Shown one piece after another: positions 1 to 64,000 of a stretch of 64,000 nt of DNA. The notes beneath the pieces are model-generated. The model made no database searches. It was not told where the DNA came from and worked only from the letters and a program-made list of their open reading frames with translations. Origin of the DNA: Paracyclopina nana (taxonomy: Eukaryota > Arthropoda > Copepoda > Cyclopoida > Cyclopettidae); contig JAGUCH010000006.1 in assembly GCA_019096065.1 (NCBI GenBank), positions 826,001 through 890,000 on the forward strand. Direction: 5' to 3'. Both the position numbers and the translations under genes were made by a program. Position 1 is the first letter of the stretch, and each line of letters begins with the position of its first letter.

Positions 1-2260
1 ATTTGACATCATATCGCGTGGAATGGCGCCATTTTTTCCATATAAAGCCAGCAAAATTGGGCTGCAAAGATTGTCGTCGTTGTCTCTTTTTCCTAGCTGG
101 AATTTAGCTGGAAAATAATTACACTGCTGAAGGTCACAATAAGCTTGTTTGTTTTGACGCGCGCGGGCTCGATTTTAATTTATGCGAGCCATTGATGTGC
201 GGCCTTTTTGACAGGGTCACAAATATGTCAATGTTCAACCACGAATTAACCCCATAATGCCCCCGGGGATTTGATAATTTCAAGGTATATCTCTCGATAA
301 TGTGGTGCCTTTTTTTCGAAATGCCTTTTTCATGCATAAAGAATGCCTTAAGGAATGGAAAAAATTGTCTTATGGAAAAGTGAACCTGTTTCTGGCTGAC
401 TCACTACGAGTTCAGCTTTGGTTCGAGCAGCGTTTTTTATGGCAATTTTTGATATTTCGTCACATGGTTTTCAGCGTATTTCATAACAAACTAGCTCTCT
501 TCACGTTTCGCTGCTAAAAAATGAAGTTTAACTATAGATTTTGCTCAAAAGGACTAAAATGTGGAGCACTTAGTAGCAAGAATTAGATTTGTTTGCTTTC
601 AAGTTGGCTTCAAGTCGATCTGATTTTTTTTTAATCAGCTAGCGCTTGTCATATGAAAATTTTTCTCCTTTCCTTAAGGTGTTTTCTTGATTTTTTAAAA
701 GGAGTTTGGGGCATACATGAATAGGACATTTGGGCTTTTTATCCATTCAGGAAATTAATCTTCGGGCAGGAATATTTTAAATGTGGAAAATTTTTGATGC
801 TGACGGTGAGCATTGCCAACATGGTACGTACCAACTTTTCATCTCTATTATTGTGAATTTGTCGACATCATGCTCGTTAATTAGATCTTTTTCAATGGCT
901 CATCTTCGTGAATGCTACTGCTCTTCTCGCGGTAGGTACAACACAAGTGAAAAGAAAATCAACCCTTTGAGAAGGAAATGAATTCGTGATCCCACTTTTC
1001 GTCAGCATGGCTCGCAGTTTATGGCTGAATAATGAGCTGGTGCTCTCTTTTTGCATGATAAAAGCCAGACAGGGCGTTGGTGGCCATTTTGGATCCACTC
1101 AGTCACACCTCCTTTGGAAGAGATTTTCCTCGAAGAAGAGAAGAAAAACTCTTTTCTCTATTGTCTTCAAGCCGAAGAGGTAATAATGGATGCGCATAGA
1201 ATTAACTTAGCGGAATATTAACACAAATTAGGGCTGGTAGCATAATAAAGTACTGTGCATTAAAATTAATTCCCATATGCAAATATATATAGCATATCAT
1301 GGTAATTAAAGGGGTAGATTGAAATCTGCCCCGAAAAATGCAAATTCAGCATATTCCATTTTCACCACTTTTCCACCAGCCCTAGCCTAGTCTTTGGAGC
1401 CACTCATCGAGAAACCAGTGTGTTGAAGAAGTATACTCGTATATACAATATGGGCTTGGAAATTGATTGACTGTAGAGCTGCTTTGATGATGATTAGGGC
1501 GACTCCATGGATGCTTCTCCTCACATCTTGGATTTATTGAAAGTCATGGCATGCTGTGAAAATTGACGAGATCTTGCAATTGTGCTGAAAATCCAGGAGT
1601 TTCTCAGCAAGTGACCCAGTGACCCATCTGCATTATTGTTTGTGCAAGCCCTTTCAAGTCATAGCTGCCATCATCGTGATTGGAATTCCTGCAAGCACTC
1701 GTGTCGGCCAACAATTAAGATATCCATCTCTCTGGCGATGATCATGTGATCTATTCCCTCGAATCCCCCATTTCCACTCAGCTCTTTTGGAAGAGAGACT
1801 AATGTGGCCATTAGATCAGCCAGGGATCATTTTTTCCCATACGATTTTTCTCCCTGGAAATTGCTGTCAGAATTCCCTTCACAATATTATCAAGTGTGTA
1901 CGTTAAGAGCCATACTAAATAAGCAAGCTAAAATAAGCTGGAATGAGGTGTACTTGTCTCCTCTTCAAGTAATCATGATTGACAAGTCATTTTGCTCTTG
2001 TCATTCGATCTGCCCACTCATATCTGCTACAGCCAGGCTTACTTGCTATTTTGCTTGCCGAATTCATTTACAATTCCTGAGAGGGCTTCAAGGGAGCAAA
2101 AAAGAGCCTTGATCCCACGCAGAAGTAAGCAGACATCTTAATATTCTCGACTATGCAGGATTCTCCATGCGACGTTCATCTACTTTTAAAAAAATTACAG
2201 GACGCGGCGCCGAAATTGCAACCACCGCGCTACAGCCAATTCGGCCCATTTATTTACCGG
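1..2260. other. gene-free stretch
   Basis: AT-rich DNA with no open frame that has recognisable motifs, splice-site pairing or low-complexity coding character. The longest open frame (1804-2112, plus, 102 aa) has no domain signature and no convincing splice partners. No RNA gene was recognised. Confidence 0.5.
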
Positions 2261-2269
2261 GTTGTCCAA

Positions 2270-2455
2270 AACCCGCACCGACCCGCACTGACCCGCACTG
2301 ACCCGCACCAACCCGCACCGATCCGCACCGACCCGCACTGACCCGCACTAACCCGCACCAACCCGCACCGATCCGCATCGACCCGCACTGACCCGCACTA
2401 ACCCGCACCAAGCCGCACCAACCCGCACTGACCCACACAAACCTGCACCATACCT
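2270..2455 (+). repeat. 10-bp minisatellite (ACCCGCACNR type), left end of foldback block
   Basis: About 18 tandem copies of a 10-bp unit of the form acccgcac plus two variable bases (ca, cg, tg, ta). The reverse complement of the same unit forms the array at 7106-7215, so the two arrays are in inverted orientation and bracket the 179-bp satellite. Confidence 0.9.
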
Positions 2456-2484
2456 CACAAACCAATAGAAAACAAAAAAAAGCT

Positions 2485-3075
2485 TAAAAAAGGTTTCTGC
2501 CAGCATGAACTTTTAATCAAAACTTCAAAAGCAATTTCAAACCCGCACCAAGAAGTAACTTTTTTCAAAGTGGTTACTGCAAAAGTTTGCTGGTAGCATG
2601 ACCTTTCTGGCACAAGTGGCCTTTTTGGCCTTTGCAAGAAAAGTTACTGCAGTGGCTGGCCAAGAAAGAGCCATTTCTGCTCTCCTATGTAGCAAAGCAA
2701 AACTTCAAGTGCAATTTCAAACCCGCGCCAAGAAGTAACTTTTTCAAAGTGGTTTCTGCAAAAGTTAGCTGGTAGCATGTCCTTTCTGGCACAAGTGGCC
2801 TTTTGGCCTTTGCAAGAAAAGTTACTGCAGTTGAGGGCCAAGAAAGAGCCATTTCTGCTCTCCTATGTAGCAAAGCAAAACTTCAAGTGCAATTTCAAAC
2901 CCGCGCCAAGAAGTAACTTTTTTCAAAGTGGTTTCTGCAAAAGTTAGCTGGTAACATGACCTTTCTGGCACAAGTGGCCTTTTTGGCCTTTGCAAGAAAA
3001 GTTACTGCAGTGGCTGGCCAAGAAAGAGCCATTTCTGCTCTCCTGTGTAGCGAAGCAAAACTTCAAGTGTGATTC
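2485..3075 (-). repeat. 179-bp satellite, reversed copies (about 3.3)
   Basis: Three near-identical units and a partial one, each containing tagcaaagcaaaacttcaag and agaaaagttactgcag. The same unit occurs in the opposite orientation at 3640-6912. Period 179-180 bp, judged from the spacing of the ccatttctgctctcctatg motif near 2671, 2850 and 3030. Confidence 0.9.
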
Positions 3076-3639
3076 AATTTCCAAATTTTCTCAGCTTTTT
3101 CTCATACCAGGGTTTATTTTTTCCCTGGAAAATAAAGTGCCTCCCGACTCACTATTAAGCTAAAAACGATGCCACTCAATTTACTTAAAAAAACTAAGCA
3201 ACAAAACGGTTGTAGCAGGAACCCGGGACTGTGTTGCTTGGGCGCCTCCACCCGCCTTCCCGGTGGAAGTCACATGTTTAAGATGATCAGTAAATACATG
3301 GCTATAATCTAGTAAACATCTCTATGCATTATCTCGTAAGAGCGTTGCGTGTCGGGCTAACAGTGTGTTCAAACTCCCACACTTACATAGTACAGCATCA
3401 AGTTTTTAGAAAGGGATAGTCTTGGAATTTCAAGCCAACAAGGATTTGCGATTACTGGTATTACATATTTTACTAAAAAAGAGTTCAATCCGTGAGATTT
3501 TTGGCTATTGCCAATTTCAACATATATATCAAGTTTTTTGAGTAAGGACTGGTTCTGGACCCTTTTGGACCCTTTTGGACCTAACACATAAGGTCCAATC
3601 AGCAGTTGGGCCTAGAAAAGGTCCTGCTTCACAACATAG
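3076..3639. other. unique spacer between oppositely oriented satellite arrays
   Basis: About 565 bp of non-repetitive sequence at the turning point of the foldback block, including a short direct repeat of ggaccctttt near 3557-3580. No open frame with recognisable content. It would be the loop if the two arms paired. Confidence 0.6.
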
Positions 3640-6600
3640 GTGAGAAGAAATGGCTCTTTCTTGGCCAGCCACTGCAGTAACTTTTCTTGCAAAGGCTAAA
3701 AAGGCCACTTGTGCCAGAAAGGTCATGCTACCAGCTAACTTTTGCAGTAACCACTTTGAAAAAAGTTACTTCTTGGCGTGGGTTTGAAATTGCACTTGAA
3801 GTTTTGCTTCGCTACATAGGAGAGCAGAAATGGCTCTTTCTTGGCCAGCCACTGCAGTAACTTTTCTTGCAAAGGCCAAAAAGGCCACTTGTGCCAGAAA
3901 GGTCATGCTACCAGCTAACTTTTGCAGTAACCACTTTGAAAAAGTTACTTCTTGGCGTGGGTTTGAAATTGCACTTGAAGTTTTGCGTCGCTTCATAGGA
4001 GAGCAGAAATGGATCTTTCTTGCTCCGCCATTGCAGTCACTTTTCGTGCAAAGGCCAAAAAGGCCACTTGTGCCAGAAAGGTCATGCTACCAGCTAACTT
4101 TTGCAGTAACCACTTTGAAAAAAGTTACTTCTTGGCGCGGGTTTGAAATTGCACTTGAAGTTTTGCTTCGCTACATAGGAGAGCAGAAATGGCTCTTTCT
4201 TGGTCAGCCATTGCAGTAACTTTTCTTGCAAAGGCCAAAAAGGCCACTTGTGCCAGAAAGGTCATGCTACCAGCTAACTTTTGCAGTAACCACTTTGAAA
4301 AAAGTTACTTCTTGGCGTGGGTTTGAAATTGCACTTGAAGTTTTGCTTCGCTTCATAGGAGAGCAGAAATGGCTCTTTCTTGGTCAGCCATTGCAGTAAC
4401 TTTTCTTGCAAAGGCCAAAAAGGCCACTTGTGCCAGAAAGGTCATGCTACCAGCTAACTTTTGCAGTAACCACTTTGAAAAAAGTTACTTCTTGGCGCGG
4501 GTTTGAAATTGCACTTGAAGTTTTGCTTCGCTACATAGGAGAGCAGAAATGGCTCTTTCTTGGTCAGCCATTGCAGTAACTTTTCTTGCAAAGGCCAAAA
4601 AGGCCACTTGTGCCAGAAAGGTCATGCTACCAGCTAACTTTTGCAGTAACCACTTTGAAAAAGTTACTTCTTGGCGCGGGTTTGAAATTGCACTTGAAGT
4701 TTTGCTTCGCTACATAGGAGAGCAGAAATGGCTCTTTCTTGGCCAGCCACTGCAGTAACTTTTCTTGCAAAGGCCAAAAAGGCCACTTGTGCCAGAAAGG
4801 TCATGCTACCAGCTAACTTTTGCAGTAACCACTTTGAAAAAGTTACTTCTTGGCGCGGGTTTGAAATTGCACTTGAAGTTTTGCTTCGCTACATAGGAGA
4901 GCAGAAATGGCTCTTTCTTGGTCAGCCATTGCAGTAACTTTTCTTGCAAAGGCCAAAAAGGCCACTTGTGCCAGAAAGGTCATGCTACCAGCTAACTTTT
5001 GCAGTAACCACTTTGAAAAAAGTTACTTCTTGGCGCGGGTTTGAAATTGCACTTGAAGTTTTGCTTCGCTACATAGGAGAGCAGAAATGGCTCTTTCTTG
5101 GCCAGCCACTGCAGTAACTTTTCTTGCAAAGGCCAAAGGCCACTTGTGCCAGAAAGGTCATGCTACCAGCTAACTTTTGCAGAAACCACTTTGAAAAAGT
5201 TACTTCTTGGCGCGGTTTGAAATTGCACTTGAAGTTTTGCTTTGCTACATAGGAGAGCAGAAATGGCTCTTTCTTGGCCAGCCACTGCAGTAACTTTTCT
5301 TGCAAAGGCCAAAAAGGCCACTTGTGCCAGAAAGGTCATGCTACCAGCTAACTTTTGCAGTAACCACTTTGAAAAAAGTTACTTCTTGGCGCGGGTTTGA
5401 AATTGCACTTGAAGTTTTGCTTCGCTACATAGGAGAGCAGAAATGGCTCTTTCTTGGCCAGCCACTGCAGTAACTTTTCTTGCAAAGGCCAAAAAGGCCA
5501 CTTGTGCCAGAAAGGTCATGCTACCAGCTAACTTTTGCAGAAACCACTTTGAAAAAGTTACTTCTTGGCGCGGGTTTGAAATTGCACTTGAAGTTTTGCT
5601 TCGCTACATAGGAGAGCAGAAATGGCTCTTTCTTGGCCAGCCACTGCAGTAACTTTTCTTGCAAAGGCCAAAAAGGCCACTTGTGCCAGAAAGGTCATGC
5701 TACCAGCTAACTTTTGCAGAAACCACTTTGAAAAAAGTTACTTCTTGGTGCGGGTTTGAAATTGCACTTGAAGTTTTGCTTCGCTACATAGGAGAGCAGA
5801 AATGGCTCTTTCTTGGTCAGCCATTGCAGTAACTTTTCTTGCAAAGGCCAAAAAGGCCACTTGTGCCAGAAAGGTCATGCTACCAGCTAACTTTTGCAGT
5901 AACCACTTTGAAAAAAGTTACTTCTTGCCGGGTTTGAAATTGCACTTGAAGTTTTGCTTCGCTACATAGGAGAGCAGAAATGGCTGTTTCTTGGCCAGCC
6001 ATTGCAGTATCTTTTCTTGCCACGTCCAAAAAGGAAACTTGTGCCAGTCAGCTCACGCTACCATCACACTTTCTCAGTAACAACTTTGAAAAACGTTACT
6101 TTTTGGCACGGGTTTTACATTGTACTTGAAGTTTTGCTTCGCTTCATAGGAGAGCAGAAATGGCTCTTTCTTGGCCAGCCACTGCAGTAACTTTTCTTGC
6201 AAAGGCCAAAAAGGCCACTTGTGCCAGAAAGGTCATGCTACCAGCTAACTTTTGCAGAAACCACTTTGAAAAAAGTTACTTCTTGGCGCGGGTTTGAAAT
6301 TGCACTTGAAGTTTTGCTTCGCTACATAGGAGAGCAGAAATGGCTCTTTCTTGGCCAGCCACTGCAGTAACTTTTCTTGCAAAGGCCAAAAGGCCACTTG
6401 TGCAAGAAAGGTCATGCTCCTAGTTAACTTTTGCAGTAATCACTTGGAAAAAAGTTACTTGATGGCACGGGTTTTAAATTGCTCTTTACGTTTTGCTTCA
6501 CTACATAGGAGAGCAGAAATGGCTCTTTCTTGGCCAGCCACTGCAGTAACTTTTCTTGCTAAGGCCAAAAAGGCCACTTGTGCCAGAAAGGTCATGCTAG

Positions 6601-6912
6601 CAGCTAACTTTTGCAGAAACCACTTTGAAAAAAGTTACTTCTTGGCCTTGGGTTTGAAATTGCACTTGAAGTTTTGCTTCGCTACATAGGAGAGCAGAAA
6701 TGGCTCTTTCTTGGCCAGCCACTGCAGTAACTTTTCTTGCAAAGGCCAAAAAGGCCACTTGTGCCAGAAAGGTCATGCTACCAGCTAACTTTTGCAGTAA
6801 CCACTTTGAAAAAAGTTACTTCTTGGCGCGGGTTTGAAATTGCACTTGAAGTTTTGCTTCGCTACATAGGAGAGCAGAAATGGCTCTTTCTTGGCCAGCC
6901 ACTGCAGTAACC
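3640..6912 (+). repeat. 179-bp satellite, direct array (about 18 copies)
   Basis: Head-to-tail units with period 179 bp, marked by the motif gagcagaaatggctctttct recurring from about 3645 to 6875. Units differ by scattered substitutions and 1-bp indels in homopolymers. The units near 5963-6150 and 6400-6500 are clearly more diverged. Open frames of 60-130 codons in this array are by-products of the repeat. They shift frame between units and carry no domain signature. Confidence 0.95.
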
Positions 6913-7105
6913 ACTTTAAAATTTGAAGTTTTAACTTCTTGCTAGCTTGCACCTGACATTTCCACTTGAAGTTATTCTTTTTAGATAGTTTTGATAAACA
7001 GCTTTATTCATGGCCAGTTGTGCCCAAAAGCTTTAGCTTGCTACTGATAAAGTGCTTTATCTACTTTTAGTTTGCTTTTTATTGGTTTTTTTTTTGGTTT
7101 GTGTG

Positions 7106-7215
7106 GTATGGTGCGGGTTGGTGCGGGTTTGTGCGGGTTGGTGCGGGTTGGTGCGGGTTGGTGCGGGTTGGTGCGGGTCGGTGCGGGTCGGCGCGGGTTG
7201 GTGCGGATCGGCGCA
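7106..7215 (-). repeat. 10-bp minisatellite, right end of foldback block
   Basis: About ten tandem copies of ggtgcgggtt with variants, the reverse complement of the unit at 2270-2455. It closes the repeat block on the right. Confidence 0.9.
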
Positions 7216-7387
7216 GCTTTTAGACGCGGCCTTTATTTACATTTTCTGAGCCGCATCCTGTAGTTAAATATTTTCAAGTCCTGATTTGATGTTTTTCTAG
7301 TATATTTTGTCAAAATCATAGGCAAAGAAGAATTTATCTGTTTTTTTTTCCACATATATTGCGCGCTTATATCTCAGCATCTACTCG

Positions 7388-7627
7388 TCCGATTGGAACC
7401 AAAATTGGAGGAATTCATAAGGATATATTGAAGAATCTTCATGTCAATTTTCATCCGGATCGGAGGACGCTAAGCAATAAGGCCGCCTTACTGAAAGTGA
7501 GGCAAATCAGTTAAGCAAGGGAGAAAAATCAGCCACCCCCTTAGAGACCTCCGATACGGATGAAAATTGGCATGAAGATTCTTCAATACGCTCTTATGAA
7601 TCCCTCCAAATTTGGTTCCAATCGGCT
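7388..7627. repeat. long imperfect hairpin (MITE-like inverted repeat)
   Basis: Two arms of about 78 bp (7388-7466 and 7548-7627) are imperfect reverse complements: gattggaaccaaaattggag in the left arm matches the inverted ctccaaatttggttccaatc in the right. A roughly 80-bp loop separates them. No target-site duplication was identified. Confidence 0.75.
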
Positions 7628-7649
7628 CAATACTTACTGAATTATAAGC

Positions 7650-9516
7650 TTCCAAAGTGCCTTGCTTTGCTTACCGCCTGCCTTACTGAGTTTTATGAGA
7701 ACAAGCTATAGATGAACGCGCCAATTTTCAGCGCAGTTCTACAAGAGTTTGCATATAAAGCAGTTTGCTATACCTTATTTGCGTTAATTTACCTCTGATG
7801 ATGAGGTAATCGCTTTACCATCACGATTCCTGTAAGAGTCATACTATTTGGGCGTCCATGACTTTTTTCTTGCTTGCTGAGCAATAAACGAGTCGTCATG
7901 ATTCTCCTTTCAATTGGAATTGACTGCGCGCAAGACAACTACGCCCTTTTCTCTTTTAATCGTCCATCTTTTTCACTGACAAGTCCCTAAAAAGCCTAAT
8001 AGTTTCTAAATCTGCAGATCAGCCTGCTTAAAAATGGCAGGGGATTTTTTCAAGAAGGAGCTAGGGCAGCTCAATTTGTCGTGGAATTCTTTTCATTGAT
8101 GAAAATGTGAGGGAAAACGGTCTAATTAGGGGGCTAACAAAGTAAGCACATGCCAAAAAGTTGTCAACGTCTTATACTCCTATAGAAGTTGTCCATTCAT
8201 AAATTGACAAATTAGACACTGCTGTGCTTTGCAGAGCTCGTTATATGGTGCAGAAACCAAAAGAGCAGATGTCTCCTTTTTTCAGGCTGAACAAAAAAAT
8301 CTTTGCTTGCTTTGTTGATCAAATCCCAAAGGCTAAATTGGCTGATTTTTTCCCCTTCACTTATCTATTTAATTTTCAAGAAATGAGCAAAGAAGTAAAA
8401 ATTCAAATTTGGAAAGCTGTGGAAAATTTGCTGTGAACAATGATCGAGTTTTTGCTGACTGGTTTATCCCCAGGTGGAAATTCTATGTTGCTGTAAAATC
8501 TGGGTGGCATGACATGATAACGTCCGTGTGTGTCATAACATTTCGCATAGCGGAATCCAGATTCTATATCGTCTGCTTTTTGTCATTGTCTTTCGGCTTC
8601 GAAAAGCCTGCCATGATTATACGTAACTATGGCCTGATTGTAAAAAATAGCTCCTTCAGTTGTTGACTTAGCATGATCAGTGGGTAAAAAATATGTATTT
8701 TGAGAAGAGGATTAGAGTAGTTTTGATAGGTCTATAAAAGCGTTTTTGCTGCAATAAAACGAGCTGCTGCTCTTGAAGAATAGTTGAAAGGAAGCACACA
8801 CTCACATTGATAAAAATTGTTGAAAAAGATCCTTTCATTCGATGATTGATTCTTTGTCACAACACTACATACACACAAAGTTCATCCCTATCAAATCACA
8901 TTGAAAGAAGTATATTTTAATATACTGGATTTGCTCGCAAGCAAAACGAAATTATTATCTGCTACATATTAGCATATATCTTTTTCCTTTTGCATGAAAA
9001 AAGGTATATCCCCATAGAGTTTCTGCACCATACGAAATTCCTTCATGTAAAATGTCCGCACGTGAAAATATGGGCAAAAATGAATGCAACTCGTGATCCT
9101 ACTTGGAGCCCCAAAAGCTATGCCAAAAAACCATCATGAGAATTCTGGCGAAAAAAGGCCACGATGTGAAGATTTAGCACGTTGGAAATAAAATTCACCA
9201 TTTCTTTTCAGGCGTTGTTGTGCGCAAGTAATTTATCTTTGGGAGGGATCCATTCATCCAGAGCTATATTGACTTTAATCCTGGTAACTTGGCTGCCTTC
9301 ACGCACACCACGTCCATAGAGTACCAACCAAAGTTCCACGCCCATCCACATTGAAGAATGGGCTGATGGGTGACAAATTCTCGCCTTTGGGTTATACCCT
9401 CGTAGCCTACAACAGCATTTTTTCGAAAAACGTACGTGAGCCACAAAAGGCGAGCAAGGCTTTGAAAATCCTGCCCCATAACGACAACGACAATGATCAT
9501 GGTGGGAAACGTTAAT
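7650..9516. other. gene-free stretch
   Basis: AT-rich intergenic DNA downstream of the sulfotransferase gene. Two plus-strand open frames (8224-8436, 70 aa; 8409-8666, 85 aa) overlap each other and show no family motif or signal sequence. They were not called as genes. Confidence 0.5.
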
Positions 9517-10375
9517 TTATATTGCCAAAGTTGCAATAATGATGAAAATTCCTGCAGCGCCCACTGCAATCCAGCAGAGGATTTTTTGCCAGCATTCAGC
9601 CTTCATGGAGTCCATTTTGGTGCAGAAAAGTGCGGCTTCGTTGCACCGCGGAAATTCCTGAGCATCATCAGGGATGGGAAGGTCCAGGAATTGGCATAGC
9701 GCTGCCCAACCAGACCTGGTCACGTCAAATTCTAAAAGGCGATCCGAGGGAATGATTCTGCGAACCTCGCTGATCCACTCGTGATAAAACGCGCGTGCAT
9801 TCTCCATGCTTTCAAAGGCTTCGCTCAATGACATCGAGCACCACGGTGGTCTATAGTTACGAGCCCTCGTATGCACTTGAATGACCTTAATGTTGCAGAG
9901 CAGATTTTTTTAGCATCAGCTTCATTCAAGTCATTTTGCTACATACCTTTTCGTCCTGCCTGATGAACCACTTGTACGGCGGATTGCCAATGACTTCCAG
10001 ACTCTTGGCAATGGAGTTATGCCAAGATGCATACCAGGATTCCGGATCGCGGATCGTCAGGATGACTTTGGCTTCTGGGAAAATGCTGATCAAATCCTGG
10101 TAAAAGAGGATGGCAGGCAGGTCCAAGCAGGCAGAGTAATCTTTGAAAAAGTCGTGCCAATCTTGGACGGAAACTTGACCATTGAGAGCAAGCAGCCAAA
10201 AGTCGAGTTGTTGGTCAGTCTGTTTGGCTAATTGCATTCCGTGATAAATTCGCGAGCTCTCGCACTTCAACACTTTGGACAGGGCCTTGGCAGTGGATAA
10301 CGTGCCTGTCCTTGGAAGGCCAACTCCGATGCACACCAGGCCTTTTTTGCCTTTGCTTCCACTCGTTTCAGCCAT
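9517..10375 (-). CDS. P-loop sulfotransferase-like protein (Sulfotransfer_4 type)
   Basis: Two exons, 9947-10375 and 9517-9885. The donor is AAAAG/GTATGT and the acceptor ATTAAG/GTC. The intron is phase 0 and 61 nt, giving 265 aa. Residues 19-27 read GLPRTGTLS, the phosphate-binding loop typical of the sulfotransferase-like family in which a G-P-R-T-G-T-x-S loop is followed by YHG (here IYHG, shortly after). TIRDPESWYASW, late in exon 1, matches the second PAPS-contact strand of this fold. A hydrophobic stretch at the extreme C-terminus (WIAVGAAGIFIIIATLAI) looks like a tail anchor. Known: members are annotated as sulfotransferases or P-loop NTPases of mostly unproven substrate. Inference: membrane-tethered, cytosol- or lumen-facing enzyme. 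A 66-aa ORF ends 63 bp upstream on the same strand. Confidence 0.85.
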
Positions 10376-10438
10376 GTCAATTTCAGCTCTACTGCATATC
10401 TCAACTAATTACTGACCAGCACTAATTATCAGCTGTAA

Positions 10439-10639
10439 TTAAGAGCTGTTGTATCTTCCTTTTTGTGGCTTGAACAAAATCTCTGGCTTGAACTCGTAAA
10501 GGCCTTTTCCATAGTGATTTTGAGTTGTTATAGTAGCAAAACGGGCAAAATCCACCGGATCACCAGCACGAGCCAATTTCACTGATTTTTGCCATATGAC
10601 TGCGTTTTGCAGAAATAGCTCGACGTAATTGTGGGTCAT
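10439..10639 (-). CDS. small ORF (66 aa) immediately upstream of the sulfotransferase gene
   Basis: An uninterrupted 66-codon frame begins with ATG at 10639 (MTHNYVELF...) and ends 63 bp before the sulfotransferase start. The product is basic, with an Ala/Phe-rich middle and a Pro/Lys-rich end (FKPEILFKPQKGRY). I do not recognise the family. It could be a small mitochondrial or cytosolic protein, a last exon of a gene with an unseen 5' part, or an upstream ORF in the sulfotransferase 5' UTR. Its amino-acid mix looks coding, unlike most short frames nearby, but nothing else supports it. Confidence 0.35.
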   Translation of the reverse strand: MTHNYVELFLQNAVIWQKSVKLARAGDPVDFARFATITTQNHYGKGLYEFKPEILFKPQKGRYNSS

Positions 10640-11163
10640 TGACACACAACTCCGAAACCTTGATTTTCAACCGATTTCGCTACATGGGCGATTTGTCCTT
10701 TTTGAAAATGAATGAAACAACAAGTTTTGCGACGCGTCTGGAACTGATAAAAACTCTTTCTCATGACAAGGAGCCAGAGAGCAGTTAGCCATGGATGTGT
10801 CTACCACTGATGCACCCTGATGATAATATGTCCATATCTGCGATGTTGGTTCCAACTGAGCAAAAACCTCTGCGCAGATAATAAATGGCCAGTAAATGAG
10901 AGAAAAAAGATATTATTTCAAGTTGAGTATATGGCACCATCTGCTACTTGAGATATTCTGAAATATTGTGGAAGTGGGCAAAACCGAAAAATTCTATTGC
11001 TAAGATTGGAATGCTATTATTATTATTATTGTGTGGCTTTTTTGACCGCAACTGCTGCTCTCTTCTTGGCCACTTGAGCTATTATTTCTTGCCGGATGTC
11101 CACATCAACCCATTATTCGTTTGCGTCGCGGCAAAGGACACAAGTTAGCTTAGAAGGTGGTGC

Positions 11164-12178
11164 TTAACTGGCTGTCATCATATTGTAAAACTCCTCAAAG
11201 CAAACCTGACCATCGCCATCGATGTCTGCTTCCAGCACCATTTCATTGAGCTCATCATCGGTGAAATTCACGCCTAATTTGGACATGACCATCTTGAGCT
11301 CGGAGCTGGACACGTAGCCACTGCCATCCTTGTCAAACACTCGAAAAGCCTGTGGCCAAAAAAGTGATAGTTCACATAGTATATGCAAATAATTTATGTG
11401 TGTATACTTGTTTGATGTCTTCTCGTGAAGTTCCACCTTCTTGCTTTTTTAGCATGAGTCCCACGAATTCTGGGAAATTGATGCTTCCACTGCCGTCCTC
11501 ATCAGCTTCGTCAATCATTTCCTCAATTTCTTCCATATCCGGATTTTGGCCTGCGTAACTGAATTTTTAATCACTGCGAGACACACAAATTACCCAATAT
11601 TTCCATTACATACCTAGTGATCGCATGACAGCTCCCAGCTCTTTGGTGTCAATGGTGCCATCTCCATCCTTGTCAAACATTTGGAAGCACTCCTTGAACT
11701 CTGAGATCTGCTCCTTGGTCAACTTCTTGCTGAATTTTGGCGGCCTGATGGGGATGACATGCCTGCAAGTTTTGCACAGATCAGCTCGCAGTTGAGGATA
11801 GTGAGGGTGGAAGAAGATCTGCTCCCCATTCGGACCCAGCATCATGCCCCCTTGGGGGATCACACCCGGGGGTGGCATGCCGCCCATTTGCTGCCCTGGG
11901 AATTGAGGCTGTCCAGGAAAGGAAGGCTGGAACTGAGGAGTTCCATTAGGAGCTCCAGACGAACCATTACTTGTGGCCAGACTGGGCCCTGAGCTGAGGC
12001 CTTCTGGTGGTCGACCTTCAATTGGCATGCGAGGCCTTGGAGGCATTCCTGGGCAACCCAGGACACAGTCGTGCACAAAGACAGGTGGGTCGGTTTTCAG
12101 CTTGTTTGGGTAGGTCAGCATTCTTCCAGGATACTGCACTGGCTCCCCCAGAGCTGCCAAGTGTTGAGCTGCGGCCAT
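11164..12178 (-). CDS. calmodulin-like protein with long Pro/Gly/Gln-rich N-terminal extension
   Basis: Three exons: 11614-12178, 11408-11550 and 11164-11349, with GT-AG splice sites and frame kept across both (297 aa). The last ~149 residues are calmodulin-like, with four canonical EF-hand loops: [12 protein letters not shown] (169-180), [12 protein letters not shown] (205-216), [12 protein letters not shown] (242-253) and [12 protein letters not shown] (278-289). All have acidic residues at positions 1, 3 and 12 and Gly at 6, so all four should bind calcium. The N-terminal ~148 residues are rich in Pro, Gly, Gln and Met ([15 protein letters not shown]), with a CKTC motif just before the EF-hand part. 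Known: calmodulin lacks such an extension. The gene begins 195 bp downstream of the calpain stop on the same strand, so it may act with that calcium protease. This is inference only. Confidence 0.9.
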
Positions 12179-12373
12179 TTTGCCCTAGACTGACTTGGCA
12201 ATATACGGTTCTGGAATTATATTGATCAAACTGGCCTTGACTTATCGCACTACACTTTGCGTGCAGCTGCTCAAAGGACTTTCTGGAAAGGCTCCAGGGC
12301 TTTTAATTGAGAAAGACACTTTTTTGAGCTGGTACACAATTTTAAAAGCACACAAATGAATTTATTGATAAAG

Positions 12374-14511
12374 CTAAACTGCTTGGAGGATAGAGTCTTT
12401 TTCAGAGAAAACTCGTAGCAAAAAGTCCCCTTCTTGATCCACCTCGAAAGTGGACGGGACAATCACATACGATCCAGGCGTGAATTTGAAACGAGCTACC
12501 ACTTCTCGTAAATTGATGAAAGTCTTGGAACGTCCACAGCTCGCATTGTACTTGAAAAAGTCCGTGCGCAAAGGCAACTTTGTGTTTTCAGGATCATCCA
12601 GCCTGTATACAGCAAAACCTAATAAAAGAGGGTTAGTAAAGTGGGAAAAACACAATATTAGCAAAATGTAGGTACCTATGGTGAGACAGCCACTCCCATT
12701 GCAGTTTGCTTTGCTTTTTCTGCTGCCTTTTTGCATCAGGGCAATAACACAAGTACAAAGGTCATCCGAGTCGTCATCCGAGTCCTCCAGAGTGATCAAG
12801 AATTGAGGGTTGGTCGCAAACGTGTTGATGAAATTCCTGCATCCACCAGCGGTGGATCCTGCGATCCAGGATCCGGAGAAATGTTGCTCATGCCAAGCAG
12901 TTTTTCCTGCCTCCTCCAGCTCCGATTCGTCAAGGGCATCCGGAGTCAAGTTGCAAATCTCGAGAGTGTCAAAATACTACGCACCAAAAAAAACCCCATA
13001 CTTAAATAAAAATAGTGAACTTTATTGATTTCAGTACCTTCAAGAAATCATGCTTGGACATGAAGAACTCCCCATCATTGTCAAAGGTGATTCCGTGAGC
13101 CTCTTTCTCTTCATCCGGAACAAATTGCCATTCATCAGAGTGATCTGACCAAGCTCCTTTCCATTCCGACTCGTTTCCCCAAGGATTTCGAACTCTGATC
13201 AAAGGAAAAACGCCCTGCTTTCTCCCAGTGTCAATTTGGGCCTTGACGACTTTCGTGACTGAGTAGGCATGTCCCCTAATTAGCCCATTTGCAGTTCTGG
13301 CCTCTGTCACCCTGGGATCAGGTTCAATAGAACAGGCCATCATTGAACACCTGGGAAAATCCGGAATCAATTTTTCAATTGGAACTTTGTAATTGTAGTA
13401 CCTGTCGTAAGCTTTCTGCATGATGTTGAAAATATCCCCTGGAGCATCTTGGAGGTCATAGTGCTCAGCACATCCTCCAGAAAAGTCCACCAGGGCCTCA
13501 CTTGTGCTGCCACCTCTGAGAGCTTCATAGCTTCCATGCAGCTTGGCATAGGCTTTTTCCAGTAGAGCTGACCAGAATTCGTTCGGCTCATCTGATTTCA
13601 TGAAGAGGAGCTTTCCGCGTTTGGTGGGCAAATAATCATCGACGACCACATCGATCCACTCTCCATATTGCCATATGCGAAAGTGGAAAATGCCTGCGTA
13701 ATCCTGGGAAAAAGTCTGGTCATGGGGAACGACTTTCTCGAACAGTTTCGGATGTAGCGTTAAATTGGCTATGGCTGCTAGCAGCCAACAATCGCCGAGT
13801 TCTCCTTGATTGATGTCAAATCGAGAAGCTCCACCAACGAAGAACTGAGGATTGTTGCACATTTCAGAGGCTCGTATCCACTTGACATCCCTTGGGCATT
13901 TGGTGTCATGAATGGAAGGATCACAAGGGGGAAACATGGGGTCGACAAAAAGTTGATTCGTAGCCAAACATCTGCAATAAAACATCAAGTGCTTACATAG
14001 TAGTACTTCAAACAGTATGATGTTTGAAGACAAAATAAACATGCGTCGTGAGTAATTCGTGTGAAAAGTTTAGATGCAGCGTGAAAAAAGAGCACTCAAA
14101 AGGCAAAAAGGGCATAGGATCAGATTTCAGCATACTTAAGAATGCAAAAAAGTAATTATCATAATTAATGAGGAATAATTACTTGGATCGGATATGCTCA
14201 AAGTGTTGATCTGCAAACACTCCTCCATGATAGACGGAAACCTCTTCGCCATCATCATCCTCACTTGGAACCTCATCTTCATCTTCAAAGTTGGTCGGCT
14301 CAATCCGGATTGGAATGTTTCGCATAATTTCCCTCCGACCTTTCAGAGACAAAAGGTTCCTCAGCAAGGCATCATTGAGTGAGTCCCCGTGCCGTTGACC
14401 AGCAATGTTTTTGATGACATTTTGCTGAAAGATATCCGGAATGCCATCCTCGTTCGCGTCCTCCATGCTTTCCTTGATGCACGAGCAAAACAGCGCTAGC
14501 AACTGATCCAT
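12374..14511 (-). CDS. calpain-type cysteine protease lacking the penta-EF-hand domain
   Basis: Four exons: 14183-14511, 13038-13971, 12676-12976 and 12374-12618. All have GT-AG borders and keep frame, giving 602 aa. After an acidic N-terminal region (DEDEVPSEDDDGEE), the CysPc domain carries the full triad: Cys171 in GELGDCWLLAA, His344 in LIRGHAYSVT and Asn372 in VRNPWGNESEW. Exon 3 starts with YFDTLEICNLTPDAL, the usual link to the C2-like/CBSW domain, which continues through exon 4 and ends FLLRVFSEKDSILQAV. Classical calpains of about 700 residues continue into a penta-EF-hand domain. Here the frame stops at the end of domain III, so this is an atypical, shortened calpain. Expected role: calcium-regulated limited proteolysis in the cytosol. 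The neighbouring gene encodes a four-EF-hand protein. An alternative 3' exon beyond the neighbour cannot be excluded. Confidence 0.93.
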
Positions 14512-15884
14512 GATGGAGCTTTTTCTTCGGCGGAGTTCCAGGAGCGCCGCGTCAACTCACATTTGATGATTTTCACTTAAACTTCAACGACGACAGCCTT
14601 TGTTGTTGACGAAGGCTGAGCAGCCCAGAGTTGGCAACTTGAGCATCATGCACAGCGTGTGCAAGTAGTAAAAGTACACCGCTCACAGAGGGGACAAAAA
14701 GAAAGTAAATCCACCTTATTGCTGTGTGACACTAAGCTTTATAGCAAAGACGAAGGAAGTTGCAATAGGTTGATAGTGCATACTTTATGCAGACATTCAG
14801 CCTTTAAAGGATATTCATTCCACTATTTTCAGTTGCATTCATGTGATGACCTGGTATTTGTTAGGGCCAAATTGCCCACTGTGCAAAAAATACAATCATG
14901 TCCAAATAGAAAGCTTTAATGGAAAAACCGTGCTTATCATGAACACACATTGCACATGGATTAGCCTTGTCAAAATAGGCCTAGGCTCATTGCTCCAACT
15001 GCAGAAATTGAATTAATTTTGAAGTCAGAAATAATCAGCTAACGTGGATTTTCGGGAGCATATCTCACTTAGACATCAAGGAGACTTGTCCTTTTTTGCA
15101 CAAGTGGACTTTTTAACCCAGATTCTTAGAAACTAGAGTTTGGAAAGGAGATAATGACTAATTTAAATTCCCCCAGCATGTCACAGGTGTTTCTAGTATA
15201 TCTAGTGGTGGTGACCTGACATGACCCAAAAAGTCACAGCAGTTTGTCTTCCTGGCAGAAAAGTATGCGAGCCAATTATTCACTTTACCCTAATAAAGGC
15301 CACAAGTGAAGAAAGCTCATACTTGGAAAAATTGAAAATGTTTGTTTTAGGAAAAGGGTGACATGTGAATTATTGATGCTTCAAGACATTAAAACTTCAA
15401 GCAAATCAATTCTTGCTTGAAACATTAAAGAATTAAAACACTTGATTTCAACCTAAACATAGGCCAAAAAAATTAAATTTCAGGAGCAAGCTTAATATAA
15501 AAGTTGGATTAATTAAAATGAGCCCAATTTCTTAAAAGTATCCTAACTTTAGTTTGCCCTTGACAATGCTAAATATTTAAAGAGCTGCCATTCCAAAAGA
15601 CAATTATGAAGATGCTTTCTATTTTCCCCACTTGTTGAGTACTCATCTTCAAAACGTGGCGCTTTCTCAACACAAATTTGCCTCCCAATTTGAAAAGCAA
15701 CTTTATTCATCTTCGAACCTTATTTGATTAATTTAGAGTGTCATTATTGCAAATGCAGTAAGAAGTCAATTAGTGCAAAATAAAATCCTCTTCAAAATTC
15801 AGAAAATATGGCGTCAATTTACTTAGGTGTATATATCAATGATGAATAAGCGACCGTGGACTGCAGCAGATTAGAACATTCAGT
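14512..15884. other. gene-free stretch between calpain and NDUFA4-like genes
   Basis: Upstream (promoter side) of the calpain gene and downstream of the NDUFA4-like gene. AT-rich. The only open frame above 80 codons (14659-14919, plus) has no motif. No RNA gene was recognised. Confidence 0.5.
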
Positions 15885-16115
15885 TCAATCCTTGTACTGG
15901 GGAGCTTGACAAGCCTTGTTGTAGTCCAGTCCAGAGGGATTCAAGAACTTGTATTGTCGGTGCCTGTAAGTGTCATAGGGCTCGTTTTTCTTGGTCCAAG
16001 ACACATCGGGTGAAGTTGTGGCCAACCGAATGCAATAAAAGCCCACAAATGCAATTCCTACGCCCATGATTGCAAACAAAGGCTGAAGAGCCACGTGTTT
16101 CTTCAAGCTTTTCAT
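15885..16115 (-). CDS. NDUFA4: NDUFA4-like cytochrome c oxidase subunit
   Basis: A 76-aa product with the family layout: a basic N-terminus (MKSLKKHVALQPLF), one membrane segment (FAIMGVGIAFVGFYCIRLA), the signature PDVSWTKKNEPYD directly after it, and a YKFLNP...DY tail. Known: NDUFA4, first assigned to complex I, is a single-pass inner-membrane subunit of complex IV. The start is taken at 16115. A good acceptor (CTTTCAG) lies just upstream (exon from 16124), and a donor at 16210 suggests an untranslated first exon ending at 16211. Length is close to that of metazoan family members (about 80 aa). Confidence 0.88.
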   Translation of the reverse strand: MKSLKKHVALQPLFAIMGVGIAFVGFYCIRLATTSPDVSWTKKNEPYDTYRHRQYKFLNPSGLDYNKACQAPQYKD

Positions 16116-16259
16116 TGTCAAGCCCTGAAAGAAAACAATTTCATTTTAACTGTCATGGACGCCATGTTGAGATATATACGACTGGAAAAAGTCGGATTTT
16201 TCAAATTTACCTGGGGGAGCTTGTTGTTTTGGTATCGACCACCTTCGCCTTCAAGCACA

Positions 16260-17192
16260 CGAAGAAAAGGAGAAAGCCTCATTTTGGATTATTCTTTAGT
16301 GAAATAAATGCAAAAAAGACGAATAAATGCGACGTTCGCCAACGAAATGAGCAAACTCGTTTTTTCACTTTTCAGCTCGTGTAGTGAAGGTGAAGGGGCG
16401 ACCGGAAAAAAATTGGTAAACAAAAAAATTTTTTTTTGCAAACAATAATTAATAATTTTATGAAAATGTTAGAAAAGCTACTTTTTATATCTTCAGAAAA
16501 TGTTTGTACTCTTTTTGACTTTGTCGTCTCGTTGCCAAGTGGAGTTGAGTCGAGAAGTTTAAGGCATTCTCAAATTATAGTGATTTGCTGCAGGCATTTT
16601 AAGAATTATAAATAAGCAGAGAAGTTATGAAAAGTCTAAAAAAATTAAATCAATGATCTCAATATTTGAGCCTTTTTGCCAACCGTCACATATTTTTAAA
16701 TGATCCCTTTTTAGAGTGAATTTGGCCTAAATCCGATCAATTTCTATTTTTGACTTGTGGAGCAGAGACTTATATTTAAAATATAAGTCTCTGTTGTGGA
16801 GGACTAAACTTTGCAATATAAAGCCAAGAACTTTTTTAAGCAGTATTTTTCATGAGAAAGAACTTGATGATTTGATTGCAGCTGAATTACTAAGCCTTTT
16901 AAGGTACGTTAACTTTTGTTCCCTGCATATTTCATTAGCTGTCAGCCAGTAAAACTAGACATTTTTAAGGCTTTCAAACAAGAGCCACTAATTTTAATGA
17001 TTATTTTTAGCTGACTTTTTGATCTTAAAGATGCTAATGTTGTGTTCAATACTGTAGAAATTGCTCTCAACTCTCACATATTTGCAAAAAGTGATGAATT
17101 ATAACAAAGAATGTCATTTTATCAATGGGAGTGATTGTGGGGAAATTAGTGCATAGGTATTGCAACATTAATGAAAGTAGCTCAGTTAATGA
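16260..17192. other. gene-free stretch with A/T homopolymers
   Basis: Lies between the NDUFA4-like 5' end and the SLC46-like gene, and probably holds the promoters of both (divergent pair). It may contain a 5' exon of the SLC46-like gene, but I could not choose one. It includes the palindrome at 16763-16793. Confidence 0.45.
16763..16793. repeat. 31-bp near-perfect palindrome
   Basis: The 15-mer cagagacttatattt is followed by one central base and then its exact reverse complement. It is unusually symmetric for its length and sits between two divergently transcribed genes. Confidence 0.8.
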
Positions 17193-18694
17193 GTGAAAAT
17201 GAATGTACTTGTGCTGATTTTCAATCAGGTCAAAACTCTCTCAGTGGAGCCTTTGTCTTTTATGCTCATCTTGAGTGGCTGGATAGTGAGTGGCTCCCAA
17301 CTGGATACCAGTTTATTGATTCACAAAATCTGCAACTTGGAGCTGAATTACTCTTCTGACATCTGCTCAAATTTAACTGCAGAAGAAAATGAAGAATACT
17401 ACTACATTGTAAAGGAAAGGGTGGCCTACATACAACAAATATCACTTTATTTGGGGGCTATTCCACCCATAATATACTGCTTGATTGCTGGAGCTCTATC
17501 TGATGACTTTGGCAGCAAACCTTTGGTGGTTTTTCCACTCATTGGCAATGTATTGAAGGACAGTTTGATGCTGGTTTTTGCTCTATTCGTTGACACTTTA
17601 CCTCTGGAGTTCTTTTATTTGGACAAGACCAATGTGTTGTTTGGAGCCTATCCCATTTATTACTTGGGAGCTTATGGCCTCATAGCTGAAATTTCCAAAG
17701 TTGAAGACCGGTCCTACAGATTAGTCAGAAATGATGGATTTGAGAGAGTTGCAAACATAGTGGGAGGTTTGCTATCTCCACTAATTTTCAACTCCCTTGG
17801 TATAATCTACAATTATGCAATCAGACTGGGGATTTCTGCTGTGGCTGTTGTTTATGCTATATTCATACTAAAAGGTCCTACCAGGGAAAAACGCAAGGAT
17901 GGCATAGACATGAACAAATGCCAAAAGTACTTCCTTAAGCCTCTGACTGAGATGTTTTCAACAATATTCAAGAAAAGAGAAGATTACAAAAGGATCCTCA
18001 TTTTGCTTCAACTTTTCACTTATGGCCTCTATGTCTTGAGGCTTCATGATGATATCCTTTACCTATACTTCTTGACTGTTTTCAAGGATTTGGGATTTGA
18101 TGAGACGCAAATGGCTTATGTGGTGACTTTCATCAGTGCCTTGAATACCTTTGGCTTCTTTTTCATCGTTCCAATCTTCACCAATTACTTGAAACTTCAT
18201 GACACCGTTGTGCAAATCATCATAGCCATCACAGATATAATTTCTTTGTCACTGTACCCCTTTGCTAAGCAATATTGGCAGCTTTACTTGATCCTCAGCA
18301 TAGCAGTCATAGGCAGATGCAAATATTCCATCACCAGATCTTTGCTCAGCAAAACTTTGGAGCCTAATGAAATTGGCAAAGGATTTGGTGGTGTTGCCAT
18401 TGTGGCTGCCATTATGCCCTTCTTCAATGCATCCTTGTACCAGGGCCTATTCAGGCAAACTGAGGAAACTTTTCCGCACTCTGTAGTCATGGTTAACATT
18501 TCATGCATGGTATTGGCTCTGTTTCTGAATATTATCTTCTTTTGGAGGAGAAAAACAATGACTCGTCAACCAGAGGAAGAAAAGCCCACAAGTGCAGCAG
18601 GCTTTGAATGTAAGTCTATTCCATTCATGCAATTCCTAATGCAAACTTTCTCTTTTTTGCAGTTTATGCTCAGTACTTGAAGACAGAGCTGTAG
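17193..18694 (+). CDS. SLC46-like major facilitator transporter (proton-coupled folate transporter family)
   Basis: Exons 17193-18609 and 18663-18694 (53-nt intron, donor GAAT/GTAAGT, acceptor TTTTTTGCAG) give about 482 aa ending YAQYLKTEL. Features of the family: an N-terminal VEPLSFMLILSG helix, an extracellular loop with N-glycosylation sites (NYSSDICSNLT), then a second helix followed by LIAGALSDDFGSKPLVVFPLIGN, which matches the conserved loop 2-3 motif of SLC46 (G-x-x-S-D-x-x-G-R/S-K). About 11-12 hydrophobic segments are present. Without the last splice the frame reads through the intron to a slightly different end. The start is uncertain: a good acceptor (TTTCAATCAG) lies just before VKTLSVEP, so the first codons may come from an upstream exon. 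Known: SLC46 proteins move folates or cyclic dinucleotides with protons. The substrate here is unknown. Confidence 0.85.
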
Positions 18695-19036
18695 AGAATA
18701 GCTGGATTATAATCGGGATGATATTTATTCCATTATTACTTGTACATGATTGAAAGTGGTGTTTTTCACAAATGCAAAATCCACAAAAATGTAATGATTT
18801 TTTTTCTGAGGCTGATTGGCAGCAGAGCTATCACAGCACCTTTTTTTAGCAGCAGGTTTTCTTTGATTTTTTTCCATTAATACTTCTACAATTGTCATTT
18901 CCATCCCACACTTACATATTGTTTATACCTGAAAAGCACAAGAGGAATTCATAACATACCTGATTTGAAAACTGCGCAATAGCTCTAGAAACGGAGTACA
19001 AAGCATGTGCAACATACCTTGTGAGTTGATAAGAGG
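18695..19036. other. convergent 3' region
   Basis: Shared downstream region of the SLC46-like gene (plus) and the NUPR1-like gene (minus). AT-rich and gene-free. Confidence 0.5.
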
Positions 19037-19234
19037 CTACTTTTGGCCCTTGGCATTCTTCTCAGCATTCATGAACTTGGTGACAATTTTCCTCTCATGA
19101 CCTCCAGGGTTGTGATGGTTGGTGTTCTGGGCAGCCTCCTTTTTGGACCTTTGCTTGCCTGAATGTCCACTAAACATGGCCTTGTCCTGGTCGTAATTGT
19201 AGTGCTCGTATTGGTCGAAATGTTGCTCAGACAT
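19037..19234 (-). CDS. NUPR1: NUPR1/p8-like nuclear protein
   Basis: A single-exon frame of 65 aa. An acidic, Tyr-rich N-terminal half (DQYEHYNYDQDK) is followed by a basic half with KKEAAQNTNHHNPGGHERKI, which closely follows the diagnostic NUPR1 pattern (R/K-K-R-E-A-A-x-N-T-N-x-x-x-P-G-G-H-E-R-K). The C-terminus is Lys/Asn-rich. Known: NUPR1 (p8) is a small, intrinsically disordered, stress-induced chromatin and transcription cofactor. It acts in the nucleus with a bipartite basic localisation signal, also seen here (KQRSKK). Length is slightly short of the vertebrate protein (about 80 aa). The ATG at 19234 is the only sensible start. Confidence 0.88.
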   Translation of the reverse strand: MSEQHFDQYEHYNYDQDKAMFSGHSGKQRSKKEAAQNTNHHNPGGHERKIVTKFMNAEKNAKGQK

Positions 19235-21184
19235 GATGATGCCTTGATTTCTCCAAGATTTTCTTATTGGTTTTTTCGTTTTTGGCTGTTGTTGCTACGT
19301 CGAAGGAATGCTCTGGAATTGTGAACTGCCCTCCCTTATAATGCTGATGAAGCTTCGAAACAGCTGGATTTGCTTTGCCAGCAAAACAGCTTTTGTTATC
19401 GTGCGTAGCAGCAAAACTCTACAACCCGTCCAGCTGATGCTGCTAGGATTTCTTATGATTTAGAGTCAGTACTGAGGGGAATGATTGTATCACTCAGCTA
19501 ATGCAACCCGCACTCGTAGTTTTTCTTTCTACAGGGTGTTTGCAATAAGTCTGATGATAAAATATGATGAAATTAGTGCTTAATGCGCATTTGAGTATAT
19601 TAGTTGAATTTAGTTGCATCAGCTCCATTAATAATAGTATTGATATGTACATAGCAAAACAGCTTAAGTAGAAAAACAGCTTTTAGAAACATCCTTGATT
19701 AAAGCTATTATCCCAAGAAAATAGCTTTAAGTGCCCAGTAAGGCAAAAGTACTCATGAAAAATAGTTTTGTGCCCTTCAATTTTTGTTCAATTTTTAAAG
19801 ATGACCCTGATGAGCTTGCAAAACGACGATTGCATCGCTTTGTTCGACACGTAGTTGCTCACATCTTCAGATTGGCTTTTAACTTTTGAAATATTTAATA
19901 ATCTAACTTTTCCTTTTGCATATAGCTGAAGATATTTAAACACAGGGCAAATTGTGCCAATTTTAGTTTTCTTTAGAAAAAATGTATCTTCCATGAATAA
20001 CATTGATGTACAGCGATCCCAGCGGCCTTTTAGGGCAACTGCTGGGATTTTCAGCTGACATTGAGAAAAGAAAACTGAGTCACAGTAAAAAGTTTAAAGA
20101 TCCAAGCAAATTAGCGTAATCAAACTTTTCAAAGTAACCATCTACATAAATACTCGCCCTAAAAAAAGCGGCTCGTTTCATCGAAATCAAACTTGATTTT
20201 GGGCTCAACTCCCGAACATTTCTTTAAAAATGTCTGTAGATGAGATGCCTTTATTATGGAACTGTTGACTATAAGAAAATGGGCTTTTTACAGCTTTAAA
20301 AGGCTTCACTTTTATATTTAGCGGAACATTTGGATATTTACTCAACGCAACCTATTTTTCGCATGCCCAACATTCTCCCATAATCTTTACGCAATTATGT
20401 CTTCTGGGATCATTCGCAACCACTCATACACATGTCAAGCATAATAAATCCAAGTGCATTATAGCCATCATTTCATTGACATCTATGCAGATCATCATTA
20501 TAGCAATGCTATCCATGTTGCCAATCCATCATCAATCATTGCCATTAGCCAATATCATGATTTGAGCGCAATAACTAAGAAGAAAGATCATAAATCCCCA
20601 ACGCCAAAAATGGACTCGGTTGTTGCTGCAGCAGCAGCCATGAAACGATAATCGTTACATTCTGGTGATGATGATCTGGAAAAATTAACCCGGCATTGAG
20701 TGAACAAAAAATGAGCGCTATATTGAAATGGCATTTTTCATGGCCGCCCCACTACTATTCACTGCAGTGTATTACCAACGAGTATCAAGGACGGGATATG
20801 TGACAAATCGGTGGAACTCATGAAATTTCCAACTCTCTTCCCCGGAAATCTCAGACGGAATAATAGTTTTACGCAAATGATGATGATGACTTGCGAGAGT
20901 CTGCAGAAATTCTAAAAAAGCAATCAGTATCTGCTCAATCTATGTTAAACTTTTGATTTTTTGATTTAGAATTTAATTTTAAAGCTAAGCCATATGCGTT
21001 TCACTTAATATATTTTTAATTTTTTTTTTTGCTGGAAAAATTGATGTTTGTATACATTGTCAAAATAGCATTTTTTTCTGTATATGAAAATAAAATTCGT
21101 TGGTAATGTATCTTCCTAGAATAGTTACTCCAAAATTGATCTACATTCAAGCCAATAATCTATAGCAATCAAAGCTGGGTAAAA
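19235..21184. other. gene-free stretch
   Basis: AT-rich DNA with short poly-A and poly-T runs and a few short unsupported frames. No family motif, splice-consistent exon series or RNA gene was seen. Confidence 0.45.
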
Positions 21185-21760
21185 ATGCTTGATTTGCTTT
21201 TCATATTTGGACTGGTTGTTGCACGTATCCTATATACAAGAAGAAACAAATGTAGATCATTCAAAAAGTTGGCCCATCTCACTGAGCAGTACAGCAATGC
21301 ATTTTTACATATATACTCAATTGTGTTGGTTGGCAAGATTGGCCAGTGAGCCAGTAAAATAATGCAAAGAAGTAGCAAATGTGTGTTTTGCAATTTTGCC
21401 AGCTCCAGATATGATGACCTCATTGGAAACTTGTGGATTGCCAATTTTGTGCAACGTCATCACATGCTATGCGAAAAAATAGGATTTGCCAACAAGATAA
21501 TAACATCCGTGTCTAAGCTCCAAAAAGGGGTCTTTGCATTGAAAGCTGAACTAATGCAACATGTCGGCCTTGTATGTATCCTTTTTTTAAATATTAATCT
21601 CATTTTAATATTTAGTTACCTTCCAGGGCTTATAGTAGCTTTTGAGCCACAGCTAGAAAGGTTGTACCAGAAATATCATTTTTGTGATAAATGCCAAAAC
21701 GCATACAAAGGCTTAGTCTTTCGCACTTTTTATATAGGCAAGCGATTTAATGGCTCATAG
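21185..21760 (+). CDS. candidate small membrane protein (two exons)
   Basis: Not recognised. An ATG at 21185 begins MLDLLFIFGLVVARIL, a signal-anchor-like segment. The frame is closed by TGA at a GT donor (GGCCA/GTGAGC). A good acceptor (TTTTGCCAG, ending 21402) restores the frame with a 57-nt intron. The spliced frame is 172 aa, with a second hydrophobic segment (GLVCILFLNINLILIFSYL) and a Cys pair (CDKC) near the end. Support is limited to splice geometry, the signal-anchor and length. The second hydrophobic part also contains a GT...AG pair, so it could instead be an intron. Confidence 0.3.
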
Positions 21761-22025
21761 CATAAAATGTATTGAAATAGCACCTGAATACATAAAAATA
21801 GCTGCTAATTAAATACATTTTATATACTGTAATACGATTTCCTCGTGTTATAATTCAGTTTACCGATCCGACTCAGCTCTTTTATATCACAGTTCTTTCT
21901 AAGCAATTTGGGGGATATTAAATACTTAACGGCCCTGGAATCGAATTCGAGGGATTTTAAGTAGTTTAATGCCCCTCATATTCCATGGAACTAATCAACA
22001 TTCCAAAGAAGTTAGAAAAAGAGAG

Positions 22026-22239
22026 AATCATCCAAGATTTGAACCTCAGCCAGTTGGATCAACATTTCAATACTCTAACCACTGAGTTATGGAAGCACCA
22101 TAAAAATTGTATGCTATGTATAGGACTTAAACATAATTTAAGCCAGAAAAGAAACCAAAAAAATCAAGGAATGACTGGGGTTTGAACCCTAGGCAGCGGA
22201 ATCAAGAGCCAAGCGCTCTAACCACTATGCCATAGGTGC
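22026..22239 (-). pseudogene. pair of tRNA-like sequences in repeat copy 1
   Basis: On the minus strand, about 22026-22099 and 22169-22239 each show a D-arm/A-box-like segment (CAGTGGTTAGAG, TAGTGGTTAGAGCG) and a T-arm/B-box (GGTTCAAATC, GGTTCAAACCC) at tRNA spacing. Acceptor stems do not pair and the anticodon arms are degenerate, so these are tRNA-derived (SINE head or pseudogene) rather than working tRNA genes. Confidence 0.6.
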
Positions 22240-22421
22240 AACTCACAAGAAATGTATTTTTAAAGTCTGTTTCATTGCTCTCAAACCACTGGATGCTAGC
22301 TGATGAGAGCCAGTGATACATAGCATAAAAACCAAGCAGCATTTTCTAGGGCACGGGGCAGCCTGGTAACTTCATTAAAACACTCGAAAATTGTATTACA
22401 GTATATAAAATTGTATATTTT

Positions 22422-22596
22422 GAGCTGGGGCACGTAAAGTAGGGTCATTAAATAGCTGACCTCAGATTTTAAAATGGAAAAACACTCGTACAATTACAGC
22501 CCTCGCAGGCTCGGGCTAGTAAAGCTGTACTCGAGTTTTCCCATTTTAAAATCCTCGCTCAGCTATTTAATGACCCTACTTTACGTGCCCCAGCTC
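22422..22596. repeat. long hairpin in repeat copy 1
   Basis: Left arm from gagctggggcacgtaaagta, right arm ending tactttacgtgccccagctc. About 60 bp per arm, nearly perfect. The loop contains a second, shorter inverted repeat (acagccctcgcaggctcggg region). Confidence 0.85.
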
Positions 22597-22612
22597 GAAA
22601 TAAATAACTATT

Positions 22613-22772
22613 ATGTAATAAGCTATTAAGATACATTTTATGTTATGAGCTGTTTAAATATAAATACATAATATGTTATGACCTATTTGAATACATTTTA
22701 TGTTATGAGCTGTTTAAATATAAATACATAATATGTTATGAGCTATTTGAATACATTTTATGTTGTGATCTA
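22613..22772. repeat. AT-rich short tandem repeat (ttatgttatgagct type)
   Basis: Irregular tandem copies of a ~25-30-bp unit containing tacattttatgttatgagct, alternating with taaatacataatatgttatg. A related array follows copy 2 at 23573-23690. Confidence 0.75.
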
Positions 22773-22980
22773 TTTTATATACTGTAATACGATTTCCTCG
22801 TGTTATAATTCAGTTTACCGATCCGACTCAGCTCTTTTATATCACAGTTCTTTCTAAGCAATTTGGGGGATATTAAATACTTAACAGCCCTTGAATCAAA
22901 TTTGAGGGATTTTAAGTAATTTAATGCCCCTCATATTCCATGGAAGTAATGCAAATTCCAAAGAAGTTGGAAAAAAGAGA

Positions 22981-23198
22981 GGATCATCTAGATTCGAACC
23001 TCAGACAGTTGGATTAGCATCCCAATGCTCTAACCACTGAGCTATGGAAACATCATGATAATTGCATGCTATGTATAGGACTTTAACCATAAATTTAGCC
23101 AGATAAAGAAAAAAAGTTAGTTGAGGAATGACTGGGGTTTGAACCCTAGACTCCTGAATCAAGAGCCTAGCGCTCTAACCATTGTGCCATAGGAACAC
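22981..23198 (-). pseudogene. pair of tRNA-like sequences in repeat copy 2
   Basis: On the minus strand, 22981-23054 has a perfect D-stem (GCTC/GAGC) and a 5-bp anticodon stem (TTGGG/TCCAA, one G-U) around a 7-nt loop with GCT in the anticodon position, plus the B-box GGTTCGAATC. The acceptor and T stems pair poorly. About 23126-23198 has GGTTCAAACCC and ATGGTTAGAGCG. The homologues of copy 1 and the nearby hairpin suggest SINE-like DNA. Confidence 0.6.
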
Positions 23199-23384
23199 AT
23201 CTGAAGAAATGGATTTTGAAAGTCTATTTAATTGCTCCCAACCCACTGGATGCTAGCTAATGAGAGCCAGTGATATTCACATAGCAACTAAAAACCGAGC
23301 AGTATTTTCTAGGGCACGGGGCAGCCCGGTAACTTCATTAAAACACTCAAAAATCGTATTACAGAATATAAAATTGTATATTCC

Positions 23385-23559
23385 GAGCTGGGGCACGTAA
23401 AATTGGGTCATTAAATAGCTGACCTCGGATTTAAAAATGGAAAAACACTCGTACAATTACAGCCCTCGCAGGCTCGGGCTAGTAAAGCTGTACTCGAGTT
23501 TTCCCATTTTAAAATCCTCGCTCAGCTATTTAATGACCCTACTTTACGTGCCCCAGCTC
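23385..23559. repeat. long hairpin in repeat copy 2
   Basis: Same inverted repeat as at 22422-22596, with a few arm mismatches. Confidence 0.85.
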
Positions 23560-23572
23560 GAAATAAATAACT

Positions 23573-23690
23573 ATAAATACATTTTATGTTATGAGCTATT
23601 TGAATACATTTTATTTTATGAGCTATCTAAATACATTTTATGTTATGAGCTATCTAATTACATTTTATGTTATGAGTTGTTTAAATATGC
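23573..23690. repeat. AT-rich short tandem repeat after copy 2
   Basis: Four or five copies of a ~26-bp unit containing acattttatgttatgagct. Same family as 22613-22772. Confidence 0.75.
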
Positions 23691-25796
23691 GTGCCAATGC
23701 AAATAATGCGAAAGACTAAGCCAAATGCAAAGCCTTAATGTGTCACAACAACGTTAGCATTGCGTGCAGCAATTGTCGCTCTTAAGAGGACATTAGCATA
23801 AATTCTAAGCCAATTACTGTTTGCATTATTGCCTTTCGTTTGGCATCTCCATGATGTGCAAGATGAAAAGATTCATGCTTAGGCATTTATCGACCGAGGC
23901 TTCCATAAAAACCTCGGATAAAACCATTTCCGCATAAGAAAAAGGGGATCATTTGCATGTGTGGATAAGACTCTTCATTTTCTACCTCTTATTTTTTGGA
24001 TGCGCATTGCATCTTTCCACCACCTTTAATACCGCGTAAAACCCAAGGCCGAAATTCGATCACGGCAGAAGTCAAATCCACTTTGCGTTTAAGCAAGAAC
24101 ACGCATCAGCTCAAGCCAAAACATGGCGAAGATGAGGAGGCCCAGCTTTTAATATGATCCCATAATCTTATTTGCCTATAGAGTACTATGAAAATAGCAA
24201 CGCGCGCGAGACTTTGAACGTTGCTCACTCCGTCATCATCATCATCATCTTTATGGTGGTGTCGCATGATCTTCCCTGGTCGTTTCCGCGAGCCCAGCTT
24301 ACAATGTACTATATAAGTGATAATTATGGGCAGTTAGGCTCTTTGTTTAAGCGCCGAACAAGATGAATGGATCCTTCATTTTTCATGAAAAAGGAGGTGT
24401 GTGAGTGAATTGGGGGGAATCATGCAGACATCTCCCCACAGGGTCATGCAAAATGCAATTTCTCCAATACGACCTATTATAAACGATATCTTGTAAGAAT
24501 TCCAAAAAATTCATTATGCTTGCAACAATAGATGGATTTTTTTACAGTAACTATACAGCCTCGCATTTCAATTAGTGGTGTGTAAACCAACAGTCTTCCA
24601 GTGAGCTGTACTTGCATAATTACCAGTTCCTTTTTCGATGATATTAGGAAGACCCCGTGCGCTTACGCGGAATATTTATCCCGTAGCATTTTGATGTAGT
24701 CACGGCTTCAAAAAAGATATCTTCGCCGCGACCCAGGGGTGTCATAAGATCCCTATTCGATGATCTTTTAAATATGCAACTTTCAATCACGAGCCTCGTA
24801 ACGATAAAAAAGCAGTGTAGTGAAGAAGCCAAGAATTCTTTTAAAAGTGGGCAGAAGATTTTACTCTCATCATTAATAAGGATACAACAGTTAATAAGTC
24901 TGCTATTAAGGCTACTTTATCATGTGGGAATTGCTCTCGCTCCATCATAAGTTACGAGCCCAGCTTGGCACATTATCTTTATCATGCCATTTTTGTCTTC
25001 TTGTACGACTACGAGATCGTCTTCGTGCGCTATATTCCAATTTTGGGATCCCCTACTGAGTATACCAGCAACTACCTCTTTAAGGCTTTCAGCACTCATT
25101 TTAATAATAAATGGGTAGGATCCTTAAACTTGTCGTTTTTTCTAGGCTATAGATTTTAAAAGGCTCAAAAGGAGTACTAGTACGCTAAAAGGTATCATTT
25201 ACGGTAATAACTGCCTATTTAGCAACAAAAGGTTAAGTCCACATGGCCCAAAATGTATGGGATCACCTGTTGGTTTTTGAGGTCCTGAGCTAATGTCGTC
25301 TTCGTAAAACCTGTGGCAACGCAAAGTGTGGTATTCAGATTTTATGCTAAACGTCTAATATGATAACTGCACATTGTCATTCATGTTGAATTACAGTTCC
25401 TCAGCTTCAGAGACATGGATCGTATTTTGCTCGTCAATTTCACGAAGTTGTGCGTTTTTCAATTTTTTGTGCGCGCGCATGCAAAAATGGGCTAATATTT
25501 GAGCTCGCATTTTACACACTTTTCGCCTGAAAATTGAGAGGTTCGAGTGCGAGTTACGTTCGCTTTTTGCAAATGCGGCACTTCTTCTCGTGTATATATA
25601 CGAATAGTATAATTTGTTTTCCTACAATAATAGTTGTCCAAATATGGCTGCCAATTACACACAAGCCTGGTTTGAGCACATGCAATGATCCACATGCACA
25701 TGAAAATTGAATAAACACAAGAAGATCGAGGAACGACATCGGATCACGGAAGAAGATATCTCTCAGGATTTCTGAATAAATATAATAATATATGGG
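23691..25796. other. gene-free stretch
   Basis: AT-rich DNA with an (atc)n run near 24231-24250 and poly-T tracts. No supportable gene. The BEL/Pao element begins directly to its right. Confidence 0.5.
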
Positions 25797-25801
25797 TGGA
25801 T

Positions 25802-26015
25802 TGTAAACATGATCACTGTAATCTCGAATCGATGAACTGATAAAAATAAACGTCGCACGAATAAAAGAGCACTCTAAAGGGATCTTTTGGTCAGATCGTT
25901 TATTTTGACGACCGCCATGCATAAAATCCGAAAAAGTACTAAAGTAAACAAAACATAAGGGATCGAAAGTGAGTCCAGCCAGATAGAGTCACAAAACCTC
26001 GCCGGGAGGCAAACA
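25802..26015 (-). repeat. 3' LTR of the BEL/Pao element
   Basis: 214 bp, identical to the 5' LTR, and preceded in element sense by the purine run AGAGGGGA. Confidence 0.95.
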
Positions 26016-26016
26016 G

Positions 26017-26024
26017 TCCCCTCT
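26017..26024 (-). promoter_or_regulatory. polypurine tract
   Basis: Element sense AGAGGGGA, one base before the 3' LTR, which is the expected position of the plus-strand primer. Confidence 0.75.
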
Positions 26025-26048
26025 GGGAGTCTATCGGGTGGACTGAGG

Positions 26049-29036
26049 CTACTCGTAGCGATGCAAAGGCTTGTTGATGCCATTACGGTGAATCACTAAA
26101 ATTCTTCCTTCACGATCCATTTGACGTACAGCCATGACATGAGCAAAAGCGGCAACGCGCTCATTAGCAAAAAGCTGCACCAAGTCAGTGTCACGGTGAT
26201 GACCCTCGTTGTGACCTCTCCCGCCGCAAGCAGTGCAGATCTCCAGAACTTGAGGGCACACCTTGGCCGAGTGGCCTTCGCGGCCGCAAAATGGCAAGGG
26301 GCAGGAGGGCAATTCCAAGCACTCGGTCGAATCATGATCAAAGTTACCGCAGATAACACAGGCATGCGGGTACTTTGAAATGCGCCTGTTCTTCAAGGCC
26401 GTCGTCGTAAGTCTGCCAATCGCCCCATCCATAACAGCTGATCTGTGAAGGTCAACCAAGGACACTTCCAGATCACCCTCGAGGCGTTGAATGGCTGAGT
26501 TCGACAGGTGCCAAAACGTGTTTCTGGACACAGGCCATAGGAGCTCCAAGGCCTTGAGCCTCTTCCAAATTTGCTCCCTAGAGTTGAACAGCCTCGACTC
26601 TGCCCTGAACATCTGCAAGGGCAACGATGGCTCGCCCAGCATGCCTTCGTACTCGACCCTAGGCTGGGTGCCAAACTTGAGGGGGATGTCAACGTACAGG
26701 GCCAGCAAGGCTAACGCATACGGGAACATGTTGTCACTGTCCGTCAGATTTTCGTACTCAGCGATGACATAAGCGGCCTTGAAAAGGCCGGCTAAGGGGG
26801 CAAACTGGTCGATCCGGTCATAGTAGAGGGTGGACTTCGAATATTCGTCCACGAAGCCAGCATAGGGATCTTCCCTCGCCCACTTTGGGAATCGCACTGA
26901 ATGCTGTACTCGCAAGAGCCTCAGCATTTCTTCTTTGCCAACATTGGCGGCCGGGTCCAGCAACTTGATGATGTGGCCCACGTCCACCCATGCTCGCACT
27001 GTGACACCCATCAGGCGGAACCGTTTGAGATCGCCATCGATGCCAAAGCCAAGCTTGAAAACTCTCGTGGACTCCAACAATGCCACGATCCTGGACGGCA
27101 ACTTCCTGCCAATGAATTTTGGCCCGACAAAACCCACTCTGGTGCCAAAAGCAATACCATTTGGGGCGCCCATGTGCACGTAGGAGGTCATGTTGTTGAA
27201 CTCGTCCACTGTGGGCGGGTACTTCTTCGCGTAGGCAACTTTGGTGGAGTGGTGAAAGCCTTCGCAATCAACAGTCATGACCCTGCTCCTTTCAATGGAC
27301 TCGAAAAAGCCCTCTGCCTCTAGGAAATGCTCTAGCTCCTCAAAGCTATTCGATGTGAACGCATTTTCCTTCTTCGTGAGGCCGTAGATGTACACCGACC
27401 TCAATTCTGGCGACTCTAAGTCGTAGCACGAGCCTCTCGCCATCGCTGCTCTCTTCTTTGCTTCTTTGATCGACACAACTGTTGCCACAGCCATTGATTT
27501 GTCCCAAGTCTCGGCCAACTCAAACTCTCGTCGTATTGCGCACGCGACATGATGGCATCGCCTGGCCTGCTCGGCCTTCATGTCGTAAACTTTTCCTGCA
27601 ACTAACTCTGGGCAGTCAAATTTTACATTATATTTACGGAGATACTCCTCGTCGTCGTCCATTGGTGTGGCCGAAGTTCTCAGCCCTGACAAGTCTTTCA
27701 TCTGCGATCCGCGGAAGTCTGCCATGATCTCATCCTCCATCCCCGCTGGGATGACTATGGGAGCCCTCTGACTCGCTGGCGGCCGCACTGGACTTTGCTG
27801 CTCCGTCTGAGTAGATGCCGAAGTTTTCTCCACCTCCGCCATCTCCATGGGCTCGTCCTCTTCAATGACAACTCGCCTCCCAGGGCTCAATGCCGGCTTG
27901 ACCTCATCAGGAGCGAGACAACCAAGGTCTCGCTCCTTCAAGGCTTCACCTAGAGCTCCAAACCTGGCGGTGCTGTCCCTGGCCTCTTCGACGACTTGGC
28001 AGCCTCGGTGATGAACTACCCTGATCGAACACCTGAACGGAGGCCCGTTGATGGCCTCCAACGTGTCCTTGAGGGCCTTGACAAACTGATCATTGTGCTC
28101 TCTAGTTACGATTGGCAGTTTCTTGAAAACAGAGAGCTGCTCCATTTCTTCGATCGTCAAGACCGTCCTCATCTGGTCGATCATGGTGATATCCGCCACG
28201 TCTCCTTCACGATAAATTTTGTACATCTTGGGGGCGACATGCATTCCTAAACCAGCTTCCATTGCTTGGAGGACGCCTTTTTCCCATGTTGCATCGTCAA
28301 TCGTTCCTGCAATGTAGTTTCCCAACGCCCTTGCTGCCATCCAGCTCCTCACCATGGTGAATTTGTCCGGTAGCTCCTCAAGCTCCGGGTCCTTGTTCTC
28401 GGTGTGCAGCCTTAAAATGTCTAAGAATTGATTACCGTATGCAAACATGTAGGTTTCCAGCAGCGACATCCCTCTGGATCGGCACAGGAGTGCCCTGTAG
28501 GCCCTCCATAAGTCCATTCGTCGATGTTTTCTTCTTTTGTCCGCGGGCCGATCGTCACCCGGCATCTTGTCTCCCCAATTGTATTGGTCGCCGATGATTA
28601 AGGCTTCAGGGTCTTTTGCCGTCACAAAGAATGCCTCCCTGCGGCTCACGTCGTTGTTTGTGTACCAGTGGAGCCTTGTGAAGCCCGTGACTCGCATAAC
28701 TTCGGCGGCCGTGTCCGTTTGTCGCTCAGATGTGAAGGCCGCCGCTCCATGGTCCGGTCTTCGGTCGCTGGGTTCTTCTCCCGTGTTGGCAATGGTGATG
28801 CGCAGCTCTTCTTTGATTCCGGGGGGCCCTTGAGTCCCCGAGCAACCAGGGCTCGGAGATCTTGACGGGGGCGTGATCCTCGGTCTTTTTCGTTCGCTGC
28901 CTTCTTTTTCCGCCATTTTGCACCGATTTTCACTGTTGTGTTTTGACGAAAAAACTGGCGCGCGCGGGTTTTTTCTCTTCTCTGCTGAGCGGGAACTCAG
29001 CCGATCGTCACTGCTGTGTGCAGCGTTACCAGACAT
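26049..29036 (-). CDS. retrotransposon ORF2: DEDD exonuclease-like region plus CCHC zinc knuckles
   Basis: A 995-aa uninterrupted frame, ATG at 29036, in the env position of the BEL/Pao element. It ends 33 bp before the 3' LTR. There is no signal peptide or membrane segment, so it is not env-like. Residues 1-100 are polar, with basic stretches. The middle is unrecognised. Residues ~560-770 resemble a 3'-5' exonuclease of the RNase D/WRN class: motif I VDCEG (Asp590, Glu592), then KLGFGIDGDLKRF (Asp667, Asp669), like the K-x-G-x-G-I-x-G-D strand of WRN-type exonucleases. The third motif, expected as YxxxD, reads near FKAAYVIAEY without a clear Asp, so catalysis is doubtful. The C-terminus (~885-955) has CCHC knuckles (CVICGNFDHDSTEC, CGREGHSAKVC, CTACGGRGH). 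Inference: a nucleic-acid-binding, possibly exonuclease-derived accessory protein. A capsid-like second Gag is the alternative. Confidence 0.85.
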   Translation of the reverse strand: MSGNAAHSSDDRLSSRSAEKRKNPRAPVFSSKHNSENRCKMAEKEGSERKRPRITPPSRSPSPGCSGTQGPPGIKEELRITIANTGEEPSDRRPDHGAAAFTSERQTDTAAEVMRVTGFTRLHWYTNNDVSRREAFFVTAKDPEALIIGDQYNWGDKMPGDDRPADKRRKHRRMDLWRAYRALLCRSRGMSLLETYMFAYGNQFLDILRLHTENKDPELEELPDKFTMVRSWMAARALGNYIAGTIDDATWEKGVLQAMEAGLGMHVAPKMYKIYREGDVADITMIDQMRTVLTIEEMEQLSVFKKLPIVTREHNDQFVKALKDTLEAINGPPFRCSIRVVHHRGCQVVEEARDSTARFGALGEALKERDLGCLAPDEVKPALSPGRRVVIEEDEPMEMAEVEKTSASTQTEQQSPVRPPASQRAPIVIPAGMEDEIMADFRGSQMKDLSGLRTSATPMDDDEEYLRKYNVKFDCPELVAGKVYDMKAEQARRCHHVACAIRREFELAETWDKSMAVATVVSIKEAKKRAAMARGSCYDLESPELRSVYIYGLTKKENAFTSNSFEELEHFLEAEGFFESIERSRVMTVDCEGFHHSTKVAYAKKYPPTVDEFNNMTSYVHMGAPNGIAFGTRVGFVGPKFIGRKLPSRIVALLESTRVFKLGFGIDGDLKRFRLMGVTVRAWVDVGHIIKLLDPAANVGKEEMLRLLRVQHSVRFPKWAREDPYAGFVDEYSKSTLYYDRIDQFAPLAGLFKAAYVIAEYENLTDSDNMFPYALALLALYVDIPLKFGTQPRVEYEGMLGEPSLPLQMFRAESRLFNSREQIWKRLKALELLWPVSRNTFWHLSNSAIQRLEGDLEVSLVDLHRSAVMDGAIGRLTTTALKNRRISKYPHACVICGNFDHDSTECLELPSCPLPFCGREGHSAKVCPQVLEICTACGGRGHNEGHHRDTDLVQLFANERVAAFAHVMAVRQMDREGRILVIHRNGINKPLHRYE
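27909..27937 (-). promoter_or_regulatory. hairpin C with CTTGGTT loop (in ORF2)
   Basis: Element sense: an 11-bp perfect stem (AGGAGCGAGAC/GTCTCGCTCCT) around CTTGGTT. It encodes part of RDLGCLA. The outer stem differs from A and B, yet is fully self-complementary. Confidence 0.6.
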
Positions 29037-29077
29037 TTTCTTGTTGACTAGATTTGTGGTGTGATTGTTTGTAGCTC

Positions 29078-29096
29078 TTTTTTTTTTTTTTTTTTT
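29078..29096 (-). other. 19-nt A-tract (element sense) between pol and ORF2
   Basis: In element sense an uninterrupted run of 19 A lies 41 nt after the pol stop and 42 nt before the ORF2 ATG. It falls in an overlapping third-frame ORF (29048-29284) that reads KKKKKK there. It may bear on how ORF2 is expressed, or be a slippage-prone tract only. Confidence 0.8.
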
Positions 29097-29136
29097 CGAA
29101 GTGTTTCTTGACGAGTTTCGTGCACTAAGTCTTCTT

Positions 29137-32100
29137 CTATTTCAACTGAATATGCGGGAACTCTGCAATAGGGACAATGTCCCTGATGCTCCGTTCGAAG
29201 ACACTTTTTCTTTGCTGCACTACCACTCGTCTCACTAGTCCATCGACACTTCTTTTCACTTTTAAAACTTTCGCTACTCTCCACTTGAATCGTTTGACTT
29301 TGAGGTCTTCTTCGGCCACCACAACCAAATCTCCCTCTCTCAGCACTTTACTGAACTTGGTTCTAAACTTGCATCTGTCATGCATGTTTTGCATAAAATA
29401 TTCACACCAGCTCTTCTCGAACTTTGCCATTCTTTGCGCCAATTCATGCACATTGTAGTCTAGTTCATGGTCCGTTGAGTAGATGCCTGTGTCTCCCAAC
29501 CTCCCAACTAAAAGGTGGTTGGGTGTTAAAACCATAATTTCGTCATCATCTTGTCGAATCACAGCTACTGGTCTTGAGTTGACTACATTCTCTGCCTGAG
29601 CCACCCAAGTTCTATAAATTTCGAGGTCCACTTCTCCTCGATCATTATGGTCTTGAATTGCCTTCTTGGCTAGCTTCACAAATGCTTCCACTTGGCCATT
29701 TGCCTCGTGATCTCTTGGCGGTGATGTGATCCATTTTCTGATGAACTTTGTCGTTCTTAGCTTCACCGCATTCCAGTCCACTTGCTCTACTTCGTGTTGC
29801 AGATCTTGTGGCTTGGCCTGATTCTTCTCGAGCAGTCTCTTGGCCATTTTGAAGCTGCCCCCATTATCTGAGTAGGCCTCTTCAATTGGTCCTCTCCTCG
29901 CAGCCATCCTTGTGAGTGCCAGAATTAAGTCTTCTGTATTCATTCCCATGGTGATCTCCAGTGTTACTACTTTTGTGACTAGACATACTGCGACCAGCAC
30001 ATATACTGGGATTCTCTTTCTTCTAAATTTCACCCACTGTGCTCCTGTGTAATCCAGAGCAACTTTTGCGCACGGCCTCAGGTTCTTCAATCCGACTTCT
30101 GTGATGCCACCCATCAGCTGCCTTGGCATGGGAGAATGATTTCTCACACACCTGCTGCATTCTTTTGAGACCTGATAAGCTATTTTCTTAACTCCAGGCC
30201 CAGAGACGTCTTGTAAAAGTCTATGCCATAAGTTGTCGTACCTGATGTGGTTTTCTGCTTCATGTATTCCCCACACGTACAGCGTGAAAGGCCACGTGTC
30301 TGCGAGTAGGATTGGGTTGATTTGTGATCCCTTCAGGTCCTGTTTGTACAGTCTGGTGCAAACTCTCACCAAACCGTCCCCACTGACCATCAGCGCTTGT
30401 TTTCCTTGCATTGACATGGGCCACTTTCCTGTTTTTTCGTACTGCAAAATTTCTTTCTCCCATTTCTTCCATTGTCCGAATATCAGCACTCTTGTTGTTA
30501 TCACGGCCATTATGTCCTCGGGGATGATGTCTTCATATCTTGCTCCCCTGCTCTTCCCCAGGATCCTTGCCAGTGCTCTGATCATGATCGCCCATCTGCC
30601 TGCCATTTGCAGGCTCATCACGTTCTTCATTTGTTGATACGTCCTGTAACTCCGGTTGACTGCGCTTTGTCCTGCTTCTTGAACATCGTGGGGCTGAATC
30701 ATGGCCAACTGATTGACCACTACCGTGCTAGGACAACCAAGGTCCTCGCACATAAGTGTTATCTCACCTGACCCCAAGAGCTCTTCTTCGATCACTTTGA
30801 TGTCAGTCATGGTCCACTGGTCTTGATTCTTTTTGAAGAATTCTGGTCCTTCCCAGTAGTTTTTATGGTCTTTGAGTTGATCCCCATTGCAGCCTCTAGT
30901 GGGAAGGTCAGCCGAGTTCTCAGCTGTGGCTATGTGGTTCCAATGCTCCATCAGCGTCGTGTCCGCGATCTCTATGACTCTATTTCTCACAAACACACAC
31001 CTTTCCACTCCTGGCTTTCTAATCCAATAGATGACTGGTTTGTTGTCTACCCAGTACCACACGTTCTCTCTCTTGATCCCAAAGAGTCGTATTAGTCTGT
31101 TTGACAACCTGGAGCTGAGCAATGCACCCGCCAATTCAACTTCGGGTATTGATCTCTGTCTGACACCCTGGATTCTAGCTTTAGTGGTTAGCCACCTTGG
31201 TTGTGGCTCTCCTCTTTGGCTTAGGTAGGCCACTGTTGCAAATGCTAAGTCTGACCCGTCACTACACATATGCAAAATTGTGTTCTCATCAATGCTACTG
31301 GCTGCTTGCCTTGGGTAGCTGACTTCTGACATTTGGCTGAATTCGTTTTGCCACTGTTTCCAGAGCTTCACTGCTTCTCTGGCATTCTTGTCGTCCACCT
31401 TGGCTAAGTCTTCATCCCACGTGATCTTTTTGTTTTTGTCGGCCTTATGTGCCAGCTGAAGTGCTTTTCTGGCTTTTAACAAGCACGGTGCCAAGGCTCC
31501 CAAGGGGTCGAACACAGCCGGGATTTGGCTTGCCATGATTCGTTTCGTCACTATGCCTTGGTTGTGTTTTGACAGCTGGTACCCAATTCGATCAGTCACC
31601 GGGTCCCACTTGAGTCCCAACGTTGAATGGATTCGTTCTTCGACATTTTCTTCCACTACCATGGACTTTCCTCTTCTTTCGACTGGCACTCCTTCCAACA
31701 CCTCCTTATCATTCGACACGAATTTTCGCAGTTCCATGCCAATTTCGCTCATCAGTGGTACGAGTTCTTCAATGACCTTTTTTGCGGTCTCTTTGGCCTT
31801 AAAGGCCACGATCACATCGTCCATGTATATCTTAACTGAGTCTTGCAGGAGCTGAGAGCCTCTGGCCTTGATGTGTGATTTCACCACGAAGTTTGCCACC
31901 GAGGGGGCCGCTCTTAAGCCAAAAGGCCACCTGCAAAACTGGTACTGTTGCCCGTTGATCAAGATCCTGACATACCTCCTGTCCTTTTCTGGCAGCGCGA
32001 TCATCAAATACATCTTCTCTATGTCCGCCACGACTGCTGTGTTTCCCACTCGAAATTGCAGCATTGTATCGAAGATGTCCTCCAGGTAATTGGGTCCAGT

Positions 32101-35100
32101 GTACATTTGCTCGTTGATCGACGTCCCATTGAACTTCTGTTTCGCGTTGTACACGAACCTATACTTCGTCGTCTTGCTAGTGTGCCTGGCTACGCAGAAA
32201 ACCGGGAGAAAGTAACCTTTGCCGAGCTCATGCCTTGGGACTGGTTCGATGATGCCCAAATCTAGATATTCCTTGAATGTTGATCCAATTGCTGCCATGA
32301 CTCCTTCATCTGCTTCATGCTTCTTGTCCAGGCTTCTCTGGATCGCTGCGCATTGTGCAAAGTTGTCAGGCAAGTCCGGAATGTCCTTGATGAATGGGAT
32401 TGCCACCTCCACGTGTCCTGAGGGGAGAAGTCTCATCGATGCTTTCATTTTGATGAGCGCTATCTCTTCTGCCAGGTTGAGGCGCTGAATTGGTTCTTCC
32501 TTTCGATCAATGCCTATTGACTCAAGCCCATACTGTCTGTCAAGGACGTACCTGAACTCGGACTCTGTCATTGCTGATTGATTGAACAACTTCCAATCAT
32601 CGACAAAAAGTGTAGTGTCGTTTCCACTTATCCCTGGGTAGTTGAGAATTGACCACCCCAGCGGCGTTTTTCTTGCTAGTGGTCCGTCCTTCACCACAAT
32701 ATCTTTTTCGCTGCTCATGAGCACGGTGTTGTTGAATCCAACCAAGAGACCCACTCCACCCTGCTCTGGGACTGGAAACTCGATCTTTTTCAGTTCTTCA
32801 TGACTTGCTTTAACTTCATTTGGGTCGACAGGCTTAATTGAGACAGGTAGTTCAAAAGTGTTAAACTTGAGCTCGTACACTTGACCTTCTCCGCTCTTTG
32901 CTCTTATGTATATTTTTCCTTCTTGAGATGGCTGCGTGATTGACTTGTCTCCCACGACTTGGACTGTCAGTTGCTTTCTCTTCCCTTTGAATCCCAACTG
33001 CTTAGCTAGGCTCGGTTTGAGTAAAGTGGCACTTGACCCTGCGTCAATGAGCGCGTTCGTTGTCACTGATTTTTCGAATGTAATATCTCCAGCAATCTCT
33101 ACTGGGACCGTGAGCCAAGATCTTGTAGCTTGGGCTGCGAGCAGAATCACATCCTCTGTTTGATCTCCTTTGTCAGGACAACCAAGGTCCTGACTCAAGA
33201 GTGTAGTTTCTGACAGCTTTGTCATGAGCTTGGTCATCGAGGCGAGCAGCTCCTTCACATCTTCTTTTTCCTCCCCGCTTTTCTTGGTCTCCTCTTGCTT
33301 CGGCTTCTGCCTGTGGATCTTCGTATGGTGGCTTGATGATCCGCAGACGTCACAGCTCAGCTGCCTTTTGCAATCGCTGAGCTTGTGTTTCCCTTGGAGA
33401 CATCTGGGGCAGATCTTAGCATCGTCTATGACCTTAATAATGTCTTGCAACTTGAACAAGTTCCACTGTGGGCACTCGCAGCACCTGTGGCCTGGTTTTT
33501 TGCACAAGAGGCACACCGTCTTTCCACTTACAAAGTTCACGCATTCTTCATCCTGATCTTGGTAGCCAAAATCATACCAGTTTGCTTCCTGGTCATCGCA
33601 GTGGGCAACCGCTTCGCCTTCATATCCTCGGTAGTCATAGTCTCGATCCCATAACTCTTCTTGGTCATATGGGTCGTCATATCTTGATGGGTAGGCTGCT
33701 TCCCAAGCAAAATACGATTGTTCTCTTCTGGCTCCATAAAATGGTCTTCTGGCTCTACTTCTGAAGCCTCCACCTCTGTAGCCTCTGGTTGGCTGTGGAG
33801 GTTCGCCTGGCTGCGGCTGAGGAACATATCCATATGCTTGACCTGATAGTCGTTGATGGTTTCTATCATGCATCTTGTTGATGTCTTCCACCACGGTGCA
33901 AACTTTTCTGTTCCTCTGGATTTCCCTGATTCTTGTCCTTGACCAAGTTATGAACAGCCTTAGAGAGTTTCGCGATTGCATTTTTTGCTCCTTGAACCTC
34001 TCGTAATCTCTCCTGGCCCCGACCTCAAATTGGATGTTGCTCAAGATGGATTGCTCTCCGTCTAGCGCGTCCTTTCCTGCTCGTCCATTGCAGTCGATAA
34101 TTTCCTCGACTAACGCCAGTGTGGCCTCCAATGTTGCCAAGCTCCTCATGCTGATCGGCACCATCTTGATCAGTTGTGCTGAAAGGTCGTGCACCATCTC
34201 GTCAGCTTCTCCTGGGTGTCCCAAGTATGTTCCATCCAAGTTTTCCAGCGCACTTACCAGGCCTTCAAAGTCCAGTGTACACCTTCTCACTGCGAACTTT
34301 GCTCCTCCTGTGCACAAGTATTTGAGCTCTGAAATCTTCTCAAACCAGCTCAAGTTCTTCTTCATAATGATTGCTGCATGGACGTATTCTTTGAAATCCT
34401 TGTATGCACCCGTGTTTGCTCCATCAAAGAACATCGGCTTGACATCCTCTCTGGAGTTCGAGTCTTTTGGCAGGTTTGGGTCGTAGAATCTATGGAGGTT
34501 TCTCCTTTGCATGATGTCTGCCCAGCAAACATCCGTGGTTTTTCTCCTCCTGACTTGCTCGATCACTGTGTGTTGATCCAGGAACTCCTCTTCTTTGGCC
34601 AGTTTTTCTTTGTACTTTTCTTCTGTGAGGTGGACTGCTGGGACTCCCAGCTGGAGCATCTTCGACTCGCCCTCCCCCTTTGGAGTCCGATCACAGCTTC
34701 GTACTTCCTCGCTCATGGTTGGTGGGGTTGTCTCCGTCTGTCCCCTCGTTTCAGTGGGGAATGTCGAAATGATGTTTTCAGCCTCTTTGTTTCCTATGAC
34801 TATGCACTGTCGGTTGATGGGGAAGTCCTCGCTGTCTGGCATTGCCATCAGTTGCTCGCTGACTTCCAATCTTCTTTTGTTGACTGTCTTCATCATGTTG
34901 ACCTGCTGTGCTGCTTCCAAGGACCCCGCTCTGAGCTTTCTGAGCTCCCTGTCGGCGCTTTTTAATTGAGCAACTAGCGAAAAGAACTCACCGTTCAATG
35001 CGATGGCTTGGTCCACCTCTGATTCCTCGTCGTCGCTCGGTGCTTCAGTTGACTGTTGTTTCTTGTCCTTGACCTCGAGTTTGGCTGTGGAGGCAGAGGC

Positions 35101-35790
35101 AACTAAAGCCTCCGCCTCCGTTGAGACTCCCATGACCATGATGTTTCTTGCTTTTGTGCTGGCTTTCATTACCAGCCCCACAAGCTTTTGGTTCATAGCT
35201 CTCATCTCCACTCCAAACTCATCTCTGTCTCCCTGGCCCACGAGAGACTCCAGCACCACCGCGTCGCTCTTCAGGGCTTCAATAAGGTTGCTGAACCCGT
35301 TGCGGACGCATTCCACCGCGCCTGCCTTATTTGCGGCTTGGAGACTTTCCTCTAATTTTGCAATGTCACTTTCAATACTCGCCTTGGTCTTGGCCCAGGT
35401 TTCCTTCCAAGGAGCCACGCCTGCTGCTCCTAATTCCATCGCTGTCATCATGTGAACACAATTTGTTCCGTCGCTGAAAAGTGTTGAGTCACTGTATCTC
35501 AGGTCCAATTCTGTACCTGCCGTGTCCAGTATGCTCGCACTTGCACCTTCGACTGTGTCCGGATGTCCAGCTAGACAAACTGACTTTTCACTCGAAAGTC
35601 TGGCCTTGAAGTCAGCTATTCGCTTATTGACTTCTTCCTGCCGAGCACTGTCTATGTCTTGCGCTTGGTCTGCCAGAGTTGATACGGTTCTTGCTTCCCT
35701 TATTTCATGCTCGTACTCTCCTGACGTGAGCCTCACATTTCTAATCGGGTTATGTCTAAGGCCATATCTCTTTGTAATGTCTTTGGACAT
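29137..35790 (-). CDS. BEL/Pao Gag-Pol polyprotein
   Basis: An uninterrupted 2217-aa frame from ATG at 35790. Order of parts: an N-terminal region with coiled-coil-like segments; a DUF1759 (Gag-like) region near residue 450-600 (KPMFFDGANTGAYKDF); three CCHC/CCHH knuckles near 750-830 (CLLCKKPGHRCCEC, CPRCLQGKHKLSDC, CDVCGSSSHHTKIH); an aspartic protease with IDAGSS, catalytic Asp916; reverse transcriptase with YMDD at about 1322-1325; an RNase H region beginning near 1510 (CSDGSD); an H2C2 zinc region and integrase core with Asp ~1913 (LDYTGA), Asp ~1973 (YSDNGG) and Glu ~2035 (NGQVEAF); and a DUF5641-like tail (LREGDLVVV). All catalytic residues are present. Two copies of a DLGCP peptide sit in linkers before the protease and before the integrase. 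It makes the capsid and the enzymes for reverse transcription and integration. Confidence 0.96.
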   Translation of the reverse strand: MSKDITKRYGLRHNPIRNVRLTSGEYEHEIREARTVSTLADQAQDIDSARQEEVNKRIADFKARLSSEKSVCLAGHPDTVEGASASILDTAGTELDLRYSDSTLFSDGTNCVHMMTAMELGAAGVAPWKETWAKTKASIESDIAKLEESLQAANKAGAVECVRNGFSNLIEALKSDAVVLESLVGQGDRDEFGVEMRAMNQKLVGLVMKASTKARNIMVMGVSTEAEALVASASTAKLEVKDKKQQSTEAPSDDEESEVDQAIALNGEFFSLVAQLKSADRELRKLRAGSLEAAQQVNMMKTVNKRRLEVSEQLMAMPDSEDFPINRQCIVIGNKEAENIISTFPTETRGQTETTPPTMSEEVRSCDRTPKGEGESKMLQLGVPAVHLTEEKYKEKLAKEEEFLDQHTVIEQVRRRKTTDVCWADIMQRRNLHRFYDPNLPKDSNSREDVKPMFFDGANTGAYKDFKEYVHAAIIMKKNLSWFEKISELKYLCTGGAKFAVRRCTLDFEGLVSALENLDGTYLGHPGEADEMVHDLSAQLIKMVPISMRSLATLEATLALVEEIIDCNGRAGKDALDGEQSILSNIQFEVGARRDYERFKEQKMQSRNSLRLFITWSRTRIREIQRNRKVCTVVEDINKMHDRNHQRLSGQAYGYVPQPQPGEPPQPTRGYRGGGFRSRARRPFYGARREQSYFAWEAAYPSRYDDPYDQEELWDRDYDYRGYEGEAVAHCDDQEANWYDFGYQDQDEECVNFVSGKTVCLLCKKPGHRCCECPQWNLFKLQDIIKVIDDAKICPRCLQGKHKLSDCKRQLSCDVCGSSSHHTKIHRQKPKQEETKKSGEEKEDVKELLASMTKLMTKLSETTLLSQDLGCPDKGDQTEDVILLAAQATRSWLTVPVEIAGDITFEKSVTTNALIDAGSSATLLKPSLAKQLGFKGKRKQLTVQVVGDKSITQPSQEGKIYIRAKSGEGQVYELKFNTFELPVSIKPVDPNEVKASHEELKKIEFPVPEQGGVGLLVGFNNTVLMSSEKDIVVKDGPLARKTPLGWSILNYPGISGNDTTLFVDDWKLFNQSAMTESEFRYVLDRQYGLESIGIDRKEEPIQRLNLAEEIALIKMKASMRLLPSGHVEVAIPFIKDIPDLPDNFAQCAAIQRSLDKKHEADEGVMAAIGSTFKEYLDLGIIEPVPRHELGKGYFLPVFCVARHTSKTTKYRFVYNAKQKFNGTSINEQMYTGPNYLEDIFDTMLQFRVGNTAVVADIEKMYLMIALPEKDRRYVRILINGQQYQFCRWPFGLRAAPSVANFVVKSHIKARGSQLLQDSVKIYMDDVIVAFKAKETAKKVIEELVPLMSEIGMELRKFVSNDKEVLEGVPVERRGKSMVVEENVEERIHSTLGLKWDPVTDRIGYQLSKHNQGIVTKRIMASQIPAVFDPLGALAPCLLKARKALQLAHKADKNKKITWDEDLAKVDDKNAREAVKLWKQWQNEFSQMSEVSYPRQAASSIDENTILHMCSDGSDLAFATVAYLSQRGEPQPRWLTTKARIQGVRQRSIPEVELAGALLSSRLSNRLIRLFGIKRENVWYWVDNKPVIYWIRKPGVERCVFVRNRVIEIADTTLMEHWNHIATAENSADLPTRGCNGDQLKDHKNYWEGPEFFKKNQDQWTMTDIKVIEEELLGSGEITLMCEDLGCPSTVVVNQLAMIQPHDVQEAGQSAVNRSYRTYQQMKNVMSLQMAGRWAIMIRALARILGKSRGARYEDIIPEDIMAVITTRVLIFGQWKKWEKEILQYEKTGKWPMSMQGKQALMVSGDGLVRVCTRLYKQDLKGSQINPILLADTWPFTLYVWGIHEAENHIRYDNLWHRLLQDVSGPGVKKIAYQVSKECSRCVRNHSPMPRQLMGGITEVGLKNLRPCAKVALDYTGAQWVKFRRKRIPVYVLVAVCLVTKVVTLEITMGMNTEDLILALTRMAARRGPIEEAYSDNGGSFKMAKRLLEKNQAKPQDLQHEVEQVDWNAVKLRTTKFIRKWITSPPRDHEANGQVEAFVKLAKKAIQDHNDRGEVDLEIYRTWVAQAENVVNSRPVAVIRQDDDEIMVLTPNHLLVGRLGDTGIYSTDHELDYNVHELAQRMAKFEKSWCEYFMQNMHDRCKFRTKFSKVLREGDLVVVAEEDLKVKRFKWRVAKVLKVKRSVDGLVRRVVVQQRKSVFERSIRDIVPIAEFPHIQLK
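30725..30751 (-). promoter_or_regulatory. hairpin B with CTTGGTT loop (in pol, before integrase)
   Basis: Element sense: stem GTGCGAGGAC/GTCCTAGCAC (10 bp with one mismatch) around CTTGGTT. It encodes part of EDLGCPS. Confidence 0.6.
33172..33194 (-). promoter_or_regulatory. hairpin A with CTTGGTT loop (in pol, before protease)
   Basis: Element sense: an 8-bp perfect stem (GTCAGGAC/GTCCTGAC) around the 7-nt loop CTTGGTT. It encodes part of QDLGCPD. Shares the loop with hairpins B and C. Confidence 0.6.
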
Positions 35791-35935
35791 CCGCTTCAAT
35801 GTCCCCTCGTTTGCGTTTCGTGGGACAAGCTTGTCCCCCCGTTCGCAAACTCCTTCAGCTCGTCAGCGTCAGCTGACTCCGATGGCCGCCGGCTCTCGAT
35901 AAGCTTGACACTCTTGATCACTCACGGTGTGGATC

Positions 35936-35953
35936 TGATAACGTTGGTCGCCA
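35936..35953 (-). promoter_or_regulatory. primer-binding site
   Basis: Directly adjoining the 5' LTR, element sense TGGCGACCAACGTTATCA. The leading TGG complements a tRNA CCA end, and TGGCGACC would match a tRNA 3' end ...GGTCGCCA. The particular tRNA was not determined. Confidence 0.75.
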
Positions 35954-36167
35954 TGTAAACATGATCACTGTAATCTCGAATCGATGAACTGATAAAAATA
36001 AACGTCGCACGAATAAAAGAGCACTCTAAAGGGATCTTTTGGTCAGATCGTTTATTTTGACGACCGCCATGCATAAAATCCGAAAAAGTACTAAAGTAAA
36101 CAAAACATAAGGGATCGAAAGTGAGTCCAGCCAGATAGAGTCACAAAACCTCGCCGGGAGGCAAACA
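35954..36167 (-). repeat. 5' LTR of the BEL/Pao element
   Basis: 214 bp, identical base for base (by my reading) to 25802-26015. In element sense it begins TGTTTGCCTC and ends ATGTTTACA. It should contain the promoter and transcription start. An AATAAA-like signal is not obvious in element sense. Confidence 0.95.
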
Positions 36168-36172
36168 TGGAT

Positions 36173-37660
36173 TCTGACACATCTTGCAGTACATCATACT
36201 ATAAGAGCTTAGTAGGATGAATTTTTGCAACCTAGGTCACTTCAAAGCCAAGATGGCGTTGTTTCGAATTTATAGGCAGGAATTATTGGGAGGAGTTGTG
36301 GAATACATTTAAGGATGCCCATCACGATGAGGCAGAAATAGATCTGAAATCGAGCGAAGGTCACAGATATCTATCGATTCGGGTCAGACAGTCAAAAACA
36401 ATTCGAATTGCACGATTTGCAAAAGGCAAAATGGCTTTCTTGATGCTGCAGCCCGTACTAAAAAAGGGATACATGCTGCATATATGATGAAATTCGACCT
36501 CCAGCATCAACAATTGAAGATGATCGATCCTTTTTCCAGATGTACTCCCCAAATTGTGATTGATTTAGAATGATGCGAAATAATCCAAGATAGTTTGCAA
36601 CTGCTACTGCAGCAGACAGGAAGCATCTTAATTGAATCAACAAAAAATAATAATAACTACACCAGTCACTATATTCAAGATTTGGACTGACGCATAATAT
36701 CAAAACTGAGCAACACACATGCAGTATATATACACGTCAAAAAGTGAATTTCCAGAATTTGCTTCGCATGTTCGAGTCGGGATGAAGGCATCAAGGAAGG
36801 CATCAAAATGGCAACCCTGTTTAGCGTTTTTACGGGAAATCAAACGCTCCCAGGCCTGTAAGAGCCTCGGGCAATGTCGAATTTTCGTGAGCTTGTCGGC
36901 AGTTTTTGGCAAAGCCCTACTTATATGATTGAGACTATACACCAGCAACAACAAACCGACGACTCGGATCATCATCATCATCATCAAGTTTGAGGAGCGG
37001 AATTCCGCATATTTGCATTTGGTGGAAAAATTGACCTCACTCCAAGTCGGTTCTGTCAAAATTATTATGCTACACCACCCACTAATTTGTTTTTTGGGGG
37101 AAAATTGCCATGATCGTGGGAGTCTCGTTTTTCAGCTAGCTATTATGGTGTGTTGTGTTATGTAGGACACGTTTTGTTATATTTGTGATCGAGCTGGGGA
37201 TTCCAGGCGTTGAGGTCACCAAGTTTGAGATGTTGTTGGTAAAAAATCGCGTGACTTCCATGACCCTGCGAGCTGAAACTGAGCTTCTGCTTGGTATAAC
37301 GTAGTGTATTTACTGATTATAATTTAGCATAAATACAGAGGGTTATACACTGTTGCTCACATATTAATGATAACAATTGAATTGCATTCACCACTTATTT
37401 ATAATGCCAAGTAATTGAACAGCAGTAGAATATTATGGCTTCGGTATTAGTAGCTGTGTGATGATTGTAGTGCGTCGTTGTAACTGGCAAAAAATGCCAT
37501 AAATAATCAGAGAGAGGAAGTTTTTTGCAGTCATGGGAACCAATTAGACAGAGAGGGGAAATCTTGAGCAGCTAGCACACCAGACTAGATTGATATATCG
37601 CGATGCCTTTTAATCACACAAAATGCCACCAAATAATTAGTATCTTCTCCACGGCTGCAA
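36173..37660. other. gene-free stretch
   Basis: AT-rich DNA with an (atc)n run near 36969-36986. No frame with recognisable content, and no RNA gene was seen. It includes the 3' region of the chitin-binding gene to its right. Confidence 0.5.
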
Positions 37661-38971
37661 TCAGCCCTGGAACCTGCGGCCTTGCCTTCGTTGCCCATTG
37701 TTTGCTGCAGGTCGTCTGTTGTTGCCTCGGAAGCCGTTGTTCTGACGGCCATTGCGGCCTCGGCGGCCTCCATTATTGTTGTTGCCTCTGAATCTGCGAG
37801 CCTCCCTCTGCTCACCTTCATAGCTGCTCAAAGGGAGTTCAGTGGGCAAAAATCCAGAGTCGGCTGCAGCAGCAGAATCAGCTGGGCCTCCATAGACAGG
37901 AATGGGAGCATCGGAGGCTGCAGCCTCGGGCAGCTCGTCAGAGTAGTCATCGTAAGCTGGTGGGGGAGGAGCGAGGTCGTCGCTAGTGGCTGCTCCGTAG
38001 CTTCCAAGAGGAGCATCAGCAGAAGCACCAGCATCGTTGTTGGCACCACCAGCTGCAGCCGCAGCAATGGCCTCACGTTCGGCAGCAATGTCGTCGTTGA
38101 GGCTGTAGAGGCCTTCGGCTTCGGAGCAGTCAAAGTTGAACCACCAATCACAGATGAAGTAGTTTTGGTTGAAAACGGTGCCGTTGGGGCAGAGGAAGGA
38201 GTATTTGGCAAGTCCTCCTTGTCCGTCAGCCGTGCAAATGTGGAAAACTTGGCACTGAGCCTCGGGGTCAGCGTAGTAGCCTGAAACAGTGTGCCGAACA
38301 TGTAATTGAAATGTCGCTCAAAGCTCATCAGCCGCAGAAAAAAAATCTCCCACCATTGTCATCACATCCACATACCAATTAACGAGAAAAAAAATGCATT
38401 TGCATTTTCAAACCCAAATTGATGGTTTACCTCCGTCAACTTGTCCTTCGCAAGAAAATGCGGTCTCAGGGACTTCAGCAAAGATGGGGTAATCTTCACC
38501 GGGGACGCCGGGCACAGCCTTCTCCAGCATGGCAATATTGGGGTCAGATCCTCCAGCTCCAGCCGCATCATTGGCAGCAAGTCCATTGCCTGCAGCTCCA
38601 AAGCCAGATCCATAGGAGCCAAGGGGAGCAGCATCAGCAGCAGCAACGTCTTCAGAGTAATCAATGCTGTAGTCTGGTGGGGGAAGGACTTCGGTAGCCT
38701 CGGTGGGGGCAGCTCCATAGCTAGACAAGGGAGCGGCCTCTTGGCGGCCTCCACGCCTTGCCTGACCGACTGCCCTGTTGCGGCCTTGCCTTCGGCCATT
38801 TTGAGCTCGGCCTTGCCTTTGGTTGTGCCTATGGTTGTGGCCTCCGAGGCCGTCAGCCATGGCACCAGCCACAACGAGAGCTGCAGGAAAAAAATTAAAA
38901 TCAGCTCTGAATGCCATTTTTTAAGGACATTCTTATACTATCTTACCAAGTAATGCAAAAGCGGTCCTCAT
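37661..38971 (-). CDS. secreted cuticle protein with one chitin-binding type-2 domain (paralogue A)
   Basis: Three exons: 38947-38971 (25 nt, start of the signal peptide), 38431-38880 and 37661-38280. Both introns are phase 1. The product is 364 aa. Signal peptide MRTAFALLALVVAGAMA, then an Arg/Asn/Gln-rich basic stretch and Ala/Ser/Tyr-rich spacer with SYGAA-like repeats. The ChtBD2 (peritrophin-A) domain has six cysteines (FSCEG, AQCQ, FHIC, FLCPNG, FICDWW, DCS). It is split by intron 2 and ends near residue 207. The C-terminal ~157 residues are low complexity, ending in an Arg/Gly/Asn-rich tail (RRGRNGRQNNGFRGNNRR). Known: one-domain proteins of this kind (CPAP1-type) bind chitin in arthropod cuticle. 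The cationic tail suggests binding of acidic partners. Paralogues B and C lie to the right on the same strand. Confidence 0.92.
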
Positions 38972-41819
38972 GGTTCAAGCTATATGTAAATTGCCCGATC
39001 TGCTCAATCCGATCAACGATGGGGAACTGAGTTGAAAGTCAAAGTGCAAATGGGCTTTTATAAGACGAGTGTGTATTTGCCTAGACATGCCCGAGGGAGG
39101 CAGAATGTTGCGTTGATCATATTTAGGCCGAAGAAACGAAGAAGACGCTCATTCTCTTTGCGACGACGACGAATCTCGTCGCGTTTTGCTACGTTTTGAT
39201 GAGTTGCGAGCGCTCACTTTTCAAAGGGATCAGCACGCAGCTGTAGGCCCTGCTCATCTGCTGCATTACAAATGGCGATCGGTGCAGCAAAGCCACCAAA
39301 ACAGGCCTTTGAGCAGTAGCAAAAAAACACGAGGAAATGGATATCTTTTTGCACGGCAAGCTTGAAAACACGCAAAAGCACAACCATGTACTATATAAGA
39401 GGGGATTTAATTTAATTGAAGTAGGAAGGCCAATTTGAGAAGCTCGATCCTCTTTTCAATGCCGCTTCATTATTATCCTTCGAAAAAAAAATTGAAGAAG
39501 TTGCGCACTGAGTACGCGAGTGTGACCAAAGTGCTCGTATATTGGATTTGCTCTGGTTGTTTATCCTATATATGGGAGTGTGAAGTCGACTCGATAAGCT
39601 CATTCATCACTTGATATGATATGAGTAGTTGATCGCTTTGTAATTGAAGACTCGGAGAAGAAGCTAGTGCAATTGTACTACAAACACACAGCAATAATTC
39701 AACTGCTGATGATCTTCGCGGGGCAAAAAATATTATATTTCTTCGTATAGATGAGCATTAAAAATATGAATGATAAATGAAAGGCAACTTTGCAGAGCTG
39801 TTCCTTAAAATACGTAAAGCTGGATAATTTGATACACTCAAGAAAAGTAGAAAGATGATGGATTTTGAGCACCACAAAAAATAACTCTTCATGTTGCTGA
39901 CTGATGATGGTCATGACTTGCATTTTTGCCTAAAAAAATGAGCTGTTCATCAAAAAACATCCAAAATTAACTTTATCTCTGACATCTCGAATTTAAGAAA
40001 CCATCTGCAATTGAAGGGTGAAAGTAAGGAAAATTTTGAAGTACATAGATGAATACCACATAAGATTTAGCCTATTTGTGACGAGATCTGGTTTGTGCAA
40101 ATTGGCCTTCTTCGTTTGGCAGTTTTGGAAGACACTTGACCGTGAGTGGGCAATTTTTTGCTAGCTGGCTCGCGCACTGCTACAGCTTTGGCAAAATAAT
40201 AAATCCTGGAAGTCACGACTTTGCTCTGCTCATCTCATTATGTGGCATCATTTTTCGGGAGGAAACCTTCATTAGGTGCTTTTTTCCAAAACCCAAGGTG
40301 CAGTCATGAGTTAAGAACTGTTTTGTGGCTTCTGGCATGCAAACCAGACGCGCGCAAACTGAGAAACCAATTTGTTCGTCTTTTCTGGGATGATGATGAT
40401 GACCCTGGATTCCTTTTGGGCTATGATTTACATCCCATTTCCAACGATTATGTGTGATTTGTATTTCTTGAGGAAAATAATCGTACTGATGACTATTTGA
40501 TAACCAACTTGCTTGCCAAGGTTTGCCTTTTTTAAGTAAGCCTTCTTCACGCTGCAGAGGCCTTGATCAATGTCAAGCATGCATCAGTCACCTGATGGTT
40601 TTCCCCTCAAATTTCCAGCATAGCAAGTCGTGATCACGATTTTAGCACCATGTACATCAACACTTGCATGAGCTATCATGTGAGCTCCCTGATAGCTGAC
40701 AGAAAATTGCCTATTTTCCTCCTCATATTACTCATACCACCATCATCAAAGAGTGACCACCTATGTACTATGGCATCATGACCCCAGATCGTCGTTTAAA
40801 ATAATCCTGATCATGAAAAAATGCCGAAGGACAGGCGTGAAAAACCGCACCTGATCGGGCAGCAAAGATATGCGAAAAATGCAGGATAAAGAAGACTTTG
40901 GACAATGGACATATTGGACATGACAGCTCATCAAGTGACTTTTTGGGGGGAAAATCCTTATAGAGAGAAAGAAAATAAATCCTTGCCTTTTCCACCAAGT
41001 ACAAGGCCTGTTATATCATAAAAGCAAATTTTGAGCACTTCCTTTATTGCTTTATTCCCACATAAATTGCATCAAGATTGATGAAAAACTCATCAACTTT
41101 GCAGCAGCACACCGTTTCTGAGCACGAATATGCTTCATGGCCTGATTTGTTTTGATTACCGCCGAAAATGCGCAAACAAAAGCCACTTACTCATGCTTGA
41201 AGTGAAAAACGTAAACAAAACTGCAACGCTGCGAATGAGAACAACAAACAAAGCGAAACAAAGCGCCGAGAACTCTACTTGTCGAGTCATCGCAAATTAC
41301 CAGAGTGACTGCCACTTTTTTGCATTATACTGTGCTTTTTAAAAAGTGAAGCCAATTCCAAGAGTCGGAAGAAGATCTTCAAAGACGATACCAAAAGCTT
41401 CCATTCATCCGAGACGCAAAGATCTACTTCGGAGACTTCTGCAAGGATGAGTAAGCCCTTTTGATTATCGCAGGTGAACAAAGCGATTTGGTTGGAGCAT
41501 TAAAAAAATCAGAGCCCCGGAAAACACGATCAGACGACGGCCAATCCTGGCTGGAATCTCAAGCCTTTTTTCTCAAAGCTTCCAGCTTCTAACTACCCCG
41601 CGGTAGGTCTCATCCTCGTTCCACGTCAAACCAGATTAGACATTGCATATTACAGCATTTTTTGCAACCATTGCAAACACCTTCAGGCTGACACGAGGGG
41701 GCGTGGCAGCGTCCCCTCCCACCTTTGATATGCTCAAATGGATCACAACCATGTTTAAATCTGATGACAGACTGTCTTGTAATCAAAACTAAGCATAACA
41801 TTGGGAATTGAGTAGTATT
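38972..41819. other. gene-free stretch upstream of chitin-binding paralogue A
   Basis: Holds the promoter of paralogue A near its left end, then AT-rich DNA with short homopolymers. Open frames up to 78 codons (e.g. 40221-40457, plus) have no motif. Confidence 0.5.
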
Positions 41820-41822
41820 TTA

Positions 41823-42215
41823 AGGGCGATCCCATATTCGAATTTTTAGTCAAGTTACGTTGCTAAAACAGCAACCTTACTTGATCAGTTAAGTTCAGCT
41901 TGTTCTAGTCAAGTTCGGTTCGTTTTAGCCATGTTCAGTTGACCGCTGAGCTGACACGCCAACGCGTTGTACATCAGCAGCTGATGAGCAAAGTTACTTT
42001 TTCTCTATTATGCGAGCTTCAGTTACTTCGCATATGAGAACACTTTGTAGCTAAGTTCAGTTTGGCAACTGAACTTAGCTGGGCAAGTAAGCTACTACTA
42101 CATAAAATTAAGCTAAGTTAAGTTCTACCTACATAAATATCTGGGAACTGAACTGAACTAAACTTAACTTTTTACCTAACTTAACTTCACCAACAGGTCA
42201 ATATGGGAACGCCCT
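41823..42215 (+). mobile_element. PIF/Harbinger-type MITE, copy 1
   Basis: 393 bp with termini agggcgatcccatatt (left) and, inverted, agggcgttcccatatt (right), flanked by the 3-bp duplication tta (41820-41822, 42216-42218). It has no coding capacity. The inner part is rich in aagttaag and tagctaag-like subrepeats. The ends nearly match those of the full Harbinger element at 53117-57397. Confidence 0.9.
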
Positions 42216-42218
42216 TTA

Positions 42219-43758
42219 GTCTTGCTGCTGTTGCATTGGGTGCAAAATGGCAAAAAAGTTAATTTCTTCTGAAGCCACAAAATTGCTAAAGATTTTGTGG
42301 GTGAACCTCAAAAACTCCACCAACTCTCTACAAACCTTTTGACCTTTTCTCAAACTGATACTTTTTTACCAATCTGGTCTCCTTGGGAAAACCATAATGA
42401 ATAAATTAATATCGCAGCAGAGAATGAGGATGGAAAAGTTTGGAATTGATTTTGGTCCATCTCTAAGCTTAGATTATGGCCAGGAACGTGTCGAGAAGCA
42501 TCTGTGACAAATTGCCTTTTTGACACAGAGGTCTTGAAAAAAAAACGAGACAAAATGCTGCCATTGCCTGGCACGAGGCTCCCTTCTGAGGCCTGATTTA
42601 TGCTGGCCATCAATGAGGTCGTGTGGTGGCTGGCTGCAAGAGAGTGAGGGTGATTAACTTTAAGTAATGAGCCATAATATTTGGCAAAACAAGCAAGGAA
42701 AAGACCACCCAAAGCTCTTATTGTTTTAAAAGTGCAATATTTCAATGACGGTGAAATTATTGCACACAGCCAATTATTTCAAGTTCATGCATTGCTCCTC
42801 GCACTTTTTTATGACTAGGAAAAAGTGTGTCAAATTGCTTGGACCAAAATTGAGCCATCATTACTCAAAAAAGGCTACACTTCTTGTAGCGTAATTTCAA
42901 GCATTGTTGACCTGAGGCTCAATAATGGAGGCTAAACGATGCACAAATGCAGTTCTGGCAAAAAAAATGGCAGAAAAATGTTTTTGCATTTGTGGTCCAT
43001 CTTCTCTATTTCCAGAGTGAAAAATAGATCCATCAATTATTCACAGTTGGCATTTAGAGCACCGGAAGATGGGGAGAGCTATTTTTTTCCATTGGTCAGA
43101 CTGCCATGCTTTTTAAAGAACCTTGAATGCATATTCTATTTTTATGGGACAACCACATGCATCTTGGTTGCCAATTTTTCCGTTGGACCCATTTTTTTTG
43201 GGGTCTTTCATTTATCTGCTCCAATCAATTTCAAAAAGCTCATTTCTGACTGCCAACAAAATTGTGTTTCCTGGAAGATTTCCATGCTTGAAAAAGATTC
43301 ATTGCAATCATAAAGGTTGATAAGTAGCTCACCAAGTCACGACTCAGCTGGATTTGTCGAAATAACAACCATCAATTTTCTAATCACTTCACTAGAATTA
43401 CTACCATGAAATGCCTCTATGTTGCTATTGGTATCGAGTGAGAGGGAAAAATGGAGGCATGAGATGTAGGAGTTTTGGAGCTTCTTTTATTTGCAACAGC
43501 ATCGTGTCATGAAAATGGAGAACAACAGGTCACGACTATGGCACGAATAAAAGAATGACTAGAGCAACAATAACGTATATAAAGTGTGTATAGGGAATTA
43601 ATAATCGGACCAAACAAAGTTAAAAAATTAGGATCGAGAAGGAGAGAGATTTTCCACTATGGACCATAATAATACACAAGCATTCATCCACAAATATTTT
43701 AGATTGATGGCATATATGAGCAGCAAACAAAAGGACTAGAGAGAGATCAGATCGAATT
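42219..43758. other. gene-free stretch
   Basis: No recognisable gene. Two open frames (42350-42745, minus, 131 aa; 42939-43313, plus, 124 aa) lack motifs and splice support. Confidence 0.45.
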
Positions 43759-44654
43759 CTAGCCTTGGGATCTGCGGCCTTGTCTTCCCTGTTGACGGCG
43801 ACCTCCTTGACGACGTCCTTGACGACGAGCCTGTCTGGCCTCAACGACAGCCTCTCCACCATTGGCGTATTGGGCTTGCTTGGCCTCAGCTCCAGCGTTG
43901 TAGGTTGGCACGGGGGGAGCCTCTTCATAAGCAGGGAGTCGTTCTTCAACAACTTCAGAGGGAGCTCCATAGGATGCTTGAGCCTCAGATCCGGAAGCGG
44001 CAGCTCGTTCGGCAGCAATGTCGTCGTTGAGGCTGTAGAGGCCTTCGGCTTCGGAGCAGTCAAAGTTGAACCACCAGTCGCAGATGAAGTAGTTCTGGTT
44101 GAAGATGGTTCCATTGGGGCAGAGGAAGGAGTACTTGGACAGACCTCCTTGTCCGTCAGCGGTGCAAATGTGGAAAACTTGGCATTGGGCCTCGGGGTCA
44201 GCGTAGTATCCTGAAAATGGGAAAGACGAATGTAGTAAATTAATAAAACAGACTTAATATATGCGGACCTCCGTCCACTTGTCCTTCGCAAGAAAAGGCC
44301 GACTCAGGGACTTCAGCAAAGATGGGGTAATCTTCGCCGGGGACTCCGGGAATGTTGGCAGCCAGTGCAGCAAGCTCGGGGTCAGCTCCGCGGCTATCAA
44401 CGCCAGAGGCTGCTCCATAGTTGTCTAGTGGGGGTGCAGATGCTCCATAGCCTCCAAGGGGTGCAGCCTCTTGTCGTCCATTTCTGCGAGCCTGTCGTTG
44501 GCCTCCGCTATGTCGGTGGCCAACTCCATCAGCCAGGGCAAACCCAACGAGTCCTAACAAAAGGTGAAGAGTGAGGATCTGGATGTACTATACAGTAGGG
44601 GTAAAGAGAGGGGTTAAAGAATGGGGTACCGAGGATCAGGCAGAAGGGCCTCAT
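43759..44654 (-). CDS. secreted cuticle protein with one chitin-binding type-2 domain (paralogue B)
   Basis: Three exons: 44630-44654 (25 nt), 44269-44553 and 43759-44210, with both introns in phase 1 exactly as in paralogue A, giving 253 aa. The signal peptide MRPFCLILGLVGFALA is followed by an Arg/His/Gln-rich stretch and PLGGYGASAPPLDNYGAA. The ChtBD2 domain has all six cysteines and is nearly identical to that of A (GYYADPEAQCQVFHICTADG). After it comes EGLYSLNDDIAAER, also shared with A. The C-terminus is Ala/Glu/Tyr-rich and ends in an Arg/Gln/Gly-rich tail (RRQGRRQGGRRQQGRQG). Known role: chitin binding in cuticle. It is 110 residues shorter than A, mainly in the spacers. Confidence 0.92.
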
Positions 44655-45702
44655 GATGAATCAGAGCAGAAGAAGATGCGATGCTCAACTGACCTGGTCA
44701 ACCTGGAGTAAGTCAGTTTTATAGCTATGGCGTACGTACGTACGTGAGAGCTCGCGCTGCAGCAATTCGAAATGCGCTCTTTTGAGCAAGTTAGTGTGAA
44801 TATCGATCTACTTGTGGCTTCTTCAGTTGCGTGGCGGCCGGGAGGTCATGCTAAATCGGGAGTCTTGAAAAAGGAGGAGAAGAGGTGCTTTTTGGGAGCA
44901 ACGCATCATCATCGGCGCGTCGCACGTCAATCGGCCCATGCGCGGAGCTGATGGATCGCGACGCGTCGGACGCAACGCGAATTCGTGCGCGTGCGTCGAG
45001 ACAAAACCGGAGGAAGAGTTGTGGCACCCGACAATGAACGCGCATAGCCCCAATTGATGGCTAAGCTGGCTCATAAAATAATTGTGATTGACTAGAGGGT
45101 TTATATTGAAGAGTTATGTGCTTGTCTAGCTTCCAATGTGTCTTCATTCATTTTTTAGGGCGTCGCAAGGTTTGACTTTCAAGGCTGATTGATGGGCTGG
45201 AGTCATTGTCCAGAATTGGAATAGTGTCTTGTTGCACAGTTTTTAATGGTCTGAGTGTAATTAAAATGGGAGCTTCATTATGTGTTCTTTGCCAGGAGGA
45301 AATATAGTGGATCTGAAGAATTGATAATTGTACGTTCTGGATCCTCAGATGCGCACACAACGTTGCACTTCAGGTGTTTTTTTAAGCAAAATCATTAGAT
45401 GCTCTTGCAAATAGTTCTTCTTCCTGCTCAACGCAATTTTTATAGCATATCATTCCTACGAAGTTCATGGTGATCGCATGGTTCGCATAAAATCACCCGG
45501 AGGAGGCTTCCATTTAAAGGATCTAATTGTGAGCTCACTATATGGGTGTAATGATGATCCCCAGTGTGCATCAGAGAAAGGTGAACTTTACATACTAACC
45601 CTAAAGTTCAAAGGCCACATCGGTGTAAATTGATTGGGCGAGAGCTCCAAGGTGTTTACGATTTATCTTGAGAAAAAACGTAAACTGTATACGCAGATAC
45701 TG
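44655..45702. other. gene-free stretch between paralogue B and the duplicated membrane-protein gene
   Basis: Contains the promoter of paralogue B (a gtacgtacgtacgt run lies near 44731-44744), then AT-rich DNA without a supportable gene. It could contain a 5' exon of the membrane-protein gene, but none was recognised. Confidence 0.45.
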
Positions 45703-45743
45703 ATCATCCAGTTGCACCAGCTACAGCTTTCCATGCGCATAGT

Positions 45744-46058
45744 ATGCGATGTAGCAACTACACAGATTGCTTCTTTTACGAGGACTGCGAGCCTGATCCT
45801 CGAGGCCTCGCATGTCGAGGCCAATGTGAACTCTCAGCATGGTTCATTTCTGCCATAGTGTGGATCATAGTGGGCATGTTGTGCCTATTAGTGGCCTGTT
45901 TGCGGTGCAACTTTTGCCCCCTGTATCGATACCTCGTGGACCGAGGCAGCAACCTGCGAATGATGAACAAAGCTCCTGCGTCTTCAGTTCGGAAAAATAT
46001 GGCGACCACATTTGAAGAGGTCGTGCTTGTACGCAGCCTCTCTGAGCACAATAAATGA
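45744..46058 (+). CDS. small Cys-rich single-pass membrane protein, copy 1
   Basis: 104 aa, single exon, not recognised. Layout: a Cys-rich, Tyr/Asp-rich N-terminal part (six Cys in ~28 residues: MRCSNYTDCFFYEDC...), a membrane segment (WFISAIVWIIVGMLCLLVACL), then a Cys pair (RCNFCPLYRY) and a polar tail with Ser/Arg and VVLVRS. There is no cleavable signal peptide in front, so it is a signal-anchor protein unless an unseen 5' exon exists. The 3' end is unusual: the last codons AAT AAA TGA contain the poly(A) signal AATAAA. A frame-open region before the ATG lacks another start. Copy 2 follows at 46140. Confidence 0.75.
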   Translation: MRCSNYTDCFFYEDCEPDPRGLACRGQCELSAWFISAIVWIIVGMLCLLVACLRCNFCPLYRYLVDRGSNLRMMNKAPASSVRKNMATTFEEVVLVRSLSEHNK

Positions 46059-46139
46059 TTTACAATCGTAACTCAGTTCATCATTTATATTTATTTATCA
46101 TCTAGTTGCACCAGCTACAGCTTTCCATGCGCATATAGT

Positions 46140-46454
46140 ATGCGATGTAGCAACTACACAGATTGCTTCTTTTACGAGGACTGCAAGCCTGATCCTCGAG
46201 GCCTCGCATGTCGAGGCCAGTGTGAACTCTCAGCATCGTTCATTTCTGCCATAGTGTGGATCCTAGTGGGCATGTTGTGCCTATTAGTGGCCTGTTTGCA
46301 GTGCAACTTTTGCCCCCTGTATCGATACCACATGGACCGAGGCAGCAACCTGCGAATGATGAACAAAGCTCCTGCGTCTTCAGTTCGAAAAAATATGGCG
46401 ACCACATTTGAAGAGGTCGTGCTTGTACGCAGCCTATCTGAGCACAATAAATGA
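46140..46454 (+). CDS. small Cys-rich single-pass membrane protein, copy 2
   Basis: 104 aa, with the same layout as copy 1 and about six substitutions (Glu to Lys in the first loop, Trp to Ser before the membrane segment, Leu-Val to His-Met after it). All cysteines are kept. The frame is intact and its AATAAA poly(A) signal again overlaps the stop codon. Conserved cysteines and an intact frame suggest that both copies are expressed, though recent duplication would give the same look. Confidence 0.75.
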   Translation: MRCSNYTDCFFYEDCKPDPRGLACRGQCELSASFISAIVWILVGMLCLLVACLQCNFCPLYRYHMDRGSNLRMMNKAPASSVRKNMATTFEEVVLVRSLSEHNK

Positions 46455-46625
46455 TTTACAATCTTAACTCAATTCATCATTTATATTTATTGGGAGGTCT
46501 ACCACACAGTTATTATTTAGGAAGGAGGAAATAAATAGAGGAATAAATGCACAGTGTCGAATGCCTCTCAAAAAGGTGTTTGAGCAAGAAAATGAGAAGA
46601 AATGCCCAAGGTGGGTTGGTGGTGC

Positions 46626-47598
46626 TTAGTTGCCTCCATAAGCAGGCTGCCTTTCTTCGACGGCCTCAGAAGGGGCACCGTAAAGGCCGGCAGGCTCAGC
46701 AGCCCTGGCCTCAACGACAGGTGCTCCGTATTCGGCAGGTGCGGATCCGGCAGCGTCGAGATCTCTGGCCTCAGCCAGTCTAGCATCAGCAGACTCTCTC
46801 TCGGCCTGAAGCTCAGCATTTCTGGACTCGGCGAGAGCCTCAGCAGCGCTGCAGTCAACGTTGAACCACCAGTCGCAGATGAAGTATTGCTGGTTGAAGA
46901 TGGTTCCATTGGGGCAGAGGAAGGAGTACTTGGAGAGTCCTCCTTGTCCGTCAGCACTGCAGATGTGGAAAACCTGGCACTGAGCCTCGGAGTCAGCGTA
47001 GTATCCTGAAAATTGTCGGATTTTGAAAAAATTGCTAGTTTTGTGCTCGTCGCCATGGCATATGACAAAATTCGAAAAAAACCAATGCATGCGCAATTTG
47101 ATACCCAAATTGGTGGTTTACCTCCATTAACTTGTCCTTCGCAAGAGAATGCAGTCTCAGGAGCTTCAGCAAAGATAGGGTAATCTTCGCCAGGAATGCC
47201 TGGAACAGATTTCATCAGCATGTCCAAGGGATCTCCGCCAGCCTCTTCAGACCTGGCATCAAGGGAGGAGGCCTCAGCGCTTAAGTCATTATAGCTAGCC
47301 AAGCCCTCGTCAGCATAGGATGGCAATGACTCCTCTCCACTCCTGATGTCGAGGGTCTCTTCAGAAGGAGCTCCATACAGAGTTTCAGCAGGGGCTCCGT
47401 AGCCAGTGTTGATTTGCCTACTTTTCCGGACTGCTGTACGACCATGAGCCACGACAGCGACGGCAGCTTAAAAATCGATGAGGTAGCATAATTGAGGTTA
47501 ATTGTTTCAGCAGGGCAACAAAACAGATTAAGGAACTAATTGAAGCCGAAAATAATCACGCAAAGTGATCTCTTACCAAGAATGATGAACCACCTCAT
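46626..47598 (-). CDS. secreted cuticle protein with one chitin-binding type-2 domain (paralogue C)
   Basis: Three exons: 47577-47598 (22 nt), 47122-47466 and 46626-47005. Both introns are in phase 1 at the same places as in A and B, giving 248 aa. The signal peptide is MRWFIILAAVAVVAHG. The spacer before the domain has YGAPAE/YGAPSE repeats. The ChtBD2 domain retains six cysteines (GYYADSEAQCQVFHICSADG). The C-terminal part differs from A and B: Ala/Glu/Arg-rich and probably helical (ALAESRNAELQAERESADAR), then YGAP repeats, with no Arg/Gly tail. Known role: chitin binding in cuticle or peritrophic-like layers. Confidence 0.92.
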
Positions 47599-49320
47599 GA
47601 TGTCTAATATCTCCTTGAGTTGAAGTGAGTAGTCAGTGGTGATCAGTGGTCAAACGTTGACTGAGGCCACCAAAAATCGTTCCCTTTGACTAAATATCCC
47701 AATATTTCCTGCGTACGTACGACGACCGTGATGCGTCGCTTCACGTCGAGAGTCGTCGTCTTGGGGTCAGACCGTCGCGTCGTCAGTGCTCAGGGTGACG
47801 ATGATGATGGTCATGGACGCGAACTTCATCCCTCGCCAAGATGCCTATTTGAAGAAGATACCACCGGCCACTGCTATGTGGTCAGCGAGGCGAGCGCGCG
47901 CGGCCGGGCGCCTAATTTACCTTATGGTATAATGGTATACATATAGTAAAAACTTGGACTTAGGAAATGCCCACAGATTGATGATCTGGGATCATTGATG
48001 ATCCTCGTCAAATTGCATAGGTATACATACGTAAATTCCGCCCTCAAACTGGAAATTACAGTAGCCAATATAACTACTACAATTCCTGGCTTTAACTGGT
48101 ATACATAGGGTAAAATTGAGGTACCTTTGGGAATTTTGTGAGGCAAAAGGCAAGGCACGAAATTGGATTTTGGGCAAAATCGTTGGTTGTCGTGATGGAA
48201 TAATTTGGATAGGTGAGATGGAGTTGTTACTCACGATTATATACATATTGAGGTGACATCGAAGAAGCATAGTATACTATTGTGCAGTTTCATGGTAAGA
48301 GGTGAAACTCTGCCAACGATTGCTCGAGGCGTCGCGTTTTTGTGACCCGAGAGATCATTTTGTGTCCAAGGTCATGATTCAGCCATGACGAAAGTGGGGT
48401 AGTCATCATATTCATAACTTACAGATTGCCCCCATGTGTCACAGTTGACGTTCACGCTCAGTATGGAGCCTCACGAGGCTGCTGCTTCATTAGCATGATG
48501 AGGACAGAGTTTTAGCACTTTTTTACGATGCAAGAAGAAGAAGACTTCATGAATGAACTACATAGTAAATGTTATTAAAAGCATCAAATTCTTGAGCTCA
48601 CGTGGAGCTGCCATCCGGATTCTTTCGAAAATGCCAAGTTCTAATACCGAAAGAGAAAGGTAATCCAGCCTGATAATTGGGCATCAGTCTGACCCTGAAG
48701 CTCACAATTGCCCCATGAAATAAGAGAAAATGATTGCAAATATATGCATAAAAACCGAACTGAGGTTTTGGCCCATTAGTATGATGATTTTTGAGAGACG
48801 ACCATTTGTTATAATATTTTTCAGTCTCTATTTCTTATTTCATGAATGAGACTGGAAAATATCTGATTTGAAGGCAGAAGAAGAGAGGCATATGCCATTT
48901 TTCTTGGCCTTCGCTGGATTTTATATGCTATATACTCAGTATGGGCTTGGGCATCACGCTGCGTTGTTACTTTTTCGGCTAATTTTTGTGTGTAAGAAGT
49001 CATCGTGTTTCATGGAATTGACCGGACATGCTTTTCATATAGCAACCTTGACGCTTTTTCCATTGAAGTTCATCATAATAACAGGCAAGGCCACGCTATG
49101 AGCAAACAGGCAACACGGCCGCCATCTTCATCATCGTACCTTAGTTGTTATTAATTGTCCAAATTCACGCTGCGCATCGATCATTTGGGAGTCAAGAGTG
49201 GCCAATTTCCAGCCTTTTCCAATAGAATTTTGGTTATATACCGCTCGAACTTGGCAAAATGGTTTGATTTTCCATTTGTTGGAGAAGAGCCATAAAATGC
49301 ATTTTTGGCAAACATCAGCT
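47599..49320. other. gene-free stretch upstream of paralogue C
   Basis: Holds the promoter of paralogue C at its left. The rest is AT-rich with short unsupported frames. No RNA gene was recognised. Confidence 0.5.
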
Positions 49321-50267
49321 AGGGCGATCCCATATTCGAATTTTTAGTCAAGTTACCTAGCTAAAACAGCAACCTTACTTGATCAGTTAAGTTCAGCTTG
49401 TTCTAGCCAAGTTCGGTTCGTTTTAGCAATGTTCAGTTGACCGCTGAGCTGACATGCCAACGTGTTGTACATCATCAGCTGATGAGCAAAGTTAGCTTTT
49501 CTCAATTGGGCTTTGCTCACGGTGTAGTTACATTTTTCCGAATAATGTAAAAAAGATGGCATTAGAAGTAACCTCCGATTCTTTTTCAAAGTCGCTTAAA
49601 CTAGTTCGTCGCATAATCGTTATCATTTGGCTTTTTGACTTTAAAAAACGAAATATTTGGCGTTTTTGTCAAGAAAGGAGAGATTTTCTGCATGTTACAG
49701 AGAGCACCACCGTGTATTAAGAGTGATTTTCCTGGGGAAATTGGCCTACAAAGCATGTAATTATTAATGAATTTGCCCTTAAAATGACTACAAAACAAGA
49801 TTAAAATTTGTCTTTCAAAAATTAGAATACTGAAATATTAGAGAAGGAGTTGAAATATATCTAATCTGGATGCTTTTAAAATTGATCGGAGGTTCAATAT
49901 TTTTAGATCGGGGCTAGTAGCGGGGCGGGTGCAAACAGAAACAGATCGAAATTCAATTTTCAGCCCGCTTAGCTTACACTGCTATTAGCTGGGGTATCAT
50001 TAGCTCCTCCTCGCGGCAAAAATCATTACTACCAGAGCCTCCGTGAGCAAAGCCCAATTAAGCGAGCTTCAGTTACTACGCATATGAGAACACTTTTTGT
50101 AGCTAAGTTCAGTTGCCAAACTGAACTTAGCTAGGCAAGCAAGCTAGTACTACATAAAATCAAGCTACGTTAAGTTCTACCTACATAAATATCTGGGAAC
50201 GGAACTGAACTAAACTTAACTTTTTACCCAACTTAACTTGACTAACAGGCCAATACCGGAACGCCCT
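49321..50267 (+). mobile_element. PIF/Harbinger-type MITE, copy 2 (interrupted)
   Basis: Same family and orientation as copy 1 (left end agggcgatcccatatt, right end gaacgccct inverted). The MITE sequence is split by a 548-bp insertion at 49508-50055. A clean target duplication could not be identified. Confidence 0.85.
49508..50055. mobile_element. nested non-autonomous DNA element inside MITE copy 2
   Basis: 548 bp with terminal inverted repeats gggctttgctcacgg (left) and ccgtgagcaaagccc (right), flanked by the 4-bp duplication aatt (49504-49507, 50056-50059). Copies 1 and 3 of the MITE show the uninterrupted site. It has no coding capacity. The family was not recognised. Confidence 0.85.
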
Positions 50268-50631
50268 ATCGCCTCGGCCTCAAGATATGACATTTGTTGC
50301 CATAATAAAGTCCTCTACCACTCTCTTTGCATATGAGGAATTTTTAAGGTGGTGGTCTCCTGATAAAATGTGGCATTCTCCAGCTTCATCACGTTTCAGC
50401 CATCTTGCAAAAAAGTGGGCAGCCAGCAGTTAAATAAGTGGCAAGATTGTCACAGCATGAAGCTGGAAATTGCACACAGTTAAGCCTTCTGCACGTCTGC
50501 AATTGATTCTTTACACTGGCATTAAGAAAAAAAACTGCCGTGTCAGGCCAACAGCTACAAGTTTATTGTACAGTCGTTTTTTGGCTTAATTAAAATCCGT
50601 TCCTGCTATAATTTTAGATAAATAAATCAGC

Positions 50632-51133
50632 CTAGATTGAGCTTCTTCTTCGTTTTTGAACAGACTCAATCCAGGTCGCAAAACAGACCACAAAGACTGT
50701 GCCTGAGCAAAAAGTAATCGATTTTTTTAGTGCCAACAGATTCGCCTTTTTGGAGTTGCTCACCTATGAAGATGATTTGAAAAAATCCCACAAATACTGG
50801 CTTTTCAAAGGCATAACTCACGAATTGGCTCACTAGCAGCTCTACAACTATGACTGCTATTATTATGATGTATTTTGTGGCATTACTACTTTCATCGGAT
50901 CCTAACATAAAAAATTGATATTACATCATTATAAATATCACACTTAAATGTACCTTTTGACCCAATTGTTGTTGCTGCAGCTGGCTCAAGATCCCCTAAA
51001 ATAAGTATACCACTTATAAAAGCGTAATAGTATACCTTGATGATAATTCGTGCATACCATTTTTAGCTTTGTCCAAATCTTCCGTTTGCCTCGTAGCTTC
51101 ACAGTTATCAATGCATATTATTTCTATAGACAT
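50632..51133 (-). CDS. small two-pass membrane protein (four exons)
   Basis: Not recognised. Built from splice sites: exons 51058-51133, 50954-50995, 50764-50901 and 50632-50702. All have GT-AG borders, and all three introns (60-62 nt) are in phase 1. The product is 108 aa. It begins MSIEIICIDNCEATR, then an Ala/Thr-rich segment with an N-glycosylation site (NAT). Two hydrophobic segments follow, TKYIIIIAVIVVELLVSQFV and VFVGFFQIIFIGTVFVVCFA; the second is created across the last splice. A basic tail ends it (QKRRRSSI). The consistent phase and the joined membrane segment argue for a real gene. A four-exon gene this small is easy to miss. Confidence 0.55.
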
Positions 51134-51228
51134 GATGAAGCTTCTCTCGCTTTTACATGACTAACAGTATGGCAAGATATTACCAGATTACAAGATGCTT
51201 TCTCAATTAACCGTGTGAATAATTATAG

Positions 51229-51510
51229 ATGGATATTGGAAATGGGGAGCAACCTCTTCTTGCAATGGAAGAAAATGCTTTTCGTGAGAATTATCTGCAT
51301 TCTTGCGAGAAGTACCAGTTATTTTTAGCTGGGGCCAAAGAAAAACGAATTTTTCAATGCTACTTGAATTTCTGTAGCATCACGGGCGGCATCTTTAAAC
51401 TGGATTCATGGAATAAATGCACATTTCAAGTATTTCTAAATATACTACGCATGAAATATGACCAAAAACGTACGGCCAGGATTTATTATATTACTGGGCA
51501 ACTGCAATGA
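51229..51510 (+). CDS. candidate ORF divergent from the small membrane-protein gene
   Basis: 93 codons starting MDIGNGEQPLLAMEEN, which looks like a genuine N-terminus. It contains a possible 51-nt in-frame intron (GTGAGA...TTTTTAG, about 51282-51332). The rest has no motif. It begins 95 bp from the divergent gene at 50632-51133. It may be only a first exon or not a gene. Confidence 0.22.
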   Translation: MDIGNGEQPLLAMEENAFRENYLHSCEKYQLFLAGAKEKRIFQCYLNFCSITGGIFKLDSWNKCTFQVFLNILRMKYDQKRTARIYYITGQLQ

Positions 51511-52663
51511 CAAGTGCATTTGGTAATTGGAAATGTGATACCTTTCGCCTTTTAATTGTAATACGCAAGAGCAACGCTTCAAAATTACAGCTCATATAGG
51601 AAAGATCTCTGGTAGAGAATTACTGCAAGGTCTCTGCAGCCAATATATACTATAAATAGTGGCATGACATGCCAACCACCAAGAGACCACCAACGATTAC
51701 CTTTAGGTGTGCAAAACCAAGACTAGACCCAAATATAGTACATTAGCCCAAATATCACTGAAGATTCTTGATCGCATCGCGTGTCCCTAAAAAATGGCTG
51801 TGATTTTAGACACCTCAATCTGGGCTTGTAACAAGTTCATCATCAAAAATCACTGGCGGACTGAAGGTCAAGTATTGCCATACAGTATACCTATATGGTA
51901 CATGATTATAGCATTTGGCCAATGATGTCCTCCTCTCGCGCGCTGGAATTCAGCAACAAGACAGATGTGAAGTTAAAGAGTAGCTAATCCAAAGTCGATC
52001 ACTGAATTGATGACCCAACAGGCTCCCCCAGGCTACGTTCATGTATATTCTGCTCCTGGACCCTCTTCTCTTTCTTCCTGGATGCAAGTCTTTTCCAAGC
52101 TACGGTGACGTGGATACCAGCAAGCCTAATTTGAGCAAATTGTGAATCTACATTCTTGCATGATACTATAAGCCTTGCATTTGAGCGTAAGAAACTATAG
52201 AGGGAGCTCATTTCCCGCATTTCAGAAAATTCCTCCACTGATCTTAGGCCCCTGAATGCAGCACCTTTTCCTACTACTTTTATACAAAAACTGATGATAT
52301 TGTAGCATAAAACCAAAATATGAGCTGTCATTTGAAGACATTTACAAAATGTTCCTGATTTCAGAGAATCTTCTCTTTGCCACAAACATAGTTCCGATGG
52401 ATATTGAGTTCTTGGGTGAATATGACATACACAAAAGGTGATTTTTTCACTAAAATTGCTGTTGAGAAAAATACTTATGAGTTTATTTTCATCATTTTTG
52501 AAAATACTGCATAGGTTTCAAGAAAAAGTCAAAAAACGTGATTTCCCATTGCTACGCCGCTGCGTTGATACTAGCTCTATTTTCACAATAGGGGGCGCTG
52601 TTTACCCTTGACGACAGGGACTATAGTATTTGCTAGTCAGAAAAATGAAATTATGCTACGGTA
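51511..52663. other. mostly gene-free stretch
   Basis: A minus-strand open frame at 51999-52385 (128 aa, basic, Ser/Arg-rich second half) might be an exon but has no motif or clear splice partner. The remainder is AT-rich DNA. Confidence 0.35.
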
Positions 52664-53056
52664 GCATATACATATTGACCTGTTAGTGAAGTTAAGTTAG
52701 GTAAAAAGTTAAGTTTAGTTCAGTTCCATTCCCAGATATTTATGTAGGTAGAACTTAACTTAGCTTAACTTTATGTAGTGGTAGCTTGCTTGCCTAGCTA
52801 AGTTAATTTGGCCAAACTGAACTCAGCTACAAAAAGAGTTCTCATTTGCGTTGTAACTGAAGCTCGCTCAATTGAGAAAAGGTAACTTCGCTCATCAGCT
52901 GCTGATGTACAACGCGTTGGCGTGTCAGCTCAGCGGTCAACTGAACATGGCTAAAACGAAACGAACTTGCCTAGAACAAGCTGAACTTAACTGATCAAGT
53001 AAGGTTGCTGTTTTAGCAAGGTAACTTGACTAAAGATTCGAATATGGGATCGCCCT
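52664..53056 (-). mobile_element. PIF/Harbinger-type MITE, copy 3 (reverse orientation, eroded left end)
   Basis: Reverse complement of copy 1 over most of its length. The right end aatatgggatcgccct is intact; the left end (atacatattgacctgttagt) has lost the terminal agggcg. It lies only 60 bp from the full Harbinger element. Confidence 0.8.
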
Positions 53057-53500
53057 ATAGTGGAAGTAGCTGCATTTTTTCGCAATCATCATCATGTGCG
53101 CGCAGTAATCTTCTCAAGGGCGTTCTCATATCGATTTTTGGTTAGACCAAAATTCATTTTAGTTGAACAAAAATGGATTTTTGCTCAGACAAAATAGCTT
53201 GCGTTCTCACGTAATGACTACGCAAATTGCCATGATTACCTAGGTTTATTTTGCTAGCACTGAACCAAGTTGGTTAAGCAAGATGGTTTTGATCACCAAA
53301 CCAATATTTTTCGATCTCACATAATTTATTTGCTCACACCAAGGCACAAATCTCAGTTTGTGGCTAGATGTTTCATACGAGACCTCAGCCAAATTTCAGC
53401 TGCTCCAAAAAGTAATTCTCATCTCACAATTCTAATTGTTGGTAAGTACCAAAATTCATTCTAATATTTTTGGAATCATTTGAGCTAAAATCATCAGGCA

Positions 53501-55690
53501 ATGGATCACAAGGCTGACAGGGAGGCTGAAATGGACGAGCTGGTGGAATTGGCCAAAATATATGGCGTACCTAAAGAAAAAAATCCTCAAAAGCTTCACC
53601 AAATCTGGACAGATATTTCCAAAGAGTTTTGTAAAAGAACTGGTCAATCAATTTGTGGCAGAAAACTCTCCAGGAAATATAGTTACAGGTAGAACTATCA
53701 GTTTTGACACAAATTAAAAGATGTTTCGTAAAATTGGCCCCTTTTTTGATTGGCACTTAACCAATTTTTTCAAACGTGAAGTCATAGTAAATGGACTTCT
53801 CATTTTTTACAAATGTAAAGCAATTGTTAATGGACTTTTCAGGAAAAAGATGCTAAAATCAAAAAGGACGAGAGTAAAAGCTGCTGAGGTGGCAACTGGA
53901 GGTGGACCCAGATCAAAGGTTCAAATGACTATCCATGAGCTGCAACAACTATGTGACATGGGTGAGGGTGACCTGTCTTTTGCCACACAATGGGATTCAG
54001 ATGCCATGCTTGGAGTTCCAGGACCTTCAACTGCATCTCAGAAAATTGTTGCAGGAAAAAAGGCTGAAAAAAGGCCTAGACAAAGAGATGTAAGCGAGAT
54101 TATGACAATATATGAAAGTCAATTTTTAGTTCTAAATATTCTAAATTGCAGGATGCAAATGAGTATGATGGCATTCCTGATTTTAGTAGCTCTGAAGGCA
54201 GCGATGAGGAGATTGTGCAAGAGAATGCTACCACTGTGACGATCATCAAAAAGAGGAAGAAGGAGATCAATTCAGGTAAAAGAATGGCTGAAATGTAGGT
54301 AAGAAAACAGTAAATTTACAGGTCTAGTATTTGATGAAAAACTATAAAAAAAAATTTCGTTGCTTTGATCATCCTTCTTAATAAGTATGGGCCTATGATG
54401 CTCACTAGACTTAGTAAAGCTAATAATTTCTTAAACCATTGAAACAAACAGTTAAAGAAGTTAAAATATAAACTGAGTGCCTGCTTATGCAATTCAGTTT
54501 AATTTAAATCACCTTCAAATTCCCCTGTGATAGATACAACAATAATTTTTGATAAAATATTTTTTAGGAGCTTCACGGTCCCATCTTCGTTTGACGAAAA
54601 AAATCCAGTTGTAAACAAACTTGAACAATGTACTAAGATAATGCCAGCCGCTGATCTCATACTATTTCAAAAGTTAACCAAAACAAAAAGTAAGTGAGCC
54701 TTTCTTGTTTCAGCCACTTTGACTCCAGCCTCTTCTCTGCCATGCACTCCGGCCGCTACTCCGGCCGCTACTCTGGCCGCTACTCCGGCCGCTACTCCGG
54801 CTGCTACTCCGGCACCTGCTCCGGCCGCTACTCCGGCCGCTACTCCGGCACCTGCTCCGGCCGCTACTCCGGCCGCTACTCCGGCCGCTACTCCGGCCGC
54901 TACTACAGCCGCTACTACAGCTGCTACTCCGGCCCTAACTCCGACACTTGCTCCGGCCGCTACTCCGGCCGCTACTCCAGCCGCTACTCCGGCCGCTACT
55001 CCGGCCGCTACTCCGGCCGCAACTCCGGCCGCTACTGCGGCACTTGCTCCGGCCGCTACTCTGGCACTTGCTCCAGCCGCTACTCCGGCCGCTACTCCGA
55101 CCGCTACTCCGGCACCTGCTCTGGACCCAACTCCTGCAACTACTACTGCCACTGCTACCACGGAGGAAATGTCCAGGGCCAGGGTTGTTCCCCTTCGGAC
55201 CAAAATTAGGACAGCAGAAGTCATGCGTGAGGAGTCCGTAAATGATTATTTGATGAGAAAATCAAGGTATGAGGAAGAGCAAAGCCAAGCTGAGCATCGT
55301 ATGCGAATCAAGATCTTAACTGCCGAGTTGGAAGAGGCTTGTTTCAGACGAGACTTGAAAAAACAAGAGCTGGAAAATAATGCAAGGAAAAATGATCGAG
55401 AGGAGCAACTTTTTCAATTGAGGCTTGAGCAGGAGAAAAAAATGTTTGCAATGAGGATGGGAAGTAGCTTTGTTGCAAGCTCAAGGAGTGGGAGAAGTGA
55501 AAGGAGTGACAACATTTCTCGTAGTGGAAGCTCTGCTTCAATTCGGAGATTGGACTCAGCAATCTTATCAGACATCAATTTTTATAATGGTATTTACTGC
55601 TTATCTTTTATTTAAAAGGACATTTCATGCATTTTTTATTTAGGTGCGATCTCTGATGAAGTGTTTGACAGCAATGCCAGCCAGATTTAA
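53501..55690 (+). CDS. Harbinger accessory DNA-binding (Myb/SANT-like) protein
   Basis: Five exons: 53501-53688, 53843-54089, 54152-54275, 54714-55589 and 55644-55690. All have GT-AG borders and the frame is kept throughout, giving 493 aa. The N-terminal ~60 residues (DELVELAKIYGV...QIWTDISKEFCKRTGQSICGRKLSRKY) look like a Myb/SANT or MADF-type trihelix with the W-x-x-I-S spacing. Then come a linker and an acidic patch (SSSEGSDEE). A ~130-residue Thr-Pro-Ala repeat region follows (TPAATPAAT). The C-terminal ~150 residues are charged and helical (EEEQSQAEHRMRIKILTAEL, LEQEKKMFAMR), a probable coiled coil. Known: PIF/Harbinger elements encode such a protein to bring the transposase to the nucleus and the element ends. 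The start is chosen at the only ATG before the trihelix. Confidence 0.8.
54740..55140 (+). repeat. Pro-Ala-Thr coding minisatellite (ctccggccgcta)
   Basis: About 30 copies of the 12-bp unit actccggccgct, with variants (gcacctgctccg, ctacagccg), all in frame within exon 4 of the Harbinger accessory gene. The unit length is a multiple of three, so the array can vary in length without breaking the frame. All three plus-strand frames and at least one minus-strand frame are open across it; only TPAATPA fits the gene. Confidence 0.9.
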
Positions 55691-56056
55691 CCAACAGAGG
55701 ACATCATAGCAGTATTGATATTTAAGGAATGGAGCAATTTTCCTATGAAATTTCTATGCATTGTTTTAATAAAATTAATTTTTATATACATCCACACCTT
55801 TGTTAGCATCATTTACAATTTACAGCCATCCTTTTCTACTATTATCTTAACTATTTTTGCTAGAGCCAATGAAAATATTAATGTAATCTATGTAGGCCGG
55901 TCATCTGTAATAATTGGCCAATCAGAGCTCAACACACCTTGATTTCTAACAACATCGTGTCACATCATTTCTGAAATTGATGGAGTTGAAATATTTATAT
56001 ACAATGATGAAAAATGGAACCCAGAGTTATAAAAGGTGATTGCTGCATTTATTTTA

Positions 56057-57202
56057 CTAAGAAAAATGACGACGAATGATGAGGTTTCTCACAAACTTGT
56101 TTTCTTCTGCCAAGCCATCCTCTGCAATGCTTGAAAGTGCCATACGAGTCATTAACTCATCAAATTTTTTTTGTAGATCAATGTCCAGTTCACTTGACTC
56201 ATGTAGATCAATAGCAATATTGTGGAGAACTGCACTAGCATAGACAGTAGCTTGAGAATTCTCCATCTTTTCTTTCCTGAGACCATAAAGCAATGCTGGA
56301 AATCGACCTTTCCATAAACCAAATGCATTTTCGACCTTCACTCTGGGCTTTCTCAAACAGTCATTGAACTTTTTTTGAGCTTCATTTTGCACACGATCGT
56401 CTCTTATTGGCACCAGAAGAGACTTCTGATTTTGGAAGCCCTCATCACCGATTAAAAACAATGGGAATTTTTCATTGAATTGTGATTCAAGCAAGGCTTT
56501 TAAATTGGACTCATTGTAAATTCGAGAGTCATGACAGGATCCTGGATGTTTGCACACAATCCATCTGAACTTGAGCTTGTCATCAACTACAGCACAGCAA
56601 TTCCAACTGTAGAATCCCTTACGATTATAGAACTTTGGCTGCAAAACCTTGTCCACAAACTTAGGCTTAGATATCCTGATCTGAGAGCCATCAATCACAC
56701 CAATGATCCCTGGGAATTGGTAATTATCATAAAAACGTGCAGAAATGCATTTTTGTTCTGACACATCTGGGAAGCAAACATATGTTTTCATTTCATCTGC
56801 GATTGCTTGAGCAACATTATTTACCACCCTTTCAATGGTTGCCACACTCAATTGAATGAATGTCAAAGCAGAGACAGTCCTGTAAAATCCGTTTGATCTC
56901 AAGTAGCACAAAAATGTAGCAAGTCGTAGCAATGGGGGTACTTGGACATCCCTCCTCTTCCTTGATAAAAGTTTTGGGCCAAATATGCCCAAAATATGTT
57001 GGAAACCTTCTTTTGTGAAGCCAAGATGACTTTTGAATTCACGATTAGAAAAGCATTCAAGAGGGTTCTGCTGATCTCTTACAGCTCGTCGTGGCAATGT
57101 ATTGGCAATACCAGTTGCTCCATTTTCGCGATCGATTTCTTCCAAGTCGTTCTCTAAAGCTTCAAAGCACTCCAAATCGTCCAAGAATTTGAAATCACAC
57201 AT
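56057..57202 (-). CDS. PIF/Harbinger DDE transposase
   Basis: Single exon, 381 aa, close to the usual length of the family. The catalytic triad is visible: Asp171 in GVIDGSQIRI, Asp253 in FLIGDEGF and Glu291 in PRVKVENAFGLWKGRFP. The order, and the GVIDGSHI-type and VENAFGxxKxRFP-type motifs, are diagnostic of DDE_Tnp_4/HARBI1-like proteins. The N-terminal part has the LATFLCYLRSNGFYRTV helix preceding the DDE core. The frame is intact. It should cut and join the element ends at 3-bp targets, working with the accessory DNA-binding protein encoded on the opposite strand, whose stop lies 366 bp away. Confidence 0.95.
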   Translation of the reverse strand: MCDFKFLDDLECFEALENDLEEIDRENGATGIANTLPRRAVRDQQNPLECFSNREFKSHLGFTKEGFQHILGIFGPKLLSRKRRDVQVPPLLRLATFLCYLRSNGFYRTVSALTFIQLSVATIERVVNNVAQAIADEMKTYVCFPDVSEQKCISARFYDNYQFPGIIGVIDGSQIRISKPKFVDKVLQPKFYNRKGFYSWNCCAVVDDKLKFRWIVCKHPGSCHDSRIYNESNLKALLESQFNEKFPLFLIGDEGFQNQKSLLVPIRDDRVQNEAQKKFNDCLRKPRVKVENAFGLWKGRFPALLYGLRKEKMENSQATVYASAVLHNIAIDLHESSELDIDLQKKFDELMTRMALSSIAEDGLAEENKFVRNLIIRRHFS

Positions 57203-57800
57203 TTTTAGCTAGTTATGATTTTTACAACTGTTTGTTTTGCTTTGCTCAGCCAAGCTACTAAGCCTGGTTAAGCTATGTTGACCGGACCAATTTGCTTGGT
57301 ACGTGGCAAAAAAAATTGGTGCAGTACTGGACTAATCAAGTCAGGTCGACTGGCAAACTTATTCAACCAGACAAATCTTTGAATATGAGAACGCCCTTCA
57401 CATGTTGTCTGGCTGTTTCTCAAGTATTTTATGATTAAAAGCTCTGGAAACAAAAGAAGATGGATACGATTTTTATGGCCCTTGATAATGAACTCGCGAG
57501 CTTGATAAAGTCAAGATGCTGCCAAGTCCAGAATATGAGCATAATGGCATCCCTTTATAGCTAATTGAATTTTGTTTCCTTGGGCTACAAATTGAGTGCT
57601 GGCTTCTTAAAAAGAAAAGACTTTTTGCAACTGGACACTTCCTGGAGCCACTTACTAAAGACTGTAGTTCACTTCAAAAAACCTGGTTTTTACATTGATC
57701 AAAATTCTTTGACAGAATCATTCAGCAACCAGAGGTTGACATATTCAAGCTCAATTTAAGCAGGCCGTTCTCATATTGCTAGAAATAGCTAAGCTAAGGT

Positions 57801-57952
57801 AAAAATAGCTAAGCAAACGCTCAACATTTAAAGCAAAGTAGCTGCTTTTTTAATGTTGAGTGAAATTAAGGAACTAAAACCAGTTATATCGCTCAACATT
57901 TAAAAGGTGCAGCTGCTCTACTTTAAGTGTTGGGCGTTTGCTTAGCTATTTT
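57801..57952. repeat. hairpin repeat
   Basis: Arms of about 45 bp: aaaaatagctaagcaaacgc... at the left and ...gcgtttgcttagctatttt at the right, imperfect reverse complements with a ~55-bp loop. Probably a small non-autonomous element. No target duplication was identified. Confidence 0.7.
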
Positions 57953-60900
57953 GATGATGCTTGGTAAAAACTAAAATCAAAATTCACAAGGTGAAAAAAT
58001 TCATGAATCTAAACAATTTTTGCTATAAGGTAAAAAGGCAAAGGCTTTTTTTTGGAAAGATGGTATGTCCAACCATTCCTAATAAGCACTCAGCTCTGGA
58101 ATGTTTTATTGCTCATCATAAATTATGCCCATGACTCAGATGATGATGAAGTTGTTGCCCATGAATGTCGCGCTCGTGACAAGCAAGTAATTGGCAAATC
58201 ACCCTTCTTCTTCTCCAGAGGGAAGACTACTACAACATATATGGCCCCTTTTGGCAAAAGTCCACTTGAGTGCAAAAAGTGTCCTAGCATACTCAATGTA
58301 CCACGAAATTGCCAGCCAAATATGCACGCATGCCCCGAAACCCTTTAAGATTGGCCATAAAAACCCTTTTTTGCCACGGAGCTTGACCTCGGTGTCCTTC
58401 TGGCCCAGCTTGAGGTATTGGAAGACGATTTTATGGCGATCGAGTTCTTCTTCCTGCTGATGGTTCTCCAATTTCAGGGCATTTCAAACTTTCGCAGTGA
58501 ATCACTCTTCTTCTGGGCATAAACGTCAAGCTTTTTACAGCAAATAATGCGAGCTCAAGGCTCATTTTTGCTAACAAAGGCAAAGGCTTATTTTGCGTGA
58601 AAATCAGCCCATTTATATACAACTTTGATGCTGCATTTCAAGGGGTTTTGTGAATGACCAAGCCAGTTCATAAAAAAGCCAGAGATGAAGGATTGATAAA
58701 TTATTGACACGCACATACGAGCTACCCCGGTGGCTATTTTTCAACCCGAGCCAGACATCATCAATTTGCAGCTTAGGAAAACAATTGCTCCATTGTCAAG
58801 TAGCATCTTCCATTCATCCTGGTGTTGCTGCTGCATCGCAGGTGAAAAACCATACTATGATTAATTTTATTGGTCCATCATTAAAGGGAGCAACAACTTT
58901 GCATGAGCAGCATTTTGTAAGTGAAGGCCATGTAATAATAATGGTTATTACCTCCAATTTAGGCCTACTAATGAAAGGCTTCGCTTTTAAAGCCTCAATA
59001 TACAATTATATAAGAGGGACTTTTGTTCGTATCATTTTTATCGGTTCCACCACAGATGGGCAAGTAATCAGAATATCACGATGTAGGATGATTTTTCAAA
59101 TTACATCCATATCATGACGATGTAGTGCTAGAAGTGCTGAATATTTCGGCCATAAGTTGACATGCAAATGGCTTTGTCACGCCTTCGTCGCAGCTCAATG
59201 AGGACTTTTGTTTGGTTAGTAGGTGCCAAAAAGTGCTAATGAGTTTGGGCTCTGAAAAGCCAAGTAATTTGCCAGCTCGTCAACACACCGCACAATCGTG
59301 GCTCAAGGATGTGTAATTTACACCAGCTAAATGGTGAATTCTTCTCCGCGCTCAGGCTGATCCTTGATTTTCCCATGAATTCATTTGGCTTTAACATCTT
59401 TCGAGAGACGCCCATCCCCTCAACGGCTAGAATTCAAAGGCCGTTAAGGACCACCAAATGTGTGTGTGTGCACTCGGGGTCCCAAATTTCACATTTTTCA
59501 TCATCACAAACTTGATGATTTCTTCCTCCTCATCCATATGGAGATGGGCAAGCTTTTGTCTTCAAGGCGCCTCTGACCTTCAAATTTACTTTTATTGGCG
59601 GCTACAGCATCACGCTCGCGGTGCCCTAGGTCAAGCCAATACTTGGATGATTCATTTTGATTTACCCATAATAGAGATTGAGCCTCGTCGGAGTTGGGCA
59701 TGGACAGTAATTCGAAAAGCATCAACCAAAAGATGCCACGAGCTGGCTGTCGCCATTCCATTCAATTTAGCCTTAATTGAAAAAAACCTGATTGTGACCT
59801 TCTTGATATTGCCCATATCATGGAGGTGTGAAAATGGCCATTATCCATTATTTTTACTCAAAGCAAATCGCATTAAATTCCTCCTTTCATTCCATATGGA
59901 CACTTCCTCAACCGCGTTCATCTTTCAAAGTGTGAGATGATGCCAGTTGATAAGCATCTTGTTTTTGCTGCTACCAATTTGATTGATTCCATTTTGCAGA
60001 ACAGCAGCAGCAGCAGAGAAACATGTGATTGGAATGCACCAGGCAACAACATATTTCTCCATTTGAGGAAGGGGGATGATGATGATCATTGGGAAGACCT
60101 GTCACGACGCATCAGCCCTCTGGCAATGGAATTTCAGAAATGATGATTTATTGAGTAGTGAGCTTTCAGCCGGAGCTACAGCGTGGATTTTTGCACATTT
60201 AGATCGCTATCTGCTAAATGTTGATGCATTCTTCTCAACTATTATATGCATTGCAATTTAATTGCAATTATCTCAAGTATGCTACACGTGGCAAAAAATC
60301 GACGCGTCACGCAGATTTATCAACTTACGCAAAAACCTCGCTCGTTTTCTGCCTTGGGTGATTTCAACGCGCGGAGCTGCAGCATCAGCCATACGCACGT
60401 TATGTCAGGAGTTTTGAGTTATTTTCAGCTGTTTTGACGCCCATTACGGCCACAAATTATTTCTAGCATGCAGAAAACAATACACATATCCAATTAACCT
60501 TTGGTAAACGGCAAGGAATACAATAGCTTTTACGCCTAATTTGAGGCATATACGTGATATTCTTTCTGGTGATTTATGCGGGGCATTTTCGCAATTACTG
60601 CTATTAATCTGCGGCAGATATCGCCAATCAATCATCACCTTCCCCATTGCAAAAGTGTCTATCAAGCAGCCCATAAATCTCAGCAATAACTCGTGAGTTG
60701 ATTGCGCGAGATATTAGCTATCCTTGAATCCATCCATACGCGAGTCAATCAAGACAACAGACGATTTTCTTCCTTTTTCCCTTGTCAATGGCAAGTTGAC
60801 ATGACCTCTTGATTGCCAGTTGCCTCGTACGTAGTTTTGGTTTTTCTTGCAAAACCACAACTTGTCTTCCTCATGCTGAGCCCAAATTAATAGCAATAAT

Positions 60901-63900
60901 TAGAACGGCTACGTATCTTCCTCCTCATTTTTTCTCAACCAGTTCGTGACCCGTTCGTTCATGACAGACGGGTCCACCTAATAAGCAATGTGTATACGCG
61001 CGTGAAGCGTGGCTATTAATTCTCAAAAAACCCACAAAAGCTAATAGGTTGTAGCATGAGTCTACAGCATTCCTCGTACATTTTGATGAATTATTGGCCT
61101 GGCCTTGGCATAAAGTGACCAAGAAGACGGACTCCTCAGTTTCTCCTCGGGAGTCTTTTCAATCATTAGCGCCTAATCAGTCAACAGACAGGTGGAATAT
61201 GCATCGGCTTGAATCCCAAAAAAGCTGTGGGTGGTGAGTGTCTCGCCATCATCGCAAGACAAGGCCCAATTTGTTGGGCCGCAAATCAATTTGGGAGCAA
61301 AAATTGATTTTGGCCCTTGAGCATGTGTAGTACTACTCATCATTATTACTGTAACTTCAAATGAGCGAGCACTACAATTTCCAAGAAGCTTCCGTATCAT
61401 CATCATAGAATAATAAGATGGTGATTCTGGTCGTCTGTCAGCAGCAGCAGCAGCAAATTTTTTGTATTTGTTCAGGTTTGATTGAAGGGCGCAAAAAAGG
61501 AACCAGCAACTCCTATTTGTCAAGATTAATGGGCCGAAAGTTTCCAAGATTACAGTGCCATGTTTTGAGCTGTTCTGCCTTTTGTCCACTTTGACAAAAT
61601 GTTTGCCCATCTCCATTGAAGCGTCTTGCATCAGATGTTGCATCCATTTTACGGGCAAAAATAATATCAAAGGTGTCATCGCAGCCATGCATCCCAAGTT
61701 AATATTGACACTTGAATGAAAATATGACGCCATATTTTTCCGGGGTCGTAGCTTCTTCCTAGAAGCAGAAGAAGAATGGCCAGCCAGAAGAGAGGATCAA
61801 AATGGATCAAATGCATTTTTGCTAAGTCGTAAAAAAGAGGGGCTTTGATAACAGCGCGAAAAGACTGAGCCATTGTTTGGCCCAAGCATAACTAAGATGC
61901 GTGAGACCTGCTGTTGACCGGTTCCAAGAATCTTAATTTTTCACTTGCTCCAGTTCGATCAAATTCCTTGATGATGATGGTGTGAGAGTAATGATGCCGT
62001 GCTTTTTGCACCATCATTATGATCATCGCTTTCAGGAACTCCTTTTACACGCTCAATTTCCAAGACAACACCTCCTATCCACAACAGGGAGGTCTGCTCG
62101 TACAAATCTGGATAAAACACAAAGTGCTCTGGTAGTATGCGGAAAAAAGGAGGCATCCATTATTATTACCAAATCTGCGGCGAGACGAGAGAACGGTTAG
62201 AGGTGTCAACATCAGCAAACATGATTACGTTGCGTGTCTTGGGGTCACGTTGATCATCGCGTAAGTCAATCAATATTCAGGTTCGTTCGTTGGCCCAACG
62301 TCGCAATTGGCTGCTTAATTGCCGACCATGTTGCAAAAGACCTGATGCCACGGCGATGAGAGATGAGGTAATTGGTTATGAAATTATTATTGCATGAATC
62401 GGAGCCCCCAAGGCCTTAATCATGATGGTGTTCGCTCAAAGAATTGAAATGTGCCTAGGTGTAGAAAAGGCGGAACTGTGTTGCTCAAGAAACTTTTTAT
62501 GAAAGATTCATCGACAAAGGCGATGATGATGGAAAGAAATGGATGCCGCATTGTCTGCTTGTCCATTGCGTTTCTGGAAGCCGACGCTTTATCTGTTCAG
62601 GCAAGGTCGCATTGATGAGTGTTGCCCTCCAGTTAATTGAGTTTGCAGCCGATCAACTGCTATCCTAATTTACCGAGAGGCATTAAAGCCCACTCGCAGT
62701 CTCATGACAAAAGGCCGTTGCGATCGCTGTTGGCCTCTACTTCGATGAAAATGATGATGAACCCGAGCATTAAAAAATCGTGTGAAGTTTGGGATTGAAA
62801 TCCAAATTACGCATTGGCCACGCTCACAAATAAGCGGCCTTGTGAATGAGAAAACTCTTTCTCTTTCTTTTTTTCGCGTCGGGTCAAATTTTGGCTAAAG
62901 CCAAGACGCGTCGAGGATGACAAAAGTATGAACGATAGGCTGGGCGTTTGCTCAAATCTTGAGAGCTACCCAAGGTTGACACCGTGTCACCATCATCGAC
63001 CCAAGATCTGGTAGTCAATGGCGCGTGTTTGAATATTTAAAGGTTAAACTCACCTCCAGGTCGTCGTTAGGCTGATCTGCGAAAATTGCAGTTGTTTGAT
63101 TTGCACTTTTCAAGTAAACATGCCACACGTGATACTCCTGTCAAAGATGCTTAAATCTCTGACATCATACCGTACAAATCACTTTCGCGCCAAGAATATT
63201 AGGCTCCAACACAGATTTCGTCGATTTTTCATTTAAATCCGAAAGCAGCCGCAATCATCCTTATTCTTGGCCGCTTTTTCACTGAGAAAATTGAGTCTCT
63301 CAGCAGACACAATCGTAATCGCAAAGTTTCGTGAGTTTGTTTACATTTTCGGTTAACGCGTTGCGATTTGACGAGTTATCAAAATTTTTTTGCTGCAAAC
63401 TGCCAGAAAAAACAAAAGAAGAATAAATTCCACTCACTCGGCCTGGATTTGCTGTGGTGACTTCCTCTGGAAGCGACCTCATTATTGACATGATTTGCAT
63501 CATGGAGGCATTTCCTGCGTCGTCAGGACATTTGGCAGCAGACAATTTGCCTCATTTTCTCCCGTGCGCAACAATTGTTGAATTGGCCCAGATTCGAGCT
63601 GAGGTGCGAGAATCTTTGATTCATGGCATTCGTAATCATTCCCCATGACACTTCAGGGTCACATTCTCCAAAGAAGATGGCGTTGTCGAACAAAATCTTT
63701 TCAATCGAGGCGCAAAGTTTTACTCTCTGATGCCTCAGCCACGGCCTAATTGATTCGCGCCATGCATGCGTGAACATCGAAATCGGATCCATGCCACAAG
63801 AAGAAGATTTGGGATGGAAAAAAATCAGTCCGAGGTCATTCCCAATTAAAAAATGTATTAATGCCTTGATTATTTTTGTACAAGTGTTAAAAACGCACGG

Positions 63901-64000
63901 GTTGGGTCGCCCGTAATCACATTGAAAACTTATCAGCGCCCTCTACAATTGTCCTTATTTACTATTATTTGTTAGAGCTTCATTATGGAGCGAAAACGCA
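57953..64000. other. long gene-free stretch
   Basis: No gene can be supported on either strand. Several frames of 80-190 codons exist (61173-61733, minus, 186 aa; 59458-59940, plus, 160 aa; 58704-59117, plus, 137 aa; 63523-63792, minus, 89 aa), but none has a domain motif, clean splice neighbours or signal sequence. Short gat, atc and cag runs occur (for example cagcagcagcagcag near 61439). The stretch may be intronic or intergenic. An exon at 63523-63792 is the least unlikely coding candidate. Confidence 0.45.

Follow-up and report, generated by a model that had tools for sequence, protein, structure and literature searches.

A BEL/Pao retrotransposon of Paracyclopina nana with a separate gene after pol for a zinc-knuckle protein with a putative DEDDy exonuclease-like domain

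Introduction

What kind of protein does a BEL/Pao retrotransposon encode between pol and its 3' LTR if that protein is not an env? The question is raised by a locus of the copepod Paracyclopina nana, within the window analyzed here (the whole stretch of DNA, 64 kb long). There an earlier note placed a 995-aa open reading frame, ORF2, in a BEL/Pao element and described it as an accessory protein with RNase D-type exonuclease motifs and C-terminal zinc knuckles. We consider below the integrity of the element, the nature of ORF2 as a gene, its likeness to DEDDy exonucleases, and the alternatives to that likeness.

Results

An intact BEL/Pao element

The element is a BEL/Pao retrotransposon of intact structure and recent insertion (Table 1). 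Its two LTRs show no mismatch between them and the target-site duplication is 5 bp long, indicating that the insertion is both recent and complete. Along the minus strand, the 5' LTR and a primer-binding-site-like stretch are followed by ORF1, a gap of 100 nt, ORF2, and 33 nt that hold a purine-rich tract and separate the ORF2 stop codon from the 3' LTR. ORF1 starts with TTG, its first ATG being codon 4, and encodes a gag with three zinc knuckles, an aspartic protease, a reverse transcriptase (RT) with YMDD at residue 1325, a Pao peptidase/RNase H region, an integrase, and DUF5641. Pfam matches include Peptidase_A17 (PF05380, E = 7.5e-26) and RVT_1 (PF00078, E = 8e-10), and the matches to protease, RT, RNase H, integrase and DUF5641 start in that order at residues 899, 1244, 1418, 1922 and 2121. 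The integrase match (rve) scores 20.6 bits, under the Pfam cut-off of 32.6, and the DUF1759 match to gag is weak (E = 0.11) and below the Pfam cut-off; against a profile of gags from 69 BEL relatives, the gag of ORF1 gives an hhalign E of 2.1e-11. The BEL/Pao identity proposed in the earlier note is thus borne out by the Pao-type domains and their order, the LTRs, the target-site duplication and the BEL-type gag.

Table 1. Features of the retrotransposon and of its two open reading frames (positions in the window)
Feature	Positions	Strand	Basis
Complete BEL/Pao LTR retrotransposon	25802..36167	-	identical LTRs, target-site duplication ATCCA on both flanks, Pao domains
5' LTR, 214 nt, TG...CA	35954..36167	-	
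Primer-binding-site-like stretch starting TGG, TGGCGACC..., immediately inside 5' LTR	35936..35953	-	sequence
ORF1 gag-pol, 2,220 aa	29137..35799	-	
19-nt A run between pol stop and ORF2 ATG	29078..29096	-	
ORF2 accessory protein, 995 aa	26049..29036	-	
Putative DEDDy exonuclease-like domain, ORF2 residues about 576-745 (profile match 576-720)	26802..27311	-	
Motif I VMTVDCEG, D590 and E592	27258..27281	-	
Motif II KLGFGIDGDLKRF, D667 and D669	27018..27056	-	
VDV, D685, aligned to IDT of RNase D	26979..26987	-	
Candidate motif III YDRID, Y739-x3-D743	26808..26822	-	sequence; tail test no better than shuffles
Three tandem zinc knuckles, ORF2 residues 893-947	26196..26360	-	
3' LTR, 214 nt	25802..26015	-	

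The rest of the window contains no further copy of the element. It does contain a unit of roughly 955 nt in two tandem copies that include short direct and inverted AT-rich repeats (21817-23700), a 381-aa open frame with a DDE_Tnp_4 transposase domain (56057-57202, minus strand) that is presumably Harbinger-type, a 495-aa MFS_1 transporter frame without a stop (17193-18680, plus strand), and a low-complexity repeat (54667-55615) that is open in several frames and reads as Thr/Pro/Ala repeats in one plus-strand frame.

A search of the protein collection with the RT region of ORF1 found 514 proteins. Of these, the 120 listed matches, with and without env, are 27-33% identical to it, arthropods being the commonest of the named sources, so the element belongs to a divergent BEL/Pao lineage with no close relative in that list. 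In a tree of ORF1 and 119 of the 120 listed relatives, from which protein P0002 was left out by a span filter, the nearest neighbor of the element is protein P0003, with support of 0.94 and a long branch. The matches of P0002 to ORF1 resemble a double pol. No pol relatives were found in the viral contig collection. Precomputed Pfam annotation places PF12259, which we take to be the baculovirus F/env-type domain, in the polyprotein of 18 of the 120 listed relatives. It also places PF00240, presumably the ubiquitin domain, in two BEL polyproteins (P0005 and P0012), where it may be an annotation fusion.

ORF2 as a gene

The coordinates given earlier for ORF2 are exact; the strand, not stated then, is minus. 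ORF2 lies in sense with pol, does not overlap it and has its own ATG. Its length is far beyond chance, as open frames reached 237 codons at most among 300 mononucleotide shuffles of that stretch. In codon usage, the ORF2 frame (0.42) and a shifted frame (0.47) could not be told apart. The run of A upstream of ORF2 is the sole run of 14 or more A or T in the window; as guesses, it may be the scar of a template switch at an mRNA tail or an aid to internal initiation.

The protein consists of a charged, Ser/Pro-rich N-terminus that, judged by eye, is probably disordered, a region without assignment, the exonuclease-like part, and the C-terminal knuckles. Nothing meaningful matched it in Pfam, NCBIfam or PHROGs, and PDB sequences gave chance-level matches only, nucleocapsid knuckles among them. 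Two protein-collection searches, one of them limited to scoring the 7,998 candidates with the most words in common, found no homologues. As the same collection yielded the 514 RT-region proteins, it does hold BEL proteins, but no near kin of the element among the matches listed. Relatives of ORF2 were likewise absent from the viral and genome contig collections (viruses and prokaryotes), tblastn of the exonuclease-like domain in phages gave one chance-level match (E = 6), and the 120 listed BEL relatives gave four weak matches to ORF2, with E between 0.018 and 0.98 and each of them in the area of the knuckles.

CCHC knuckles had been claimed at the end of ORF2, and three are found there, starting at residues 893, 912 and 934 and being of the types CCHC, CCHC with x4 spacing, and CCHH. 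They align with BEL gag knuckles (hhalign E = 2.8e-4) and with those of the element's own gag (pairwise blastp E = 0.011). Since the other ORF2 segments tried gave no gag match and the knuckle spacing differs, the resemblance was treated as generic and duplication of gag was rejected as the source of ORF2.

The exonuclease-like domain

Two profiles were compared with ORF2. One combined Escherichia coli RNase D with ten hand-picked DEDDy domains (11 sequences); the other added eight phage and plasmid domains, all but two of which were labelled Pol A or DNA polymerase (19 sequences). The enlargement came after a marginal first result, the eight rows being hand-picked for diversity when their effect had not yet been seen.

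The 11-sequence profile gave a weak hhalign match to ORF2 residues 530-830 (P = 0.023, score 22.4) that placed motifs I and II in register. Of 600 shuffles, 2 scored at least as high, as did 2 of 600 real BEL segments, in no case across 100 or more columns. Run in the reverse direction, the same comparison missed the motifs (score 14.4, with 82 of 300 shuffles as high). HMMER with --max ranked the ORF2 domain behind about 68 of 5,000 shuffles, and a crude, home-made global PSSM alignment was null, 31 of 60 shuffles doing as well as the domain. The profile does reach animal DEDDy proteins, as its HMMER matches in the PDB include a MUT-7 homologue (1.5e-18), EXD2 (6.2e-15), WRN (4.3e-13), Egalitarian (1.1e-12) and EXD1 (2e-4). 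Against 52 bits for WRN, 51 for Egalitarian and 24 for EXD1, ORF2 scores -0.3, and is thus very divergent.

With the 19-sequence profile, the match to ORF2 530-830 covered residues 576-720 over 124 columns (hhalign Prob 70, E = 3.9e-5, score 37.2), and none of 500 shuffles (maximum 25.6) or 500 real BEL segments (maximum 20.3) reached this score. Full-length ORF2 was matched over the same residues (E = 1.7e-4). A segment with motif II and no motif I (residues 641-940) scored 27.3, and the reversed domain, seven ORF1 segments and four ORF2 segments without motif II all scored 17.2 or less. That gag alone was recognized by the BEL gag profile indicates that single sequences are fair input for hhalign. 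A single-sequence AlphaFold2 model had a mean pLDDT of 32.8 and was set aside.

In the 19-sequence alignment, residues of ORF2 pair with those of E. coli RNase D as follows: D590/E592 with D28/E30, D669 with D85, D685 with the Asp of IDT, and W719 with the DW. Two of the motifs proposed earlier are found as described: VDCEG runs from residue 589 with its Asp and Glu in profile register, and KLGFGIDGDLKRF runs from residue 661 with both of its Asp residues, the latter of them pairing with D85. The further statement that motif III lacks an obvious Asp calls for a correction. A YxxxD of the DEDDy form is present at Y739-DRI-D743, at a place that would suit a DEDDy motif III and 20 residues beyond the aligned Trp, compared with 12 in RNase D, but the profile does not place it on motif III and the stretch alone fails to beat shuffles (56 of 300 score equally high). 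A motif-pattern count (2 of 20,000 shuffles) is not counted as evidence, as the pattern was composed after the motifs were known.

The exonuclease-like reading of the earlier note is borne out only in part: the 19-sequence DEDDy profile matches ORF2, while the curated family PF01612 gives no Pfam match even at E = 10. By the curated-family test ORF2 would be a remote DEDDy relative at most. Given the profile match, the middle part of ORF2 is likely homologous to DEDDy exonucleases, and a DEDDy fold for this domain is highly probable.

Discussion

This intact BEL/Pao element carries a separate gene after pol. Its product, on the reading that we consider probable, joins a divergent DEDDy exonuclease-like domain to three zinc knuckles and would serve in trimming 3' ends. 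Zinc knuckles together with an exonuclease-type fold suggest a protein that acts on the ends of nucleic acids. Under this scenario, the knuckles would hold the RNA or cDNA of the element, and, as the element replicates, the DEDDy domain may trim, tidy or protect 3' ends, be they those of RNA tails or of cDNA. That ORF2 has the job of processing 3' ends of the element's own nucleic acid is offered tentatively, its chance falling somewhat short of even. Catalysis is graded as plausible only, about evenly balanced, since the candidate motif III did no better than shuffles.

The closest competitor to a working enzyme is a DEDD fold that has lost catalysis and serves in nucleic-acid binding alone, as in EXD1 and Maelstrom of the piRNA pathway. 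We doubt this reading but take it seriously, as motif III is without statistical support and by profile the ORF2 domain is more divergent than EXD1. However, catalytically dead DEDD relatives tend to lose metal ligands, and ORF2 retains D590, E592 and D669 in register, with a YxxxD downstream. Both EXD1 and Maelstrom are named as inactive DEDD derivatives in a passage of PMC5408684. That the exonuclease likeness arose by chance in an unrelated, novel nucleic-acid-binding protein appears unlikely: the empty family searches and the weak or null reverse-direction, HMMER and PSSM runs would fit it, but no control among the 1,000 comes within 11 score units of the 19-sequence profile match, in which the motifs are in register.

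A fragment of a host gene carried as a passenger, of no function for the element, is quite improbable. It would account for the scarcity of matches among the 120 listed BEL relatives, all of them near the knuckles, and the A run upstream could be the scar of its capture by template switch. Yet the frame is intact across 995 codons and fits precisely into the interval from pol to the 3' LTR, and neither protein-collection search found a similar host protein, so a recent capture would require an unsampled gene. The position after pol is also that of an env, and a diverged env would explain it; this is scarcely credible, as the knuckles are of the nucleic-acid-binding kind, ORF2 has no match to the PF12259 found in other BEL polyproteins, and hydropathy shows no transmembrane segment (Kyte-Doolittle means over 19 residues peak at 1.44, at residue 770, and the six top windows all lie outside the N-terminus). 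With no anchor in the hydropathy profile and no env domain in Pfam, env identity was ruled out, in agreement with the earlier claim of a non-env protein lacking a membrane anchor. The element thus differs from BEL/Pao elements with an env-type domain, to which it is related by pol.

The preferred reading, a DEDDy exonuclease-like accessory protein, has precedents. A passage of PMC6338049 counts the DnaQ-like exonuclease among the accessory domains known in LTR transposons. A DEDDy-type ORF3 was described in 2017 in the Juno and Vesta LTR elements of bdelloid rotifers (Rodriguez, Kenefick, Arkhipova; PMC5408684), and that paper reports that it was acquired at least twice and is shared with Athena elements. 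As described there, Juno and Vesta resemble the present element in carrying an extra RNase D-like DEDDy ORF without a transmembrane domain beside gag and pol, and most have near-identical LTRs; a Cys-His-Cys motif is noted in Vesta2 and Vesta5 ORFs (PMC5408684). However, they belong to clades other than BEL/Pao, ORF2 is likened to their ORF3 by description only, ORF2 has three zinc knuckles, and the DEDDy homology that PMC5408684 calls strong in ORF3 is at the edge of detection in ORF2.

Other systems share some of these traits. Some Dada elements have a DEDDy exonuclease domain and a C-terminal CCHC motif, but Dada is a DNA transposon, and its DEDDy domain, known from elements of two species, forms part of the transposase (PMC3706591). 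Terminons, or Athena Penelope-like elements, are retroelements with DEDDy accessory ORFs, but are giant telomeric elements with a Penelope-like RT (PMC6431247). RNase D of Trypanosoma brucei is a DEDD-type exonuclease whose PDB entries 7c42/7c45 are named CCHC-type domain-containing protein, but it is a cellular enzyme that trims guide RNAs (PMC7797062).

A narrow test of open-licence PMC papers found no record of a BEL/Pao element with an exonuclease. The novelty claimed earlier for the accessory protein therefore stands for BEL/Pao within that test, but not for LTR elements as a whole, given Juno and Vesta; the ORF2 element is rather a new example in another LTR branch than a new principle. 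A bolder proposal, which we hold to be improbable, is that a BEL/Pao lineage independently gained an active DEDDy exonuclease with nucleocapsid-like knuckles that acts on the 3' ends of host small RNAs or element RNA and lets the element escape piRNA-type silencing, as a transposon-borne counterpart of Nibbler/MUT-7/EXD1.

Should the family be borne out, it would provide an LTR lineage besides Juno and Vesta with a DEDDy accessory ORF. Repeated gain of such domains, if true, would argue for a recurrent advantage to retrotransposons, and two roles could then be put to the test: 3'-end processing as a limit on retrotransposition, and such proteins as a counter to small-RNA silencing.
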